Below are positions 1 to 64,000 of a stretch of DNA of 64,000 nucleotides, piece by piece. The number at the start of each line of letters is the position of its first letter. Position 1 is the stretch's first letter. Made by a program: the position numbers and the translations under genes. Source of the DNA: Janthinobacterium agaricidamnosum NBRC 102515 = DSM 9628 (GTDB taxonomy: Bacteria; Pseudomonadota; Gammaproteobacteria; Burkholderiales; Burkholderiaceae_D); contig NZ_HG322949.1 of the NCBI RefSeq assembly GCF_000723165.1, forward strand, positions 2,328,881-2,392,880. Reading direction: 5' to 3'. A model generated the notes under the pieces. The model ran no database searches and was not told where the DNA came from. It was given only the letters and a program-made list of their open reading frames with translations.

Positions 1-1
1 C

Positions 2-1192
2 GCCGCGGTGCAGGAATCGCTGGACGCGATCGGCGAGGCGCTGGCCGAAAACGGCAAGGTCATCGTCACCGGCTGCCTGGGCGCGAAAAAAGACGCGGCG
101 GGCGACGATATCATCATGAAAGTGCACCCGAAAGTGCTGGCCGTGACCGGCCCGCATGCGCTGGGCGAGGTGATGGACTCGGTCCATAAGTACCTGCCGA
201 AGCCGCATGCGCCATTCATCGACCTGCTGCCGCCGCAAGGCATCAAGCTGACGCCGAAGCACTATGCCTACCTGAAAATTTCCGAAGGCTGCAACCACCG
301 CTGCAGCTTTTGCATCATCCCGTCGATGCGCGGCGACCTGGTGTCGCGCCCGATCGCCGAATTGATGATGGAGGCGGAAAACCTGTTCAAGTCCGGCGTC
401 AAGGAATTGCTGGTGATTTCGCAGGACACCAGCGCCTACGGCGTCGACGTCAAGTTCCGCTCCGGCTTCTGGAACGGCCGTCCGCTCAAGACCCATATGA
501 CACAGCTGACCGAAGCGCTGGGCGAGCTGGCCAAGAGCTACGGCGCCTGGGTACGGCTGCATTACGTCTACCCGTATCCGCACGTCGACCAGATCATTCC
601 GATGATGAGCGGCGGCCATATCCTGCCTTACCTCGACATCCCGCTGCAGCACGCGCATCCGGACGTGCTGAAGCGCATGAAGCGTCCGGCCAGCGGCGAG
701 AAAAACCTGGACCGCATCCAGGCCTGGCGCGCGATGAACCCGGATCTGACCATCCGTTCGACCTTCATCGCCGGTTTCCCCGGCGAGACCGAAGCCGAAT
801 TCGAATACCTGCTGGACTTCCTGAAGGAAGCGCAGATCGACCGCCTGGGCTGCTTCGCCTATTCGCCGGTGGAAGGCGCGACCGCCAACGAGATCGCCAA
901 CCCGGTGCCGGAAGAGGTGCGCGAGGAACGCCGCGGCCGGGTGATGCTGCTGCAAGAGGAAATCTCGAAAAAACGCCTGCAGGCCAAGGTCGGCAAGACC
1001 GTGCGCGTGCTGATCGACGAAGTCACCCGCAGCGGCGGCGTCGGCCGCTCCAGCGCCGATGCGCCGGAAATCGACGGCGTGGTGTATGTCAAGCCGCCGT
1101 ACGAACCGCACCGCAAGCTGCAGGTCGGCCAGTTCGTCGACGTCACCATCACCTCGTCCGACGCGCATGATTTATGGGGCGCCGCCGAATAA
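2..1192 (+). CDS. rimO: Ribosomal protein uS12 methylthiotransferase RimO (5'-truncated)
   Basis: Radical-SAM enzyme that adds a methylthio group to an aspartate of ribosomal protein S12, in the cytoplasm. The reading frame is open from base 2, so the gene starts before the window; about 50 N-terminal residues are missing compared with the usual length near 440. The VTGCLG segment is the last conserved cysteine of the N-terminal MTTase domain. The radical-SAM CxxxCxxC cluster reads CNHRCSFC (bases about 289-312), followed by the typical IIPSMRG. A C-terminal TRAM-like beta domain ends the protein. The GTG at base 8 is only an internal codon. A strong terminator follows immediately. Confidence 0.95.
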
Positions 1193-1217
1193 ACACGGTT
1201 GCATGGAATACAATAAG

Positions 1218-1250
1218 GGCGAACCGGCGGTATGCGGTTCGCCTTTTTTT
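1218..1250 (+). terminator. Rho-independent terminator after rimO
   Basis: A 9-bp perfect stem GGCGAACCG/CGGTTCGCC (1218-1226 and 1235-1243) with an 8-nt loop is followed by seven T. It separates rimO from metC. It also makes the upstream in-frame metC start candidate at 1232 unlikely, since that codon lies inside the terminator. Confidence 0.93.
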
Positions 1251-1273
1251 CTTGTCCGTACCTGCCCATCATC

Positions 1274-2452
1274 ATGACTAAAAAATCTCCACAAACCGCG
1301 CTGATCCACAGCGATTACCGGGCGCCGGCCGGTTTCGCCGCCTTTCCCGGCGCAATCCACCACGCTTCCACCGTGCTGTTCAAGAACGTCGCCGCGATGC
1401 GCTCGGGCGACTGGAAGGATAAAAGCGGCTACACCTACGGCTTGCACGGCACGCCGACCACGTTCACGCTGGAAGCGCGGCTGGCCGAGATCGAGGACGG
1501 CAAATACTGTTTGCTGGCGCCGAGCGGACTGGCGGCGATCGCGATGGTCGATTTTGCGCTGCTCAAAAGCGGCGACGACGTGCTGTTGCCGGACAATGTG
1601 TACAGCCCGAACCGCGAATTGAGCCGCTGGCTGGAACAGGATTTCGGCATCACGGCGCGCTATTACGACCCCTTGATCGGCGCCGGCATCGCCGCGCTGA
1701 TCCAGCCGAACACCCGCCTGGTCTGGACCGAGTCGCCGGGATCGGTGACCATGGAAGTACCGGACCTGCCGGCCATTTGCCGGGCCGCGCGCGCGCGCGG
1801 CGTGCCGGTGGCGCTCGACAATACCTGGTCGGCCGGGCTGGCCTTGCGCGCTTTCGAGCTTGGCGTGGACATCATCATGCAGGCGCTGACCAAGTACCAG
1901 TCCGGCGGCTCGGACGTGCTGATGGGCGCGGTGATCACGCGCGACCAGGCGCTGCACGAGCGCCTCTGCATGGCCCACATGCGGCTCGGTTTCGGCGTCG
2001 GCGCCGACGATGCCTACCTGGTGCAGCGCGGCTTGCCGACCATGAAGCTGCGTTTCGACGCGCATGACAGCGCCGCCCGCAAGCTGGCGCTGTGGCTGCA
2101 GGGGCGCCCGGAAATCGCCGGCGTGCTGCATCCGGCGCTGCCGGGCTGCCCCGGCCACGACATCTGGCGGCGCGATTTCAGCGGCGCCGGCGGCCTGTTT
2201 TCGGTCATCTTCGACGCCCGTTTCAGCGAGCAGCAGACCGACCGCTTCGTCGATGCGCTGCGACTGTTCAAGATCGGCTATAGCTGGGGCGGCGTCAACA
2301 GCCTGGTGATGCCTTACCGGATGCGCCACATGCGCCCGGACTGGCAAGAGCAGGGCGTGCTGGTGCGCTTTAATGTCGGCCTGGAAGACGTCAACGACTT
2401 GATCGCCGATATCGAACAGGCCTTGGCTGTTATGCAGGCTGCAGGCGCTTGA
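1274..2452 (+). CDS. metC: Cystathionine beta-lyase MetC
   Basis: PLP-dependent Cys/Met-metabolism enzyme that cleaves cystathionine to homocysteine, pyruvate and ammonia in methionine synthesis. The 392-residue protein shows the family start HSDYRAPAGFAAFPGAIHHASTV-type region, YGLHGTPT, the substrate-site segment with LDNTWSAG, and the PLP-lysine segment ALTKYQSGGSDV. The ATG at 1274 is chosen because the in-frame alternative at 1232 lies within the rimO terminator. It is transcribed alone and is convergent with the following membrane protein gene. Cystathionine gamma-synthase is a possible alternative within the same fold family, but the motif context fits MetC best. Confidence 0.9.
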   Translation: MTKKSPQTALIHSDYRAPAGFAAFPGAIHHASTVLFKNVAAMRSGDWKDKSGYTYGLHGTPTTFTLEARLAEIEDGKYCLLAPSGLAAIAMVDFALLKSGDDVLLPDNVYSPNRELSRWLEQDFGITARYYDPLIGAGIAALIQPNTRLVWTESPGSVTMEVPDLPAICRAARARGVPVALDNTWSAGLALRAFELGVDIIMQALTKYQSGGSDVLMGAVITRDQALHERLCMAHMRLGFGVGADDAYLVQRGLPTMKLRFDAHDSAARKLALWLQGRPEIAGVLHPALPGCPGHDIWRRDFSGAGGLFSVIFDARFSEQQTDRFVDALRLFKIGYSWGGVNSLVMPYRMRHMRPDWQEQGVLVRFNVGLEDVNDLIADIEQALAVMQAAGA

Positions 2453-2459
2453 GGCCAGG

Positions 2460-2478
2460 GCAGCGTGCGGCACGCTGC
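2460..2478. repeat. Hairpin in convergent gap
   Basis: A perfect 8-bp stem GCAGCGTG/CACGCTGC with a 3-nt loop lies just after the metC stop and before the stop of the convergent gene. No T-run follows on either strand, so it may aid termination or mRNA 3'-end stability but is not a canonical terminator. Confidence 0.4.
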
Positions 2479-2510
2479 GGCTCGTGCCATTCGCTTTGGC
2501 GCCGGCCGGT

Positions 2511-2873
2511 TTATTCCGGCATCGCCTTATTGCTGTTGAGGTCGAGGAAACCCTTGATCAGGCGGTATGCTTTCCACAACCACGCGCCAGCCCAGACCAG
2601 CCAGGCCAGCGGAATGCCGATCAGCGTGACGAACAGCGCCGCACCGACCAGTACCCAGAATACATACCACCAGAAGGAGCGGATTTGCCAGCCGTGATGG
2701 CTGTACAAATAGGTGCCGGCGGTCTCGTCTCGCTTCAGGTAATTGACGATGATCGGCACGATCGACAGCAGCCCCAGCGAAAAGAAGAACGTCGCGCCGT
2801 GGATCAGGTAAAGCCACCAGACCACGTTCCTGTTCGATTCCAGCTGCGTATCCAAAACGACATCTTGCGACAT
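2511..2873 (-). CDS. Small four-helix membrane protein (DUF4870-like)
   Basis: A 120-residue inner-membrane protein with hydrophobic segments around residues 18-40, 65-85 and 85-105, charged ends and many tryptophans (SFWWYVFW, WLVWAGAWLW). The layout resembles DUF4870/small YtzA-like membrane proteins of unknown role. The start at 2873 is chosen because a perfect AGGAGG lies 5 nt upstream; the longer in-frame start at 2933 has no comparable ribosome site. It lies 84 bp downstream of serB on the same strand and may be read through from it. Function unknown. Confidence 0.75.
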   Translation of the reverse strand: MSQDVVLDTQLESNRNVVWWLYLIHGATFFFSLGLLSIVPIIVNYLKRDETAGTYLYSHHGWQIRSFWWYVFWVLVGAALFVTLIGIPLAWLVWAGAWLWKAYRLIKGFLDLNSNKAMPE

Positions 2874-2957
2874 GGGCGCCTCCTGTATTGTTGAATAATC
2901 AATTGTAACAGTGGTCATCGATGGGTGGCGCATGCATGCGCGTGGCGCCGCGGCCGC

Positions 2958-3824
2958 TTAGCTCAGCAGGTTGAGGATGCCGTCCAGTCCGACGAAATTG
3001 AGCGCCACGTCGGCCTGGGCGCGTACCACCGGCTTGGCGCGGAACGCCACCGACAGGCCGGCGATGCCCATCATTTTCAAGTCGTTGGCGCCGTCGCCCA
3101 TGACGATCGCCTGCGCCGGCGAAATCCCCATTTCGCGGCACACGCGCTCGACGGTGCGCTTCTTTTCCTCGGCGTCGACGATGCCGCCGATGACTTTGCC
3201 GGTCAGCTTGCCGTCGATGATTTCGAGCTGGTTGGCGTGCGTGTAGTCGAGGCCCAGCCGCTGTTGCAGGCGCTCGGTGAAGAAGGTGAAACCGCCCGAC
3301 ACCAGCAGCGTTTTCAAGCCGGCCGCCTGGACCGCGGCCAGCATGGTTTCGGCGCCCATCGACAAGCGCAGGCGCTCGTCGTAGACGCGCTGCAAGGCCG
3401 ATGCATCGAGACCTTCGAGCAGCGCCACGCGCTGTGCCAGGCTGGCCGCGAAATCGAGTTCGCCGCGCATCGCCGCTTCGGTGATCGCCGCCACTTCCGC
3501 CTTCAAGCCCTGCATGTCGGCGATTTCATCGATGCATTCGATGGTGATCAGCGTCGAATCCATGTCCATCGCGACCAGCTTGAATTCATCCAGCGTGCGC
3601 ACGCCGATCATGTAGGTGGCGTCCAGCTGCGCCGCGTGGGCCGCCACTTCGATGGTCGAGCGCAGCGCCGGCGAATAGCTGATGCCGTCGCAGCGCAAGG
3701 CGTTCTCGCCCAGCCTGGTGGTGCCGGTCGGCGCGGTCAGCGCGGCGATCCGTTCGAGCCGCGCGGCGCTGCCGTCCAGGCCCTGCAAGACCAGGTTCAT
3801 CGTGGTGTTTTTGGTGTTGTCCAT
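2958..3824 (-). CDS. serB: Phosphoserine phosphatase SerB
   Basis: HAD-superfamily hydrolase that performs the last step of serine synthesis, phosphoserine to serine. The 288-residue protein (from 3824) has an N-terminal ACT-like extension, the nucleophile motif DMDST (residues about 87-91), motif II SGG in LLVSGGFTFF, the motif III lysine in EEKKRTV, and the metal motif GDGANDLKMM. The start codon is uncertain: ATGs at 3863, 3824 and 3800 are in frame. 3824 is preferred because of a weak GGCAG upstream and a normal N-terminus. Confidence 0.93.
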   Translation of the reverse strand: MDNTKNTTMNLVLQGLDGSAARLERIAALTAPTGTTRLGENALRCDGISYSPALRSTIEVAAHAAQLDATYMIGVRTLDEFKLVAMDMDSTLITIECIDEIADMQGLKAEVAAITEAAMRGELDFAASLAQRVALLEGLDASALQRVYDERLRLSMGAETMLAAVQAAGLKTLLVSGGFTFFTERLQQRLGLDYTHANQLEIIDGKLTGKVIGGIVDAEEKKRTVERVCREMGISPAQAIVMGDGANDLKMMGIAGLSVAFRAKPVVRAQADVALNFVGLDGILNLLS

Positions 3825-3946
3825 GTCGCTGCCAATTGTTTGTATGCTGTTGGAGTGCCACAAGAGCGGCTGGGTTGACTATATGATACCGATAGCGCCG
3901 GCGCGCGTCCAGAATGGCGGACGCGGCCGTTTTCGGTGCCGCCGCC

Positions 3947-6900
3947 TCAGGCAGTCAGCTGCCTGATCGCCGACTTGATTTGCGTGACGCGGGCGGCCAG
4001 GTCCGGCATGCTGGCGGTGATTTTCAGCTTGTCCTGGCCATGCAGCTTGATGTGCCGGTTTTTCTGGATCAGCTCGATGATGCGCATCGGATCGATCGGC
4101 GGCTTCGGCATGAATTGCAGCGTGGCCGCCTCGCCGTGGGCGTCGATCTTGACGATGCCGACGGTGTTGGCGGCGATCCGCAGGCGGTGCGTCTCGACCA
4201 GCGCCTTGACGGCGTCCGGCAATTTGCCGAAACGGTCGATCAATTCTTCCTGGATGTCGTCGATCCTGTCTTGCGACGCGCAGTTGGCGAGGCGCTTGTA
4301 GATCGATAGCCGCTCGTGCACGTCGCCGCAGAAATCGGCCGGCAGCAGCGCCGGCGTATGCAGGTTGATTTCGGTGGTCGACGACAGCGGCGCGGCCAGG
4401 TCCGGCTCCTTGCCGTTCTTCAGCGAACGGACCGCCTCGTTGAGCATGTCGGAATACAGCTGGAAGCCGATTTCATGCATTTCGCCGGACTGGTTGTCGC
4501 CCAATACTTCGCCGGCGCCGCGGATTTCCAGGTCGTGCATGGCCAGGTAAAAGCCGCTGCCCAGCTCTTCCATCTGCTGGATCGCATCGAGCCGGCGCTG
4601 CGCCAGCTTGCTCAGGCCCTGCACGTCGTGCACCAGCAAATAGGCGTAGGCCTGGTGGTGCGAACGGCCGACCCGGCCGCGCAGCTGGTGCAATTGGGCC
4701 AGGCCGAACTTGTCGGCGCGGTGCATGATGATGGTGTTCGCGGTCGGCACGTCGATGCCGGTTTCGATGATGGTGGTGCACAGCAAAATGTTAAAGCGCT
4801 GGGCGACGAAGTCGCGCATCACTTTTTCCAGGTCGCGTTCATGCATCTGGCCGTGCGCCACCGCGATGCGCGCTTCCGGCAGCAGTTCGGTCAGCATCGC
4901 CATGCGGTTCTGGATGGTTTCCACCTCATTGTGCAGGAAGTAGATCTGGCCGCCGCGCTTCAATTCGCGCAGGCAGGCTTCGCGGATGATCGATTCGTTT
5001 TCGCTGCGCACGAAGGTCTTGATCGCCAGCCGTTTTTGCGGCGCGGTGGCGATGATCGAAAAGTCGCGCAAGCCTTCCAGCGCCATGCCCAGCGTGCGCG
5101 GGATCGGCGTGGCGGTCAGCGTCAGCACGTCGACCTCGGCGCGCAGCGCCTTCAGCGCTTCCTTCTGCCGCACGCCGAAGCGGTGTTCCTCGTCGATGAT
5201 GACCAGGCCCAGGCGGGTAAACTTGACGTCGTCCGACAGCAGCTTGTGGGTGCCGATGACGATGTCGAGCGTGCCGTCGGCCATGCCCTTGAACGCTTGC
5301 GTGATTTCCTTGCCGCTGCGGAAGCGCGACAATTCGGCGATGCGCACCGGCCAGTCGGCGAAGCGGTCGGCGAAGGTTTGCGCATGCTGTTCGGCCAGCA
5401 GCGTGGTCGGCGCCAGGATCGCCACCTGCTTGCCGCCCATCACGGCGATGAAGGCGGCCCGCAAGGCCACTTCGGTCTTGCCGAAACCGACGTCGCCGCA
5501 CACCAGCCGGTCCATCGGCTTGCCCGAGGTCATGTCCTTGATGACGTTGTTGATCGCCTCGGCCTGGTCCGGGGTTTCGTCGAAGCCGAAGCTGTCGGCG
5601 AAACGTTCGTAGTCGTGCGCCGAATAGTCGAACGAGTGGCCCTTGCGCAGCGCGCGCCGGGCATACAGGTTGAGCAGTTCGGCAGCGGTGTCGCGCACCT
5701 GGTCGGCGGCCTTTTTCTTGGCCTTTTCCCACTGGCCGGAACCGAGCGAATGCAGCGGCGCGTCTTCCGGCGAGGCGCCCGAATAGCGCGAAATCACATG
5801 CAGTTGCGACACCGGCACATACAGCTTGGTGTCCTTGGCGTATTCCAGGTGCAGGAATTCGGTCTCGCCTTCGCCCAGGTCCATGCTGGTCAGGCCCATG
5901 TAGCGCCCGATGCCGTGGTTGATGTGCACCACCGGGTCGCCGATCTTCAGCTCCGACAGGTCGCGCACCATCGATTCGACCTGGGTCGCGCCTTCCTGTT
6001 TTTTCTTGCCGGCGCGCCGGCCGGAACCGGCATACAGCTCGGTTTCGGTGATGAAGACCAGGTTGCCGTCCGGCGTGAACAGTTCAAAGCCGGCGTGCAG
6101 CGGCGCCACGCCGAGCATCAGCCTGGCATCGGCGTGCGCGAAGCCCTCGTAGCCTTCGACCGGGGCCAGGTCCAGCTGGTATTCGGTGAAATACTGTTGC
6201 AGGGTTTCGCGGCGGCCGTTCGACTCGGCGCAAATCATCACGCGCCGGCCCGGCTGCAGCAGGTAGCCGCGCAAATTGGCCAGCGGGTCGTCGGCGCGGC
6301 GGTTGACGGCGATATTCGGCACCGGCGCCGACAATTCCGACGTCATCCCCTGGTCATCCTTGGCGATCGCCCAGCGGCCGAACGGCTTGGCCAGCGCAAA
6401 GAAATGCTCGTCGCTGAGGAATAGCGCTTCCGGCGCCAGGATCGGGCGCTCGCGGTCGGCTTTCAGGAAGCGGTAGCGCGACTGGGTGTCGACCCAGAAA
6501 CGGCGGATCGCCTGGTCGATGTCGCCCACCAGGGCCAGCGCCGCGTCTTGCGGCAGGTAGTCGAACAGCGTGGCGGTGTCGTCGAAAAACAGCGGCAGAT
6601 AATATTCGATGCCGGCCGAGGCGATGCCGCTGCTGATGTCCTTGTAGACCACCGAGCGCGACGGATCGCCTTCGAACTGTTCGCGCCAACGGCTGCGGAA
6701 GGTGGTGCGCGCCGCTTCATCCATCGGGAATTCGCGGCCCGGCAGCAGGCGCACCTGGTTGACCGGGTACAGCGAGCGCTGGGTGTCGGCGTCGAAGGTA
6801 CGGATGGTGTCGATGGTGTCGCCGAACAGGTCGAGCCGGTACGGCAGCGCGGACCCCATCGGGAACAGGTCGAGCAAGCCGCCGCGCACCGAATATTCGC

Positions 6901-7390
6901 CGGGCGACATCACTTGCGACACATGGGTGTAGCCGGCCAGCGTCAGCTGCGACTTCAGGCGCGCTTCGTCGAGCTTTTCGCCCTTCTTGAAAAAGAAGGT
7001 GTAGGCGGCCAGGAACGACGGCGGCGCCAGCCGCACCAGCGCGGTGGTGGCCGGCACGATCAGCACGTCGCAGTGGCGGTTCTGGACTTCATGCAGCGTC
7101 GCCAGGCGTTCCGAGACCAGGTCCTGGTGCGGCGAAAAAGCGTCGTAGGGCAGGGTTTCCCAGTCGGGCAGCAAGTGGCAGCGCAAGGCGCCGGCCGCGA
7201 ACCACGGGATTTCATCGAGCAGGCGCTGGCCGTCGCTGGCGCTGGCGACGATCACGGCCAGCATCCGGCCCTGCGATTTCAGTTCAAGCGCGGCGGCCGC
7301 CAGCGCATGGGCGTCGGACGAGCCGTACAGCGCCGGCAGGACAAACCGGCTGCCGGCTTTGGGAAACGATTTTTTTAAGTCAAATGACAT
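3947..7390 (-). CDS. mfd: Transcription-repair coupling factor Mfd
   Basis: DNA translocase that pushes stalled RNA polymerase off damaged template and recruits UvrA. Taken from the ATG at 7390 it encodes 1147 residues, the normal family length. Visible modules, in order: UvrB-homology N-terminal region, the RNA-polymerase-interacting domain (KLYVPVSQLHVISRY), helicase motif I GDVGFGKTEVALRA, DEEH box IIDEEHRFG, the translocation motif region with TATPIPRTL, and the QLRGRVGRS motif VI, then the TRCF C-terminal domain. The reading frame stays open upstream to 7678, but that extension is low-complexity and unlike the family. It is read in the same direction as serB, with an 80-bp gap containing a GCGTCC/GGACGC hairpin at 3905-3924. 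Confidence 0.97.
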   Translation of the reverse strand: MSFDLKKSFPKAGSRFVLPALYGSSDAHALAAAALELKSQGRMLAVIVASASDGQRLLDEIPWFAAGALRCHLLPDWETLPYDAFSPHQDLVSERLATLHEVQNRHCDVLIVPATTALVRLAPPSFLAAYTFFFKKGEKLDEARLKSQLTLAGYTHVSQVMSPGEYSVRGGLLDLFPMGSALPYRLDLFGDTIDTIRTFDADTQRSLYPVNQVRLLPGREFPMDEAARTTFRSRWREQFEGDPSRSVVYKDISSGIASAGIEYYLPLFFDDTATLFDYLPQDAALALVGDIDQAIRRFWVDTQSRYRFLKADRERPILAPEALFLSDEHFFALAKPFGRWAIAKDDQGMTSELSAPVPNIAVNRRADDPLANLRGYLLQPGRRVMICAESNGRRETLQQYFTEYQLDLAPVEGYEGFAHADARLMLGVAPLHAGFELFTPDGNLVFITETELYAGSGRRAGKKKQEGATQVESMVRDLSELKIGDPVVHINHGIGRYMGLTSMDLGEGETEFLHLEYAKDTKLYVPVSQLHVISRYSGASPEDAPLHSLGSGQWEKAKKKAADQVRDTAAELLNLYARRALRKGHSFDYSAHDYERFADSFGFDETPDQAEAINNVIKDMTSGKPMDRLVCGDVGFGKTEVALRAAFIAVMGGKQVAILAPTTLLAEQHAQTFADRFADWPVRIAELSRFRSGKEITQAFKGMADGTLDIVIGTHKLLSDDVKFTRLGLVIIDEEHRFGVRQKEALKALRAEVDVLTLTATPIPRTLGMALEGLRDFSIIATAPQKRLAIKTFVRSENESIIREACLRELKRGGQIYFLHNEVETIQNRMAMLTELLPEARIAVAHGQMHERDLEKVMRDFVAQRFNILLCTTIIETGIDVPTANTIIMHRADKFGLAQLHQLRGRVGRSHHQAYAYLLVHDVQGLSKLAQRRLDAIQQMEELGSGFYLAMHDLEIRGAGEVLGDNQSGEMHEIGFQLYSDMLNEAVRSLKNGKEPDLAAPLSSTTEINLHTPALLPADFCGDVHERLSIYKRLANCASQDRIDDIQEELIDRFGKLPDAVKALVETHRLRIAANTVGIVKIDAHGEAATLQFMPKPPIDPMRIIELIQKNRHIKLHGQDKLKITASMPDLAARVTQIKSAIRQLTA

Positions 7391-7704
7391 GCAGGCGATG
7401 ACACTCACGGTAAAAGGGCAGGGGAGGCGCCTGGCCGGATCGGCGGCGCCGTGACAATCATCATTATAGTCCCTGAGTGACGATGCCGCGTTCGTCAGGG
7501 GTATGGTTTCCTGTGGCGTGTACTTGTTTTTTAAAAATGATTTATTTGGTAGACAAGCGCAAATTCGTGGCGTAAAGTTGCCACATAGCACAAAAATAAT
7601 TGTCGCCCAAGCATACCATGCTGCGGCGCCTGGGCCGCAGGTCCAGGTTGTCGATCCAGTCACAGTCGCCATATCCACTTGCTGGATTTTTTTTGGCAGA
7701 CGAT

Positions 7705-7718
7705 TGGAAGCGGTTCCA
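7705..7718. promoter_or_regulatory. LacI-family-type operator
   Basis: The 14-mer TGGAAGCGGTTCCA is an inverted repeat (TGGAA/TTCCA) with a central CG step, the hallmark of LacI/GalR-family operators. It lies about 165 bp upstream of the RICIN lipoprotein gene, so repression released by a sugar is the likely logic. No LacI-family gene is present in the window, so the regulator is encoded elsewhere. Confidence 0.6.
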
Positions 7719-7748
7719 TTTTAATGGGGCCGGAATCCGGACTAGCCA

Positions 7749-7844
7749 TCGGTGATACCGACCAGCCGTCTTTCATTGCACAGAATCTTCACGGGACGAC
7801 CACGTCGCTTCCGTGGCGGTAACCAGCCTCCCTGCACAGGGGGG
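7749..7844 (+). promoter_or_regulatory. Structured 5' leader with three hairpins
   Basis: Three consecutive stems can be drawn just upstream of the RICIN lipoprotein gene: TCGGT/ACCGA at 7749-7761, CCACG/CGTGG at 7800-7816, and CCTCCCT/AGGGGGG at 7827-7844 (4-nt loop, one G-U pair). They end about 25 nt before the GAGGAG ribosome site. I recognise no known riboswitch class. A mRNA-stability or translational control element is possible. Confidence 0.35.
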
Positions 7845-7884
7845 GATTGCAGTATCCACTTCACATCGATGAGGAGACATTTTT

Positions 7885-10125
7885 TTGAAAACGACTATAG
7901 GGAAATTCCTGGCGTTTTGCGCGCTGGGTGGGATGCTTGCCGCGTGCGGCGGCAGCGATAGCGGAGGCGGCGGATCGAAAGTGCTGGCGCAAAGCAATGC
8001 GCAGCAGGCTGATGCGGCGCTGGCCGCGATCACGCCGGGCGGCGTGTACACGCTGGTCAATCCGAACAGCGGCAAGGCGCTGCAACCGGCCGGCGGCGCT
8101 TCCGCCGACGGCACCGTGACGCAGATTTTCACGGCCAACGGCACGGCGGCGCAACAGTGGCAAATCGTCAGCAATGCCAACGGCACTTACACCTTGTTGA
8201 ACCAGAACGGCGGCAAGGCGCTCGACGTGCTTGGCGCGGCGACGCCCGATTCCAGCCCGGTCGGCATTTATGCCAGCAACGGCACTGGCGCGCAGCAGTG
8301 GCAAATCAACGCCAATGCGGATGGCACGCATACGCTGATCAATCAAAACAGCGGCAAGGCATTGCATGTAAGCAACTCGGGAACCGCCAACGGCAGCGCC
8401 GTGCAGATTTTTACCAGCAATGGCAGCGCGGCGCAGAAATGGCAGCTGACGCCGGCTGCCGGCGGCGCGGCGCCGGACTTCGGTCCGAACGTGCTGATCT
8501 TCGACCCGAGCATGAGCGCGGCGACCATCCAGGCGAAAGTGGACCAGGTCTACGGCCAGCAGCGCACCAACCAGTTCGGCAACGAACGTTATGCGCTGCT
8601 GTTCAAGCCGGGCACCTATAGCACTGCCGTCAACGTCGGTTTTTATACCCACGTGGCGGGCCTGGGCTTGAGCCCGGACGACACCCACATCAACGGCGGC
8701 ACGATACAGGTCGACGCATCCTGGTTCGGCGGCAATGCGACGCAAAACTTCTGGCGTTCGGTGGAAAACATTTCGCTGACACCAAGCGGCGGCACCAGCA
8801 TGTGGGCCGTGTCGCAAGCAGCGCCGATGCGCCGCATGCATATCAAGGGCAACCTGGCGCTGGCCGACAACGGCGGCTGGTCGAGCGGCGGCTTCATGTC
8901 CGATTCGCTGATCGACGGCACCGTCAATTCGCAAAGCCAGCAGCAATGGCTGTCGCGTAACTCGAAATGGGGCAACTGGGTCAGCGCGGTATGGAATATG
9001 GTGTTTGTCGGCAGTGTCAACGCACCGGCATCGACTTTCCCCAACCCGCCGAACACGACGATCGCCCTGACGCCGCAAGTGCGCGAAAAACCATTCCTGA
9101 CGGTCGACGGCGCCGGCAACTACAGCGTGTTCGTGCCTGCGCTGCGCACCAATAGCCAAGGCATCACCTGGACCAATGGCGTCGGTCCTGGCCAGTCGCT
9201 GCCGATCAGCCAGTTTTATATCGCGCGCGCCAATACCGACACCGCCGCCACCCTCAACGCGGCGCTGAGCCAAGGCAAGCATCTGCTGCTGACGCCGGGC
9301 ATCTACAAATTGAACGATACGCTGCGCGTCAACAACGCCAACACCGTGGTGCTCGGCCTCGGCCTGGCCACGCTGACCCCGACCACCGGCTTGTCCGCGA
9401 TGAACGTGGCCGACGTCGATGGCGTGTCGATCGCCGGCGTGCTGTTCGATGCCGGCGTCAATAATTCGCCGGTGTTGCTCGATGTCGGTCCGGTCGGCAG
9501 CAACGCCAGCCATGCCGCCAATCCAACCGTGCTGTTCGACACCTTCTTCCGCGTCGGCGGTGCCGAGCCAGGCAAGGCCACCATCAGCCTGCGTATCAAC
9601 AGCCGCCACGTGATCGGCGACAATTTGTGGATCTGGCGCGCCGACCATGGCAGAGAGGGCGTGGTCAACCACGGCTGGACGATCAATCCGGCCGACAACG
9701 GCCTGACCGTCAACGGCGCCGATGTCACCATTTACGGCCTGGCGGTCGAGCATTACCAGAAATACCAGACGCTGTGGAATGGCGAACGCGGCAAGGTCTA
9801 TTTCTACCAGAGCGAAGCGCCGTACGACGTGCCGAACCAGAATGCGTGGATGGATGGCAGCCGCAACGGTTATGCCTCGTACAAGGTGGCCGATCATGTG
9901 ACCAGCCACCAGGCATGGGGCGTGGGCGTGTATTGCTACTTCAATGTCAATCCAAGCATCAAGCTGCACAACGCGTTTGAAGTGCCGGCCTCCGGCCTGA
10001 ACGGCGCGATGATGCACAATATGACCACCGTGTCGCTGGGCGGCGTGGGCGAAATCACCCACATCCTCAACGGCTTGGGCGATACGGTCAACCCGGCGCA
10101 GAACAACGCGGTGCTGGTGCAGTAA
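7885..10125 (+). CDS. Secreted lipoprotein with RICIN lectin domain and beta-helix glycan-active domain
   Basis: 746 residues starting at a TTG (7885) with GAGGAG 8 nt upstream. The signal peptide ends in a lipobox LAAC (Cys21) followed by a Gly/Ser linker, so it is an outer-membrane or secreted lipoprotein. Residues about 50-190 form a RICIN-type beta-trefoil with three QxW repeats (QQWQI, QQWQI, QKWQL). The rest (about 200-746) is rich in Asn/Gly/Val repeats typical of a right-handed parallel beta-helix and resembles actinobacterial secreted proteins annotated as coagulation factor 5/8-type or GH55-like. A polysaccharide-binding and cleaving role, perhaps on beta-glucan, is inference. The LacI-type operator upstream fits carbohydrate control. 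Confidence 0.8.
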   Translation: MKTTIGKFLAFCALGGMLAACGGSDSGGGGSKVLAQSNAQQADAALAAITPGGVYTLVNPNSGKALQPAGGASADGTVTQIFTANGTAAQQWQIVSNANGTYTLLNQNGGKALDVLGAATPDSSPVGIYASNGTGAQQWQINANADGTHTLINQNSGKALHVSNSGTANGSAVQIFTSNGSAAQKWQLTPAAGGAAPDFGPNVLIFDPSMSAATIQAKVDQVYGQQRTNQFGNERYALLFKPGTYSTAVNVGFYTHVAGLGLSPDDTHINGGTIQVDASWFGGNATQNFWRSVENISLTPSGGTSMWAVSQAAPMRRMHIKGNLALADNGGWSSGGFMSDSLIDGTVNSQSQQQWLSRNSKWGNWVSAVWNMVFVGSVNAPASTFPNPPNTTIALTPQVREKPFLTVDGAGNYSVFVPALRTNSQGITWTNGVGPGQSLPISQFYIARANTDTAATLNAALSQGKHLLLTPGIYKLNDTLRVNNANTVVLGLGLATLTPTTGLSAMNVADVDGVSIAGVLFDAGVNNSPVLLDVGPVGSNASHAANPTVLFDTFFRVGGAEPGKATISLRINSRHVIGDNLWIWRADHGREGVVNHGWTINPADNGLTVNGADVTIYGLAVEHYQKYQTLWNGERGKVYFYQSEAPYDVPNQNAWMDGSRNGYASYKVADHVTSHQAWGVGVYCYFNVNPSIKLHNAFEVPASGLNGAMMHNMTTVSLGGVGEITHILNGLGDTVNPAQNNAVLVQ

Positions 10126-10146
10126 TCTTCTGTAGTTGAATCAAAG

Positions 10147-10177
10147 GCGCGCCGGCGGTCCGCGGCGCGCTTTTTTT
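10147..10177 (+). terminator. Rho-independent terminator after the RICIN lipoprotein gene
   Basis: An 8-bp GC stem GCGCGCCG/CGGCGCGC (10147-10154 and 10163-10170) with an 8-nt loop is followed by seven T. It sits between convergent genes and works on the plus strand. Confidence 0.9.
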
Positions 10178-10190
10178 ATCTGCCGCGTCG

Positions 10191-11126
10191 TCAGGCCGCG
10201 AGCAAGTTGGCGATACCGAACGGCACATGCACCATCGGGATGGTGCCGCCGGCCGATTTCAGGTGGCTGATCTGGTCGTCGAAAAAGATGTGCGGCTTGA
10301 ACACTTCCAGCACCCGCGCCTTTTCCATTCCTCCCAGGAAGAAGGTCTCGTCCGCCGCGACGCCCCAGCTTTTCAGCGTGGTCACCACGCGTTCGTGCGA
10401 CGGCGCATTGCGCGCCGTGATGATGGCGATGCGCAACACTTTCTTATAAGCGGGATCGTCGCGCTGGCGCTGCTGTTCCAGCTGCTGCATGCCGGCCAGT
10501 TTTTGAAACAGGTCGGCCAGCGGTCCCGGCCGATGCGGCGTGCCGGCGTTCAAGGTTTCGTGGGCATGGAATTCGTCGACGTCGTTATTGCGCTTGAACA
10601 CACTCTCGGATTCATCGTCGGCGATCACGCCGTCGAAGTCGAACGCCACCCGCAACTCGGTATCCTCTTCATCGTCTTCGGTGCGCGACGGCAGCACCAG
10701 TCCGGCCGGAAACTTGTTGGCCAGCGCATTGCGCACATCTTCCTCGTTGGCGCTGAGGAACAAGGACGCATTAAAGGCCGGTAAATACGGGTAGGGAGAT
10801 TGTCCCGTGACAAATGCCGCGCGTGAAATATCCAGACCGTAATGGGCGATCGAGCGCATCACGCGCAAGCCGGTTTCGGGCGAATTGCGCGAAAACAGCA
10901 CGACTTCGACCGGCGCCTGCTGCTCGAAATGCCGGTTGATGCTGAGGAAGCGCCGGATGAAGGGGAACGCCACGCCCCGTTCGAGGATGTTGTCGAGGTG
11001 GCTTTCCTGGTATTGGCGGTAGGCCTCGGCGCCGCTGTCGAGGTAAACCTGGTGCGATGCGCTGAGGTCGAACAAGGCGCTCGATGCGATGCCGATCACG
11101 AGTTTGCGCTCGATGGGATATGCCAT
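10191..11126 (-). CDS. Cytosolic 5'-nucleotidase (NT5C1-like)
   Basis: A 311-residue protein of the 5'-nucleotidase family otherwise known from eukaryotic cytosolic 5'-nucleotidase I. It should dephosphorylate nucleoside monophosphates. It shows the N-terminal family block (KLVIGIASSALFDL), FSRNSPETGLRV, the HAD-like nucleophile region AFDFDGVIADDESE, IITARNAPSHERV, and FFDDQISHL near the C-terminus. The ATG at 11126 is chosen because the family begins close to the YPIERKLVIGI block; the upstream in-frame start at 11159 adds 11 atypical residues. It is transcribed alone. Confidence 0.88.
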   Translation of the reverse strand: MAYPIERKLVIGIASSALFDLSASHQVYLDSGAEAYRQYQESHLDNILERGVAFPFIRRFLSINRHFEQQAPVEVVLFSRNSPETGLRVMRSIAHYGLDISRAAFVTGQSPYPYLPAFNASLFLSANEEDVRNALANKFPAGLVLPSRTEDDEEDTELRVAFDFDGVIADDESESVFKRNNDVDEFHAHETLNAGTPHRPGPLADLFQKLAGMQQLEQQRQRDDPAYKKVLRIAIITARNAPSHERVVTTLKSWGVAADETFFLGGMEKARVLEVFKPHIFFDDQISHLKSAGGTIPMVHVPFGIANLLAA

Positions 11127-11586
11127 GGGGATGCCTGGGGTAGTTTGCCTGACCAGCATCTTAAGCTAATCAAGGATAAATATGTATCCGCAGCAGGAAT
11201 CAAACTTTTAAAGGTTTTTTAAAGTTTTTATTAAGTAACTAAAACCGGCTAACGTTAAGCAAGCTGCGCCCAAAATACTCTATGCGACATTTTCTGGCGC
11301 TTGAAATGGCCGGCAGCCTGATGCCGGTGCTTGTTATATGGCTGCGCCGAAATAAGCGCTTTACAGTGGTTGTTTAAACAAGTAAGCAAATCTTTGCAAA
11401 AGTTAACGCGACAGCACAAGCTTGATAACTCAAACTGCTTGACTCGGTGCGCGCATGCGAGGTCGTTTGAAATAATCCGACGCCTTCAATTTCTTTAAAA
11501 CGATAGGGTGGCAAGTGTCATTCCAATAGCCTGGAATCGACTCGGCCGCCATGCGCGGCGTAGGCCTGAGTATCGATTAGATTGAG

Positions 11587-11612
11587 TATCGATTATCGAT
11601 TATCGATTATCG
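11587..11612. repeat. Tandem 7-bp repeat TATCGAT
   Basis: 3.7 head-to-tail copies of TATCGAT, with a related GAGTATCGATTAG just upstream at about 11568. A candidate slipped-strand (variable copy-number) site about 440 bp upstream of the chemoreceptor gene; no function is evident. Confidence 0.7.
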
Positions 11613-11668
11613 CCCGAGCGGCGCCAGCAAGAAGGCTGCCAGGCGGAGTGTTTGATTCCACAGCACTG

Positions 11669-11949
11669 AGAGCGTCTAGCACAACATCCATGGCGGCGTT
11701 GCATTGCCTTGTCGTACATTCGTACTGCCTACGACAATGCGCCTTGCCCTGAACGTTTTGTTAAGTAGGTCGTGGAAAATGATTGTGAAGTTATGAAGAA
11801 TAGAAGCGGATGCGCTGCAAGGGGGCCCGCCGAGGGCGCCCGTTGCGACGCGGTGCGAGCAGCGGGCAAGCCTCGCCGGCCGCCTTGCGGGGCGCCGGTT
11901 ATGGAAGTCAGAAATCACAATAATTTATTACGACCTACTTAGACGCTCT
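11669..11949. mobile_element. MITE-like element with nested inverted repeats
   Basis: The 281-bp segment is bounded by perfect 10-bp inverted repeats AGAGCGTCTA (11669-11678) and TAGACGCTCT (11940-11949). A second perfect pair, AAGTAGGTCGT (11763-11773) and ACGACCTACTT (11930-11940), is nested inside and directly abuts the right outer arm. The left arm looks split by about 84 bp containing its own stem TTGTCGTA/TACGACAA. No transposase is encoded. A non-autonomous element carrying a nested insertion is the simplest reading. Confidence 0.6.
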
Positions 11950-12030
11950 TATTGTCATCCCGTAGCGCTGCAAAAGCGATAGCGGCGCTGGCGCGTAAAA
12001 AAATAAACGGCAAATCATCAGGGGATGGGA

Positions 12031-13674
12031 ATGAGTATTGCAAATATGAAAATTGGCGCACGGCTCGGGCTTTCATTTGGCGTGTTATCCGTATTGCTGC
12101 TGGCCACCGCGACGCTCGGCGTAATGCGGCTTGCCGCGCTGAATACGCAAATGAACGATGTGATTCACGATAAATATCCGAAAACCGTGCTGGCTAACGA
12201 TGTTATCAAAAATGTCAATATCATTGCGCGCGCTTCGCGCAGCATATTGCTGATGAGCGATCCGGAGCAAATTGAAGGTGAATATGCGGCCATCGAAAAG
12301 GCCGGCAAGAATACCCGGGCCAGCCTGGAAAAGCTGGATCAGATGATCGTTTCCGCCAAAGGCCGCGAATTGCTGAAGGCAGTGCTGGACGCGCGCACCG
12401 CCTTTAATGTCGGCCGCGACGAGGTATTGCGGCTGGAGCATGAAGGTTCGAAAGAAGAGGCGGTCAAGCTGTTATTGGCATCGGTGCGCGCCTTGCAGCA
12501 CACTTATCTGGATGCGCTGGAAGAATTGATTGTTTACCAGGACCAGTTAATGGAAGCGTCCGGCGCCGACGTGCGTGCGGAATACAGCAACGCGCGCGAC
12601 TGGATGTTCGGCTTGAGCGGGCTGGCGGTCTTGCTGTCGGTCGCCATCGCAGTATTGGCCACGCGCAGCATCGTGCGTCCGCTGAAACATGCGGTGATGA
12701 TCGCCCAGACCGTCGCCGCCGGCGACCTGACGCTGCGCTTCGAATCCCGCTCCACCGATGAAACCGGCATCTTGCTGCAGGCACTGGCGGTGATGAACGC
12801 CAGCCTGCTGAATATCGTTAACCAGGTGCGCGCCGGCACCGACACCATCGCCACCGCCTCGACCCAGATTGCGGCCGGCAATCTGGACCTGGCCGCGCGC
12901 ACCGAGGAGCAAGCCAGTTCGCTGGAAGAAACCGCGTCGGCGATGGAGCAACTGACGTCGACGGTGCAGCAAAACGCCGCCAACGCCGGCCAGGCCAACC
13001 AGCTGGCGGTGTCGGCGTCCGATATCGCGCTGCAAGGCGGCCGCGTGGTGGGCCACGTGATCGTCACGATGGAGTCGATCAGCTCGTCGTCGGCGCAAAT
13101 CGCCGAGATTATCGGCGTGATCGATTCGATCGCCTTCCAGACCAATATCCTGGCGCTCAACGCGGCGGTCGAAGCGGCCCGCGCCGGCGAACAGGGCCGC
13201 GGTTTTGCGGTGGTGGCCAGCGAGGTGCGCACGCTGGCGCAGCGCAGCGCCGCGGCGGCCAAGGAAATCAAGGCCTTGATCGACAATTCTGTGCAGCAAG
13301 TCGATTCCGGCACCAAGCTGGTGACGCAAGCCGGCAAGACCATGCAGGAAGTGGTGCAGGCGGTCGAGCGCGTCAACCAGATGGTGTCCGACATCACCAC
13401 CGCCAGCCGGGAGCAGGGCGCCGGCATCGAGCAGATCAGCCAGGCGGTGGTGCAGATGGACCAGGTGACCCAGCAAAACGCGGCGCTGGTCGAAGAGGGC
13501 TCGGCGGCGTCGCAGTCCTTGCGCGAAGAAGCCGCCAAGCTGCTGGAAATCGTCAGCGTGTTCAAGATTTCCCAAGCCAGCGCAGAAAGCCGGGAGCCGG
13601 CGCGGCTGGCCGCGCCCGGCCGGTTGAAACGCCTGGCGGCGCCCGTGGCCGCGGCCGATCATGTGGATGATTAA
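12031..13674 (+). CDS. Methyl-accepting chemotaxis protein
   Basis: A 547-residue transmembrane chemoreceptor signalling to CheA/CheW. TM1 is at about residues 15-33, followed by a four-helix-bundle-type periplasmic sensor of about 150 residues, TM2 near 190-210, a HAMP domain, and a long cytoplasmic coiled coil. The hairpin tip reads ESISSSSAQIAEIIGVIDSIAFQTN then NAAVEAARAGEQGRGFAVVA, the standard MCP core. No NWETF-type CheR/CheB tether is at the C-terminus. The ATG at 12031 is preferred over 12025 because it sits 6 nt after GGGG. Its 3' end overlaps the next gene by 14 bp, so both are probably made together. Confidence 0.93.
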   Translation: MSIANMKIGARLGLSFGVLSVLLLATATLGVMRLAALNTQMNDVIHDKYPKTVLANDVIKNVNIIARASRSILLMSDPEQIEGEYAAIEKAGKNTRASLEKLDQMIVSAKGRELLKAVLDARTAFNVGRDEVLRLEHEGSKEEAVKLLLASVRALQHTYLDALEELIVYQDQLMEASGADVRAEYSNARDWMFGLSGLAVLLSVAIAVLATRSIVRPLKHAVMIAQTVAAGDLTLRFESRSTDETGILLQALAVMNASLLNIVNQVRAGTDTIATASTQIAAGNLDLAARTEEQASSLEETASAMEQLTSTVQQNAANAGQANQLAVSASDIALQGGRVVGHVIVTMESISSSSAQIAEIIGVIDSIAFQTNILALNAAVEAARAGEQGRGFAVVASEVRTLAQRSAAAAKEIKALIDNSVQQVDSGTKLVTQAGKTMQEVVQAVERVNQMVSDITTASREQGAGIEQISQAVVQMDQVTQQNAALVEEGSAASQSLREEAAKLLEIVSVFKISQASAESREPARLAAPGRLKRLAAPVAAADHVDD

Positions 13675-15988
13675 GCTGGAGCTTGACCATTTGCAGTGGG
13701 GCGTGACAAGAACATGGTGGGCGGGAATTAAGCGTAGCGGCCGGCTATTGCCGGCGCTGTGCGCATCGCTGGCGCTGTTCCTGTTATTGCTGATCTGGGT
13801 GTTCAGCGCTACGCGCATGGCCGATGAAAAGCGGCTGGCGCTGGAAAACAGCGCCACCGACATCAATGACGTCGCCACCATCCTGGCCTCCTACCTCGAT
13901 GGCTCGCTGAACACGGCGATGGTGTATGCCGATATCGGCGCCGCGCTGCTCGATGGCGAACGCCAGGCCGCGGCCACGCTCGATTCACTGTTTATCGGCG
14001 ACTCGGTGTATCTGCGCGCGGCCGTATTCGACAGCGAACTCGATTTACTGTATTCGTCCTACAAGCGCGACCGCGAACCTGAATTGCAGGGCCTGCTGGA
14101 ATCGCTGGCCGACAGTCCGCTCCAGCCGGAGTACGCCGCCAGATCGTTGTGGCTGGCTCCCGGCCATGGCCAGGGCCGCCGGCCATCCGACTTGCCGTTG
14201 ATCTCGCCTTTGCTGAACCGTCAAAAACAGCTGGCCGGTTATTTTGTGCTGGTGCTCGATCTCGCCTATTTTTTAAAACCGTACCAGGAAATCAGCCGCA
14301 ATACCGGCACCCGCATCGACATACTGGATACCGCGGGCCTGCGGCTGGCCACGCTGGAGCGCGGCACACTGTTGCAACAGGACCTGCCGCTATCGCCGGG
14401 CAATCGGCATCGCGGCGGCGATATCTCGGTCGCCAAGGCGATCGCGCACCAGCCGCTGGCTGTACTGGTGAGCCGCCGGCACGGCGATATCATGGCCGAG
14501 CTGCAACCGTCGCGGCGGCGTTATCTGTTGCAGGCGCTTGCCGCGTCGGTGATGGTGCTGCTGTTTTCAAGCGGCCTGGCCATTGTCGCGCGGCGCCGCC
14601 ATCGCCTGTATAAGAAGCTGCACCAGTCGGAAGGCGAGAAGAGCGGGCTGATCAAACAGCTGGAACATGAAAAGATCCGCGCTTGCCGGATGGCTAGCCA
14701 CGATTATTTGACCGGCATGCCGAACCGGCTGCTGTTTTACGAGATTGCCGCGAATGAATTGATGCACGCCAAACGCAGCCGCGATCATTATGCGCTGCTG
14801 TGCATCGATATGGATCAGTTCAAGCTGGTCAATGATACGCTGGGCCACCAGGCCGGCGATGTGCTGCTGCAGGCGGTGGCCGAACGCTTGCGCGGCGCGC
14901 TGCCGGCGCACGACACGCTGGCGCGTTTTGGCGGCGATGAATTTGTGATCCTGCTCTCCGCCGTGGCCAGCCGCGAACGCATCGCCGAGATCGCGGCCGG
15001 CTTGCTGGCGGCCATCGGCCGGCCCTGCCACGTGCGCGCACACCAGGTGCTGTGCACCGCCAGTATCGGCATCGCGGTGTATCCGCGCGATGGCGACCAG
15101 CTCGACCAGTTGCTGTCCTGCGCCGACGCCGCGATGCACAACGCCAAGTCGCTCGGCCGCAACACCTTCAGTTTCCATGATACGTCGCTGAACCTGCTGT
15201 CGCTGCGCGGCCTGGAATTGCTGGCCCGTTTCAGGGCGGCGCTCAGGGATGACGAATTCTGTTTCCACTACCAATTGAAAATCGATGCGCAGACGCAGGG
15301 CATCACCGGCATGGAAGCGCTGGTGCGCTGGGCGCATCCGGAACATGGCTTGCTATTCCCTAACGATTTTATCGCGCTGGCCGAACAGTCGGATTTGATC
15401 GTCGCCCTCGGCAATTGGGCCATAGAGGCCGCCTGCCGCCAATTGGCGCACTGGCGCGGCCAGGGGCTGCCGCTGTTTCCGGTGGCGATTAATGTGTCGG
15501 CCAGGCAATTGCGCGACAAATTGTTGTTGGACAGCGTCTTGTGTGCTCTGGAGAAATACGCTATACCGCCAGACTTGCTGGAACTGGAGGTGACGGAAAG
15601 TTGCTTCATCGATGACCTGGCCCAGGCCAAGGAAGTGCTGGTGCAGTTGCGCAAGGCAGGATTAAGAATTTCGCTGGATGATTACGGCACCGGTTATTCA
15701 GGGCTCAGCCATATCAAGATGTTGCCGATTCACGCCTTGAAAATCGACCGTTCCTTCATCCGCGATATCTTGATCGATACCAGCGACGCGATGATCGTCG
15801 CGTCCACCATTTCGCTGGCGTGCGGGCTCGGCTTGACGGTGATTGCCGAAGGGGTGGAAAACGCCGACCAGCTGATGCATTTGCGGCGCCTCGGTTGCCA
15901 TCAGGTACAGGGTTTTTATCTGCAACGACCGGCCGGCGCCGACATGCTGACGCCGCTGTTGCTCAAAGGCAAAGTCGAACTGGCGTAA
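13661..15988 (+). CDS. Membrane GGDEF-EAL cyclic-di-GMP turnover protein
   Basis: 775 residues. TM1 is at about 30-50, a periplasmic sensor follows to about 285, then TM2 at 287-308, GGDEF (about 340-500) and EAL (about 520-770). The diguanylate cyclase motif is intact (RFGGDEF near residue 424). The allosteric RxxD I-site is not, as the aligned position reads PAHD. The phosphodiesterase residues are all present: EALVRW, NVSARQ, ELEVTES, DDYGTGYSGL, KIDRSFI, AEGVE and QGFYLQRP. The protein should be able both to make and break c-di-GMP. It overlaps the chemoreceptor gene by 14 bp, linking chemosensing to c-di-GMP in one transcript. Confidence 0.92.
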   Translation: MWMIKLELDHLQWGVTRTWWAGIKRSGRLLPALCASLALFLLLLIWVFSATRMADEKRLALENSATDINDVATILASYLDGSLNTAMVYADIGAALLDGERQAAATLDSLFIGDSVYLRAAVFDSELDLLYSSYKRDREPELQGLLESLADSPLQPEYAARSLWLAPGHGQGRRPSDLPLISPLLNRQKQLAGYFVLVLDLAYFLKPYQEISRNTGTRIDILDTAGLRLATLERGTLLQQDLPLSPGNRHRGGDISVAKAIAHQPLAVLVSRRHGDIMAELQPSRRRYLLQALAASVMVLLFSSGLAIVARRRHRLYKKLHQSEGEKSGLIKQLEHEKIRACRMASHDYLTGMPNRLLFYEIAANELMHAKRSRDHYALLCIDMDQFKLVNDTLGHQAGDVLLQAVAERLRGALPAHDTLARFGGDEFVILLSAVASRERIAEIAAGLLAAIGRPCHVRAHQVLCTASIGIAVYPRDGDQLDQLLSCADAAMHNAKSLGRNTFSFHDTSLNLLSLRGLELLARFRAALRDDEFCFHYQLKIDAQTQGITGMEALVRWAHPEHGLLFPNDFIALAEQSDLIVALGNWAIEAACRQLAHWRGQGLPLFPVAINVSARQLRDKLLLDSVLCALEKYAIPPDLLELEVTESCFIDDLAQAKEVLVQLRKAGLRISLDDYGTGYSGLSHIKMLPIHALKIDRSFIRDILIDTSDAMIVASTISLACGLGLTVIAEGVENADQLMHLRRLGCHQVQGFYLQRPAGADMLTPLLLKGKVELA

Positions 15989-16087
15989 CACTGGCCTGTA
16001 CCGGGCCGGCAAACCGCCGGGGCGGCGCCGCTAAAATCGCTTGGGTGCAACGCAAGTTGCTTTGTTAATATTTTTTATGTAAGAATT

Positions 16088-18868
16088 ATGAATAGCACCG
16101 CCCCGGCTTATGCTTTTGGCCCGTTTCGAGTGCTGCCGGTGGAAAGGCTGTTGCTGGAAGATGAGCGAGCATTGCGGCTGGGAAGCAGGGCGATGGATTT
16201 GCTGCTGATCTTGCTGGAGCGCGCGGGTGAAATCGTCGACAAAAATGAATTGCTGGCCGTGGTCTGGCCCGATTCGGTGGTCGACGACGCCACCTTGCGG
16301 GTGCATCTGGCCGCGTTGCGCAAGGTCTTGGGAGACGGCCGCGACGGCCAGCGCTACATTACCACGATACCGGGGCGCGGTTATGGCTTCCTGGCGCCGC
16401 TGTCAGTGATCGGCCAGCAATTTTCCCCGCTCAGCGCGCCCGAGCCGCGACATAACTTGCCGGTGCTGCTGACCCGCGTGATCGGCCGCAGCGACACCAT
16501 CACCGCGATGGCCAACAACCTGCTGCAATTGCGGCTGCTATGCATCGTCGGTCCGGGCGGCATCGGCAAGACCAGCGTGGCGGTGGCGCTGGCCGGGCGG
16601 GTGCTGCGGCGCTATGCCGACGGCATCTGTTTCGTCGACCTGGCGCCGCTGGCCGAGGGCCACCTGGTGCCATCGGCGCTGGCCACCGCGCTCGGCATCG
16701 CGCTGCCGGCGCATGATCCGATGCCCGGCCTGCTGGCCCATCTGCGCCAGCGGCACATGCTGATCGTGCTGGATAACTGCGAACACGTCATCGACGCGGC
16801 GGCGTGGCTGGCCGACGCCTTGCTGAAAGGCGCGCCGCTGGTGCACATCATCGCCACCAGCCGCGAACCGCTGCGCATCGCCAGCGAGCATCTGCAACGC
16901 TTGCAGGCGCTGGAATTGCCGCCGGTGAATGTCTTGCCGGATGCCGCCGCGGCGCGTCACTATGCTTCGGTGCAATTGTTTTGCGAGCGCTGCGCCGCCG
17001 TGCTGGACAACTTCGTGCTGCGCGACGCCGATGTCGCCATCGTGGCCGATATTTGCCGCAAGCTCGACGGCATTCCGCTGGCGCTGGAACTGGCGGCCGG
17101 CCGCATCGACCATTTCGGCCTGCACGAATTGAGCCGCCAGTTGAACGACTGTTTCCGTTTGCTGACGCGCGGCCCGCGCAATGCGCCGGCGCGCCACCAG
17201 ACGCTGCGCGCCACGCTGGACTGGAGTTATCGCTTGCTGGACGATGAAGAGCGTTCGGTATTGCAAGTACTGAGCGTGTTCAAGAACAGTTTCAGGATGG
17301 AATCCGCCGCCGCCGTGGCCGGCCGGGAAGTGTTCGACGCGGTGTCCGACCTAGCCGCCAAGTCGCTGGTCAGCATCGAATTTTCCGACGACACGGTGTA
17401 TTACCGCTTGCTCGATACGACCCGCGCCTATGCCGCGCAGCAATTGGCGGCCAGCCCGTTGTACGCGGCAGTGTCGCGCCGTTATGCCGAGCACTGCGGC
17501 GAACTGGCGCAGACCATCCATGCCGACTGGGAGCGCTTGCCGGCGCCGCTGTGGACTTCCTGCTATGGCCGCCATGTCGACGATGTGCGGGCGGCGATCG
17601 ACTGGGCGTTTGGCGCGCCGGGCAACGCCGTGCTGGGGATCGGCCTGACCATCGCCGCGCGCACCTTGTTTTACCAACTGTCGCTGATGGACGAATACCG
17701 CGCGCGGGTCGAGCTGGCGCTGCGCCACATGGCGCAGCACGCGATCGACGACCGCAGCAGCGAAATGCAGCTGCATACGTCGCTGGCGCACCTGTCGCTG
17801 CATACCGGCGGCGCCACGCCGCAAACCGACGCCGCGTTCCAGCGCGCCTACCAGCTGGCGCTCGGGCTGGACGACCCGCGGCGCCAGGCCGAAGCGACCT
17901 GCGGCATGTGGATCGCCCACATGGCGCAGGCGGAATTTGAACCCGCCAGCCAATATGCGCGCCAGTTCGGCGAATTGAGCGGGCAAACCGGCGATACCGC
18001 GCTGATGCTGGTGCACGCGCGCATGATGTGTTCCAGCGAACACTTGCTGGGACGCCACGAGCAATCGATCGCGCTGGCGCGCCTTGTGCTGGCGCATCCC
18101 GACAGCGGCGGCCGGCTGGCCTATAACAGCACCTTGCTGGCCGATCATCAAGTCTGCATGCGCGGCAACTTGAGCCGTTGCCTGTGGATTACCGGCACGC
18201 CGGACGACGCGCTGGCGCTCGCTTGCGAAGCGGTGGCGCTGGGTTTCGAGCACAACGGCGTGTCGCTGTGCATGGCGCTGGCGTTCGGCGCGATCCCGGT
18301 GGCGCTGTGGTGCGGCCGGCACGTGCTGGCGCGCACCTGGGCCGGCTTGCTGAACCAGCATGCGACGCGGCACGGCCTGGGGTACTGGAGCGTGTGGGGC
18401 CTGGCCTATGAATTGCTGCTCGATACGGCCGATCGGCCCGGCATGTTCGATGGCTTATGGGCCGCGCGGCTGCACTGGCCCTTGCAGGCCGACATCATGA
18501 GCACCATGCACAGCGGCGTCATCGGTCCGCAGGTGCTGCAGCGGGTGCATGGCGGCCGCTCGCCATGGAGCGCGCCGGAAGTGTTGCGGCGCGATGCGGA
18601 ACGCCGTTGGCTGCTGCTGGCCGAGGACGACCAGGCCGGCCGCGAGCAAGTCCAGGCCGCGCTGGAACAAGCGTTGCGGCTGGCGCGCGAGCAGGGCGCG
18701 CTGGCGTGGGAATTGCGCTGCGCCACCAGCCTGGCGCGCGTGATGGCGCTGCGCCGCCAGCCGCGCCAGGCGCGCGACCTGCTGCAGGCGGTGTACGCCA
18801 AGTTCGGCCAGGGCCATACCACCGCCGATTTGATACAGGCCAGCGTGCTGATCGGCCAGTTGAGCTAA
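16088..18868 (+). CDS. wHTH transcriptional regulator with STAND/NB-ARC-like ATPase and TPR-like C-terminus
   Basis: 926 residues. An OmpR-type winged-helix DNA-binding domain occupies residues about 8-102 (ends IPGRGYGFLAPL). It is followed by a P-loop ATPase with Walker A GPGGIGKTS (155-163), Walker B MLIVLDN (224-230) and the sensor SREPLRI. A long helical-repeat region extends from about residue 400. This is the architecture of large ligand-responsive activators of the MalT/AfsR type, with an OmpR rather than LuxR DNA-binding domain. Target genes are unknown; the lipase operon ends convergently next door. A near-palindromic repeat starts at its stop codon. Confidence 0.85.
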   Translation: MNSTAPAYAFGPFRVLPVERLLLEDERALRLGSRAMDLLLILLERAGEIVDKNELLAVVWPDSVVDDATLRVHLAALRKVLGDGRDGQRYITTIPGRGYGFLAPLSVIGQQFSPLSAPEPRHNLPVLLTRVIGRSDTITAMANNLLQLRLLCIVGPGGIGKTSVAVALAGRVLRRYADGICFVDLAPLAEGHLVPSALATALGIALPAHDPMPGLLAHLRQRHMLIVLDNCEHVIDAAAWLADALLKGAPLVHIIATSREPLRIASEHLQRLQALELPPVNVLPDAAAARHYASVQLFCERCAAVLDNFVLRDADVAIVADICRKLDGIPLALELAAGRIDHFGLHELSRQLNDCFRLLTRGPRNAPARHQTLRATLDWSYRLLDDEERSVLQVLSVFKNSFRMESAAAVAGREVFDAVSDLAAKSLVSIEFSDDTVYYRLLDTTRAYAAQQLAASPLYAAVSRRYAEHCGELAQTIHADWERLPAPLWTSCYGRHVDDVRAAIDWAFGAPGNAVLGIGLTIAARTLFYQLSLMDEYRARVELALRHMAQHAIDDRSSEMQLHTSLAHLSLHTGGATPQTDAAFQRAYQLALGLDDPRRQAEATCGMWIAHMAQAEFEPASQYARQFGELSGQTGDTALMLVHARMMCSSEHLLGRHEQSIALARLVLAHPDSGGRLAYNSTLLADHQVCMRGNLSRCLWITGTPDDALALACEAVALGFEHNGVSLCMALAFGAIPVALWCGRHVLARTWAGLLNQHATRHGLGYWSVWGLAYELLLDTADRPGMFDGLWAARLHWPLQADIMSTMHSGVIGPQVLQRVHGGRSPWSAPEVLRRDAERRWLLLAEDDQAGREQVQAALEQALRLAREQGALAWELRCATSLARVMALRRQPRQARDLLQAVYAKFGQGHTTADLIQASVLIGQLS

Positions 18869-18925
18869 GAGCCTATCCCAGTAGATGAATACGCCCCCTG
18901 CTGGCGCCCCTCTGGGATAGGTTCT
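18868..18925. repeat. Inverted-repeat mini-element between convergent genes
   Basis: AGAGCCTATCCCAG (18868-18881) and CTGGGATAGGTTCT (18912-18925) form a 14-bp inverted repeat with one mismatch around a 30-bp loop. It overlaps the last base of the regulator's stop codon and sits between convergent genes. There is no T-run. It is likely a dispersed intergenic repeat that may also act as a transcript end. Confidence 0.6.
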
Positions 18926-18950
18926 AAAGCTGTGTGATCGGCGCGCTATT

Positions 18951-19877
18951 CTATTCATACGCGCCCAGCCGGCGCTGTTCATCGGCATTAAAACTGGCGT
19001 CGCGCAATTGCTGCAGCGCCGCTTCGTTCTGGCCGTCCGGCTGTCCCATCAATTTGTTTCTTTGCGCCACATAGGCGTCGATGCGGCTGTTCCAGGCCGC
19101 TTCCTCGCGGTCGAGGTCGGCCAGCCGCGCCGCCGCTGCCGGCGAGATGGCGCTGGCGCGCAGGCGGTAGATTTCATTATCGCCGGCGCCCTGGGCGCGC
19201 AATTGCTGCACCGACTCTTCCAGCCGCGCCACCTTCAGCGGCGCCTCGCGTTCCGCGCGCAACGCGGCCGGCATGCGCTGGTCCAGCGCCGCCAGCTTGT
19301 CCCTTTTCCCGGCCTCGCTCAATTGCGTATCCTGGCCGATGGCGAGCCGGGCCAGCGTATCTTCATCGTAGGCGTCGCTGGAACCGAACAGGCCGGCGCT
19401 TTCTTCGGCCGTAAAATAATGCAGGCGCAATTGGCGCATCGCTTGCAGCCGGGCGCCCGCCGCCTGCGCCAGATCTGCAGCGTGCGGCAAGCCGGCTTCG
19501 ATGCCGGCCAGCGCCTGCTTGTAATCCAGGTACTGGGCCAGCAGCCGCCTGGCTTGCAGCGCCGGCCCGGGTTTCAGGCGCCGCTCCAGTTCGCGTTCGA
19601 TTTCGGCCCGGATCGCGGCCAGGTCTTTTTCGCCGAGGCCGGCCAGGTAATAATCGAACAGATGGCCCAGCTCGGCATCGACCACCAGTTGCTCGCCGCT
19701 GGCCACCTTGAGGTCGCCGTCGGGGCGGGTGCCGTCCATCGAACGCACAAACGCAAAAAGGTCGGGTTCGGCCTTCGGCCGCTGCTGTTGCTGCGCCGGC
19801 GGCGTGGCCCAACTGAGATAGAGTGCAGCGGCGGCCAGCAGCAGCGCGGCGGCTATCCCGGCTGCGCGTGTATTCAT
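18951..19877 (-). CDS. lifO: Lipase-specific foldase (lipase chaperone) LifO
   Basis: 308-residue steric chaperone anchored in the inner membrane by an N-terminal helix (about residues 7-24) that folds the secreted lipase in the periplasm before type II export. The diagnostic motif FDYYLAGLGEKD lies near residue 75, a variant of the family RxxFDY(F/C)LSALGE. The remainder is highly helical and Arg/Glu-rich, as in the clamp-like foldases. It lies 10 bp downstream of the lipase gene on the same strand, the classic lipA-lifO operon. Confidence 0.92.
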   Translation of the reverse strand: MNTRAAGIAAALLLAAAALYLSWATPPAQQQQRPKAEPDLFAFVRSMDGTRPDGDLKVASGEQLVVDAELGHLFDYYLAGLGEKDLAAIRAEIERELERRLKPGPALQARRLLAQYLDYKQALAGIEAGLPHAADLAQAAGARLQAMRQLRLHYFTAEESAGLFGSSDAYDEDTLARLAIGQDTQLSEAGKRDKLAALDQRMPAALRAEREAPLKVARLEESVQQLRAQGAGDNEIYRLRASAISPAAAARLADLDREEAAWNSRIDAYVAQRNKLMGQPDGQNEAALQQLRDASFNADEQRRLGAYE

Positions 19878-19887
19878 CGGCGTCTCC

Positions 19888-21126
<1,239 letters not shown>

Positions 21127-21816
21127 TTGGCCATCCCATTCAACTTCGATTTCGAACAATTCCAGCAAGTGACGCCGCTCAATGGCGAAACCATCTGGGC
21201 CTACATTCTCGACCGCAACGCGCAGCGCATCGGCGTCAAGCGCCGCAAGCCGGCGCTGGAAAATCTGGAGCGGATTTTTGTCGCGACGTTCCGGCTGGCC
21301 AACGACGTCGGCTTCCGCGCGATGAGCTTGCGCGACCTGTGCCGCGAAACGGGGTTGTCGATGGGCGGCCTGTACGGCTATATCGCCAGCAAGGACCAGC
21401 TGGCGGAAATCATCGAGGACGTGGTGCATCACGCGATCCAGGACCTGCCCTCGCTGTTCAGCGACATCGCAGCGCCGCTGGACCGCCTGGAAGCGCTGAT
21501 ACGCGCCTCGATCTACCTGTCGGAAATCCTGCAGCCGTGGTTTTATTTTGTATACATGGATTCGCGCGTGCTGCAAGCCGAGCAGCGCAGCATGGCCAAG
21601 CATTCGGAGCTGCGCATGCAGGAATTGATCGCCGCGACGATACAGGAAATCCGGCCGCGGCCGGCCGGCGAGGCGACCCAGCTGGCCGACCATTGCCTGG
21701 CGCTGTTCCAGGACTGGTATGTCAAACGCTGGAAGTACCGCGCCGGCAAGGTCAACGTCGACGATTTTGCGACCAGCACCGTGCGCATGGTGCGTACTTG
21801 TCTGGGCGGCAAATAA
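21127..21816 (+). CDS. TetR/AcrR family transcriptional regulator
   Basis: 229 residues. A helix-turn-helix lies at about residues 45-95 (FVATFRLANDVGFRAMSLRDLCRETGLSMGGLYGYIASKDQL), followed by a helical ligand-binding domain. The frame has no ATG or GTG before the HTH: it opens after a stop at 21013, and the only reasonable initiators are TTG at 21127 or weaker TTG/CTG codons upstream. It is divergent from the lipase operon and probably represses it and itself through the palindrome near 20955; the ligand, perhaps a fatty acid, is inference. Confidence 0.85.
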   Translation: MAIPFNFDFEQFQQVTPLNGETIWAYILDRNAQRIGVKRRKPALENLERIFVATFRLANDVGFRAMSLRDLCRETGLSMGGLYGYIASKDQLAEIIEDVVHHAIQDLPSLFSDIAAPLDRLEALIRASIYLSEILQPWFYFVYMDSRVLQAEQRSMAKHSELRMQELIAATIQEIRPRPAGEATQLADHCLALFQDWYVKRWKYRAGKVNVDDFATSTVRMVRTCLGGK

Positions 21817-21833
21817 TATATTCGGTGCCAGGC

Positions 21834-21908
21834 CGGATTAGCGCATCGCGCGTAATCCGACAAGCGCAGTTGGCGGCTCTCTGTCGGCTTACGCTGCGCT
21901 AAGCCGAC
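21834..21908. repeat. REP-like pair of hairpins
   Basis: Two related hairpins in tandem: CGGATTA/TAATCCG (21834-21859) and GTCGGCTTA/TAAGCCGAC (21883-21908). The GGATTA-GCGC-TAATCC and GGCTTA-GCGC-TAAGCC forms are variants of the same extragenic palindrome style. They lie between the TetR gene and the convergent mrcA 3' end, where they may stop transcription from either side. Confidence 0.65.
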
Positions 21909-21923
21909 CTACAGGGGAATCGC

Positions 21924-24254
21924 TTAATTGGCGGTAGTGGCGGGCGGCGCATCGGTGGCGGCCGGCGCCGGCGCCGCCGGCGCATCGTCCATATCCAGCG
22001 TGCGCACCGCGCCGCTTTCGATGAATTCGTCGTACATCCATTCGCCGTCGACCTGGGTCAGCCCCTGCGGCACTTCGCGTTCGACCTGCGGCCGCTTGTC
22101 CAGCGCGGTGCGCATGTAGTCGATCCAGATCGGCACCGCCACGGTGGCGCCGAATTCGCGGCCGCCCAGCGATTTCGGATCGTCGTAACCCATCCACGCC
22201 ACGCCGACGATGCCGCCGCCGTAGCCGGCGAACCAGCCGTCGACCGCGTCGTTGGTGGTGCCGGTCTTGCCGGCGATGTCGCCGCGGCCGAGGCGGGCGG
22301 TGGCCGAACCGGTGCCGGAACGGGCCACTTCGCGCAGCATGCCGTCCATCACGTAGGCGTTGCGGCTGTCCAGCGCGCGGGTCTTTTCATCGCCGGCCAC
22401 CGGCGGCCTGGTTTCTGACAGCAGCGCGCCCCTGGCGTCGGTGATGCGCGCGATCAGGTACGGTTCGACCTGGTGGCCGCCGTTGGCGAACAGCGCGTAG
22501 GCGCCGGCCATCTGCACCGGCGTGACCGAGCCGGTGCCCAGCGCCATGGTCAGGTTGTTCGGCTGCCGGGCCTGGTCGAAGCCGAATTTTTCAATGAATT
22601 CATGGGCATACGGGATGGTGATCGAGCGCAGGATGCGGATCGACGGCACGTTCTTCGATTGCGCCAGCGCGTAGCGCATGCTGACCGGCCCCTCGAACTT
22701 GCCGTCGTCGTTTTGCGGCGCCCAGTCCTTGCCGCCGGTGACAGGGCCGTTCAATTCCAGCGGCACGTCGTTGATCAGCGTGGCCGGCGAAAAGCCTTTT
22801 TCCAGCGCCGCCGAATAGATGAACGGCTTCATCGCCGAACCGGGCTGGCGCCACGCCTGCGTCACGTGATTAAATTTTTGCAAGTTGTAATCGAAGCCGC
22901 CGACCAGCGCATGGTAGGCGCCGGTGTTGGCGTCGAGCGCGACGAAGGCCGCCGCCACTTGCGGCACTTGCGAGATGGCCCAGTTCTTCTTGCCGTCCTG
23001 GCTGATGCGGATCACCGCGCCGGGACGCAGCTTGATGGCCGGCTTGGCGCTGGCCGACAGCGCTTGCGCGGCGAAGCGCAAGCCGTCGCCGCGAATCTCG
23101 ATTTCGTCGCCGCTGCCGCTTTCGACGGTGACCCTGTCGGCGCTGACGGCGGTGACCACGGCCGCGATCAAGCGGTCGCTGTTCGGCCGTTTCAGCAAGG
23201 CTTCGTCGATCGCATCGTCGCGTTCCTGCGGGTCGGACGGCAAGTCGATGAACGCTTCCGGGCCGCGGTAGCCGTGGCGCTGGTCGTAGGCCAGCACGTT
23301 GCGGCGCACCGATTCGTAGGCCGCGTCCTGCTCGGCCTTCAAGATGGTGGTGGTGACGCTGATGCCCCTGGTGTAGGCGTCGTCCTGGTATTTGGCGTAG
23401 ACCGCCTGGCGCGCCAGTTCGGCCACGTATTCGGCGTGGGTGTCGAATTCCTGGCCGCGGTTATTGATGCGCAGCGGTTCCTTCAGCGCCTTCTGGTATT
23501 GCGCGTCGGTGATGTCGCCCACTTCCAGCAGGCGCTTCAGCACCACTTGCTGGCGCTGGTGCGCGCGTTTCGGGTTGACCGCCGGGTTGTGGCGCGCCGG
23601 ATTTTGCGGCAGGCCGGCCAGCATCGCCATTTCGGCGATCGACAAGTCCTTCAGCGGCTTGCCGAAATAAGTCTGGGCGGCGGCGCCGAAGCCAAACGAG
23701 CGCTGGCCCAGGTAAATCTGGTTCATATACAGTTCGAGGATCTGGTCCTTCGACAGCGCGGCCTCGATCTTGTAGGCCAGCATGACTTCATTGAGCTTGC
23801 GCGAGGCGACTTTTTCACGGGTCAGGAAGAAATTGCGCGCCACCTGCATGGTGATGGTCGAACCGCCGCCGTGGCCGAAACCGTGGCGCAGGTTGGACAG
23901 CGCGGCGCCGAAGGCGCGGATGTAGTCGATGCCGTGGTGTTCGTAGAAACGGGTGTCTTCGATCGCCAGCAATGACTTTTTCATCATGTCCGGGATATCC
24001 TTGATCGGGATGAATTCGCGGTGTTCCTCGCCGAATTCGCCGATCAGCACCTGGTCCGCCGTATAAATGCGCAGCGGGATCTTCGGCTGGTAGTCGAGGA
24101 TCACGTCCAGCGCGGGCAGGCGCGGCTGGAGATACAGGAACAGATAGGCGGCCAGCGCGGCCGCGGCCAGCAGGCCGCACAGGAAGATGGCGATCAGGCC
24201 GCGCATGGCGGTGCGGCCCGAGGGCCAAAGGGAACTGGATCGAAAAGCGCTCAA
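21924..24254 (-). CDS. mrcA: Penicillin-binding protein 1A (bifunctional transglycosylase/transpeptidase)
   Basis: 776-residue class A PBP that polymerises and cross-links peptidoglycan. An N-terminal anchor is at about residues 18-42. The GT51 domain has EDTRFYEHHGID and GGSTITMQVARN. The PBP1A-type inserted OB-like region follows, then the transpeptidase domain with SxxK PGSAMKP, SKN, and KTGTT. The C-terminus is an Ala/Pro-rich tail. The frame begins at a TTG (24254). An ATG at 24206, directly before the membrane anchor, is an equally plausible start giving 760 residues. Confidence 0.95.
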   Translation of the reverse strand: MSAFRSSSLWPSGRTAMRGLIAIFLCGLLAAAALAAYLFLYLQPRLPALDVILDYQPKIPLRIYTADQVLIGEFGEEHREFIPIKDIPDMMKKSLLAIEDTRFYEHHGIDYIRAFGAALSNLRHGFGHGGGSTITMQVARNFFLTREKVASRKLNEVMLAYKIEAALSKDQILELYMNQIYLGQRSFGFGAAAQTYFGKPLKDLSIAEMAMLAGLPQNPARHNPAVNPKRAHQRQQVVLKRLLEVGDITDAQYQKALKEPLRINNRGQEFDTHAEYVAELARQAVYAKYQDDAYTRGISVTTTILKAEQDAAYESVRRNVLAYDQRHGYRGPEAFIDLPSDPQERDDAIDEALLKRPNSDRLIAAVVTAVSADRVTVESGSGDEIEIRGDGLRFAAQALSASAKPAIKLRPGAVIRISQDGKKNWAISQVPQVAAAFVALDANTGAYHALVGGFDYNLQKFNHVTQAWRQPGSAMKPFIYSAALEKGFSPATLINDVPLELNGPVTGGKDWAPQNDDGKFEGPVSMRYALAQSKNVPSIRILRSITIPYAHEFIEKFGFDQARQPNNLTMALGTGSVTPVQMAGAYALFANGGHQVEPYLIARITDARGALLSETRPPVAGDEKTRALDSRNAYVMDGMLREVARSGTGSATARLGRGDIAGKTGTTNDAVDGWFAGYGGGIVGVAWMGYDDPKSLGGREFGATVAVPIWIDYMRTALDKRPQVEREVPQGLTQVDGEWMYDEFIESGAVRTLDMDDAPAAPAPAATDAPPATTAN

Positions 24255-24482
24255 AACGAAGTCTCATGGTTGCGTGCCGGGCACGGTGACGCCGATTATA
24301 GACTATCGATCCGGCGGGAATCCTTAAAACCATGGCCGCCGGGGGCATGGCAAGCCATGGCAGGGGTGGACATAAAAGCCCTTTCCATCGATTCCAGCTT
24401 GTGCGATAGTTCCGCCTGCGCGAAACCGGGCCGGCCCCGAGCCTGTTCCAGTTTCGATTTCAATAACAAAAAGGAATCTTCA

Positions 24483-26738
24483 ATGTCCAAAGATGCAACT
24501 CCTTCGTCCTTCAAGCCGTATATACCGGCCGAGGCGCAGCTGCCCGAGATGACCTTCCGCGCCTTGCTGATGGGCGTCATTCTCGGCATGGTGTTTGGCG
24601 CGTCCTCGCTGTACCTGGTATTAAAGGTCGGCTTGACGGTCAGTGCATCGATCCCGGTGGCCGTCATCGCCATCACCTTGTTCGGCCTGGCCAAGAAGGT
24701 CGGCGGCAAGGATTCGTCCATCCTGGAAAACAGCATTACCCAAACCGCCGGTTCGGCCGGCGAATCGCTGGCGTTCGGCCTCGGCGTGACGATGCCGGCG
24801 ATCCTGATCCTCGGCTTCGACCTGGAAATCTCGCGCGTGATGCTGGTCGGTATCCTGGGCGGCCTGCTGGGCATCCTGATGATGATCCCGATGCGCCGCA
24901 CCATGATCGTCGATCAGCACAAGGAACTCAAGTTCCCTGAAGGCACGGCGTGCGCGGAAGTGCTGAAAGCCGCCGCCACCGCCGAATCGCGGATTGCCGC
25001 CGGCGAAAGCGTGGAAGCCGATTCGGCCGCCGCGAAAGACGCCAAGAAGCGCGCCAAGATCATTTTTGGCGGTTTCGCGGTCGGCTTGCTGTATAAAGTA
25101 TTCAATATTTCGTTGAAGGGCTGGAAAGACACCCCGAACTTCGTATTCGGCGCACCGCTGAAGGCCGGTTCGATCGGCGCCGAGATTTCCCCTGAATTGC
25201 TGGGCGTCGGCTACATCATCGGCCCGCGCATCGCCGCCACCATGGCGGCCGGCGGCGTGCTGTCGTATCTGCTGCTGATCCCGATGATCAAATTCTTTGG
25301 CGAGCACCTGAACGTGGTGCTGTCGCCGGGCACCCAGTTGATCAAGGACATGGGGCCGGACGATATCCGCAGCGCCTACGTGCTGTACATCGGCGCCGGC
25401 GCGGTCGCCACCGGCGGCTTGATCAGCCTGGTGCGCGCGCTGCCGATGATCTGGAACAGCCTGGCGGCCGGATTGGCCGGCATCGGCAAGGGCAGCAAGG
25501 CCAATGCCGCCTTGCGCACCGAGCAAGACATTCCACTGAAATGGGTCATCATCGGCTGCCTCGGCATCATCGCCGTGATCACCGCCGCCACGCCGCTGCA
25601 CATGAATATCCTGGGCGCGCTGCTGATCCTGGTGTTCGGCTTCCTGTTCGCCACCGTCTCGTCGCGCCTGACCGGCGAAATCGGCTCGTCGTCGAACCCG
25701 ATTTCCGGCATGGCCGTGGCCACCTTGCTGTTCACCTGCCTGATCTTTTTGATCATGGGCTGGACTGGCGGGCGTTATTATGTGACCGCCTTGTCGGTCG
25801 GCGCCATCGTCTGTATCGCCGCCAGCAATGCCGGCACCACCTCGCAAGACTTGAAGACCGGCTACCTGGTCGGCGCCACCCCGCGCCTGCAGCAGTATGC
25901 GATCCTGGCCGGCGCCTTGTCGTCGGCGCTGATACTTGGCCCGATCCTGCTGAAACTGAACGACGCCAGCACGGTCTACGTGCCGGCCGCGCAAGTGGCG
26001 CCAGGCCTGGCCATCGACGCATCGAAGCTGACCGACACCGCGCAACTGCAAGGTCCGCAAGCCGAGACCGACCACAACACCTATAAAGTCTGGCAAAAAA
26101 CCGACACCGTCGGCGGTCCGGCCGGCAAATACCTGGTGCAGCAAGACGGCAAGCTGGCTTACCTGGTCGATCCGGGCATCAATGGCCATTACAACAAGCG
26201 TCCGGATGGTTCGGAAGTCAAGAAATACGATGCGCCGAAGGCCGTGCTGATGTCGTACATCATCAAGGGCATCCTCGACCAGCAACTGCCATGGACGCTG
26301 GTGCTGTTCGGCGTGATGATCGCCGTGGTGCTGGAAATGGCCGGCATCCCGTCGCTGGCGTTCTCGGTCGGCGTGTACCTGCCGCTGTCATCGACCTTGC
26401 CGATTTTTGTCGGCGGCCTGATCCGCTGGCTGGCCGACCGCCGCAACAACAAGCTGCCGCAGAACGCCGGGCTCAATGAGGAAGAGCGCCAGCTGGCTGG
26501 CGACCGCAGCTCGGGCGTGCTGCTGGCGTCCGGCTATATCGCCGGCGGCGCGCTGGCCGGCATCATCATCGCGATCACCGCTGGCGTATTGACCAATTTC
26601 GACCAGGTGATGAACGGCTGGGCCGAACATCACAACCCGTTCTACCAGGGGTTCAGCGCCGACGCCTTGTCGATGCTGCCGTATGCGGTGATCATCGTGC
26701 TGCTGTACTGGATCGCGCGCGAGAAAAAAGAAGCCTGA
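24483..26738 (+). CDS. OPT family oligopeptide transporter
   Basis: 751-residue polytopic inner-membrane protein with about 14-16 hydrophobic helices. Typical OPT family blocks are visible: EMTFRALLMGVILGMVFGASS-like N-terminus, a conserved SITQTAGSAGESLAFG, FPEGTACAEVLKA, and SSNPISGMAV. An extended hydrophilic loop lies at about residues 500-590. It should take up oligopeptides, or a metal-chelate relative, by proton coupling. ATG 24483 has AGGA about 10 nt upstream. It is transcribed alone and ends at a strong terminator. Together with the POT transporter at 29-31 kb it suggests peptide scavenging. Confidence 0.92.
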   Translation: MSKDATPSSFKPYIPAEAQLPEMTFRALLMGVILGMVFGASSLYLVLKVGLTVSASIPVAVIAITLFGLAKKVGGKDSSILENSITQTAGSAGESLAFGLGVTMPAILILGFDLEISRVMLVGILGGLLGILMMIPMRRTMIVDQHKELKFPEGTACAEVLKAAATAESRIAAGESVEADSAAAKDAKKRAKIIFGGFAVGLLYKVFNISLKGWKDTPNFVFGAPLKAGSIGAEISPELLGVGYIIGPRIAATMAAGGVLSYLLLIPMIKFFGEHLNVVLSPGTQLIKDMGPDDIRSAYVLYIGAGAVATGGLISLVRALPMIWNSLAAGLAGIGKGSKANAALRTEQDIPLKWVIIGCLGIIAVITAATPLHMNILGALLILVFGFLFATVSSRLTGEIGSSSNPISGMAVATLLFTCLIFLIMGWTGGRYYVTALSVGAIVCIAASNAGTTSQDLKTGYLVGATPRLQQYAILAGALSSALILGPILLKLNDASTVYVPAAQVAPGLAIDASKLTDTAQLQGPQAETDHNTYKVWQKTDTVGGPAGKYLVQQDGKLAYLVDPGINGHYNKRPDGSEVKKYDAPKAVLMSYIIKGILDQQLPWTLVLFGVMIAVVLEMAGIPSLAFSVGVYLPLSSTLPIFVGGLIRWLADRRNNKLPQNAGLNEEERQLAGDRSSGVLLASGYIAGGALAGIIIAITAGVLTNFDQVMNGWAEHHNPFYQGFSADALSMLPYAVIIVLLYWIAREKKEA

Positions 26739-26779
26739 TTGCGCAAGCTCGGGAAGCTGAACTTCCCTGATGTGTAAAC

Positions 26780-26809
26780 AACGCCAGAATTCGTTCTGGC
26801 GTTTTTTTT
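26780..26809 (+). terminator. Rho-independent terminator after OPT gene
   Basis: A perfect 10-bp stem AACGCCAGAA/TTCTGGCGTT around a TTCG tetraloop is followed by a run of T ending at 26809. Confidence 0.95.
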
Positions 26810-26911
26810 GCCGTGGACGGGATGTTGCTACCGGCCACGCGGGGCTTCGACCGGGATTTTTGCGCATTCTCCGGGGATTGGCCGGCCTGTATTGCCAGTC
26901 GTTCCAGGTTT

Positions 26912-27502
26912 TCAGGTATACATGATCGCCAGCGAGCCGAGGATCAGGCAGCAGGCGCCGATTTTCTGCAGCGGCAGGCGCAGCGCATGCAGGCGGGCCG
27001 CCAGCAGTATCAGCGCAGCGTGGTACAGCAGGCTGAGACACTCGAACAGGCCGCCCAGTATATAAAAGTCGAACAGCTGCGATACCGGTTCCTGGTCCAG
27101 CGCGAGCGGGAAAAACGCGGCGAAGAACAGCATTGGCCGGGGATGGCGCAAGGCGGTCAGCAGCGATAGCGCGAAATCGTCCGGCGCCGCTTCTTGCGGC
27201 GGCGTATCGGCGGCGCAGGCCGGCGAGTTGAGCAGGCACAGGCCGAGATACAGGATGTACAGGCCGACCGCGACCTTGAGCACTTCCAGCAGCAGCGGCC
27301 ATTCCAGCGCGATCAGCGTAAACAGCAGGCCCGAGCAAATGATCACGCTGATGTCGCCGACGGCGACGGCCAGCGCGGCACGCCATGCGCGGCGCCGCGA
27401 GTGCCTGGCCTGGGTCGCGATCGGTTGCCAGGGGGGGCCGGGCAGCAGGATGATCAGGCTGGCCGCGGCAATCAATACCGCCAGATGCGAAATGTCGTTC
27501 AT
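26912..27502 (-). CDS. LysE/RhtB family amino-acid exporter
   Basis: 196-residue inner-membrane protein with six hydrophobic segments. The LysE/RhtB family shows in the N-terminal LPGPPW (a variant of the LPGP motif), the loop rich in Arg (ARHSRRRAWRAAL), and the helix with LKVAVGLYILYLG. It probably exports an amino acid or derivative. ATG 27502 is the start nearest the first helix, with GAGGA about 11 nt upstream. It is divergent from a LysR gene, the usual arrangement for a regulated exporter. The motif after LPGP departs from the family, so substrate prediction is unsafe. Confidence 0.8.
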   Translation of the reverse strand: MNDISHLAVLIAAASLIILLPGPPWQPIATQARHSRRRAWRAALAVAVGDISVIICSGLLFTLIALEWPLLLEVLKVAVGLYILYLGLCLLNSPACAADTPPQEAAPDDFALSLLTALRHPRPMLFFAAFFPLALDQEPVSQLFDFYILGGLFECLSLLYHAALILLAARLHALRLPLQKIGACCLILGSLAIMYT

Positions 27503-27540
27503 AGTGCTGTTGTCCTCGGGTACTCTTATGTACAATTAAT

Positions 27541-27560
27541 GCATTCTTGTTCATGAATGC
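27541..27560. promoter_or_regulatory. Candidate LysR-type binding site
   Basis: GCATTC (27541-27546) and GAATGC (27555-27560) form an inverted repeat with an 8-bp spacer and contain a T-N11-A core. It sits in the gap between the exporter and the divergent LysR gene, close to the exporter start, where an inducible LysR site is expected. Confidence 0.45.
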
Positions 27561-27658
27561 CGCTTTTCGAATGCAGCGTATTTTCTAGCCTTGAATGAAT
27601 TGAATCAAACGAGAAATTTTGATCTTATGAGCAAGAAAAACTTATCCATGGGGTGGAC

Positions 27659-28588
27659 ATGAGTGCGCCGTTGCGGAATCTGTCGGCCTTGCGCAGCCTG
27701 TCCGGCCTGCTCGACTTCGAGTGCGCGGCGCGCTGGAGCAGTTTTAAATTGGCGGCGCAGGAATTGCACAAGACGCCGGCGGCGGTCAGCCAGCAAATCA
27801 GGCAATTGGAAGAGGAACTGGGCTTTGCGCTGTTCATCCGCCATCCGCGCCAGGTCAGCGTGACCGACAAGGGGCGCGAGCTGGCGTTCACCGTCAGCCG
27901 CATGCTGCGCGACTTGCAAGCCAAGGTCGAAGCGCTGCAGGGCGGCGGCGAGGAAAACACGCTGCGCATTTCCAGCACCCATTCCTTCGCCATCAAGTGG
28001 CTGGTGCCGCGCATGCCGGGTTTTACGCGGCTGTACCCGGAGCTCGATCTGCGCATCGATTCGAGCGACAGCCTGGCCAACCTGGAAGACGACAGCACCG
28101 ACGTGGCGATCCGCCACGGCCCGATCGACGACGGCGATCCGGCGCTGCTGTTCCGTGAACAATTGGTGGCGGTGTACAGCCCGGCGCTGCTGGCGCCGGG
28201 ACGCGGCGAACTGACGCTGGCCGACCTGGCCCATTTGCCGCTGCTGTACGAACAAAGCACCGAGGCATGGCTGCGTTTCCTGAACGTCAACCGGGTCGCC
28301 GCGGCCGGCCATGATTTTTCACGGCGCTTCAGCCATTCCGGCGTGCTGGCGCAATCGGCGGTGGCCGGGCAGGGCGTGGCGCTGTCAGGATATGCGGTGG
28401 TGTACGAGGATATCCTGCAGGGCCGCCTGAAACTGATCGCGGCCAACAGCTTGCCGCATGGCGGCGGTTATCGTTTCCTGGTCAATCCCGGCAAGCGCGG
28501 CATGCCGAAGATCGAACGCTTCCGCGCCTGGATGGTGGATGAAATGGCGCAGATGCGCGTGGCGCTGGAAGGCGGCGCATCGGCTTGA
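27659..28588 (+). CDS. LysR family transcriptional regulator (GcvA-like)
   Basis: 309 residues. An N-terminal winged HTH (LDFECAARWSSFKLAAQELHKT, PAAVSQQIRQLEEELG, FIRHPRQVSVTDKG) is followed by a substrate-binding domain with the SSDSLANLEDDSTDVAIRHG and VAGQGVALSGY segments characteristic of the GcvA subgroup. ATG 27659 is preferred to the GTG two codons earlier because of the GGGGTGG upstream. It probably controls the divergent LysE-type exporter. Confidence 0.88.
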   Translation: MSAPLRNLSALRSLSGLLDFECAARWSSFKLAAQELHKTPAAVSQQIRQLEEELGFALFIRHPRQVSVTDKGRELAFTVSRMLRDLQAKVEALQGGGEENTLRISSTHSFAIKWLVPRMPGFTRLYPELDLRIDSSDSLANLEDDSTDVAIRHGPIDDGDPALLFREQLVAVYSPALLAPGRGELTLADLAHLPLLYEQSTEAWLRFLNVNRVAAAGHDFSRRFSHSGVLAQSAVAGQGVALSGYAVVYEDILQGRLKLIAANSLPHGGGYRFLVNPGKRGMPKIERFRAWMVDEMAQMRVALEGGASA

Positions 28589-28592
28589 TGCC

Positions 28593-28612
28593 GCGGCAGG
28601 CCCGCTTTTTTT
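28593..28612 (+). terminator. Weak terminator-like hairpin after LysR gene
   Basis: A short GCGG/CCGC stem with a 5-nt loop is followed by seven T, five bases after the stop. The stem is short, so its strength is uncertain. Confidence 0.4.
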
Positions 28613-28649
28613 GCCGGGGGGGCGGGGATTCTCCGCCGGGGTAGATACC

Positions 28650-29327
28650 TCAGCCGGCCGCGCTGTCGCCATCGGCGCAGCATTTCTTGTACTTCTTGCC
28701 GCTGCCGCAGTGGCAAGGGTCGTTGCGGCCGGTTTTCGGCAGGTCGCGCAGCACGGTGGCGCCTGGCTGGTTTTGTTTCAGGTGGCGCTGGCGGGCCCAG
28801 GCCGCGTTGATGGCGATCACGGCGGGCACCACGCCATCCATCGCCGCTTCAGCCGCCGCGTCATCGAGTTCGCAGGCGGCGGCCAGGTGCCGGAACGGCG
28901 CCAGGTAGTGCGGGTGGCTGGCATGCAAGGCCGCCCACTGGGGCTGGTCCAGCGCCGTGCCCAGCAAAAAACCCGCGCACCAGGCCGGCACGCCCCATTC
29001 CGGGCCGCATGCGTAGATCGGCTCGAAGCTGTCCGGATCCTTTGCCAGCCATTCGACCATATAGGCGTGGTGGCGCCGCGCCAGCGCGCTGGCGCCTTGC
29101 GTGGCATCGCCCGCTTCCGGGGCCGCCGCGCCGGCGGCCTTGTCCCACATCCACGGCAGCCATTGTTCGGGCGCGATCGGATTCGGACTCAGGGCGACCG
29201 CGGTCAGCAAGCCTTCCAGCATCGACACATCCATGGCGCGGCCCGCCAGGGCGGGCGCGGCCAGCAGGGTGTCGAGTTCGGCGTATTCGTCGTCGGAGAG
29301 GGGCGTGGTGGCGGAGAGGCTGGACAT
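28650..29327 (-). CDS. UPF0149/YecA family protein with C-terminal SEC-C zinc motif
   Basis: 225 residues. The first about 190 residues are a helical UPF0149 (YgfB/YecA) domain, with [26 protein letters not shown] and a WCAGFLLG helix. The end is a SEC-C motif [18 protein letters not shown], which binds zinc as in SecA and YecA. YecA-type proteins are ribosome- and SecA-associated or of unknown role, so the function here is open. It is transcribed alone, convergent with the LysR gene. Confidence 0.85.
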
Positions 29328-29397
29328 GGAAATCTTTGCTGTGGTTGATGGAGTGGCCGTTGGCGTGGCCGTTGGCGCTATTGTAGCGCCCGCGCAA

Positions 29398-29428
29398 TCA
29401 AAAACGGCGGCCCTGGGGCCGCCGTTTT
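29398..29428 (-). terminator. Rho-independent terminator after POT gene
   Basis: A perfect stem AAAACGGCGGCC/GGCCGCCGTTTT with a 4-nt loop lies 17 bp after the stop of the POT transporter. Read on the minus strand it ends in a run of T. It also shields the next gene's promoter. Confidence 0.93.
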
Positions 29429-29444
29429 ATCGCTTGCAAGCGGC

Positions 29445-30953
29445 TTATTTTACGCCGTGCATCAGTTTGGTGATCAACGGGGCGATCAGGAACAGCACCA
29501 CGCCCGCGCCCAGCAGCGACCAGAAGCCGAAGGTATAGCCGGACAGCGCCGACGTGACCGACATGCCGCTTTCGCCGCTGACGTGGCTGGCGAAAATCCC
29601 GGACAGGTTGTTGCCGATGCCGGTCGACAGGAACCAGCCGCCCATGCCCAGGCCAACCAGGCGGGTAGGCGCCAGTTTGGTAACCATCGACAAGCCGATC
29701 GGGGACAGGCACAGTTCGCCGATCGACTGGATCACGTAGACCAGGAACAGGGTCCAGAACGGGATCTTGTTGTGAGCGTCGAGCAGGTCCGACAGCGCGA
29801 AAATCAGCAGGCCGAAGGCGACTGCGTTGCCGATCAGGCCGAGGCCGAATTTGCGCGGGATCGACGGGTTCAGGTTGCGGCGGCCCAGCATGATCCACAC
29901 CGCGGCGACGACTGGCGCGAAAGCGATGATGGCGATCGAGTTGACGCTCTGGAAGTACGCGGTCGGGAAGATGGTGAAGCCCAGGTCGCGGTTGACGATG
30001 TTTTCAGCCAGGAAGGTGAACGAACTGCCTGCCTGTTCGAAGAACATCCAGAACAGGATGTTGAAGGCGAAGATCAGCAGCATGGCGATGACCTTGTCGC
30101 GCGCCACCTTGCCGTTCTTGATACCTTCGATCATCAGCATCAAGGCCAGGCCGATGAACAGCACGGTCAATACCGCTTGCAGTCTTTCCGCGCCGACGGC
30201 CAGCAGGAAGTACATCACCGGGATCACGAACAAGGCGCCGACAGCGACGTAGATGACGCGCGAGTAGCCTTGCGCTTGCGGCGCGGCGGCGCCGATGCCT
30301 TTCAGCGAACGGCGGCCGATGGCGAACCATACCAGGCTGACCAGCATGCCGAAGCCTGCCGAAATGAATACCATCTTGTATGAAGGCATGGATTCGGTGC
30401 CGAACACGGCTTCCGCCAGCAACTGGGTAGCGATCGGGGCCAGGAAGCCGCCGATATTGATGCCCATGTAGAAAATGGTGAAACCGCTGTCGCGGCGGGT
30501 ATCGGCCAGTTTGTACAGTTTGCCGACCATGGTCGAGATGTTCGGCTTGAACATGCCGTTGCCGACGATGATGGTCGCCAGGCCGAGCTTGAAGATGTCG
30601 GGATGCGGGATCGAGATCATGAACAGGCCGGCCGCCATGAACACGGCGCCGATCAGGATCGAGCGCTGATAGCCGATCACCCGGTCGGCGACATAGCCGC
30701 CGAACAGCGCGCCGGCATACACCAGCGCCAGGTAGGAACCGTAGGTCAGGTTGGCGACCGCCTGGCCGGAGGCATCGCCGCCATGGAACTGGGCCACGAT
30801 ATACAAGACCAGTGCCCAGCGTATCCCGTAAAACGCGAAGCGTTCCCAGAATTCGGCCATGAACAACATCCACAATGGGCTTGGGTGACCCATGATCTGC
30901 TTAAACTCCGGAATGACTGCTTCCGTGGTGGTAGGCGTAGTAGCACCGCTCAT
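29445..30953 (-). CDS. POT family proton-dependent oligopeptide (di/tripeptide) transporter
   Basis: 502-residue MFS-type symporter with about 14 helices. POT signatures are visible: the ExxERFxxY-type region EFWERFAFYGIRWALVLYI near the N-terminus, GGYVADRVIGYQRSI, the FYMGINIGGFLAP signature, and FFEQAGSSFTF in helix 7. It imports di- and tripeptides. It is divergent from ppnN with about 310 bp between them and ends at a strong terminator. Confidence 0.93.
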   Translation of the reverse strand: MSGATTPTTTEAVIPEFKQIMGHPSPLWMLFMAEFWERFAFYGIRWALVLYIVAQFHGGDASGQAVANLTYGSYLALVYAGALFGGYVADRVIGYQRSILIGAVFMAAGLFMISIPHPDIFKLGLATIIVGNGMFKPNISTMVGKLYKLADTRRDSGFTIFYMGINIGGFLAPIATQLLAEAVFGTESMPSYKMVFISAGFGMLVSLVWFAIGRRSLKGIGAAAPQAQGYSRVIYVAVGALFVIPVMYFLLAVGAERLQAVLTVLFIGLALMLMIEGIKNGKVARDKVIAMLLIFAFNILFWMFFEQAGSSFTFLAENIVNRDLGFTIFPTAYFQSVNSIAIIAFAPVVAAVWIMLGRRNLNPSIPRKFGLGLIGNAVAFGLLIFALSDLLDAHNKIPFWTLFLVYVIQSIGELCLSPIGLSMVTKLAPTRLVGLGMGGWFLSTGIGNNLSGIFASHVSGESGMSVTSALSGYTFGFWSLLGAGVVLFLIAPLITKLMHGVK

Positions 30954-31266
30954 GCGGTTTCTCCTGAAAAATTTTTATAGTCTGTCGATTAAAGAACCTA
31001 TGGAACCCTCCGGCGCGGCGGGCGATCTTGTGAATGACCGTAGGCGCTGAAATTCCAATAGGGACGCATTCTAATCTACAAATTGCCGCAGACGAAATTT
31101 TCGATGCATTGCTGACCACATTACCGTGCGCCCCACCGAAAATACGGCCGAAATATTACTGTTTAAATGACAATTTTGACGGGCTGGGCCCTAAAACTGC
31201 CGACTTGTCGTATATTGGCATTGCAACTCCAAACGGGCATCGATTTTTATTAAGGATTTTCGCACT
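30954..31266. other. Divergent promoter region of POT transporter and ppnN
   Basis: 313 bp without a gene. A TAAGGA ribosome site for ppnN lies at 31251-31256. No clear operator, repeat or structured RNA could be identified. Confidence 0.5.
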
Positions 31267-32637
31267 ATGGAACATGACGTTGTCGATACTCTGGTTTCAC
31301 CCGAGGGCCGCCTGGACGTGCTCTCCAAGACTGAAGTGAATAAATTGCTCGATACTAGCCAGGGCGGCTTGTACAACACCTTCCGCAATTGCGCATTGGC
31401 GGTACTCAATTGCGGCAGCACCATCGATGATGGCAAGGAATTGTTGGAGCGCTACGAATCCTTCGATATCAGCATCATCCAGCGCGAGCGCGGCATCAAG
31501 CTGGAGATCAAGGGCGCGCCGGCGATCGCTTTCGTCGACGGCAAGATGGTCAAGGGCATCCACGAACACTTGTTTGCCGTGCTGCGCGACATTATCTTTG
31601 TCAGCGATGAAGTCACCGGCAACCCGAAATTCGACTTGCACAGCACCGAAGGCGTGACCGACGCGGTCTTTCATATCTTGCGCAACGCCAATGTGCTGCA
31701 AACCCAGCTGAACCCGAACCTGGTGGTGTGCTGGGGCGGCCACTCGATCAACCGCGCCGAATACAATTATTCGAAGGAAGTCGGCTACCAGATGGGCTTG
31801 CGCGGCCTGGATATCTGCACCGGCTGCGGCCCGGGCGCGATGAAGGGCCCGATGAAGGGCGCCACCATCGGCCACGCCAAGCAGCGGCTGCACAATGGCC
31901 GCTACCTCGGCATCACCGAGCCGGGCATCATCGCCGCCGAATCGCCGAACCCGATCGTCAACGACCTGGTCATCATGCCGGACATCGAAAAGCGCCTGGA
32001 AGCGTTCGTGCGCGTCGGTCACGGCATCGTGGTCTTCCCGGGCGGCGCCGGCACCGCCGAAGAGATCCTGTACATCCTCGGCATTTTGCTGCACCCGGAC
32101 AATGCGCATATCCCGTTCCCGCTGATTTTCACCGGGCCGGAAACCTCGCGCGAATATTTTATCCAGATTAACCAGTTCATCAGCGACACGCTGGGACCGG
32201 AAGCGCTGCAGCGCTACAAGATCATCATCGACGATCCGGAACTGGTGGCGCGTGAAATGCAGGATGGCATCAAGCAAGTGCGCGAATTCCGCAAGGCCCA
32301 CAGCGACGCCTATTATTTCAACTGGCTGCTGAAGATCGACCAGGAATTCCAGAAGCCGTTCGCGCCTAACCATGACAACATGCGCAACCTGAGCCTGCAT
32401 AAAAACCAGGCCACGCATTTGCTGGCGGCCAATTTACGGCGCGCGTTTTCGGGCGTGGTGGCCGGTAACGTCAAGGATGAAGGTATCCGCGCGATCGAAA
32501 AGCACGGCCATTTCGAGATCCACGGCGACGCCGCGATCATGGGACCGATGGATGCGCTGCTGGCCTCGTTCGTCGCGCAGCACCGCATGAAACTGGCCGG
32601 CAAGGCGTACACGCCGTGCTACCGGGTGATCCAGTAA
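31267..32637 (+). CDS. ppnN: Pyrimidine/purine nucleotide 5'-monophosphate nucleosidase PpnN
   Basis: 456-residue LOG-type enzyme of the YgdH family that cleaves nucleoside monophosphates to base and ribose-5-phosphate; in E. coli it is stimulated by (p)ppGpp. The N-terminal block (SPEGRLDVLSKTEVNKLL, LYNTFRNCALAVLNCGS) is a close match to YgdH. The catalytic LOG core shows CTGCGPGAMKGPMKG and PGGAGTAEE. It ends at a bidirectional terminator shared with lysS. Confidence 0.93.
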   Translation: MEHDVVDTLVSPEGRLDVLSKTEVNKLLDTSQGGLYNTFRNCALAVLNCGSTIDDGKELLERYESFDISIIQRERGIKLEIKGAPAIAFVDGKMVKGIHEHLFAVLRDIIFVSDEVTGNPKFDLHSTEGVTDAVFHILRNANVLQTQLNPNLVVCWGGHSINRAEYNYSKEVGYQMGLRGLDICTGCGPGAMKGPMKGATIGHAKQRLHNGRYLGITEPGIIAAESPNPIVNDLVIMPDIEKRLEAFVRVGHGIVVFPGGAGTAEEILYILGILLHPDNAHIPFPLIFTGPETSREYFIQINQFISDTLGPEALQRYKIIIDDPELVAREMQDGIKQVREFRKAHSDAYYFNWLLKIDQEFQKPFAPNHDNMRNLSLHKNQATHLLAANLRRAFSGVVAGNVKDEGIRAIEKHGHFEIHGDAAIMGPMDALLASFVAQHRMKLAGKAYTPCYRVIQ

Positions 32638-32653
32638 TCTCGGTTCGCCGATG

Positions 32654-32694
32654 AAAAAAGCCTCCCGGTTCTGATCGAGCCGGGAGGCTTTTTT
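32654..32694. terminator. Bidirectional terminator between ppnN and lysS
   Basis: A perfect stem GCCTCCCGG/CCGGGAGGC with six A before and six T after can end transcripts from both convergent genes. Confidence 0.95.
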
Positions 32695-32719
32695 ACGTCG
32701 CTTCAGTTCGCCTTGCGGC

Positions 32720-34249
32720 TTACTCTTCGCGGCGCAGGTGCGGGAACAGCAGCACGTCGCGGATGTTCGGCGAGTCGGTGATGATCATCATCAAACGGTC
32801 GATGCCGATGCCGCAACCGCCGGCCGGCGGCATGCCGTATTCCAGCGCGCGGATGTAGTCGGCGTCGTAGAACATCGCCTCTTCATCGCCGGCGTCCTTG
32901 GCCGCCACTTGCGCCAGGAAGCGCGCCGACTGGTCTTCGGCGTCGTTCAACTCGGAGAAGCCGTTGGCGATTTCGCGGCCGACCATGAACAGTTCGAAGC
33001 GTTCGGTGATGCCGGCCACCGTGTCGGAGGCGCGCGCCAGCGGCGACACTTCGACCGGGTAGTCGATGATGTAGGTCGGTTCCCACAGCTGCGCCTCGGC
33101 GGTTTCTTCGAACAGCGCCAGTTGCAGCGCGCCCAGGCCGGCGCTGGCGAACGGCTTGACGCCGAACTTCTTCAATTCCGCCTTGATGAATTCGGCGTCT
33201 TGCAATTGCTCGTTGCTGTAGTGCGGAGCATATTTATTGATCGCGCCGACGATGGTCAGGCGGTGGAACGGCTTGGCCAGGTCCAGCTCGCGGCCGCCGT
33301 AGGTCAGCGTGGCGGTGCCGTGAGCGTCGATCGCGGCCTGGCGGATGACGGCTTCGGTGAAGTCCATCAGCCATTTGTAGTCGGTGTAGGCCGCGTAGAA
33401 TTCCATCATCGTGAATTCAGGATTGTGACGGATCGACACGCCTTCGTTGCGGAAGTTGCGGTTGATCTCGAACACGCGGTCGAAGCCGCCGACCACCAGG
33501 CGCTTCAGGTACAGCTCGGGCGCGATGCGCAGGAACATTTGCATGTCCAGCGCATTGTGGTGGGTGATGAAAGGCTTGGCCGCCGCGCCGCCGGGGATGG
33601 TGTGCAGCATCGGCGTTTCGACTTCCATGAAGTCATTCTTTTCCATGAAGCGGCGGATCGACGAAATCGCCGCGGTGCGCGCCTTGAAGGTGCGCCGCGT
33701 TTCTTCGCTCATGATCAGGTCGACGTAGCGCTGGCGGTACTTGGTTTCCTGGTCGGCCAGGCCGTGGAATTTGTCGGGCAGCGGACGCAGCGACTTGGTG
33801 ATCAGGCGCAGCTCGGTGACCTTGATGGTCAGTTCGTCGGTCTTGGTCTTGAACAGCGTGCCGGTCACGCCCAGGATGTCGCCCAGGTCGTAGTGGTGCA
33901 GCGCGGCCATCGCGGCTTCGCCGGTCAGGTCCAGCGTGGCGTAGATCTGGATGCGGCCGTCGGCTTTCGGGCCGGACGCGTCTTGCAGCGTGGCGAAGGC
34001 GGCTTTCTTGCCGGCTTCGCGTTTCAGCATCATGCGGCCGGCCAGCACCACGCTGACGGGCGCCGCTTCGAGTTCTTCGCGGGTCTTGGCGTCGTACTGC
34101 GCGTGCAGGTCGGCGGCCTTGTGTTCAGGACGGAAATCGTTAGGGAAGGCGACGCCTTGTTCGCGCAAGGCGGAGAGCTTGGCGCGGCGCTCGGCGATGA
34201 TTTTGTTTTCATCGGGTGCTGCGGCGTGTTCTTGGTTTTCCGTGGTCAT
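32720..34249 (-). CDS. lysS: Lysyl-tRNA synthetase, class II
   Basis: 509-residue class II aminoacyl-tRNA synthetase that charges tRNA-Lys. An N-terminal OB-fold anticodon domain is followed by motif 1 ([15 protein letters not shown]), motif 2 ([20 protein letters not shown]) and motif 3 ([11 protein letters not shown]). ATG 34249 (MTTENQEH) is preferred over the upstream in-frame 34279, as it has the common short acidic leader. It lies directly downstream of prfB, the same order as in E. coli, so it is probably co-transcribed. Confidence 0.96.
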
Positions 34250-34354
34250 GATGGGGTCTGTCTTTGGTGATTGAATCAATTTTAATGCGCGCTTTGAAGG
34301 CGCAGTGTTAAAGCATGGCCGGCGCCGCGGCGAACAGCGCCCGGAGCAGATCTG

Positions 34355-35459
34355 TTACACGCCCTGTTTCAGCGAGGCGGAAATGAATTCGTCGATATCG
34401 CCGTCCAGCACGCCCTTGGTGTTGCCGGTTTCGAAACCGGTGCGCAAATCCTTGATGCGCGACTGGTCCAGCACGTAGGAACGGATCTGGTGGCCCCAGC
34501 CGACGTCGGTCTTCGAGTCTTCCAGCTTTTGCTGTTCGCTCATGCGCTTGCGCAGCTCATGTTCGTACAGTTTCGCTTTCAGCATTTCCATCGCTTCGGC
34601 GCGGTTGCGGTGCTGCGAACGGTCGTTCTGGCACTGCACCACGATGCCGGTCGGGGCGTGGGTCATGCGCACCGCGGAGTCGGTTTTATTGATGTGCTGG
34701 CCGCCGGCGCCGGAGGCGCGGTAGGTATCGACCCGGATATCGGCCGGGTTGACGTCGATCTCGATCGAATCGTCGACTTCCGGATAGACGAACAGGCTGG
34801 TGAACGAGGTATGGCGGCCGTTGGCCGAGTCGAACGGCGACTTGCGCACCAGGCGGTGGACCCCGGTTTCGGTGCGCAGGAAGCCATAGGCGTAATCGCC
34901 CTCGACCTTCAGCGTGGCGGTCTTGATGCCGGCGACTTCACCCTCGGACTGTTCCAGGATCTCGACCTTGAAGCCCTTGCGTTCGCAATAGCGCAGGTAT
35001 TGACGCAGCAGCATCGAGGCCCAGTCCTGGGCTTCGGTACCGCCGGCGCCGGCCTGGATATCGATGAAGCAGTTGTTGCCATCCATCGGATTGTTGAACA
35101 TGCGGCGGAATTCCATGCCTTCGATGACGCTGCGGATGTCTTCGACGTCGGTGATCAGCGCTTCCAGCGTGTCGTCGTCCTGCTCTTCGCGGGCCATGGC
35201 GAACAGGTCGCCCATGTCGCGCAGGTCGGCGTCGGCCTTGGTCAGCGTGAAAACCACGGCTTCCAGCGATTTTTTCTCTTTGCCCAGGTCCTGGGCGCGC
35301 TTCGGATCGTTCCAGACGGTAGGATCTTCCAGCTCTTCATTGACTTGCTCTAGTTTCTCCGACTTGACAGTGAAGTCAAAGATACCTCCGAAGTTCGGCT
35401 TCGCGGGTCGTCAGATCGGCGAGCAGGGCGGACAGGGAGTTGATACGTTCGGCTTCCAT
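34355..35459 (-). CDS. prfB: Peptide chain release factor 2 (programmed +1 frameshift)
   Basis: RF2 reads UGA and UAA stop codons. The gene is in two frames: 27 codons from ATG 35459 to an in-frame TGA at 35376-35378, then +1 into the frame running to 34355 (join 35459-35379 and 35377-34355), giving 367 residues, the family norm. The second frame contains the codon-recognition tripeptide SPF in RKSPFDS and the catalytic GGQ in [16 protein letters not shown]. It lies upstream of lysS. Starting the protein at an internal GTG near 35257, as a simple ORF call would, loses the N-terminal domain. Confidence 0.95.
35375..35390 (-). promoter_or_regulatory. RF2 autoregulatory +1 frameshift site
   Basis: On the minus strand the sequence reads CGGAGG TAT CTT TGA C. 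It has the Shine-Dalgarno-like CGGAGG three bases before the slippery CTT, and the poorly terminating TGA-C context. Low RF2 lets the ribosome slip from CTT to TTT and continue, so RF2 controls its own synthesis. Confidence 0.95.
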
Positions 35460-35713
35460 GATATTCTGGTCTTCTATGGTGAAATCAAACCCCGGATTAT
35501 ACGCGAGCGCGGGGCAATTCCGATGGCCGGCGCACGGATCAGGTGCAATCCAGTGCCTTAAACGGCGGATTTTGTTGTGCAAACGTCCAAATTTCCCGCC
35601 CAATTGCGGCGCCGGGCCGCGCGCCCGGCTTTCCGGGCGCTTGACCTGGCGCTTGATGGCGCGCGCCGGCCTGCCGTATGATGCTGTCGATATCGACTCT
35701 ACCGGACCTGACC

Positions 35714-37726
35714 ATGCGCCCATCCCGAGGTTTCCTGTTATTTCCCTTGCTATTGGCCGGCTGCGGCGCCTTGCCGCCGGCGGCGCAGAGCACGCCGGCC
35801 GGAACCAGCGCCACGCTGGCGCTGCTGGAAACCACCGACTTGCACGGCAATGTGCTCAGCTACGATTATTACAAGCTCGCGCCGGAACCGGCTATCGGTC
35901 TGGAACGCACCGCCACGCTGATCGCCCAGGCGCGCGCGCAGTACGCCAATAATCTGCTGCTCGATAACGGCGACACCATCCAGGGCACCGCGCTGGCCGA
36001 TTACCAGGCGCTGGTGCAGCCGGTGCGCTGCGACCAGCCGCTGGCGGTCTACAAGGCGCTGAATCTGCTGAAAGCCGATGGCGGCGGCATCGGCAACCAT
36101 GAATTCAATTACGGCCTGGCGTATTTGAGCCAGGTCACCGGCAGCCAGTTCCAGGTCGGCGGCGTCGATGGATCGAAGCCGCGCTGCGCCGGACCGGATT
36201 TTCCGCAAGTGCTGGCCAACGTCTACAGCGTCAAGACGCGCCAGCCGCTGTTTGCGCCGTACCGCATCATCGACAAGCAGGTCAGCGCCACCGGCCCGGA
36301 CGGCCAGCCGCTGACGGCCACCATCAAGGTCGGCATCATCGGTTTTACCACCCCGACCATCCTGGCGTGGGACAAGCGCTGGCTGGCCGGGAATATCTAT
36401 ACCGAAGGCGTGCGCGAAACCGCGCAAAAATACCTGCCCGAGATGCGCAGCAAGGGCGCCGACCTGATCGTCGCCATTTCGCACGGCGGCCTGGATGGCA
36501 GCCCGTATTCGCCGACGATGGAAAACGGCAGCTATTATTTGTCGCAAGTGCCGGGCATCGACGCGATGCTGATCGGCCATTCGCACCAGGTATTCCCGAA
36601 TCCGGCCAGCACCGTCCCGCAATTCGATTTGCCGGGCGTGGACAAGGCCAGGGGCCTGGTCAACGGCGTGCCGACCGTGATGGCCAATTTGTGGGGCAAG
36701 CATTTGGGCGTGATCGGCTTGCACCTGACGTTCGACGGCAAGGCGTGGGCGGTCGACAGGAATAAGACCACGGTCGAGGCGCGCAGCATCCAGAATCCCG
36801 ACAAGAGTTATGTCGCGCCGGATCCACGCATCGCCGCGCTGGTCGCGGCAGAGCACGCGGCCACCATCCGCTATGTGCAAACGCCGATCGGCAAGACCGA
36901 TTTTCGCATGAGCTCGTATTTCGCCGACGTCGGCGACGTCAGCGCGATCCAGGTGGTGAACCAGGCGCAGCGCGATTACCTGGCCAGCTATGTCAAGGCC
37001 AACCTGCCGCAATACGCCGGCTTGCCGGTGCTGTCGATGTCGTCGCCGTTCAAGAGCGGTTCGGCCGGCGTCGGCGACTATACCGACGTCAAGGAGGGCA
37101 ATCTGGCGCTGAACAATGCCGCCGATTTGTACCTGTATCCGAATTCGCTGTACGGCGTCAAGCTGAGCGGGGCCGAAGTGAAGGCGTGGCTGGAACGTTC
37201 GGCCGAGCGGTTTAATACCATCGATCCAGCGAAAACCGGGCCGCAGGAATTGATCAATACGGCCTACCCAAGCTATAACTTCGATACCATCACCAGCCAG
37301 GATGTCGCTTATGTCATCGACGTTACGCAGGCGCCGGGCCGGCGCATCAAGGATTTGACGTACCGGGGCCAGCCGGTGGCCGCAACGCAGCAATTCCTGG
37401 TCGCGACCAATAATTACCGCGCCAGCGGCGGCGGCAATTTCCCTGGCCTGGACGGCAGCAAGACTATTCTGGCGTCGCCGGACAATAATCGCGAATTGCT
37501 GATCGCCTATATCGCGGCGGCCAGGACGCTGAGCCGGGCCGCCAACGGTTCCAGCCGCAGCTGGTCGTTCGCCAGGGTGGCCACCAAGGGGCCGGTGGTG
37601 TTCCATTCGGCGCCGAACATGGGCGATCTAGCCAAGGCGGCCGGCTTGCGCAATGTGACGATGTCGCAAGCCGACGATGGCGCCGGCAAGGGGTTTGCGC
37701 TGTACAGCATCGATCTGTCGAAATAA
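35714..37726 (+). CDS. cpdB: 2',3'-cyclic-nucleotide 2'-phosphodiesterase/3'-nucleotidase (lipoprotein)
   Basis: 670-residue metallophosphoesterase of the CpdB/UshA group that dephosphorylates extracytoplasmic nucleotides. A lipobox LLAGC follows a short signal peptide, so it is membrane-anchored rather than free in the periplasm. The metal-binding blocks are ETTDLHGNV, DNGDTIQG, GNHEFNYGL and GHSHQVF; the C-terminal 5'-nucleotidase domain contains ATNNYRASGGGNF. ATG 35714 is chosen as it starts the signal peptide; the upstream in-frame ATG at 35678 adds 12 non-signal residues. It is divergent from prfB. Confidence 0.92.
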   Translation: MRPSRGFLLFPLLLAGCGALPPAAQSTPAGTSATLALLETTDLHGNVLSYDYYKLAPEPAIGLERTATLIAQARAQYANNLLLDNGDTIQGTALADYQALVQPVRCDQPLAVYKALNLLKADGGGIGNHEFNYGLAYLSQVTGSQFQVGGVDGSKPRCAGPDFPQVLANVYSVKTRQPLFAPYRIIDKQVSATGPDGQPLTATIKVGIIGFTTPTILAWDKRWLAGNIYTEGVRETAQKYLPEMRSKGADLIVAISHGGLDGSPYSPTMENGSYYLSQVPGIDAMLIGHSHQVFPNPASTVPQFDLPGVDKARGLVNGVPTVMANLWGKHLGVIGLHLTFDGKAWAVDRNKTTVEARSIQNPDKSYVAPDPRIAALVAAEHAATIRYVQTPIGKTDFRMSSYFADVGDVSAIQVVNQAQRDYLASYVKANLPQYAGLPVLSMSSPFKSGSAGVGDYTDVKEGNLALNNAADLYLYPNSLYGVKLSGAEVKAWLERSAERFNTIDPAKTGPQELINTAYPSYNFDTITSQDVAYVIDVTQAPGRRIKDLTYRGQPVAATQQFLVATNNYRASGGGNFPGLDGSKTILASPDNNRELLIAYIAAARTLSRAANGSSRSWSFARVATKGPVVFHSAPNMGDLAKAAGLRNVTMSQADDGAGKGFALYSIDLSK

Positions 37727-37765
37727 AGCCTGGCCGCAAGCCACGCCTTGATCGACGGGTCCTGC

Positions 37766-38194
37766 TTACGGCGCCGGCGCGGCCTGATCCGCAGCCTGTA
37801 TCGCGTGCAAGCCTTGCACCGCGTCGAGGATGCCCTGCGGATCGCGCGCCAGCAGCGCCGTGCCCAGGCCGACCAGCGCCGCCGCGGCGGAGATTGCCTG
37901 CTTGATGTGGTCGATGCGCATGATGGTCTGTCTGGCGTGCTCGATGGCGCCGCTGACGCCTTGCATCGCCGCTTCCGCTCCTTCCGCGATCAGCACGATG
38001 CCATAGGCGCGCAATAGCGAGGCCACGTGGTCCAGCTGGTCTTCATATCCTTCCAGGTCGATGCGCTGTTGCAAGGTCAGCTTGTCATGCTGGCGGATGC
38101 GCAATTCCAGGATCTGGCTTGACGCCTGCGCCAGCAGGTTGGCCAGCGCATAGGATTCTTCCTTGTCCAGTACGGTATGGGTAGGGATGGCCAT
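37766..38194 (-). CDS. Uncharacterised helical protein
   Basis: 142 residues, mostly alpha-helical, with a hydrophobic stretch near residues 100-118 (IKQAISAAAALVGLGTALLA) that could be a membrane helix. AGGAG lies about 7 nt before the ATG. It begins 12 bp after the upstream lipoprotein gene and is surely co-transcribed with it. I do not recognise a family. The pair forms the distal end of the accessory island. Confidence 0.7.
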   Translation of the reverse strand: MAIPTHTVLDKEESYALANLLAQASSQILELRIRQHDKLTLQQRIDLEGYEDQLDHVASLLRAYGIVLIAEGAEAAMQGVSGAIEHARQTIMRIDHIKQAISAAAALVGLGTALLARDPQGILDAVQGLHAIQAADQAAPAP

Positions 38195-38206
38195 CAGATT
38201 CTCCTG

Positions 38207-39100
38207 TTACTGTACATTGTTATAAAAAACCGCTTGCTTGCGCAGCTTGTCGACGGCTTTTGAAAAATTGGCCAATTGCCGTTTCAAGCCGGGATCGTCG
38301 GGCTGGTTTTGTTTCAGGCGCAGTTCGGCTATGGTCTTTTGCAATTCATCGACCGAGGCCACGTAGGCGTCGACGATTTTTGCGCGCGCGCCCAATTGGT
38401 GTTCTTCGATGAACAGCATGCTCTTGGCGTAATTGCTGGCCAGCGGTTCCTTGACCGCCAGCTGGTCCAGCCGCATGCGCAGCTTGCCGATGTCGCCGGC
38501 TTCGTCATTCAGGCTGGCGCGGTAATTGGCCTGTGCATATTCCTTCAAGCCATTGGTGATCACCTTGATCGAGTCTTCTTCGTTGAGCAAGTCGCGGATG
38601 CCTGCTTTTTCCAGGTTGGCGGTCAGGGCGCTGCTCAGGCGCGCGGTCAGCGACATCACCTTGCCCAGTTTGTCGCCGTCGAACAAGGGCGCGCCCGACT
38701 CGCTGTTGGCGATGCCGCCCAGCGAGGCGCCCAGGCTGTCGAATTCGGTTTGATAGTTGGGCAGCCTGTCGTCCGCCAGCGCCGCCAGCGTGTCGGCGTA
38801 TTGGGCCAGTAAATCGTTCAGCGTGGCCATGACCTTGTTGTTACGGTCCAGGCTGGCACAGGACGAGCGCGCCGTGTTGTCGGCCTCTTGCGGGTCGTAG
38901 CGTTCGCCGGCGATCAGTTTTTTGCGCTTGATTTTTTCCGTGCAACTATTCACGGTGGCGTCCAGCATCGGGTCGAATGCGCCGGACATTTTCTTGGTCT
39001 GGTCGGCGAACGTGCGCACCGGCGCCAGGTTGGTGCAGCCGGCCAGCAGCCCGCCGGTCAGCAGGCACAGGCCCAGGTAATGCAAATGGGTGGACTTCAC
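38207..39100 (-). CDS. Uncharacterised lipoprotein
   Basis: 297 residues. The start is set by the ribosome site: GGAGG (39106-39110) lies 5 nt before a GTG at 39100, so the ATG at 39112 and the longer frame to 39214 are less likely. The signal peptide HYLGLCLLTGGLLAGC ends in a lipobox. The mature part is almost entirely helical with heptad-like spacing, suggesting a coiled-coil periplasmic protein. No recognised domain. It is followed at 12 bp by the helical protein gene, and both may work together at the envelope. Confidence 0.75.
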   Translation of the reverse strand: MKSTHLHYLGLCLLTGGLLAGCTNLAPVRTFADQTKKMSGAFDPMLDATVNSCTEKIKRKKLIAGERYDPQEADNTARSSCASLDRNNKVMATLNDLLAQYADTLAALADDRLPNYQTEFDSLGASLGGIANSESGAPLFDGDKLGKVMSLTARLSSALTANLEKAGIRDLLNEEDSIKVITNGLKEYAQANYRASLNDEAGDIGKLRMRLDQLAVKEPLASNYAKSMLFIEEHQLGARAKIVDAYVASVDELQKTIAELRLKQNQPDDPGLKRQLANFSKAVDKLRKQAVFYNNVQ

Positions 39101-39404
39101 GATTTCCTCCATGCGGCGTGGATGGTTGCAATGCCGCGCGCCTTGCACTGCCGAAATCTCACAAATGCGATGTGTGAAGACATCTGCAATGCCGCGCGCG
39201 CCTGGCACTGTCAATCAACCTTAGCACTGGCACAGTTGGGTGGCTTGCGCAAGATCAGTTTGCCGGATTGCGGCGGTATATTGTCCGTCTGGCGGACTGG
39301 CGCGCATGGACCGCGGTCCGGGCACGTGCAAGGAGGGAGGGGAGCTTGTGCCGGCCTGCCTGGCAAGTGGATTTTGTTGCCGGCGCTGCGCCATATTGCG
39401 CTGA

Positions 39405-39725
39405 TCAGTGCGTCACGCGCTTTTCCTGCTGGACCAGGATGAACGGGCTGACCACCACCGCCCACAGGCTGGCGTCGGCCGCCTGCCAGTGCAGGGCCTG
39501 CTGATCGGATACCTTCATCACCTTGCCGTCGGCCATCCATTGCACGATGCTGGCCTTGTCGTCGTGTGAAATGCGTACCGCGACGTCGACCAGGTCGAGC
39601 TCGTCGGCGACAAACACCACGTTGCCTTGCGCGAAGTGTTTTTCCAGCTCGCTCCAGGGCAGGCGCGCGGTTTCGCTATTGACTTTGGCGCGCAGTTCGG
39701 TATCGTTTTCAGGTTTGGTGTGCAT
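39405..39725 (-). CDS. DUF2288 family protein
   Basis: 106 residues matching the DUF2288 pattern: an N-terminal LRAKVNSETARLPWSELEKHFAQG, then VVFVADELDLVDVAVRI and a C-terminal LWAVVVSPFILVQ strand. Small cytoplasmic protein of unknown function. It sits just after the toxin-antitoxin pair but is separated from it by a terminator-like hairpin, so it probably has its own promoter. Confidence 0.85.
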   Translation of the reverse strand: MHTKPENDTELRAKVNSETARLPWSELEKHFAQGNVVFVADELDLVDVAVRISHDDKASIVQWMADGKVMKVSDQQALHWQAADASLWAVVVSPFILVQQEKRVTH

Positions 39726-39747
39726 GATGGTGTTCGGATGACATGAT

Positions 39748-39793
39748 TAAAAAAGCCGCTGCCGCTCAGATCAACGCTATTGCCGGCAGCGGC
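39748..39793 (-). terminator. Terminator overlapping the RES toxin 3' end
   Basis: GCCGCTGCCG (39755-39764) and CGGCAGCGGC (39784-39793) form a 10-bp perfect stem with a 19-nt loop. On the minus strand it is followed by six T. The toxin stop codon lies in the loop, so the hairpin closes the toxin-antitoxin transcript. Confidence 0.8.
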
Positions 39794-40461
39794 GTACCCG
39801 CCCATGTTAACCGATAGGCCTGTCCTTTGCGAACATTGCCGACCAGGGCCGGCCGGAAACAGGCCAGGTTGATGCCGCCGGCCCGCCGCACGCTGGGGAA
39901 AATCAGGCCCATCGAACCGGCGTCGAGCAGGTGCTTGGCCAGCTGCTGCGAGTGGATATAGCTGGCCGGGTCCAGGCAATTGCCGAAGCGCGGCAAGCCG
40001 CGCACATCGTGGAAGCTGGCGTTGAAGTCGGCCAGCAGCGCCTGGTAATTGACGCTATCGTCGAAACGGCCGATTTCCATGTATTCGACGGTTTTATGGA
40101 ACACGATTTCAGCCAGCGCGGTATCGCTGTCGAATGCGCAATACCATGCGCCGCGTTCGCCATCGTTGAAACGGCTGCCTTCCGGCCGCGCATACGTGTA
40201 GGCGGCGTTGATGATGCGGAAGTTCGGCACGCCGAACACCAGTTCATCGACGCCGATGCCGGGTGCGCCGCCGTGTTCGGCGATCAGGCGGTCGTTGGTG
40301 GCGTTATCGAGCTCGAACAGCTCGCCCAGGTGGTCGGCATCGTCGGACAGCGGGGCCAGCACCGAGTCTTCCATGTCGGCGAAACGCGAGGGTAGCAGCC
40401 GGCAGGTGTCGAACTGGCGCAGCGCGGAGAGCGGCGGCAGGGCGGGGCCGGCCAAGGTCAC
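39766..40461 (-). CDS. RES-domain toxin (NAD-degrading type)
   Basis: 231 residues. The RES domain shows the conserved Arg, Tyr and Glu in SRFNDGERGAWYCAFDSDTALAEIVFHK and a C-terminal SVRRAGGINLACFRP segment. RES toxins of Xre-RES modules degrade NAD+ and halt growth. The start is GTG 40461, which overlaps the antitoxin stop as GTGA, with GGAGG just upstream; the frame is open further upstream but that part is antitoxin antiphase sequence. Translational coupling to the antitoxin is clear. Confidence 0.9.
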   Translation of the reverse strand: MTLAGPALPPLSALRQFDTCRLLPSRFADMEDSVLAPLSDDADHLGELFELDNATNDRLIAEHGGAPGIGVDELVFGVPNFRIINAAYTYARPEGSRFNDGERGAWYCAFDSDTALAEIVFHKTVEYMEIGRFDDSVNYQALLADFNASFHDVRGLPRFGNCLDPASYIHSQQLAKHLLDAGSMGLIFPSVRRAGGINLACFRPALVGNVRKGQAYRLTWAGTPLPAIALI

Positions 40462-40901
40462 AGCCCTCCGCGGCGGGCGTCGAGCAGCTTGCGCACGGTT
40501 TGCATCGCCAGCAAGCCGCCGGCCAGCATCTGCGACAGCGGCGTGCGGCCGCCGAAAATCTGGTTCTTGTTCGGCAGGCTGACCCACTCATCGGCCAGTT
40601 GGTCGCCGTAGAGGATGTGCAATGCCTTGTAAATGCCGAGCAGATAGGAAATGCGCGTGATGCGGTCGACTTCCAGGATACGGTCGGGATTCTTTTTCCA
40701 CTCATAAAACGCGCTGCTGGACAAGCCGCCGAGCAATTCGCGGGCGTCTTCGTCGCGCAGCTTCCAGGCGGCGATCAGCTTGAAAAAGCCTTTCAGCGCG
40801 GATTTCGACAAGCGCTCGCGCTCGGCCCTGGCGTTCAGATCGACCAGCACGGCCGGTTCAAAGCGGCTTTTGGGGTAGGCGTAGGCTAGATTCATCATCA
40901 C
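40458..40901 (-). CDS. Xre/MbcA/ParS-type antitoxin
   Basis: 147 residues. A helical N-terminal DNA-binding Xre-like domain contains WKLRDEDARELLGGLSSSAFYEWKKNP. The C-terminal MbcA/ParS/Xre toxin-binding domain contains RISYLLGIYKALHILYGDQLADEWVSLPNKNQIFGGRTPLSQML. It neutralises the RES toxin encoded immediately downstream and should repress its own promoter. Three consecutive ATGs open the gene; AGGAG favours the second or third. A perfect palindrome covers the ribosome site and promoter. Confidence 0.9.
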   Translation of the reverse strand: MMMNLAYAYPKSRFEPAVLVDLNARAERERLSKSALKGFFKLIAAWKLRDEDARELLGGLSSSAFYEWKKNPDRILEVDRITRISYLLGIYKALHILYGDQLADEWVSLPNKNQIFGGRTPLSQMLAGGLLAMQTVRKLLDARRGGL

Positions 40902-40902
40902 T

Positions 40903-40934
40903 CCTTTTATGGATTATTTATACTCCATAAAAGG
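40903..40934. promoter_or_regulatory. Palindromic operator/promoter of the Xre-RES module
   Basis: CCTTTTATGGA (40903-40913) and TCCATAAAAGG (40924-40934) are a perfect 11-bp inverted repeat with a 10-bp AT spacer. On the minus strand the spacer contains a TATAAA-like -10, and the proximal arm contains the AGGAG ribosome site. Antitoxin binding would block both transcription start and, by design, the leader. Confidence 0.75.
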
Positions 40935-40961
40935 TTTTGTGGCAAGCGTGGCGCGCGCTCC

Positions 40962-42086
40962 TCAAGGCGTGAATTCAATACTGATGCCGGCGTCCGCTTG
41001 TTCCGGGTAGCGGGTCGAAAAATCGTAGCGCGCCTTCAACTCCGGCTGATCCCAGGGCGCAGTCCGCGCGCAGCGGTAGTTGAACAGCAGCTCCAGCGGC
41101 CGTGGCGCGTGCACGATGACGCGGGCGATCGCCTCGGCATCGGGATGGTTGAAGTAACTGCCGTCGCTGGAAATGATATAACGTTGACAGCACAGGCGAT
41201 GCAGCAGCGCGGGGCTGATATTGCCGCGGCTGCCATGATGGGGCAGCTTGACCAGGTCGAGCGGCAGCCTGGCTTGCTGCCGCATCCCCGGCAAGCGCTT
41301 GAGCGCGGCTTCGATGACTTGCGGATGCGCATCGCCCGGCAGCAGGCAGCGAATCGCGCCGTATTCGAGCAGCAGGCCGATGCTGCTGCCATTGGCGGGC
41401 GCGCGGTCGGCGCTGAATGGCTGCGCGGCCAGCGCCTCGACATCCAGCGCGGCGCCGCTGGCAAAGCTGGGAACGGCGAGCCGCCTGATGGCCGCCAGGC
41501 GCTGCATGTCTGCTTCGGTGCTGTCGGGAGCGAGTCCGGCGCGTAGCAATTCCTGGTCCCAGTTCAGGCGCAAGCGCCGCAGTTGCGGCGCGGCCGGCGA
41601 CAGGATGACGGCGCTGGCCTCGCCTGGCAGGACCAGCGGCGGCAGCGGGCCCGGCGCCGCCATCACCGGGCCGCCGTTAAAAGGGCGATTCCACGCGATG
41701 TTGCGGGCGCGTATCAAGGCACTCAGATATTCTCCCTGCACGACCCCGTAACTTTGCTGCGCCAGCCGTTGGCCGGAGGTCGCCGCGCCGCTTAATTGAT
41801 GCAGGCCGTTGTACCAGATGTCGCTGACCGACAGTTGCAGCTCCCGGTCGCGCAGCAGCTTGATGATGCCTTCGATATGATCGCCATCAATATGCGTGGC
41901 GATCAGCAGGTCGATGCGCCGTTGTCCCCGCGGCAGGCGGTTCACGCGCCGCCTTAGCGCCTGGTAGGCAAAGGCAGGTCCGCCGTCGATCAGGATGCGG
42001 TGGGGATGCGCGGGGTCGCCATATTCTATCCACACACAATCGCCGTGGCGCGCAGCGAGAAATTCGATGCGGAACATGGCTGCCAT
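40962..42086 (-). CDS. ComEC/Rec2-like metallo-beta-lactamase-fold hydrolase
   Basis: 374 residues, a soluble stand-alone MBL-fold protein like the C-terminal domain of ComEC. Metal-binding motifs: RHGDCVWIEYG, ATHIDGDHIEG (THxDxDH), a late PGDAHP aspartate and LPHHGSRGN. It probably hydrolyses a phosphodiester or nucleotide, but the substrate is unknown. It begins 3 bp after the patatin stop, so it is the last gene of the CHAT-STAND operon. A 60-bp gap separates it from the toxin-antitoxin pair, which has its own operator. Confidence 0.82.
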   Translation of the reverse strand: MAAMFRIEFLAARHGDCVWIEYGDPAHPHRILIDGGPAFAYQALRRRVNRLPRGQRRIDLLIATHIDGDHIEGIIKLLRDRELQLSVSDIWYNGLHQLSGAATSGQRLAQQSYGVVQGEYLSALIRARNIAWNRPFNGGPVMAAPGPLPPLVLPGEASAVILSPAAPQLRRLRLNWDQELLRAGLAPDSTEADMQRLAAIRRLAVPSFASGAALDVEALAAQPFSADRAPANGSSIGLLLEYGAIRCLLPGDAHPQVIEAALKRLPGMRQQARLPLDLVKLPHHGSRGNISPALLHRLCCQRYIISSDGSYFNHPDAEAIARVIVHAPRPLELLFNYRCARTAPWDQPELKARYDFSTRYPEQADAGISIEFTP

Positions 42087-42089
42087 GGT

Positions 42090-43190
42090 TCACAGCGCAA
42101 ACTGCGGAAACGGCCAGGCTCCCGCCTTTGAACCGCGAGCCAGGTGGCGCCGCAGCGCCGCATCGGCCAGCGCATAGCCCCAGTTGACCAGCATGCCTTG
42201 TTCTTCCTCGGAAAATCGGTTGAGCCGGGTGCGTATGCCGGCCAGTTGCCGTGAACGCGCGCTATCCTGGCTCATCGGGTCGGCCAGCCCGTAGTTGCCG
42301 ATGGCGCTGGCGATGCCCCAGTACGCTCCTTTGCGCACGCCATTGTGCAATTCGCCCAGCAACTGGCGTTTGCGCAGCGCGCGCTGCTGTTCGGTACAGA
42401 TATCGAGTACCCGCAGCAATTGCCGCGGCCATGACGACGATGGCGTGGGGTTGATGGCGAACGGTTTTCCGGCGTCGCTGACCAGCACGGTGTCGTAGCG
42501 GCGCCATACCGATTCCAGTCCCATATTGTCGTAAACGCCACCATCGGTCAGCACCATGCGCCGGCGCAAAGCGGGATCGCCGGATCGCAGCGCGCCTTGC
42601 GTGATGCGCCATTGGCACGGATCGGTGTCGATATAGACCGGCGACAGCCATGGCGGGAAACCGCTGGACGCGGCAACCACGCGGGCCAGCGGCAGCGCCG
42701 GCAAGTCCAGCATGCCGAGCTTGTAGTCGGCCAGGTATTTGCGCGACATGCGCACGCTGGCGCCGGTTTGCAGGCTGGTTGCGTAGAAGACAAAGGCGGG
42801 ATTTCTGCTTTCGTCCGGCAAGTCTTGCAGTGTCGCGGCGCCAAACAGCCCTTGCCGGTATCTGGCCTCGAGTTGTCCGCCTATGCCGCTGCGCGGTGAA
42901 AACAGGCCGCTCAAGCCAGCCGATATGTCGATACCCTTCAGGCAAAAGCGCATCAGCGGTTGCGCCACGACGGTACTGAAATTGTCCGCGATACCGCCGC
43001 TGAAGTGCAATTCCGGCCAGTGCAGCGCCAACACGGCGTTGGTGATCGATCCGCCCGACACGCTGGTGATGCGCTTGACCGACGACAGCATGCCGAGTTC
43101 GTTGAGCCGCCACAGCGAACCCAGATTGAACAGCGCGGCGCGAAACCCGCCGCCCGATAGCGCCAATCCCGTGCCTGTCTCTGCCATCAT
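42090..43190 (-). CDS. Patatin-like phospholipase
   Basis: 366 residues. Oxyanion motif SGGGFRAALF (residues about 12-21), nucleophile elbow TSVSGGS and the catalytic Asp in TDGGVYDNMG form a complete Ser-Asp lipase site. No signal peptide is present, so it acts in the cytoplasm, presumably on the inner membrane, as patatin effectors of CBASS-type immune systems do. It sits in an operon 42 bp after the caspase-like gene and 3 bp before the MBL gene. Confidence 0.88.
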   Translation of the reverse strand: MMAETGTGLALSGGGFRAALFNLGSLWRLNELGMLSSVKRITSVSGGSITNAVLALHWPELHFSGGIADNFSTVVAQPLMRFCLKGIDISAGLSGLFSPRSGIGGQLEARYRQGLFGAATLQDLPDESRNPAFVFYATSLQTGASVRMSRKYLADYKLGMLDLPALPLARVVAASSGFPPWLSPVYIDTDPCQWRITQGALRSGDPALRRRMVLTDGGVYDNMGLESVWRRYDTVLVSDAGKPFAINPTPSSSWPRQLLRVLDICTEQQRALRKRQLLGELHNGVRKGAYWGIASAIGNYGLADPMSQDSARSRQLAGIRTRLNRFSEEEQGMLVNWGYALADAALRRHLARGSKAGAWPFPQFAL

Positions 43191-43232
43191 TGCCTCGCCT
43201 GGCTGGTCATGCCATCATTTCATGTCACCGCG

Positions 43233-44693
43233 TCAGGCGAGGGCGGCCAGCCGTACCGCGGGATCGCCGACGATGACGTAATTGCGCGCGTCGTTGAGCG
43301 CGGTCCACATGCCGGCTATCCGCGCATGGTCGATTTTCCTGCCGTTGCGGATACGTCCCAGCTCCTCGGTCAATCCTGCCGCCAGCACGGCATGGCGCAG
43401 GCCGAAAATATCCATCGCATGGCCGACGGTATAACCATCCATCAGGCTGCACAGCAGGTCTTCGAACATGCCGATCTGTGCCGCCTTGGCTCCCGGCCAC
43501 ATGAAGGAATAACCCCAGGCCCGGTCGACATGGCCGATGAAGGCCAGCGCGCCGCCGCCGGCATGTCCCAGCAGTTGCTGCGCCAGCGGCGCCAGCATCG
43601 GCGCGGCGGCAATCCGGCGCGGGGCTTGCCGCGTGCCCGCCGCAAAGTTGTCGAATTGCGGCGTGCCGGCGCTGTAGCAGGCAAAATGCAGGCTGACCAG
43701 GCCGGCCGGACTAGGCCCGCGGCGCGCGTCTTCGCCGGAAAAGAAGAACGCCGGCGGCAAGGCGCCGGCGTGCGCCAGTGGGCCGGGCCAATCCTGGCAA
43801 AGCAGCGCGCCCTGGCAGCTGGCCTGGCGTGCGTCGCCGGCCGGGAAGCCGACGCCGTGGCTGGCGGTGAGCAGCAGCGCCGGATCGCGCCGGCTGCCGA
43901 TCAGGCCGGCCAGGCATGCCTTGTCCGCATCGTTGCCCAGATGGCTATCCAGCGACCAGCCTGGCGTCCGGCGCGTGGCGCAAGCGCTGGACAAGGCGCT
44001 GGACAAGGGGCGCGCCAGATGTTCAAGCGACAAGGCGGTCGCCTCGTCGTCGGGATTGGCGGGGGCGAAGAGCGCGACCCGGCGTGCCCGCCGCAGCTTG
44101 CCCTGTTCCGCATCGACGACGCTGCGGGCGTAATTGGCCTATTGCTCCAATGTATCGAAGGCGATGCGCCCTACCGCATATTGCACCCCCAGTTGATGCT
44201 GGAAAGAAAAAGGAATCTGATGCGGCGTGCCGACCAGCAGCACATAATAGGGCAAGCGCAGCGGATTGGGCGCCTGTCCCGGCGCACTGTCATTCTCGAT
44301 TAAAAAGTCGTCGCAGGACATGCCGGGCCGATATCCCCGGCTGGCGCGGTATTCCCGATAGCAGGGCTTGTGCTGGTTGGCCTGGGCTTGGCGCCAATTC
44401 AGCAACGGCGCCAGTGCAGCGTGGATGCCGGGTTCGGCGGCGCTGTGGAACAGCACTCCCCAGCCGGCCTGCGCCAGTTGTTCGGCATCGATCCCGTAGC
44501 CAGGCGCCAGATGGGGTTCTGCCTGCGCCAGCTTATGCCTGGCGCCGCATGCCGCAGGATGCGCGGGGAGGCCGAGCGCGAGGGCGGAAAGCTGCTCCGG
44601 CGCCAGGGCCGCCTCGATATAGCGGCCGCTGGCGCCATTGACGCCATTGGGCGCGCAGCGGAGCGCCGGGACCGGTGCCTGAAGCGTGTTCAT
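43233..44693 (-). pseudogene. Caspase-fold cysteine protease-like protein interrupted by an in-frame TAG
   Basis: One continuous frame of 487 codons with a single amber codon at 44139-44141 (codon 185); without it the protein would be 486 residues. The upstream part ends FDTLEQ and the frame resumes without shift at ANYARSVVDAEQGKL, so the two ORFs (44693-44139, and the part with first ATG at 44033) are one gene. The second part has a caspase/CHAT/gingipain-like dyad: LLLTASHGVGF (His about 279) after a hydrophobic strand and LVSLHFACYSAGTP (Cys about 339). It starts with ATGA overlapping the STAND stop. Exact peptidase family is not certain. It could be a pseudogene, a suppressed or readthrough gene, or a sequence error. 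Confidence 0.75.
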
Positions 44694-47600
44694 TGCTTGC
44701 AGGACTTATAGGGAGCGTTGGGCGCCGCGCCGTCTGGCGCCAGCGCCTCGCGCCTGACGATGCCGCAGGCGAGCCTGACTAGCGAACTCATCCTCAAGTC
44801 CCACAGTTGCGGCAGCTCGCCGCCGGTGACAATCAGTTCGCCATTTTCAGACAGCGCCACCGGCAGTGCCGCCGCTTTGCCCGTCAGCGTGCGGCCCAGC
44901 CTGCGATAAGGCAGGCTGGCGGCATCCCACAGCATGATGCGGCCATCGCGGTCGGACGACAGCATCACAGGCCGGGCGCCGCCGCTGAACGCCAGCGCGC
45001 TGATATCGACTTCATGCAACTGGTCCAGCGGCTGCCGTGCGCCGGTCGCGACATCGACGATGAAAATATCGTGTTCGGTGGTGCCCAGTGCGACATGGCT
45101 GCCGTCCGGCGCATAGGCGAGCGCCGAGACGAGCAGTGCCGGTATCTGTTGCGGACCGGTGTTGGCCGCCCGCTGTATCTTGCCCTGGGCGCTGACGCTC
45201 CAGAAGGTCAGGCTGATCTCGCCGCTGATCGTGGCCAGCTGGGTGCCCAGCGGGTTGAACGCCAGTTGCTGTATCTTGGCCTGCTGGTCTACGGCGACGC
45301 TGTCGAGCAAGCGCGGCTGGCGCGGTACGCCGACGTCGTACAGCGAGAGAGTATGGCCGGCCGCCACCGCCAGCGTCGCGCGGCGCGGGTCGGGATGGAA
45401 TGCCAGCCGATAGCGCGCCGATTTTTCGGCGCTCCCCGGCAATTGCGCCAGCAGCTGGCCGGCGCGGTTCCACAGCATGATTTTCTCGCCGGCCTGGCCG
45501 GCGGTGGCGATCAGCGTGCCGCTGCGATTCATCGCCAGCGCTGTCAAGCTGGCGGTGCGCACCTCAAAAGGCGTTTGTTTGGCGTAGCCGTGAAGCGTGG
45601 CGTCCTGCGCAATCTGTAACGCGACCTGGTGCGACGAGCCGAGTGCGACGGTGTGGCCGTCGGCCGACAGCGCCACATGGCTCCAGCCGCCGGCGCCGGC
45701 GGAGCCGCGCGGAACGATGTCGAAGGCCTGCGTCGGCAGGGGCCTGGTGTTGTTTAAATCGATTAACGACAGCGTGCGGCTGCCGCCAACCGCCAGGATG
45801 GACGCGGAGTAGGGCGCGAACGCGACGCTGTACAGACGCTCCGGAAAGCGCAGTTGCAACGGCGCCCGGTAGTAGGCGTCGCGTCCTTGCCGCTTATCGA
45901 ATAGCGGATCGACGTCGACGGTCTTGCTTTCTCCGCCGACAAAGGCCAGCCACTTGCCGTCGGCGGAGAAATCTGCGGCGAATGCGGGAGCATCGGATTT
46001 TCCATAGCTGCCCATCGCGCTTGCCAGTTGCGGCACGCCGGTCGCATGATCCCATACGGCGACGCGGCTGCGCCGTTCCGTGATCGCGTCGTCTATCCGC
46101 ACTTCCGCCCAGCCGCTGGCGGCGAGCCGCTGCTTGACCGCATCGTAGCTCAAGCCATAGACCCCGGCCTTGCCTGGGGCGCCATGATGGCCATTGTCGG
46201 CCAGATTCAGCCGCATGGTGCGGACCAGTGCCCGGGCGGCGCCGTCGGCCGCGTTCCACGGCCATAGCCAGATATAACCGTTGAAATCGCCAATCGCCAG
46301 CCGATCCTGTCCCACGAAGGCCAGCGCATATATCTTGCCGGCGCCTTTGGCCGCGCCCTGGAAGCGCGCCCGCTCCAGCGGCGCGGCGGGATCGCTGATA
46401 TCCCACACCACTACTTGCCGGTCCCATATGCCGACCGCCAGCGCGCGCTGGTCCGGGCTGAAGGCGAGCGTGGTCAGCCTGGCGCCCGCATGATGCTTTT
46501 CGCTGAGCAGCCTGACGCCGGGTTTGCCGCCCGTGAAAGTGCTTGCCCACAGGCGCAGCGTGCCGGCCGCGTCGGCGCTGGCCAGCAGGCTGCCGTCGGC
46601 ATTGAACGCGACGCAATACACCATCGCCGGGTGCGGGATGGCAGTGATTTGCTTGCCGCTGCGCAGATCCCACAAGATGACCGATTTGTCGAAGCTGGCG
46701 GAGGCGATCATGGTGCCGTTCGGGTGAAAGGCAAGCTGGCGTATCGAGGCGTTATGCCCGTTGAAGACTTGTTTGGTCGGCGGCACCACCACCAGCCCGG
46801 ACAGCAGTGCGGCACGGGTCAATTGTTGCGGATCAGCCAGTGCACCCGCCGCCACTTGTTTGGCCGGCGCCGCCAGCAGCAAGTCGTGGGCGCTCAATCC
46901 CAGCCGCAGCGTTTGCGCATATTGGCCTTGCGGCAGCGTCAGCGCATCGCCGCTGACGCTGCGTATTTCGTTGATGCTATAGGCAATATAGAGTTCGTTG
47001 CGCAGCCGCTGCTGATTACGCCACTGATATGTCAGGCAGCCCGCCAGCACCACCATGACCGCCATCCCGCCGCGCTGCCAGAGGATCTGGCGCCGGTTGC
47101 GGCGCTGCTGCTGCAGGATCGAGCGGGCATCGTTACTGGCGGCGATGCTGGCGCTGAGGTAGTCCTGTTCGTTTTTATCGGCGTCGCCGCGATGCGCTTC
47201 ATACCAGTTGCTGGCGTCGCCGATCGCGCTATCGGACAGCAGCATATTGTCGCCGCGTCCCTGGGCGTCCCATAGCGCCGCCTGCCGCTGGAACGGGGTC
47301 AGGTTATGCTGCTGCCAGAGTTCGTTGCGCTCCAGGATAGGCGCGACCAGCCGGTCATGGGTGATTTCGATCCACTCGCGGCCGTTGCGCCGGTCGTAGC
47401 GCAATAGATGCTCGCTGACCAGCAAGTCTATGCTGTGGTTATCCAGCCCATGCGTGGATCCCGTTTCGCGCAGGATTTGGGCGCGCAACGACTTGGCGAC
47501 GATCAGGTATTGATCGATCCACGCGCGCAGGCGGCGTTCCGCGACGCCGCCGATCGCGGCGGTGGCGGCGATGACGCTATCGTAGAATTCCCCGAGCGCG

Positions 47601-48517
47601 TCGTCGACGGCGCCCGATTTGCGCAATTCGGCCGGCCCGAGGTTTTGTTTCAGGTGTAAATCCCACAGCCGGCGGCAAACCACTTGCAGCTGTACCGGCT
47701 CGACATGCGTACCGATCGCCAGGTGGTGCGAGTCGCCGGTCTGGACCCGCACGGTGGCCAGGTCGTCGGCCAGTTCGGCGATATGTTGCGGGTCGAATGG
47801 ATGGCCGGCCGCGCTGGCCGGCCCGCTGATGGCCTGGCAGGCCTGGCCGCGGTTGAGCAGGTTGAGGCGGTAGCGGGTCAGCAGCGAGGTGGGCAGCAAG
47901 TGGCTGTAGACGTCGATGTCGGCGATGTGATCTTCGCGGATGACGAAGATGGCCCAGCGCCGGCGGTCTTGCAGCGCTACCGCGAGTTCCAGGAAAAACT
48001 CCAGTTTCAGGGCGTGGTCGGTCGGGTCCAGCGTGCAAATTTCCTCGAACTGGTCGAAGATCAGCACTTCGAGTGCCGAGTCCGGCGGGCCGTCCTGCGG
48101 CTGGTGCGGACGCGCCTCCAGATAGGCCGACAAGGATAGCGGCATGGCTGCCTCGATGGCGTTGCGCTGCTGTTCGTCCAGGTCCGACGACAGACATTCG
48201 GTGACGCTGTAAAGGTAGCGGTTGCGGCTCTGGCTGCTGTTGTCCGCGGCCAGCAGATTGACGCGTATGGCGGGCAGTACCCGGAAATTTTCTTGCTGGC
48301 GCAGCAGTTTGATCAGGCCCGCATTGATCAGCGAAGTCTTGCCGGCGCCGGATGGCGAATACAGCAGGATCAGCCGCTCGGCAACCAGCAAGTCGCATAG
48401 ATCCCGGGTTTCGTTATCGCGTCCGAACAGGGCATCGTCCGCTTGCAGCGGCCGCGGACCGACGAAAGGATTGGCGCGGACTTTGGCGCGGCGCTCATTG
48501 ATCTGTTCGGGTTGCAT
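44690..48517 (-). CDS. STAND-type NTPase with transmembrane segment and WD40 propeller
   Basis: 1275 residues. An N-terminal FVGPRPLQADDALFGRDNE motif typical of nSTAND1 NTPases leads into Walker A SPSGAGKT (54-61) and Walker B VLIFDQFEE (151-159), then a helical/winged region to about 470. A hydrophobic membrane segment follows at about 480-500 (GGMAVMVVLAGCLTYQW). From about residue 600 come at least ten degenerate WD40 blades, including GHNASIRQLAFHPNGTMIAS. The layout is that of a ligand-gated sensor hub: the propeller recognises a trigger and the NTPase oligomerises. It overlaps the SIR2 frame by 23 bp upstream and the caspase-like gene by ATGA downstream. Confidence 0.9.
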   Translation of the reverse strand: MQPEQINERRAKVRANPFVGPRPLQADDALFGRDNETRDLCDLLVAERLILLYSPSGAGKTSLINAGLIKLLRQQENFRVLPAIRVNLLAADNSSQSRNRYLYSVTECLSSDLDEQQRNAIEAAMPLSLSAYLEARPHQPQDGPPDSALEVLIFDQFEEICTLDPTDHALKLEFFLELAVALQDRRRWAIFVIREDHIADIDVYSHLLPTSLLTRYRLNLLNRGQACQAISGPASAAGHPFDPQHIAELADDLATVRVQTGDSHHLAIGTHVEPVQLQVVCRRLWDLHLKQNLGPAELRKSGAVDDALGEFYDSVIAATAAIGGVAERRLRAWIDQYLIVAKSLRAQILRETGSTHGLDNHSIDLLVSEHLLRYDRRNGREWIEITHDRLVAPILERNELWQQHNLTPFQRQAALWDAQGRGDNMLLSDSAIGDASNWYEAHRGDADKNEQDYLSASIAASNDARSILQQQRRNRRQILWQRGGMAVMVVLAGCLTYQWRNQQRLRNELYIAYSINEIRSVSGDALTLPQGQYAQTLRLGLSAHDLLLAAPAKQVAAGALADPQQLTRAALLSGLVVVPPTKQVFNGHNASIRQLAFHPNGTMIASASFDKSVILWDLRSGKQITAIPHPAMVYCVAFNADGSLLASADAAGTLRLWASTFTGGKPGVRLLSEKHHAGARLTTLAFSPDQRALAVGIWDRQVVVWDISDPAAPLERARFQGAAKGAGKIYALAFVGQDRLAIGDFNGYIWLWPWNAADGAARALVRTMRLNLADNGHHGAPGKAGVYGLSYDAVKQRLAASGWAEVRIDDAITERRSRVAVWDHATGVPQLASAMGSYGKSDAPAFAADFSADGKWLAFVGGESKTVDVDPLFDKRQGRDAYYRAPLQLRFPERLYSVAFAPYSASILAVGGSRTLSLIDLNNTRPLPTQAFDIVPRGSAGAGGWSHVALSADGHTVALGSSHQVALQIAQDATLHGYAKQTPFEVRTASLTALAMNRSGTLIATAGQAGEKIMLWNRAGQLLAQLPGSAEKSARYRLAFHPDPRRATLAVAAGHTLSLYDVGVPRQPRLLDSVAVDQQAKIQQLAFNPLGTQLATISGEISLTFWSVSAQGKIQRAANTGPQQIPALLVSALAYAPDGSHVALGTTEHDIFIVDVATGARQPLDQLHEVDISALAFSGGARPVMLSSDRDGRIMLWDAASLPYRRLGRTLTGKAAALPVALSENGELIVTGGELPQLWDLRMSSLVRLACGIVRREALAPDGAAPNAPYKSCKQ

Positions 48518-49241
48518 GATTGCCCCACTGCCGGGTTAATTCATCGACAAAGCTTTCCAGGCTTGAGTCATAGATCTCGACATTGCGATTCGACGTGAAA
48601 TATTTTCTTAAATAGTCGCGCGCAACCTTCGGTTCTATCATGCGTCCTTCCAATGGCTCGATCTGTACCGCGATGTGGGAATACTGTTCGCTGCTGCGGT
48701 TGCCCTCGCGGCGCAGCAGTCCACGAAACAGGGTGCGGAAATCCCAGTCGTCGAATTGAAAACCGAGAAAGACCAATCCCTTTTGCGCGAATACCCGCCG
48801 CATGTACGGCGCCAGTCCGGTCACGGTATTGGCCTGGTTGCGCGTAAAGCCGACCAGGAAATCGAAATAGTCGTCCTCGGTCAGCACCACGGTGGAGGGC
48901 GCGCTCATATTGCCGAAGACTTGAAATACCAGCGGCCGTTCGATGCTGGGGCGGTAGCCCGGTTCCGTGTCGAACACCGACTCGGGCCAGTCCGCCTCGT
49001 CGTTCTTCTCGAATTCGCGCCAGCGGCATACCACCACCGCGGGCTTTCGGTCTTCCGCTGCCAGCGCCTCTTCCAGCAGATTGTCGCGGTTGGTCGTCAC
49101 GTAGGTGGTAAAGGGCAGGCGCGCCAGCTTGCTGTAAATGTCTTGCGCCTGACCCGATGCCGCATCGGTTTTGCGCAGCGACTGGCCGACCACGCTGACC
49201 AGTTTGGCCAGCGAATAATCCTTGCCTTTTGCGTTGCGCAT
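48495..49241 (-). CDS. SIR2-like domain, displaced frame of the CHAT-SIR2 gene
   Basis: Carries most of a SIR2-fold domain: TTYVTTNRDNLLEEAL, STVVLTEDDYFDFLVG, and a late strand VFLGFQFDDWDF typical of SIR2_2-like NADase/nucleotide domains. The frame is open from about 49316, upstream of its first ATG (49241), and continues a sequence whose start (VLVLGPGLAEGI) is in the CHAT frame. The fusion is broken by one base near 49313. The usual catalytic HG is read here as VFQVFGN, so the histidine seems to be missing. Intact, the combined protein would be about 721 residues. It overlaps the STAND start by 23 bp. Confidence 0.75.
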   Translation of the reverse strand: MRNAKGKDYSLAKLVSVVGQSLRKTDAASGQAQDIYSKLARLPFTTYVTTNRDNLLEEALAAEDRKPAVVVCRWREFEKNDEADWPESVFDTEPGYRPSIERPLVFQVFGNMSAPSTVVLTEDDYFDFLVGFTRNQANTVTGLAPYMRRVFAQKGLVFLGFQFDDWDFRTLFRGLLRREGNRSSEQYSHIAVQIEPLEGRMIEPKVARDYLRKYFTSNRNVEIYDSSLESFVDELTRQWGNHATRTDQ

Positions 49242-50659
49242 GTCCAGCGGTAATTCATCGCGGTATTTGCTGCTGATTTCTTTTTTAAATGCTTTCTTAA
49301 TTGCTCCAACGGAAAATTACGATTGCGGCTATAGGCCAGGTATTGGGCCACCTGCGGCAAGTCGTCGCGCTGTTGCGGCGCCATCGGAAAGCCATAATGG
49401 TCGGCCCAGCGCGCGGCGATGTCGCGTGACGAGCCGATGATGCCTTCCGCCAGGCCGGGCCCCAGCACCAGCACGGTATGGTCGCCGCTGATATCGGTCA
49501 GCAAGGCGTCCCAATGAAAACTGCCGCCGTTGCTGGCGCTGTTGCCATACCATAGGGCTCCCCCTTTGAGGCGCATGAAAAGTACCGGCATCCACCAGTC
49601 TGCGCGCTGGCGTATCTGGCCGCGCGCCACCGCCATGGCGCTGTCGATCTGGCCGTGCAGCCGTAATTGCTGGAACAGATGCGGCATGAAAATGGCGACG
49701 CTGGCCATGCTGATGTTGCCTTGCATGCCGATCACCGCCGGCACGCCCGCTTCCAGCAAGCGCGGGCCGAGTGCGGTCAGGGCGCGGCCTTCCTGCAAGT
49801 CGCTGCCGTCGCCGGCGCTCTGGCAGGAGGCCAGCACCACCAGGCGCGGGCGATGCTGCATTTCGCGCAAGCGCACCGCCAGCTCGCTGCCGCGCACCAC
49901 GTCGGTATCGCCGGCGTCGTTTTCGAGGTAGAGGCGGGGTTTTTCGTCGATCAGGGCGCCATGGCAAATCAGGTAGAAAATATCGTATCCGTGCCGTAAC
50001 TTGGTAATGATGTTGCTGAAGGTGGCCTGGCCGCGTTCGGCCAGCAGGTCATAATCGAAATCGGCGAAGGTGGTGGCCGCCAGTTTGCTCTCGTTCGGCA
50101 CATCGGCCGGCGTGAAACTCTGGTTGCCGTGCTGGTAGTCGCCGATATCCTGCGGATTGCAGATCACCACCAGCACCTTCAGGCGGTGCGCGCGAACCGG
50201 CGTCAGCGGACGCCAGTCATTGCTGCCGAGGTAGCGCGAGAACACCACGTCGTCGCGCATCAGTAGCAGGCTCTGGTCGACCGGGTCGGCCAGGGTTTCC
50301 CACCAAATATTATGCAGTTCCGGCGCATTGTTGCTGATAAACAGGCGCAGGCGCAGTACCAGTTGCCGCTCTTGCGCGATATTGTGGGCCGAGTCATAAC
50401 CGTTGCGGATCTCGGCGTTGCCAAACAGCATGGAGGATAATGCCTGGCCGTACTGTACCGCGTCGCCCTTGTATTGCGCCAACACCTGGAGGTCGATTTT
50501 GACGGGGCTGGTGTCGATCATGCGCACATCGGCATCGTCTTGTGGCCGGGTGAAACGCAACGCGGCGGTGTACAAACCTGGCTGCAGCCAGCGCAGTGTC
50601 AGTTCCAGTTCGCAAGCTTGTCCATTTGCTGTCGGACCCGCCGCATTCCCCATTGTCAT
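49097..50659 (-). CDS. CHAT-domain caspase-like protease fused to a SIR2 domain (frameshifted)
   Basis: The leading gene of the island operon. Residues 1-150 are unassigned. A CHAT (caspase HetF-associated with TPR) protease domain follows at about 160-380, with the catalytic His233 in FYLICHGAL and Cys279 in VVLASCQSAG. The start of a SIR2 fold (VLVLGPGL, about 396) follows until residue 449. There the frame shifts: from F449 the tail to 49097 is out-of-frame Arg-rich sequence, while the true continuation is in the other frame. A T lost from a T-tract at 49313-49316 explains it. ATG 50659 has GGAG about 12 bases upstream. If translated alone, the CHAT part would still be complete. Confidence 0.82.
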   Translation of the reverse strand: MTMGNAAGPTANGQACELELTLRWLQPGLYTAALRFTRPQDDADVRMIDTSPVKIDLQVLAQYKGDAVQYGQALSSMLFGNAEIRNGYDSAHNIAQERQLVLRLRLFISNNAPELHNIWWETLADPVDQSLLLMRDDVVFSRYLGSNDWRPLTPVRAHRLKVLVVICNPQDIGDYQHGNQSFTPADVPNESKLAATTFADFDYDLLAERGQATFSNIITKLRHGYDIFYLICHGALIDEKPRLYLENDAGDTDVVRGSELAVRLREMQHRPRLVVLASCQSAGDGSDLQEGRALTALGPRLLEAGVPAVIGMQGNISMASVAIFMPHLFQQLRLHGQIDSAMAVARGQIRQRADWWMPVLFMRLKGGALWYGNSASNGGSFHWDALLTDISGDHTVLVLGPGLAEGIIGSSRDIAARWADHYGFPMAPQQRDDLPQVAQYLAYSRNRNFPLEQLRKHLKKKSAANTAMNYRWTCATQKARIIRWPNWSAWSASRCAKPMRHRVRRKTFTASWRACPLPPT

Positions 50660-50896
50660 GGTTGCCGCTCCGCATACGTTCTACTTCATCCGGAAAATGC
50701 GCGGCCTGTCATATGGGTGCTGAACATAGGGTGCTGAGCATAAATTAATTGCCGATTACTATCACGGCATTCGTCAGGCGGCCTTGCGCACTCCCAAACT
50801 ACTACTTGGATCAATGCCGTCTTTGATAATTCGTAAAGTGCAAAGCGGAACTTTCAGGCCATCGGCCAGCCTGTAGACCGGGTGTTGCGCTGACGG

Positions 50897-52597
50897 TCAA
50901 GCCGGTTCGGCGTGTTCCACCATCAATTGCACCTTGGTCGTGCCATTGTATTCGTTGGCGTCCAGCCGGAACGCCACCCGCGCCCGTTCGCCGACGGCAT
51001 CCGTGTGGCCGAACCAGATCGCGTCGAAGCGGGCGCCGTTCTTTTCGAGCAGCAGTTTCAAGTGCCGTTCTTTCAAGATGCGCTGGCTGACCACCCGGAA
51101 TTCGTCGCAAAACACCGGCGGCGCAAAACCCTGGCCCCACACCTGGCCATCCATCAGCGCGATGAAGTCGGTGGTGTAATACGCGTCTTCCAGCGGGCCG
51201 TCGGTTTCGATCACGCGTTCCAGTTGCTGCTGGCTGAGCCAGGCCCGCCCGACCGCTTCGAACGCCTGTGAAAACGCGTCGAACGCGTCGGCGCGGATGG
51301 TCAGGCCGGCCGCCATCGCGTGGCCGCCGAATTTGTCGATCAGACTGGGCGCGCGTTTCGACACCAGGTCGAGCGCGTCGCGCAGGTGAAAACCGGGGAT
51401 CGAGCGGCCGGAGCCCTTGATCCAGCCGTCGGCGCCGGGCGCGAAGGTGATCGTCGGGCGGTAGAATTTTTCTTTCAGGCGCGACGCGACGATGCCGATC
51501 ACGCCCTGGTGCCACGCCGCGTCGAACACGCTGATGGTGCTGCTGTTGGCCGGTTCGAACTGGTCCAGGTGCAGCAAGGCCGTATCTTGCATTTCGGCTT
51601 CGATTTCGCGCCGCTTCAGATTGATGTCGTTCAGTTGCTGGGCCAGCGCCCACGCGCGGCCTTCGTCGTCGGTGATCAGGCATTCGATGCCGAGCGACAT
51701 GTCTTGCAGGCGGCCGGCGGCGTTCAGGCGCGGCCCCAGCGCGAAGCCGAGGTCGAACGGGGTGGCGCTGCGGGCCTCGCGGCCGGCCACACGGAACAGC
51801 GCCGCCACGCCGGCGTGCATCTGGCCGGCGCGCATGCGCTTCAAGCCTTGCGCGACCAGGATGCGGTTGTTCGCATCGAGGCGCACCACGTCGGCCACCG
51901 TGCCGAGCGCGACCAGGTCGAGCAAGTGGTCCAGCTTCGGCTGGGTTTGCTGGTCGAAGATGCCGCGCCGGCGCATTTCGGCGCGCAGCGCCAGCAGCAC
52001 GTAAAACACCACGCCGACGCCGGCCAGGTGCTTGCTCGGGAAGCCGCAGGCGGGCTGGTTCGGGTTGACGATGACGCGCGCGTCCGGCAAGGTCTCGGCC
52101 GGCAAATGGTGGTCGGTGACGACCACTTCGATGCCGCGCCGGTTCGCTTCGGCGACGCCGTCGATGCTGGCGATGCCGTTGTCGACGGTGATGATGATGT
52201 CGGGCGATTTTTCGCGCGCCGTCAGCGCCACGATTTCCGGCGTCAGGCCGTAGCCGTACTCAAAACGGTTGGGCACGATGAAATCGACGTGCGCGCCCAT
52301 CGCCCGCAAGCCGCGCAGCGCCACGGCGCAGGCGGTGGCGCCGTCGCAATCGTAGTCGGCCACGATGACCATGCGTTTATGGGCGGCGATGGCGTCGGCC
52401 AGGAATGCGCCGGCGGCGTCGATGTGCAGCAGGCCGGACGGCGGCATCATCGATTTCAGTTCAATCGACAGCTCCTTGGCGTCGACCAGGCCGCGCGCCG
52501 CGTACAGCCGCGCCAGCACTGGGTGGACGCCGTCCTGGCGCAGCATTTCGGATACCCGGAACGGGCAGGGGCGGGTGGCGATGCGGGTACGGGTCAT
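50897..52597 (-). CDS. recJ: Single-stranded-DNA-specific exonuclease RecJ
   Basis: 566-residue DHH-family 5'-3' exonuclease of recombination and mismatch repair. DHH motifs: MVIVADYDCDGATAC, VDNGIAS, TDHHLP and GTVADVV; the DHHA1 signature GGHAMAAG is followed by a C-terminal OB-like part. ATG 52597 forms an ATGA overlap with the upstream gene's stop, so the start is clear although the frame is open to 53050. It marks the right border of the accessory island. Confidence 0.95.
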   Translation of the reverse strand: MTRTRIATRPCPFRVSEMLRQDGVHPVLARLYAARGLVDAKELSIELKSMMPPSGLLHIDAAGAFLADAIAAHKRMVIVADYDCDGATACAVALRGLRAMGAHVDFIVPNRFEYGYGLTPEIVALTAREKSPDIIITVDNGIASIDGVAEANRRGIEVVVTDHHLPAETLPDARVIVNPNQPACGFPSKHLAGVGVVFYVLLALRAEMRRRGIFDQQTQPKLDHLLDLVALGTVADVVRLDANNRILVAQGLKRMRAGQMHAGVAALFRVAGREARSATPFDLGFALGPRLNAAGRLQDMSLGIECLITDDEGRAWALAQQLNDINLKRREIEAEMQDTALLHLDQFEPANSSTISVFDAAWHQGVIGIVASRLKEKFYRPTITFAPGADGWIKGSGRSIPGFHLRDALDLVSKRAPSLIDKFGGHAMAAGLTIRADAFDAFSQAFEAVGRAWLSQQQLERVIETDGPLEDAYYTTDFIALMDGQVWGQGFAPPVFCDEFRVVSQRILKERHLKLLLEKNGARFDAIWFGHTDAVGERARVAFRLDANEYNGTTKVQLMVEHAEPA

Positions 52598-53637
52598 GTC
52601 GACAACTTGTTCAAGGTGATGGCGCGCCAGAATTTGCGCTGGGCGTTTTTGTTGCCGCTGAATTCGGCGCAGGTATCGCGGTTGCTCAAGACCAGCGTCA
52701 ACTGGCCGATGCGGCCGTCTTTGAGCGCCGCCAGCAACGGTGCGAACCATTCCTGTTCCAGGCGCTGCATCTGCATCAGCCAGCCGGACCAGTCTTCCGA
52801 CAGGCCGGGGCCGCTCAGGCTGCCCAGCACGGCCAGCGCCTGGCGCGGATTGTCTTTGAGTATGCCGTCCAGCGTCGCCGCGCGGCGGCCCGGTTCGGCC
52901 AGCGCCGCCGTCCACGACGGCACGTCGGCGGTATATAACGGGGGGCTGGCGCTTGGCGCTGGCTGTGCCGCGCCGCCCCACAGCCAGAAGGAATTGACGG
53001 CGCCGAGGCCGCGCTGCTGGCGCGCTTGGTTGACGGCGTTTTCGTACCACAGCATTTGCACTTCGTTTTGCAATTTGCGCGACGCCAGCGCGTTGGCGCC
53101 TTCCGGCATCCAGCCATTCAGGTTGTGGCCGGTGGCGGTATCGGGCGAGGCGGTGGCCAGTTGGGCCCAGTCGTCGGCGCGCATGAACCAGGTATGCGCG
53201 TCGCCATACAGCAAGGGTTTGCCCAGTTCGTCGAAATACGGCCTGGCGCCGTCGAACAGCGCGCGGCTGTCCGCTTGATCCAGCGTCAATTGGCGGGGGT
53301 CGCCCATTTGCAAGTGGTTACGGGCGATTTGCACATGAATCGGATGGATTAAAAACCAGCAGCCGCCATCCGGCTGCAAGCCGTAGCCGCGCATCGCCGC
53401 CTGGGCGAACGCGGTGCTCGCGCCGCTGCCGTGCGGCGCCGGGCTCAGGCCCAGCGCATGGGCCAGCCAGGTTTCATGCGGCAGCACGCGGCTGCCATTG
53501 TCGACCGGGGTGACGGCGTATTGGCTGGTGCGTGACAGCAAGGCCGCCAGCGCGGGCGCATGGAGTGCGCGGATCAGGTCTTTGGCGAGCTCTGCCATTG
53601 GCAGGGCGAAGGGCAGGACGATGGTAAGTTGATTCAT
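52594..53637 (-). CDS. RpfE-type conserved protein
   Basis: 347 residues. It resembles the beta-proteobacterial family often labelled regulatory protein RpfE type or, by automatic transfer, phosphoglycerate mutase. Visible blocks are IVLPFALPMAELAKDLIRAL, a long middle with GCWFLIHPIHVQIARNHL, and a C-terminal LTLVLSNRDTCAEFSG. No PGM active-site motif is visible to me, so an enzymatic label is not justified. It is translationally coupled to recJ by ATGA, a conserved pairing that hints at a nucleic-acid-related job. Confidence 0.8.
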   Translation of the reverse strand: MNQLTIVLPFALPMAELAKDLIRALHAPALAALLSRTSQYAVTPVDNGSRVLPHETWLAHALGLSPAPHGSGASTAFAQAAMRGYGLQPDGGCWFLIHPIHVQIARNHLQMGDPRQLTLDQADSRALFDGARPYFDELGKPLLYGDAHTWFMRADDWAQLATASPDTATGHNLNGWMPEGANALASRKLQNEVQMLWYENAVNQARQQRGLGAVNSFWLWGGAAQPAPSASPPLYTADVPSWTAALAEPGRRAATLDGILKDNPRQALAVLGSLSGPGLSEDWSGWLMQMQRLEQEWFAPLLAALKDGRIGQLTLVLSNRDTCAEFSGNKNAQRKFWRAITLNKLST

Positions 53638-53797
53638 CCCGAGATTGTAGGGCATCCGCCGCTGTTTTTGTGCGGCGAGCCTGAGAAAAGCGCGGACAAA
53701 CCAGGCTGGCCCGTGCTTGCCGATGGCATAAATGGTGTGGTGAAATCAATTTCTATGGCACACTGCGCGCTCACAGGGTTTTCCATTGCGGGATCGC

Positions 53798-55072
53798 ATG
53801 AGCATCATCAAGAAATTTCCATTCGAATGGCAAATCGGCGTGCGGTATACGCGCGCCGGCAAGCGCAGTGCGCGCAACAGTTTTATTTCCTTTATTTCAC
53901 TGATTTCCGTGGCCGGCATCGGCCTCGGCGTGGCCGCGCTGATCGTGGTGTTGTCGGTGATGAATGGTTTCCAGAAAGAAGTCACCGACCGGCTGATGTC
54001 GGTGCTGGCCCATGTCGAGGTATTCGACACCCGTGGCGCGATGCCGGACTGGCAAGACCAGGTCAAGGCCGCCTTCGCCAATCCGGCAGTGCGCGGCGCC
54101 GCGCCGTTCGTCGAAACCCAGGGCATGCTGCTGCACGACGACACCATGCGGCCGTCGGGGATCCGCGGCGTGCTGCCGCAGGAAGAACCGAAAGTATCCA
54201 GCGTCGCGGCGCAAGTCAAACAGGGCAGTTTCGACGACTTGAAGCCGGGCGCCTTTCATATCGTGCTGGGGGTGGACCTGGCGCGCGCGCTCGATGTCAC
54301 GGTCGGCAAGAATGTCACGCTGCTGCTGCAGCGCGAGCCGGAGCCGGGCCAGCCCGCTTCCACGCTGCTGCCGCGCATGCGCGCCTTCACCGTGGTCGGT
54401 ATTTTCGAAGCCGGTCACAATGAACTCGATTCCAGGCTGGCCTTCATCCACATGAACGACGCCGAAAGCCTGCTGCACCTGGCCGGGCCGTCCGGCCTGC
54501 GCTTGAAACTGGCCGACATGGACCGCGCGCCGCAAGTGGCGCGCGAACTGAAGGCGTCGATGCCGGGCGACTTGTGGATGCGCGACTGGTCGCGCGTCAG
54601 CGCCAGCTGGTATGCGCTGGTGCAAAGCCAGAAAAACATGATGTTCATTATCCTCAGCATGATCATCGCGGTGGCGGCCTTTAACCTGGTGTCGACGCTG
54701 GTGATGAGCGTCACCGACAAGCAGGCCGATATCGCGATCCTGCGCACGCTGGGCGCGTCGCCGGCGTCGATCATGAAGATTTTCATGATCCAGGGCGCGC
54801 TGGTCGGCTTGCTCGGCAGCGCGCTGGGCGTGGCCGGCGGGGTCGTGCTGGCGCTCAATGTCGGCAGCATCGTGCCGGTCATCGAGCATCTGCTGGGCAT
54901 GCATTTCCTGTCGAAGGAGATTTACCAGATCAGCACCGTGCCGTCCGACGTGCACTGGCTGGACGTGCTGCATATCGGCTTGATCGCGTTCGCGCTGTCG
55001 CTGGTGGCGACGATTTATCCGAGCTGGCGCGCGGCCCGCGTGAAACCGGCCGAGGCCCTGCGCTACGAATAA
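53798..55072 (+). CDS. lolC: Lipoprotein-releasing ABC transporter permease (LolC/LolE-like, copy 1)
   Basis: 424-residue MacB-fold permease of the Lol system that frees lipoproteins from the inner membrane. An N-terminal helix ([34 protein letters not shown]) is followed by a periplasmic domain of about 200 residues and three C-terminal helices with [26 protein letters not shown] 53798 (MSIIKKFPFEWQIG) matches the second copy's start. Copy 2 follows in tandem, then lolD; both copies share near-identical helices and a similar upstream box. Confidence 0.92.
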   Translation: MSIIKKFPFEWQIGVRYTRAGKRSARNSFISFISLISVAGIGLGVAALIVVLSVMNGFQKEVTDRLMSVLAHVEVFDTRGAMPDWQDQVKAAFANPAVRGAAPFVETQGMLLHDDTMRPSGIRGVLPQEEPKVSSVAAQVKQGSFDDLKPGAFHIVLGVDLARALDVTVGKNVTLLLQREPEPGQPASTLLPRMRAFTVVGIFEAGHNELDSRLAFIHMNDAESLLHLAGPSGLRLKLADMDRAPQVARELKASMPGDLWMRDWSRVSASWYALVQSQKNMMFIILSMIIAVAAFNLVSTLVMSVTDKQADIAILRTLGASPASIMKIFMIQGALVGLLGSALGVAGGVVLALNVGSIVPVIEHLLGMHFLSKEIYQISTVPSDVHWLDVLHIGLIAFALSLVATIYPSWRAARVKPAEALRYE

Positions 55073-55103
55073 TGCCTGCGATTAAGGATGCATTAAGCAT
55101 CGC

Positions 55104-55126
55104 CATGGGCGTACACGCCCATGTTT
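55104..55126 (+). terminator. Hairpin between the two Lol permease genes
   Basis: A perfect 8-bp stem CATGGGCG/CGCCCATG with a 4-nt loop is followed by only three T. It may partly end or stabilise the copy 1 transcript. Confidence 0.4.
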
Positions 55127-55178
55127 CCCAATTTATATGGCACACTGCTGAATCACACGTATCGGATCGCCGGAGCAC

Positions 55179-56444
55179 ATGAGTATCCTTAAGAATTTGC
55201 CGTTTGAATGGCTGGTCGGCTTGCGCTACACGCGTGCGGGCAAGCGCAGCGGCCGCAATAGCTTCATTTCCTTCATTTCCCTCATTTCGATGGCCGGCAT
55301 CGGCCTGGGCGTGGCCGCGCTGATCGTGGTGCTGTCGGTGATGAACGGCTTCCAGAAGGAAGTCACCGACCGCATGCTGTCGGTGCTGGCGCATGTCGAG
55401 GTGTTCGATGCCAGCGGCAGCATGCCCGACTGGCGCAAGGATGCCGCCGCCGCCTTCAGGAATCCGGAAGTGAAGGGCGCCGCGCCGTTCGTCGCAACCC
55501 AGGGCATGCTGCTGGGCGACGACGTGCTGCGTCCGGCGGAAGTGCGCGGCGTGCTGCCGGAAGAAGAGCCGAATGTGTCCGACGTGGCGAAGCAAACCAG
55601 ACGCGGGAATTTCAATGATTTGAAGCCGGGCGCATATAACATCGTGCTGGGCATCGAACTGGCGCGCGCGCTGCGCGTCAGCCTCGGCGAAAAAGTGACC
55701 TTGATGCTGGCCCAGGGCCAGGTCACGCCGGCCGGCGTGCTGCCGCGCCTGCGCACCTTCACCGTCACCGGCATCTTCGAGGCCGGCCACGCCGAATTCG
55801 ATTCCAGCCTGGCCTTCATCGACATCACCGACGCCGAACGCCTGCTGCGCCTCGACGGCCCGTCCGGCCTGCGCCTGCGGCTGAGCGACATGAACCGCGC
55901 GCCGCAAGTGGCGCAAGACTTGAAGGCGTCCATGCCCGGCAATCTGTGGCTGCGCGACTGGTCCAAGCTGAACGCCAACTGGTTCGCCGCCGTGCAAACC
56001 GAGAAGCGCATGATGTTCATCATCCTGGCGCTGATCATCGCGGTGGCCGCGTTCAACCTGGTGTCGACGCTGGTGATGACGGTCACCGACAAGCAGGCCG
56101 ACATCGCCATCCTGCGCACGCTGGGCGCGTCGCCGCGTTCAATCATGAAGATCTTCGTGATCCAGGGCGCGCTGGCCGGCATCCTCGGCACGATACTCGG
56201 GGTCGGCTGCGGCGTGCTGGTGGCGCTCAATATCGACGTCATCGTGCCGTTCATCGAACATCTGCTGGGCGTGCAATTCCTGTCCAAGGATATTTATTTC
56301 ATCAGCACCGTGCCGTCCGATCTGCGCTGGGCCGACGTGTCGAAGATCGGCGGGCTGGCGGTGGTGCTGGCTTTCCTGGCGACGCTGTATCCAAGCTGGT
56401 GGGCGGCGCGCGTGAAACCGGCGGAGGCCCTGCGCTATGAGTGA
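55179..56444 (+). CDS. lolE: Lipoprotein-releasing ABC transporter permease (LolC/LolE-like, copy 2)
   Basis: 421-residue paralogue of the preceding gene, with the same architecture and long identical runs in the first helix and the C-terminal coupling region ([23 protein letters not shown]). It diverges in the periplasmic domain (for example [11 protein letters not shown] against VFDTRGAMPDW). Its upstream region repeats ATGGCACACTGC at a similar distance. The two may act as a heterodimer like E. coli LolC/LolE. Which copy is functionally E is not decidable from sequence; the symbol is provisional. Confidence 0.85.
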
Positions 56445-57192
56445 TATGACAAGCGATGTGACGAGTGATTTTAAGAGCGAAGAAGTAATGAATACGACCA
56501 ATCAAGTTTCACAAGGGCCGGCCGTGCTGTCGTGCCGCAGCCTGGCCAAGACCTTCACCCAGGGCAGCTATTCTGTGCAGGTATTGGCGGGCATCGACAT
56601 CGACATCTACAAGGGCGAGCGGGTCGCCATCGTCGGCGCGTCCGGTTCCGGAAAATCGACGCTGCTGCATCTGCTGGGCGGGCTCGACACGCCGACCAGC
56701 GGCAGCGTGACCCTGCTGGGCAAGGATTTCGCGACCCTCAGCGAAAAGGCGCGCGGCGACTTGCGCAATGAATCGCTCGGCTTCGTCTACCAGTTCCATC
56801 ACTTGCTGCCGGAATTCTCGGCGCTGGACAACGTCGCGATGCCGCTGATGATACGGCGCATGAAACGGGCGCCGGCGACCGAACTGGCGCAGCAGATCCT
56901 GACCCGGGTCAACCTGGCCAAGCGCGTGGTCCATGTGCCGGGCGAATTGTCCGGCGGCGAACGCCAGCGGGTGGCGCTGGCGCGCGCGCTGGTGACCCAG
57001 CCGGCTTGCGTGCTGGCCGACGAACCGACCGGCAACCTCGATCACGCCACCGCCGAACAGATCTTCGACCTGATGCTGGAATTGTCGCGCACCCTCGGCA
57101 CCGCCTTCGTCATCGTCACCCACGACATCGAACTGGCGAAACGCTGCGACCGCGTGCTGCGCCTGACCGACCAGGGCTTGCAGCCTTACTGA
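56437..57192 (+). CDS. lolD: Lipoprotein-releasing ABC transporter ATPase LolD
   Basis: 251-residue ABC ATPase: Walker [10 protein letters not shown], signature [15 protein letters not shown], Walker [13 protein letters not shown] and switch histidine VTHD. It energises the Lol permeases. The start at 56437 overlaps the permease stop by 8 bp and has GGAGG 9 nt upstream inside that gene; a Ser/Thr/Asp-rich leader of about 17 residues precedes a second ATG at 56488. The gene belongs to the lolC-lolE-lolD operon and is followed after 2 bp by tatD. Confidence 0.94.
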
Positions 57193-57194
57193 TC

Positions 57195-57998
57195 ATGTGG
57201 ATCGATACCCACTGCCACCTGGACGCGCACGAATTCGGCGACGAGTCGCCGGCGCTGGCGGCGCGGGCCGCCGGGCAGGGCGTCGGCATGATCGTGATCC
57301 CGGCGGTGGAGCGGGCCAACTTCGGCGCCGTCGCGCAACTGGCGGCCGGCGCGGAGAATGCCTGCTATGCGCTCGGCATCCACCCGATCTACGTGCCGCA
57401 AGCCGGCGCAGACGATTTGCTCGCCTTGCGCGGCGCGGTCGAGGCCGCGATGGGCGACCCGCGCTTTGTCGCGATCGGCGAAATCGGCCTGGATTTCTTT
57501 ATCCCGATGCTGACCGAAGCGGCCATGCGCGACAAGCAGGAGCATTTTTTCCGCGAACAGCTGCGCATCGCCCGCGAATTTCATTTGCCGGTGCTGATGC
57601 ACGTGCGCCGCTCGCAAGACACGGTGCTGAAACATGTGCGCCAGATCCGTCCGGCGGGCGGCATCGCCCATGCGTTCAACGGCAGCTTCCAGCAGGCGCA
57701 AAGCTATATCGACCTGGGCTTCAAACTCGGTTTCGGCGGCGCGATGACGTTTACGCGCGCGCTGCAAATCCGCCGCCTGGCGGCCGGGCTGCCACTGTCG
57801 TCGATCGTGCTGGAAACCGATGCGCCGGACATTTCGCCGAGCTGGCTGCACCCGGGGCGCAACAGTCCCGAGCAATTGCCGCGCATCGGCGCCGTGCTGG
57901 CCGAGTTGCGCGGCCTGGATCTTGAACAAGTCGCCGCCGCCACCAGCGCCAACGCGCACGCGGTGCTGCCGCGCCTGGCATATGCCGCAACCGCCTGA
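57195..57998 (+). CDS. TatD family metal-dependent hydrolase
   Basis: 267-residue TIM-barrel amidohydrolase. Metal ligands: DTHCHLD at the N-terminus, the Glu in IGEIGLDFF, MHVRRSQD, and ETDAPDISP near the end; a conserved His in GGIAHAFNGS. Relatives (TatD, YjjV, YcfH) are DNases/hydrolases. The start overlaps nothing but lies only 2 bp after lolD, so it is probably read with the lol operon. Confidence 0.88.
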   Translation: MWIDTHCHLDAHEFGDESPALAARAAGQGVGMIVIPAVERANFGAVAQLAAGAENACYALGIHPIYVPQAGADDLLALRGAVEAAMGDPRFVAIGEIGLDFFIPMLTEAAMRDKQEHFFREQLRIAREFHLPVLMHVRRSQDTVLKHVRQIRPAGGIAHAFNGSFQQAQSYIDLGFKLGFGGAMTFTRALQIRRLAAGLPLSSIVLETDAPDISPSWLHPGRNSPEQLPRIGAVLAELRGLDLEQVAAATSANAHAVLPRLAYAATA

Positions 57999-58010
57999 TC
58001 ATTGCTTCCC

Positions 58011-58319
58011 ATGGCTGCCGTAGCCATTGTCACCGGTTGGCGGCGTTGATGCCGGCCAGCGGCGGCGCAGCGCTGGCCACATAAATAAGCCTGGGCGCGC
58101 ATCGACCTGATGCGTGCTTACAACGGTCAACAGCCAGGCGCCCCGCTTCGGGCGGTGATCGCGATCGTCAATGCGGCCGAGTCCTGTGACATCCCGCCGC
58201 GCCTGCTACTTGGCAAAGCGGCACTGGCTGACGCCCGTAAAAAGGTCGACATGCTAAGCAAAAACAGCGGGGCTTGGGCCGAGCTGAATGGGGCGGCGGA
58301 CTTCCCCCAACAGGCCTGA
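58011..58319 (+). pseudogene. Decayed short-chain dehydrogenase (SDR) remnant
   Basis: From ATG 58011 the first codons read MAAVAIVTG, the Rossmann start of an SDR, then stop after a few codons (TGA at 58047). From 58110 a 69-codon frame (MRAYNGQQPG...) matches the C-terminal end of SDR oxidoreductases, with IPPRLLLGKAALADARKKVDML and a final WAEL...DF. Only the two ends of an approximately 280-residue gene remain, so a large internal deletion is likely. The short C-terminal ORF is unlikely to be functional. Confidence 0.55.
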
Positions 58320-58382
58320 TTCACAAAAATAGTTGTTTTGTTATGCGTGTGGGGCTTTCCTTTTCTTATTAGTGATAGTATA

Positions 58383-58396
58383 TTTCCCAAGGGAAA
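58383..58396. promoter_or_regulatory. Small palindrome upstream of GH128 gene
   Basis: TTTCCC-AA-GGGAAA is a 6-bp inverted repeat in an AT-rich stretch about 75 bp upstream of the GH128 start. It could be an operator, but resembles no family I can name. Confidence 0.3.
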
Positions 58397-58470
58397 CATT
58401 TCCTTTATTTCTTTTGTTTCCACAATCTAAGATGTTCCCATCAACGACATCCTTGCGAGATATTCATCAC

Positions 58471-59436
58471 ATGAGCACACCATTCGAACTGGACGGCCAA
58501 CGCCGCAGACAATTATTGAAGCTGGTCGCTTCGACCATCGCCGCCGGCGGGCTAGCCGCCTGCGGTGGTGGATCGGGCTCTTCCGGATCTTCCGCCGCCG
58601 CGTCGTCGGTGGCGGTACCCGGCGCCGGACCGGCGCCCGTGGCGCCGCCAGCCGCCAAGAGCGCAAAACGCGGCATCGCCTACGACCTGTCGGCGCCGGC
58701 CGACCTGTCGGCGCTGGCGCCCGGCATCAGCTGGTGGTACAACTGGGGCAGCCGTCCGAACAGCGCGGTGCCGGCGGATTACGCGACCCGTTATGGCATG
58801 GATTATTACCCGATGCTGTGGAACGGCCAGTTCAACGGCGCCGATGTCGAGGCTTACCTGACCGCCAACCCTGGCGTCAAATACCTGCTGTTGCTGAACG
58901 AACCGAACCTGACCGACCAGTCCAACCAGACGCCGCAACAAGCCGCCGCGTTGTGGCCGCGTTATGAAGCGATTGCGGCGCACACCGGCGTCAAGCTGGT
59001 CGGCCCGGCGATGACCTGGGGCACCATGCCCGGCTTCAGCGACCCGGTGGTGTGGCTGGACGCCTTTTATGCGGCATACCGGGCGGCCAATGGCGGCCGC
59101 GATCCGCAGATCGACTACCTGGCGTTCCACTGGTACGACTATGGCCTGGGCGGCCAGCTCGACCGTCTCGTCAAGTATGGCAAGCCGTTCTGGGTCACCG
59201 AAATGGCGAACTGGCACAGCCAGAACGATGGCGCGCAAATCGACACCGTCGAAAAACAGAAGAAGCAGATGACCGAAATGGTGGCCTTGTGCGAAAACCG
59301 CGCCGACGTGTTCCGTTACGCGTGGTTCATCGGCCGCTGGAATCCGGATCCGCATTTCACCAGCCTGCTGGGCGCCAGCGGCCAGTTGACGGAGCTGGGC
59401 CAGCATTATCTGTCGCTGCCGTTTAAGGCGCAGTAA
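58471..59436 (+). CDS. GH128 endo-beta-1,3-glucanase lipoprotein
   Basis: 321 residues. The N-terminus carries a twin-arginine-like RRRQLLK (11-17) followed by a lipobox LAAC (Cys31) and a Gly/Ser/Ala linker: a possible Tat-exported lipoprotein. The catalytic domain is the Asl1-like glycosyl hydrolase core of GH128 with SWWYNWGSRPN, the acid/base Glu144 in LLLNEPNL and the nucleophile Glu244 in FWVTEMANWH. It should cut beta-1,3-glucan, e.g. from fungal walls, like the beta-helix protein near 8-10 kb. It is transcribed alone after an AT-rich promoter region. Confidence 0.88.
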   Translation: MSTPFELDGQRRRQLLKLVASTIAAGGLAACGGGSGSSGSSAAASSVAVPGAGPAPVAPPAAKSAKRGIAYDLSAPADLSALAPGISWWYNWGSRPNSAVPADYATRYGMDYYPMLWNGQFNGADVEAYLTANPGVKYLLLLNEPNLTDQSNQTPQQAAALWPRYEAIAAHTGVKLVGPAMTWGTMPGFSDPVVWLDAFYAAYRAANGGRDPQIDYLAFHWYDYGLGGQLDRLVKYGKPFWVTEMANWHSQNDGAQIDTVEKQKKQMTEMVALCENRADVFRYAWFIGRWNPDPHFTSLLGASGQLTELGQHYLSLPFKAQ

Positions 59437-59459
59437 GCGGGATAGGTCCGGCGCTGGAA

Positions 59460-59506
59460 GCGCTGGATGATTGCTGACCGACTTGCTCGGCCATGTCATC
59501 CAGCGC
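59460..59506. repeat. Inverted repeat in convergent gap
   Basis: GCGCTGGATGA (59460-59470) and TCATCCAGCGC (59496-59506) form a perfect 11-bp stem with a 25-nt loop, between the GH128 gene and the convergent MFS gene. No T-run is present on either side. Confidence 0.55.
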
Positions 59507-59549
59507 GCCGTCGCCTTGCGGTAATCGCATCCTTTGCCAGCCCTGGCAG

Positions 59550-60734
59550 TCAGCTTTTCTCCGCCGATACACACACATCAAGCGCCGGCCTGTTTGCTGC
59601 TGGCGTGATCTTCGCCAGCAGCAACAGCGAAAGAAACACACTGGCGGCGCCGACCATCGAGATATCACTGAGCGAGCCGGCCTGTATCACCAGTGCGCCG
59701 ACTATCGCCCCTGCCGCCATGCCGAACTGTATCATCGAGGCATACAAGCTGAAGATGATGCCGGTCGATTCAGGCGCCAGGCTGATCAGGCGAAATTGCA
59801 GGGCAGGGCCCGACGACCAGGCCGATACCGACCAGCTAATCAACAAAACGTACATGACCCAGCTGATCTGGCCGAATAGCGCAAACAGGACCAGCGTCGC
59901 GCAGTGCAGCAGCAAACCGGCAAGCAGTGTTAACACATAGCCGGAGCGGTCGGTAAACCGTCCGCCGAGCTGCGAACCGGCAATGCTGGCCAGCCCGCAC
60001 ACCAGCAGCATGATGCTGATCTCGCCATCGGCCATATGCGACACGCTGGACAGATAGGGCGAAATGTAGGAGTAAATAATCGAGAAGGCGCTGATCCAGA
60101 AGAACGTCATCACATACACGAGGGAGATCTGCTTGTTTTTCAATAGCTTGAGTTGCTGTCTCAGCGGTATCGCCGTCTCGCCCTGGGTACCGGGAATGAC
60201 ATGGATGACGGCAATCAGGGAAATCAGCGTCAGCAGTCCTAGTCCCAAGAAGATATAGCGCCAATCCATCATGCCGGATACTACCCGGCCCAGCGGCACG
60301 CCCACCACCAGTGCGGCGCTGAAGCCGACAACGACCATGGCAATGGCGCCCGCTTTTTTGCCGGGCGCAGCCAGGATGGCGGCCAGGGTCAATAGAATGA
60401 CTTCCACCACGCCGGCGCTCAGGCCGGACACCGCCCTGGAAACATTCAGCAATCCGTAACTGGTCAGCAGGATGGTGCTCAAGTTGGCGACGGCAAACAC
60501 CAGCATAAAGCCGATCAGTAGTTTCTTCCGGTCGAATTGAGCGGTCAGGGTAATCACGATCGGCGTGCCGACCGCAAAGGCGATGGAAAACACCGTGATC
60601 ATTTGCCCGATCAGCGGGACGGGGAGTTTCAAGTCCTGGGCAATCTGTTCCAGGATGCCGGCAATGATGTATTCCGCAGTGCCAATCAGGAAACTGATCA
60701 ATGTCAGCAGATAGATTCTCATCGTGTTATTCAT
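59550..60734 (-). CDS. MFS transporter (DHA1-like drug/sugar efflux)
   Basis: 394-residue 12-helix major facilitator with motif A-like TAQFDRKKLLIGF between helices 2 and 3 and a helix-5 segment VGFSAALVVGVPLGRVV. It resembles AraJ/Bcr/NepI-type exporters. Base composition and codon use look less GC-rich than neighbouring genes, hinting at recent acquisition with its ArsR regulator. It lies 91 bp downstream of arsR on the same strand, with an operator copy in the gap. Confidence 0.87.
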   Translation of the reverse strand: MNNTMRIYLLTLISFLIGTAEYIIAGILEQIAQDLKLPVPLIGQMITVFSIAFAVGTPIVITLTAQFDRKKLLIGFMLVFAVANLSTILLTSYGLLNVSRAVSGLSAGVVEVILLTLAAILAAPGKKAGAIAMVVVGFSAALVVGVPLGRVVSGMMDWRYIFLGLGLLTLISLIAVIHVIPGTQGETAIPLRQQLKLLKNKQISLVYVMTFFWISAFSIIYSYISPYLSSVSHMADGEISIMLLVCGLASIAGSQLGGRFTDRSGYVLTLLAGLLLHCATLVLFALFGQISWVMYVLLISWSVSAWSSGPALQFRLISLAPESTGIIFSLYASMIQFGMAAGAIVGALVIQAGSLSDISMVGAASVFLSLLLLAKITPAANRPALDVCVSAEKS

Positions 60735-60772
60735 ATGATATGGTATTCATGGGAGGGATTTTAATTTGTAAA

Positions 60773-60795
60773 TTAGCTTATTGACTAATTGTTGT
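60773..60795. promoter_or_regulatory. ArsR-type operator copy 1 (MFS promoter)
   Basis: TTAG-N8-CTAA followed by TTGTTGT lies between arsR and the MFS gene. The same architecture, TTAG-N8-CTAATTGTTGT, recurs upstream of arsR (61133-61155), so both promoters are likely controlled by the same regulator. Confidence 0.7.
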
Positions 60796-60825
60796 GCCAG
60801 ATTGGCTTTACGTCGATACGGATTC

Positions 60826-61122
60826 TTAGGCCGACCGTATATCTTCAGCAAACTCCTCCATTGCCGAAGGAATCCGTTTGAAATAGGTGAATTTTCCGAT
60901 GCGTAAAGACGTCAGAAAACCGGCCTGCACCAGTACTTTCAGGTGCGCGGAAGCCGTCGGCGGGGCAATGCCCAATTTCTCGGAAATATACAAGCCGCAC
61001 ACCCCGGCGTTCTGATCAAAATCCCCAGGAGCAAAGTGCAGCTCCGGCGTCTTGAGCAATTCAAGCATCTGTAGGCGGTTGGTGTTGGCGAGCGCGTTGG
61101 CTTTGACAAGAACGGATTTCAT
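60826..61122 (-). CDS. ArsR/SmtB family transcriptional regulator
   Basis: 98-residue winged-helix repressor. The recognition region reads ISEKLGIAPPTASAHLKVLVQAGFLTSLRIGKFTYF, the standard ArsR HTH and wing. Cys and His residues are few (one GVCGLY cysteine), so a classical metal site is not evident. It probably represses itself and the downstream MFS gene through the twin TTAG-N8-CTAA sites; the inducer is unknown. Confidence 0.87.
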   Translation of the reverse strand: MKSVLVKANALANTNRLQMLELLKTPELHFAPGDFDQNAGVCGLYISEKLGIAPPTASAHLKVLVQAGFLTSLRIGKFTYFKRIPSAMEEFAEDIRSA

Positions 61123-61132
61123 GCATCGAATA

Positions 61133-61155
61133 TTAGTGAATTAACTAATTGTTGT
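61133..61155. promoter_or_regulatory. ArsR-type operator copy 2 (arsR promoter)
   Basis: TTAGT-N6-ACTAA followed by TTGTTGT, 11 bp upstream of the arsR start. It matches copy 1 at 60773, including the TTGTTGT extension on the same side. Confidence 0.7.
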
Positions 61156-61277
61156 CAAGTGATGCCGTCCCCGGGGGGGCTGGCGTGCGCATCAATTGAT
61201 CTACATTAGCGCCGCGCCAAATCACCGGGCGTGGGCGCCGCGCATACTGGGCCATCTTTGTGACCGGGCCATCGACC

Positions 61278-63683
61278 ATGCGTTGTGCGATCCTCGGATT
61301 TGTCGCCGGCGCGGCCTTGCTGCAAACCCGCGCGGTGTTGCCCGGGCAGGCGACCATGCTTGCCTGTAGCGTTGCCGCCGTCCTGATCCTGCTGCTATGG
61401 CGTGGCCCGCTGCGCGCCGCGCTGGCCGGTCTTGTATTGGGATTTTGCTGGGCCGCGCTGCTGGCCCAGTTCGCGTTGGCGCCGCAACTGGCCAAGGAAG
61501 ACGAGGGGCAGGATATCACGCTGGTCGGCACCATAGACAGCCTGCCTTATCATTTTGCGCAAGGCGTGCGTTTCAATTTCGCGGTGGAGCGGGTGCATGG
61601 CGATACCAGGGCGCCGGCTAGGGTGCCGCCGCGGATAGCCTTGTCGTGGTATGCGGGGTTTCGGGATACGGTCGCCGGGGCCACGCAGGTCGGCGACGTG
61701 CAGCCCGGCGAGCGCTGGCAATTGACGGTGCGGCTGCAACGGCCGCATGGCAACGCGAATCCCCATGCCTTCGACTATGAAGTGTGGCTGCTGGAGCAGG
61801 GCTTGCGCGCTACCGGTTATGTGCGGCCCGGCCACAAGAACCGGCGCATCGACAGTTTTGTGTTCAGTCCCGGCAACCTGGTCGAGCGCAGCCGCGCCGC
61901 CTTGCGCGAACGTATCATGCGCAGCCTGGACGGCAAACCGTACGCCGGCGTGATCGTCGCGCTGGTGGTCGGCGACCAGCGCGCGATTGCGCAATCGGAC
62001 TGGAAAGTATTCAACCGCACCGGCATCAGCCACCTGATCTCGATTTCCGGTCTGCATATCACGATGATCGCCGGCCTGTTCGCGCTGATCGCCTCGCACT
62101 TGTGGCGGCGCTCCTTTTTCACCGGCCGGCAATTGCCATTGATCTTGCCGGCGCAAAAAGTCGCCGCGCTGGCCGGCGTCTTGGCCGCGTTGCTGTATGT
62201 GCTGCTGGCCGGCTTCGGCGTGCCGGCCCAGCGCACCTTGTACATGCTGATCGTGGTCGCTATCGCGCTGTGGTCGGGGCGCATCACGAACGTATCGCAT
62301 GTGCTGTGCAGCGCGCTCGGACTGGTGGTGCTGCTCGATCCGTGGGCCGTGCTGTGGCCGGGGTTCTGGCTGTCGTTCGGCGCGGTCGCCATCATCCTGT
62401 ATGCGACGGTCGGGCGCACCGTGCGCCGGCCCGATCCTTTACTTAGCCGTGGCCAGCGCCTGCGCGACAAGCTGATGCTGGGCGCGCATACCCAGTATGT
62501 CGTCACGCTGGGACTGGTGCCGCTGACGATGCTGCTGTTTTCGCAGGTGTCGCTGGTCAGCCCGGTGGCCAATGCGCTGGCGATTCCCTTGATCAGCCTG
62601 GTCGTCACGCCGTTGTCGCTGGCCGGCAGCTTGCTGCCGGCGCCATTGTCCGGCGGGTTGCTGTGGCTGGCGCACGCCATCGTGCAAGGCTTGGCGATGC
62701 TGCTGGAATGGCTGGGCGCTTACCGTTTTGCGGTGTGGAGCGGCCCGGCGCCGCCGTGGTGGAGCTTTTGCTGGGCCTTGACCGGCACCTTGTGGATGCT
62801 GGCGCCGCGCGGCTGGCCGCATCGCTGGCTCGGCGCGCTCAGCTGGATACCGCTGCTGACCGCGTTACCGGCCCATCCGCCGGATGGCCAGCTGTGGGTC
62901 ACCGCGTTCGACGTCGGGCAGGGCATGGCGCTGCTGATTGAGACCGGCCATCACCGCCTGCTGTACGACACCGGGCCGTTTTATTCGCCCGATTCGGACG
63001 GCGGCAACCGCGTCATCGTGCCGTACCTGAAGGCGCGCGGCATCGACACATTGGATGGGATGATCGTGTCGCACAGCGACGCCGACCATGCCGGCGGCGC
63101 GCTGTCGCTGCTCGATAATCTGCGGGTCGGCTGGGTGCTGTCGTCGCTGTGGCCGTATCATCCGATCGTGCAAGCGGCGGCGCGGCATCGGCATTGTGTG
63201 GCGGGACAGGGCTGGAGCTGGGATGGCGTGCGCTTCGAGATGCTGCATCCGTTGCCGGCCAGCTACGACGACGCGGCGCTGAAATCGAACGCGCGCAGTT
63301 GCACCTTGAAAATCAGCGTCGCCGGCCAGTCGATGCTGCTGGCCGGCGATATCGAAGCGGTGCAGGAAGCGCAATTACTGATGCGCGCCCGCGACCAGCT
63401 GGCCGCCGATGTGCTGCTGGCGCCGCACCACGGCAGCGGCACCTCGTCGACCGCGGGCTTTCTGGCGGCGGTGCATCCCGGCCTGGCGATTTTCCAGGTC
63501 GGCCATCGCAACCGCTATCAGCATCCGAAGCCGGAGGTGTACCAGCGTTACGGCGAGCTGGGCATCCGGCGGCTGCGCACCGATGAATCGGGCGCGCTGA
63601 CGCTGCGGTTTGGCGCCGGCAGTGCGGGCATCGAGGTGGAGGAGTATCGCCGCGAGCATCGGCGCTACTGGCATGGACAGTAG
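61278..63683 (+). CDS. comEC: DNA internalization protein ComEC/Rec2
   Basis: 801-residue polytopic channel for transport of single-stranded DNA across the inner membrane in natural transformation. An N-terminal OB-like DUF4131 part is followed by the competence domain with many helices (ISHLISISGLHITMIAGL) and a C-terminal MBL domain with TAFDVGQGMALLIE, VSHSDADHAGG, LLAGDIE and APHHGSGTS. ATG 61278 (MRCAILGFVAG) is preferred to GTG 61260, since families begin at this point. It contrasts with the stand-alone MBL protein in the island. An IS3 element starts within 30 bp downstream. Confidence 0.93.
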   Translation: MRCAILGFVAGAALLQTRAVLPGQATMLACSVAAVLILLLWRGPLRAALAGLVLGFCWAALLAQFALAPQLAKEDEGQDITLVGTIDSLPYHFAQGVRFNFAVERVHGDTRAPARVPPRIALSWYAGFRDTVAGATQVGDVQPGERWQLTVRLQRPHGNANPHAFDYEVWLLEQGLRATGYVRPGHKNRRIDSFVFSPGNLVERSRAALRERIMRSLDGKPYAGVIVALVVGDQRAIAQSDWKVFNRTGISHLISISGLHITMIAGLFALIASHLWRRSFFTGRQLPLILPAQKVAALAGVLAALLYVLLAGFGVPAQRTLYMLIVVAIALWSGRITNVSHVLCSALGLVVLLDPWAVLWPGFWLSFGAVAIILYATVGRTVRRPDPLLSRGQRLRDKLMLGAHTQYVVTLGLVPLTMLLFSQVSLVSPVANALAIPLISLVVTPLSLAGSLLPAPLSGGLLWLAHAIVQGLAMLLEWLGAYRFAVWSGPAPPWWSFCWALTGTLWMLAPRGWPHRWLGALSWIPLLTALPAHPPDGQLWVTAFDVGQGMALLIETGHHRLLYDTGPFYSPDSDGGNRVIVPYLKARGIDTLDGMIVSHSDADHAGGALSLLDNLRVGWVLSSLWPYHPIVQAAARHRHCVAGQGWSWDGVRFEMLHPLPASYDDAALKSNARSCTLKISVAGQSMLLAGDIEAVQEAQLLMRARDQLAADVLLAPHHGSGTSSTAGFLAAVHPGLAIFQVGHRNRYQHPKPEVYQRYGELGIRRLRTDESGALTLRFGAGSAGIEVEEYRREHRRYWHGQ

Positions 63684-63713
63684 ATATGCTTTGTTTGAAT
63701 CTCCACGAGTCTG

Positions 63714-64000
63714 CTAGACACTCGCGAGCCTTTCAAAATGCCTTCGCTCAAACTCTACTGGCGAAAGCCTGTCATTAAATCCGTGGCGGCGCTTCGGATT
63801 GTAGAACATCTCGATGTAGTCGAAGATGTCCTGCCTGGCGTCATCCCTTGTTGCATAGGTCTTGCGCTTGATGCGCTCACGCTTCAGCAGTTGGAAGAAG
63901 CTTTCAGCGACAGCATTGTCGTGACAGTTTCCACGTCGGCTCATGCTTGCTTCCAGCCGATGCGCAGTCAAGAAATCGCGCCAATCCTTGCTAGTGAACT
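63714..64000 (-). mobile_element. IS3-family insertion sequence, transposase OrfB 3' part (truncated by window edge)
   Basis: The last about 95 residues of an IS3-family OrfB transposase are visible, with the signature SMSRRGNCHDNAVAESFFQLLK (third catalytic Glu in ESFF), KTYATRDDARQDIFDYIEMFYN and KRRHGFNDRLSPVEFE. The frame continues off the right edge. The IS terminus should lie between the comEC stop (63683) and 63713, but I could not delimit the inverted repeat. Confidence 0.9.

Follow-up and report, generated by a model that had tools for sequence, protein, structure and literature searches.

Gene content and genomic site

Five genes, all on the minus strand, occupy positions 40,962-50,659 of the window, the stretch of 64,000 nt of contig NZ_HG322949.1 of Janthinobacterium agaricidamnosum NBRC 102515 = DSM 9628 that was analysed. 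The first gene, CHAT-SIR2, comprises an ORF of 520 aa for a predicted initiator caspase-like protease (49097..50659; Pfam CHAT, 6.6e-28) and, as its second half, a SIR2-like domain (48495..49316, with an ORF from the first ATG at 49241; SIR2_2, 4.7e-21). It is followed by a protein of 1275 aa with an nSTAND1 NTPase and a C-terminal WD40 propeller, the predicted sensor and switch (44690..48517; nSTAND1 1.4e-29, WD40 4.1e-35), a C25 (gingipain-type) peptidase, the predicted executioner (43233..44693; Peptidase_C25), a patatin-like phospholipase of 366 aa, a predicted membrane-damaging effector (42090..43190; patatin, 1.7e-14), and an MBL-fold hydrolase of 374 aa, a predicted gated pro-nuclease (40962..42086; Lactamase_B_2, 1.3e-8). 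SIR2 and STAND overlap by 23 bp and STAND and C25 by 4 bp (ATGA), with gaps of 42 bp between C25 and patatin and 3 bp between patatin and MBL. A preliminary description had presented five co-directional genes at this site; the shared direction, the overlaps and gaps and the component domains named in it (CHAT, SIR2, nSTAND1, WD40, patatin and MBL, all matched by Pfam) were recovered exactly, but CHAT and SIR2 lie in separate frames and the C25 gene is broken by a TAG.

On one side the operon is flanked by an Xre antitoxin (40458..40901, minus strand) and its RES toxin (39766..40587, minus strand), which had been regarded as companions in a defence island. This pair belongs to the genus core, since 37 of the 39 other genomes compared within the genus have it, and C25 was found in none of the 39, so that Xre-RES is placed outside the system. 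The other flank (50897..53050, minus strand), in our reading a RecJ-like ORF, consists of DNA found in 40/40 genus genomes searched. The site varies between the two core flanks, and the cargo carried there by 10 relatives was listed as ORFs.

As sequenced, two of the five genes are interrupted, CHAT-SIR2 by a change of frame and C25 by an in-frame TAG (44139..44141, minus strand). Homology of the CHAT ORF to CHAT-SIR2 relatives stops near 49276, the remaining ORF being out of frame, and the SIR2 frame is open from 49316, placing the switch between ~49316 and 49276 (49276..49316, minus strand). One same-genus genome has 15 ORFs with matches of at least 65% to the window; 12 of them are continuous, and the remaining three are read by us as partial or antisense matches. 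These 15 ORFs argue against a generally error-ridden assembly, which is disfavoured as the cause of the interruptions; they leave room for two local errors. Since both CHAT-SIR2 and C25 are broken, the window copy probably does not work, except if sequencing error explains the breaks or the cell bypasses them.

A functional role of the interruptions, with a programmed −1 frameshift at A AAA AAG yielding CHAT-SIR2 and read-through of the stop yielding C25, is extremely improbable. In E. coli the heptamer A AAA AAG is strongly slippery in the −1 direction, and here it stands precisely in frame with CHAT where the frame changes (49286-49280). However, none of 15 relatives inspected has it within 30 codons of that point (six consecutive A occur in L058 alone) and the folding of the 80 nt downstream is not better than that of shuffled sequences (z -0.45), for which reasons a programmed frameshift in CHAT-SIR2 is disfavoured. 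In addition, all SIR2-matching ORFs (19/19 in 83 loci) carry CHAT too, and the TAG of C25 falls on a position that is conserved in relatives.

Protein families

In relatives having a residue there, the CHAT dyad is conserved (His 51/51, Cys 49/50). Seven plasmid records match the window CHAT ORF, none of them covering more than 80% of the query, and six match the SIR2 ORF. The SIR2-like domain resembles ThsA (2e-10, family profile), and SIR2 similarity is common to it and the SIR2 NADase proteins, but in the alignment column that holds His152 of ThsA the window protein and 19/19 relatives have Phe. A second His, two residues upstream of this column, is kept in 15 of 19 relatives and is Gln in the window, while the NADase Asn column is N in 13 of 19 relatives and in the window. 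Lacking the catalytic His, the domain is probably not a NADase, and NAD depletion by SIR2 is disfavoured as the chief killing route.

The nSTAND1 domain has Walker A and B motifs (Lys in 18/18 and Asp in 20/20 relatives having a residue there) and is joined to a C-terminal repeat sensor, the combination by which prokaryotic STAND switch proteins are recognised; trigger-dependent oligomerisation is predicted. None of the PADLOC models matches this protein, a trypsin domain is absent from the best 25 of its 42 Pfam families, and no death-fold adaptor was reported by Pfam for the window proteins.

Against Pfam Peptidase_C25 the window C25 piece scores below threshold (0.0054). Both C25 pieces share 43-47% identity with two proteins from cyanobacterial plasmids, which themselves lie above the C25 cut-off (7.9e-10 and 4.1e-7), and across relatives the C25 dyad is conserved (His 85/85, Cys 85/86). 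Judged by these relatives, the second protease of the window is of the C25 (gingipain) family; the second protease announced earlier, with a predicted caspase-like fold, is present and of C25 type, but its gene is interrupted and the piece is sub-threshold in Pfam. The C25 profile found no gingipain or caspase chain and no credible relative in the PDB, and the CHAT-SIR2 and C25 profiles did not match each other. In the C25 tree the window is placed on a long branch (1.08) among rows of Acidobacteriota and Myxococcota, with no starred support and an unsettled bootstrap, and the rows closest to it by path belong mostly to Chloroflexota; on such a long unsupported branch amid mixed phyla, no donor can be named. 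Viral contigs gave 41 pattern matches and no C25 relatives.

The window MBL matched the LmuA-type (5e-67), RTasMBL (4e-44) and Avs1a (4.7e-38) models and is linked to annotated avs1a by tblastn. In an alignment of 10 proteins including annotated Avs1a it has both insertion regions, which are predicted to be placed over the active site. These matches place the protein in the Avs1a/HamM/CanC family of gated pro-nucleases, in keeping with its earlier description as a nuclease-type hydrolase. MBL pro-nucleases of this family are activated by partner proteases (PMC12799240).

Recurrence of the core and of the lipase module

The survey covered the loci of the 80 best among 234 C25 relatives, or 83 loci when three CHAT-selected plasmid loci were added. 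In the 80 C25 loci CHAT was present in 45, an NTPase in 38 and both in 33; CHAT was found in 26 of the 34 C25 loci of at least 18 kb. Eighteen of the 80 contained CHAT-SIR2 as a single ORF and 12 the gene order of the window (CHAT-SIR2, NTPase-WD40, C25, on one strand), some with genes between. Core-bearing C25 loci span several phyla, and the trio CHAT-SIR2, nSTAND1-WD40 and C25 is a recurrent core. As a control, 498 kb from a single same-genus genome, in 25 stretches, contained no core domain.

Fusion to CHAT was seen in 17 of the 41 NTPase ORFs of the C25-selected loci (20/44 including the three plasmid loci), and none of the 84 C25 ORFs is joined to either CHAT or an NTPase (0/86 including these loci), with 14 of the 16 loci of CHAT-NTPase fusions coming from related cyanobacteria, so that the counts are not numbers of independent events. 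Since CHAT is often fused to the NTPase and C25 never, this pattern suggests that CHAT is a switch-bound initiator and C25 a downstream executioner. The two proteases might also work in parallel, both activated by the STAND complex and each with its own substrates, the MBL being activated by either as in Canu. The intact dyads of both proteases would agree with this, as would the Canu MBL, which is activated by a single caspase (with CanB; PMC12799240). The fusion asymmetry fits a series better, though the fusions are mostly cyanobacterial, and we consider the parallel arrangement unlikely.

In other loci a gene resembling alpha/beta-hydrolases frequently adjoins C25 of the core, replacing patatin and MBL. 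Of the 23 loci having this gene, 22 place it no more than 600 bp from C25 (22/80 C25 loci), and in one ORF (locus L062) it is fused to C25; its putative assignment comes from motifs, without Pfam or PDB support, the hydrolase profile having no credible relative in the PDB. In two Burkholderiales relatives (L072, L110) C25 and hydrolase are divergent from CHAT-SIR2/NTPase, unlike in the window.

Patatin and MBL profiles, searched up to E = 10, matched nothing in the 83 C25- or CHAT-gathered loci, and 16 patatin/MBL loci contained no C25, SIR2 or NTPase match and one weak CHAT match. Core, patatin and MBL occur together only in the window among the loci surveyed. Given the separate occurrence of the two halves in these loci, the five genes are rejected as one conserved system; homologues do occur independently as regards core and patatin/MBL, but the core trio recurs together. 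The grouping of lipase, protease and MBL recurs with other proteases, namely as patatin-S8-MBL in L144 and, with one extra gene between, in L157, as a patatin divergent from C14 caspase-unknown-MBL in L155, and as Tle1-like phospholipase-C14 caspase-unknown-MBL in L160.

A gene of ~965 aa between patatin and MBL in L148, L150 and L152 encodes a His and a Cys placed as in CHAT, but its product is left unclassified (hhalign probabilities of 3.5% for CHAT-SIR2 and 0.1% for C25, no Pfam match).

The window operon thus appears to join a two-protease STAND core to a lipase and pro-nuclease module. Chance adjacency of the core and an independent patatin-MBL pair, the remnant of a protease-patatin-MBL group without functional link to the core, would account for the mutual absence in the 83 and 16 loci and for the C25-patatin junction holding the largest gap. 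It is rather improbable, however, given the common strand with gaps of 3-42 bp, the lipase-like hydrolase close to C25 elsewhere, and the protease that adjoins patatin/MBL pairs in other loci, an expected role that C25 fills.

Proposed cascade and comparison with known systems

The reading that we put forward, with about even confidence, is that the locus holds a decayed copy, probably gained by horizontal transfer, of an apoptosome-like immune operon working by a protease cascade. An infection product would be sensed by the WD40 propeller of the nSTAND1 protein, which would assemble in an ATP-driven manner, as its family suggests, and gather and activate the CHAT-SIR2 initiator; the SIR2 domain, having lost the catalytic His, may serve as an assembly or NAD-binding module. 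CHAT would then activate the C25 executioner, which would cleave the gating insertions of the MBL and thereby unlock it as a nuclease (demonstrated in relatives that are paired with different proteases), and would presumably also unlock the patatin lipase, and the cell would be killed or arrested before the phage spreads. Both the role in phage defence and the order of the cascade are what we infer, and co-occurrence is also compatible with CHAT acting directly on the effectors and C25 being regulatory; no cleavage sites for C25 or CHAT were identified in MBL or patatin. The recurrence of the core trio across phyla and the membership of the MBL in a protease-activated nuclease family agree with the earlier suggestion of a STAND switch linked to several effectors.

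More tentatively, and short of an even chance, this may be a widespread apoptosome-like system in which a WD40-STAND switch acts on a CHAT initiator (CHAT-SIR2 or a CHAT-switch fusion), a separate C25 executioner and interchangeable effectors, two-tier control having evolved independently of animals. The effectors would be the alpha/beta-hydrolase in most cyanobacterial loci and two Burkholderiales, patatin and a gated DNase in the window, and perhaps a small uncharacterised protein in Chloroflexota. Many genomes hold uninterrupted relatives, which makes the idea testable without the damaged window copy.

No description of the two-protease STAND core was found in the literature searched. Protease-activated effectors are a newly recognised theme of bacterial immunity, in which the nuclease examples compared use one activating protease. 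The patatin or Tle1-like phospholipase beside a protease and MBL ties lipases to the pro-nuclease theme; this pairing is absent from the text seen of PMC12799240, which defined the pro-nucleases and whose main text, in that part, does not mention CHAT, C25, WD40, lipase or patatin.

Canu (CanABC) likewise has a caspase-family protease gene and an MBL pro-nuclease of the same family, with the plan of a protease-activated nuclease (Tuck et al. 2025, PMC12799240). In the window the gated-family MBL also shares an operon with caspase-type proteases, but of the CHAT and C25 type, not C14; Pfam found no C14 or Ig-like domain of CanA type in the window proteins, with CHAT and the sub-threshold C25 instead. 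According to the same source Canu has one MALT1-like caspase and CanB, whereas the window has CHAT-SIR2, nSTAND1-WD40, C25 and patatin. AVAST type 1, with avs1a (MBL), avs1b (protease) and avs1c, shares the STAND NTPase, a protease and a homologous MBL, but its protease is trypsin-like and fused to a defence protein (PMC12799240), whereas the window has two caspase-type proteases in separate genes, a WD40 sensor and patatin, and the MBL gene last instead of first. In SAVED-CHAT of type III CRISPR a CHAT protease likewise starts an immune proteolysis cascade, but it is triggered by cA3 via the SAVED domain, without STAND-WD40 (PMC11229360). The SAVED_CHAT model matched the window CHAT at only 2e-4.

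In animal apoptosis, a protease-activated DNase acts downstream, like the MBL in the cascade proposed here. The proposed plan of the operon is like that of the apoptosome, where the WD40-STAND protein APAF-1 governs a caspase cascade (PMC7159879), but the likeness is one of analogy only, the NTPase and protease families being different. If the proposed cascade is true, a recurring pair of different caspase-type proteases beside an NLR-like switch, with effectors varying by lineage, would be a testable bacterial counterpart of apoptotic initiator/executioner logic.

Gene layout and genomic location

The operon at 40962-50659 is encoded on the minus strand, and six-frame ORF analysis with Pfam confirmed the layout proposed in the preliminary description, including all overlaps and gaps. 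The five genes are nevertheless not uninterrupted, two of them being broken as sequenced. CHAT homology runs in one frame to about 49276, while SIR2 homology begins in a different frame, open from 49316; each of the 19 ORFs hit by SIR2 in the 83 relative loci carried CHAT as well. An in-frame TAG (44141-44139) breaks the second caspase-like gene at a site that is conserved among relatives. Both interruptions are taken as lesions or sequencing errors. A programmed frameshift at A AAA AAG, present in the CHAT frame at 49286-49280, is not favoured: none of 15 relatives inspected had this heptamer within 30 codons of the frame-change point (one had six A) and the RNA beyond it shows ordinary folding (z −0.45).

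DNA of the RecJ-like flank (gene at 50897-53050) was found in 40/40 genomes of the genus and that of the RES-Xre flank (39766-40901) in 37 of the 39 others, missing from G014 and G021. In all ten relatives fetched, these flanks are spaced 336-5242 bp apart and enclose differing cargo (window site 40900-50897). The operon therefore occupies a variable insertion site between core RecJ-like and Xre-RES genes. The Xre-RES pair is thus separate from the operon: its DNA is genus core, whereas C25, the second caspase-like protease, was detected in 0/39 other genomes of the genus. The STAND gene gave weak partial matches only, in 2/36 same-genus genomes. When the order (399 genomes including the window's own) and the phylum (398) were sampled evenly, C25 had one and two other matches respectively, all weak and partial.

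Two tandem genes at 53786-55072 and 55179-56444 are mutually similar and permease-like by reading; both were matched by ORFs of a same-genus genome.

A two-protease STAND core recurs across phyla

The second caspase-like protein matched Pfam Peptidase_C25 at 0.0054, under the cut-off. With a Nostoc plasmid protein that carries a C25 peptidase annotation and itself scores above the cut-off, its two pieces share 43.6% and 47.0% identity (E 9e-42 and 6e-88, in a comparison with nine proteins). Among relatives with a residue at the column, the dyad His was kept in 85/85 and the Cys in 85/86. The C25 profile matched neither a gingipain in PDB nor the CHAT-SIR2 profile, so that the caspase-like fold is predicted from Pfam family membership and the dyad.

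A three-sequence C25 alignment was scanned against an 84,980-species genome collection, yielding 234 relatives. The best 80 loci, supplemented with three CHAT-matching plasmid loci, were annotated with profiles from window genes and relatives. Among these best 80 of 234, CHAT was present in 45, the NTPase in 38 and both together in 33; 23 contained an alpha/beta-hydrolase-like gene (assigned by GHSFG-type motifs) and 18 a single-ORF CHAT-SIR2. The window order CHAT-SIR2, NTPase-WD40, C25 on one strand was found in 12/80, with extra genes interposed in some. Many of the 80 contigs are short; at loci of at least 18 kb, CHAT was found in 26/34. Judged by their record titles, the CHAT-SIR2 loci originate from Chloroflexi, a Thermomicrobiales bin, Acidobacteria, Desulfobacteraceae-type bins, an uncultured proteobacterium, a Rubrivivax bin (L072) and an Oxalobacteraceae bin (L110), with C25 and hydrolase divergent from CHAT-SIR2 and NTPase in the last two. 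No core domains were found in 498 kb of control stretches from one same-genus genome. The two-protease STAND core recurs across phyla; its function, as well as the order of the cascade, is one that we infer.

Of the 41 ORFs with an NTPase across the 80 C25 loci, 17 also carried CHAT as a fusion (16 loci, 14 cyanobacterial); none of the 84 C25 ORFs was fused to CHAT or NTPase. One was fused to a hydrolase, in a Planctomycetaceae bin (L062:6793-11121, a single ORF of 1442 codons with C25 peptidase and alpha/beta-hydrolase-like domain). The hydrolase lies at most 600 bp from C25 in 22 of the 23 loci possessing it. From this fusion pattern and neighbourhood, CHAT is called the putative initiator and C25 a putative downstream executioner beside the lipase, the fusions being non-independent events.

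An ORF family of 251-320 codons, stop to stop, occurs at L034, L036, L038, L039, L047, L058, L060, L065, L067, L073, L076 and L088, and may provide this core with a further effector. In 9/12 loci it follows C25 directly on the downstream side, with one ORF interposed at L076 and more distantly at L036 and L039. The C-terminal part has a hydrophobic stretch with an LPAxW-like motif at its end; the only member scanned (L065:11538-12326) had no Pfam match.

In the literature searched, mainly freely accessible journal papers and including passages of PMC8195603, PMC10907252, PMC11229360 and PMC7159879, CHAT-SIR2 was nowhere described together with nSTAND1-WD40 and C25. Within conflict systems, nSTAND1 and CHAT proteins are mentioned as targets of DGRs in PMC10907252. 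The core is apparently new relative to these papers, which is not proof of absence.

The patatin and MBL module

Patatin and MBL profiles, built on 11 and 10 proteins respectively, gave no match (E up to 10) across the 83 core-type loci, and a search for core domains in 16 patatin/MBL control loci gave one weak CHAT match. The idea of five genes forming one conserved set was hence abandoned.

Ten patatin-selected loci (L143-L152) comprised four of 46 plasmid records and the six best other genomes of 74 with a patatin match, the window's own included. A window-type MBL was located near patatin in four (L144, L148, L150, L152) and a sub-threshold MBL-fold match in two more (L146, L147); none was seen at L143, L145, L149 and L151. 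Plasmid matches totalled 46 records for patatin and 64 for MBL; 5 of 30 listed patatin records were also among 60 listed MBL records, always within 5 kb, two of the five being one species. Any action of the lipase (patatin) is again what we infer.

Proteases were also encountered, including at loci selected by MBL or patatin plus MBL match (L155-L158, L160). An S8 protease accompanies patatin/MBL in L144 and L157, and a C14 caspase accompanies patatin and MBL in L155; in L160 the C14 caspase and MBL occur with a Tle1-like phospholipase instead of patatin. On a Bosea plasmid (L158), C14 caspase genes flank MBL on either side, and the stretch also holds three annotated TIR-domain genes.

In genomes of the window's taxonomic order, L148, L150 and L152 encode patatin, a protein of about 965 aa and MBL consecutively; the middle protein had no Pfam match and its family is unclassified. 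At L153, likewise in a genome of that taxonomic order, a window-type MBL ORF adjoins an ORF with CHAT, AAA and S8 peptidase domains, thus two different proteases on one NTPase with the pro-nuclease alongside. On rhizobial plasmids, the same patatin family adjoins an E2/ThiF/JAB fusion protein (L143) or lies near a CBASS cyclase with a SAVED protein (L146).

Comparison with known systems

The operon is real and composite: a cross-phylum two-protease STAND core and a lipase/pro-nuclease module, interrupted in this genome.

In PDB, the SIR2 profile matched ThsA (2.2e-10) and other SIR2 defence NADases. The window domain is similar to ThsA and retains the active-site Asn, which 13/19 relatives also have. 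Where ThsA has His152, however, the window and 19/19 relatives have Phe. His152 is catalytic in ThsA; the PDB titles KomC(H146N) and DSR2(H171A), among the profile matches, agree with a catalytic role of the His. Because of this Phe, the domain is probably not an NADase, and a structural or NAD-binding role is more likely.

The window MBL matches LmuA-type, DRT and Avs1a models. According to PMC12799240 (Science 2025), the partner protease in Hachiman cleaves the MBL insertions to turn on the DNase, AVAST uses the same mechanism, and in Canu a caspase complex turns on CanC; the terms lipase, patatin, CHAT, C25 and WD40 are absent from its main text as searched. With AVAST, the likeness extends over sequence alignment of the window MBL to annotated Avs1a, both insertions included.
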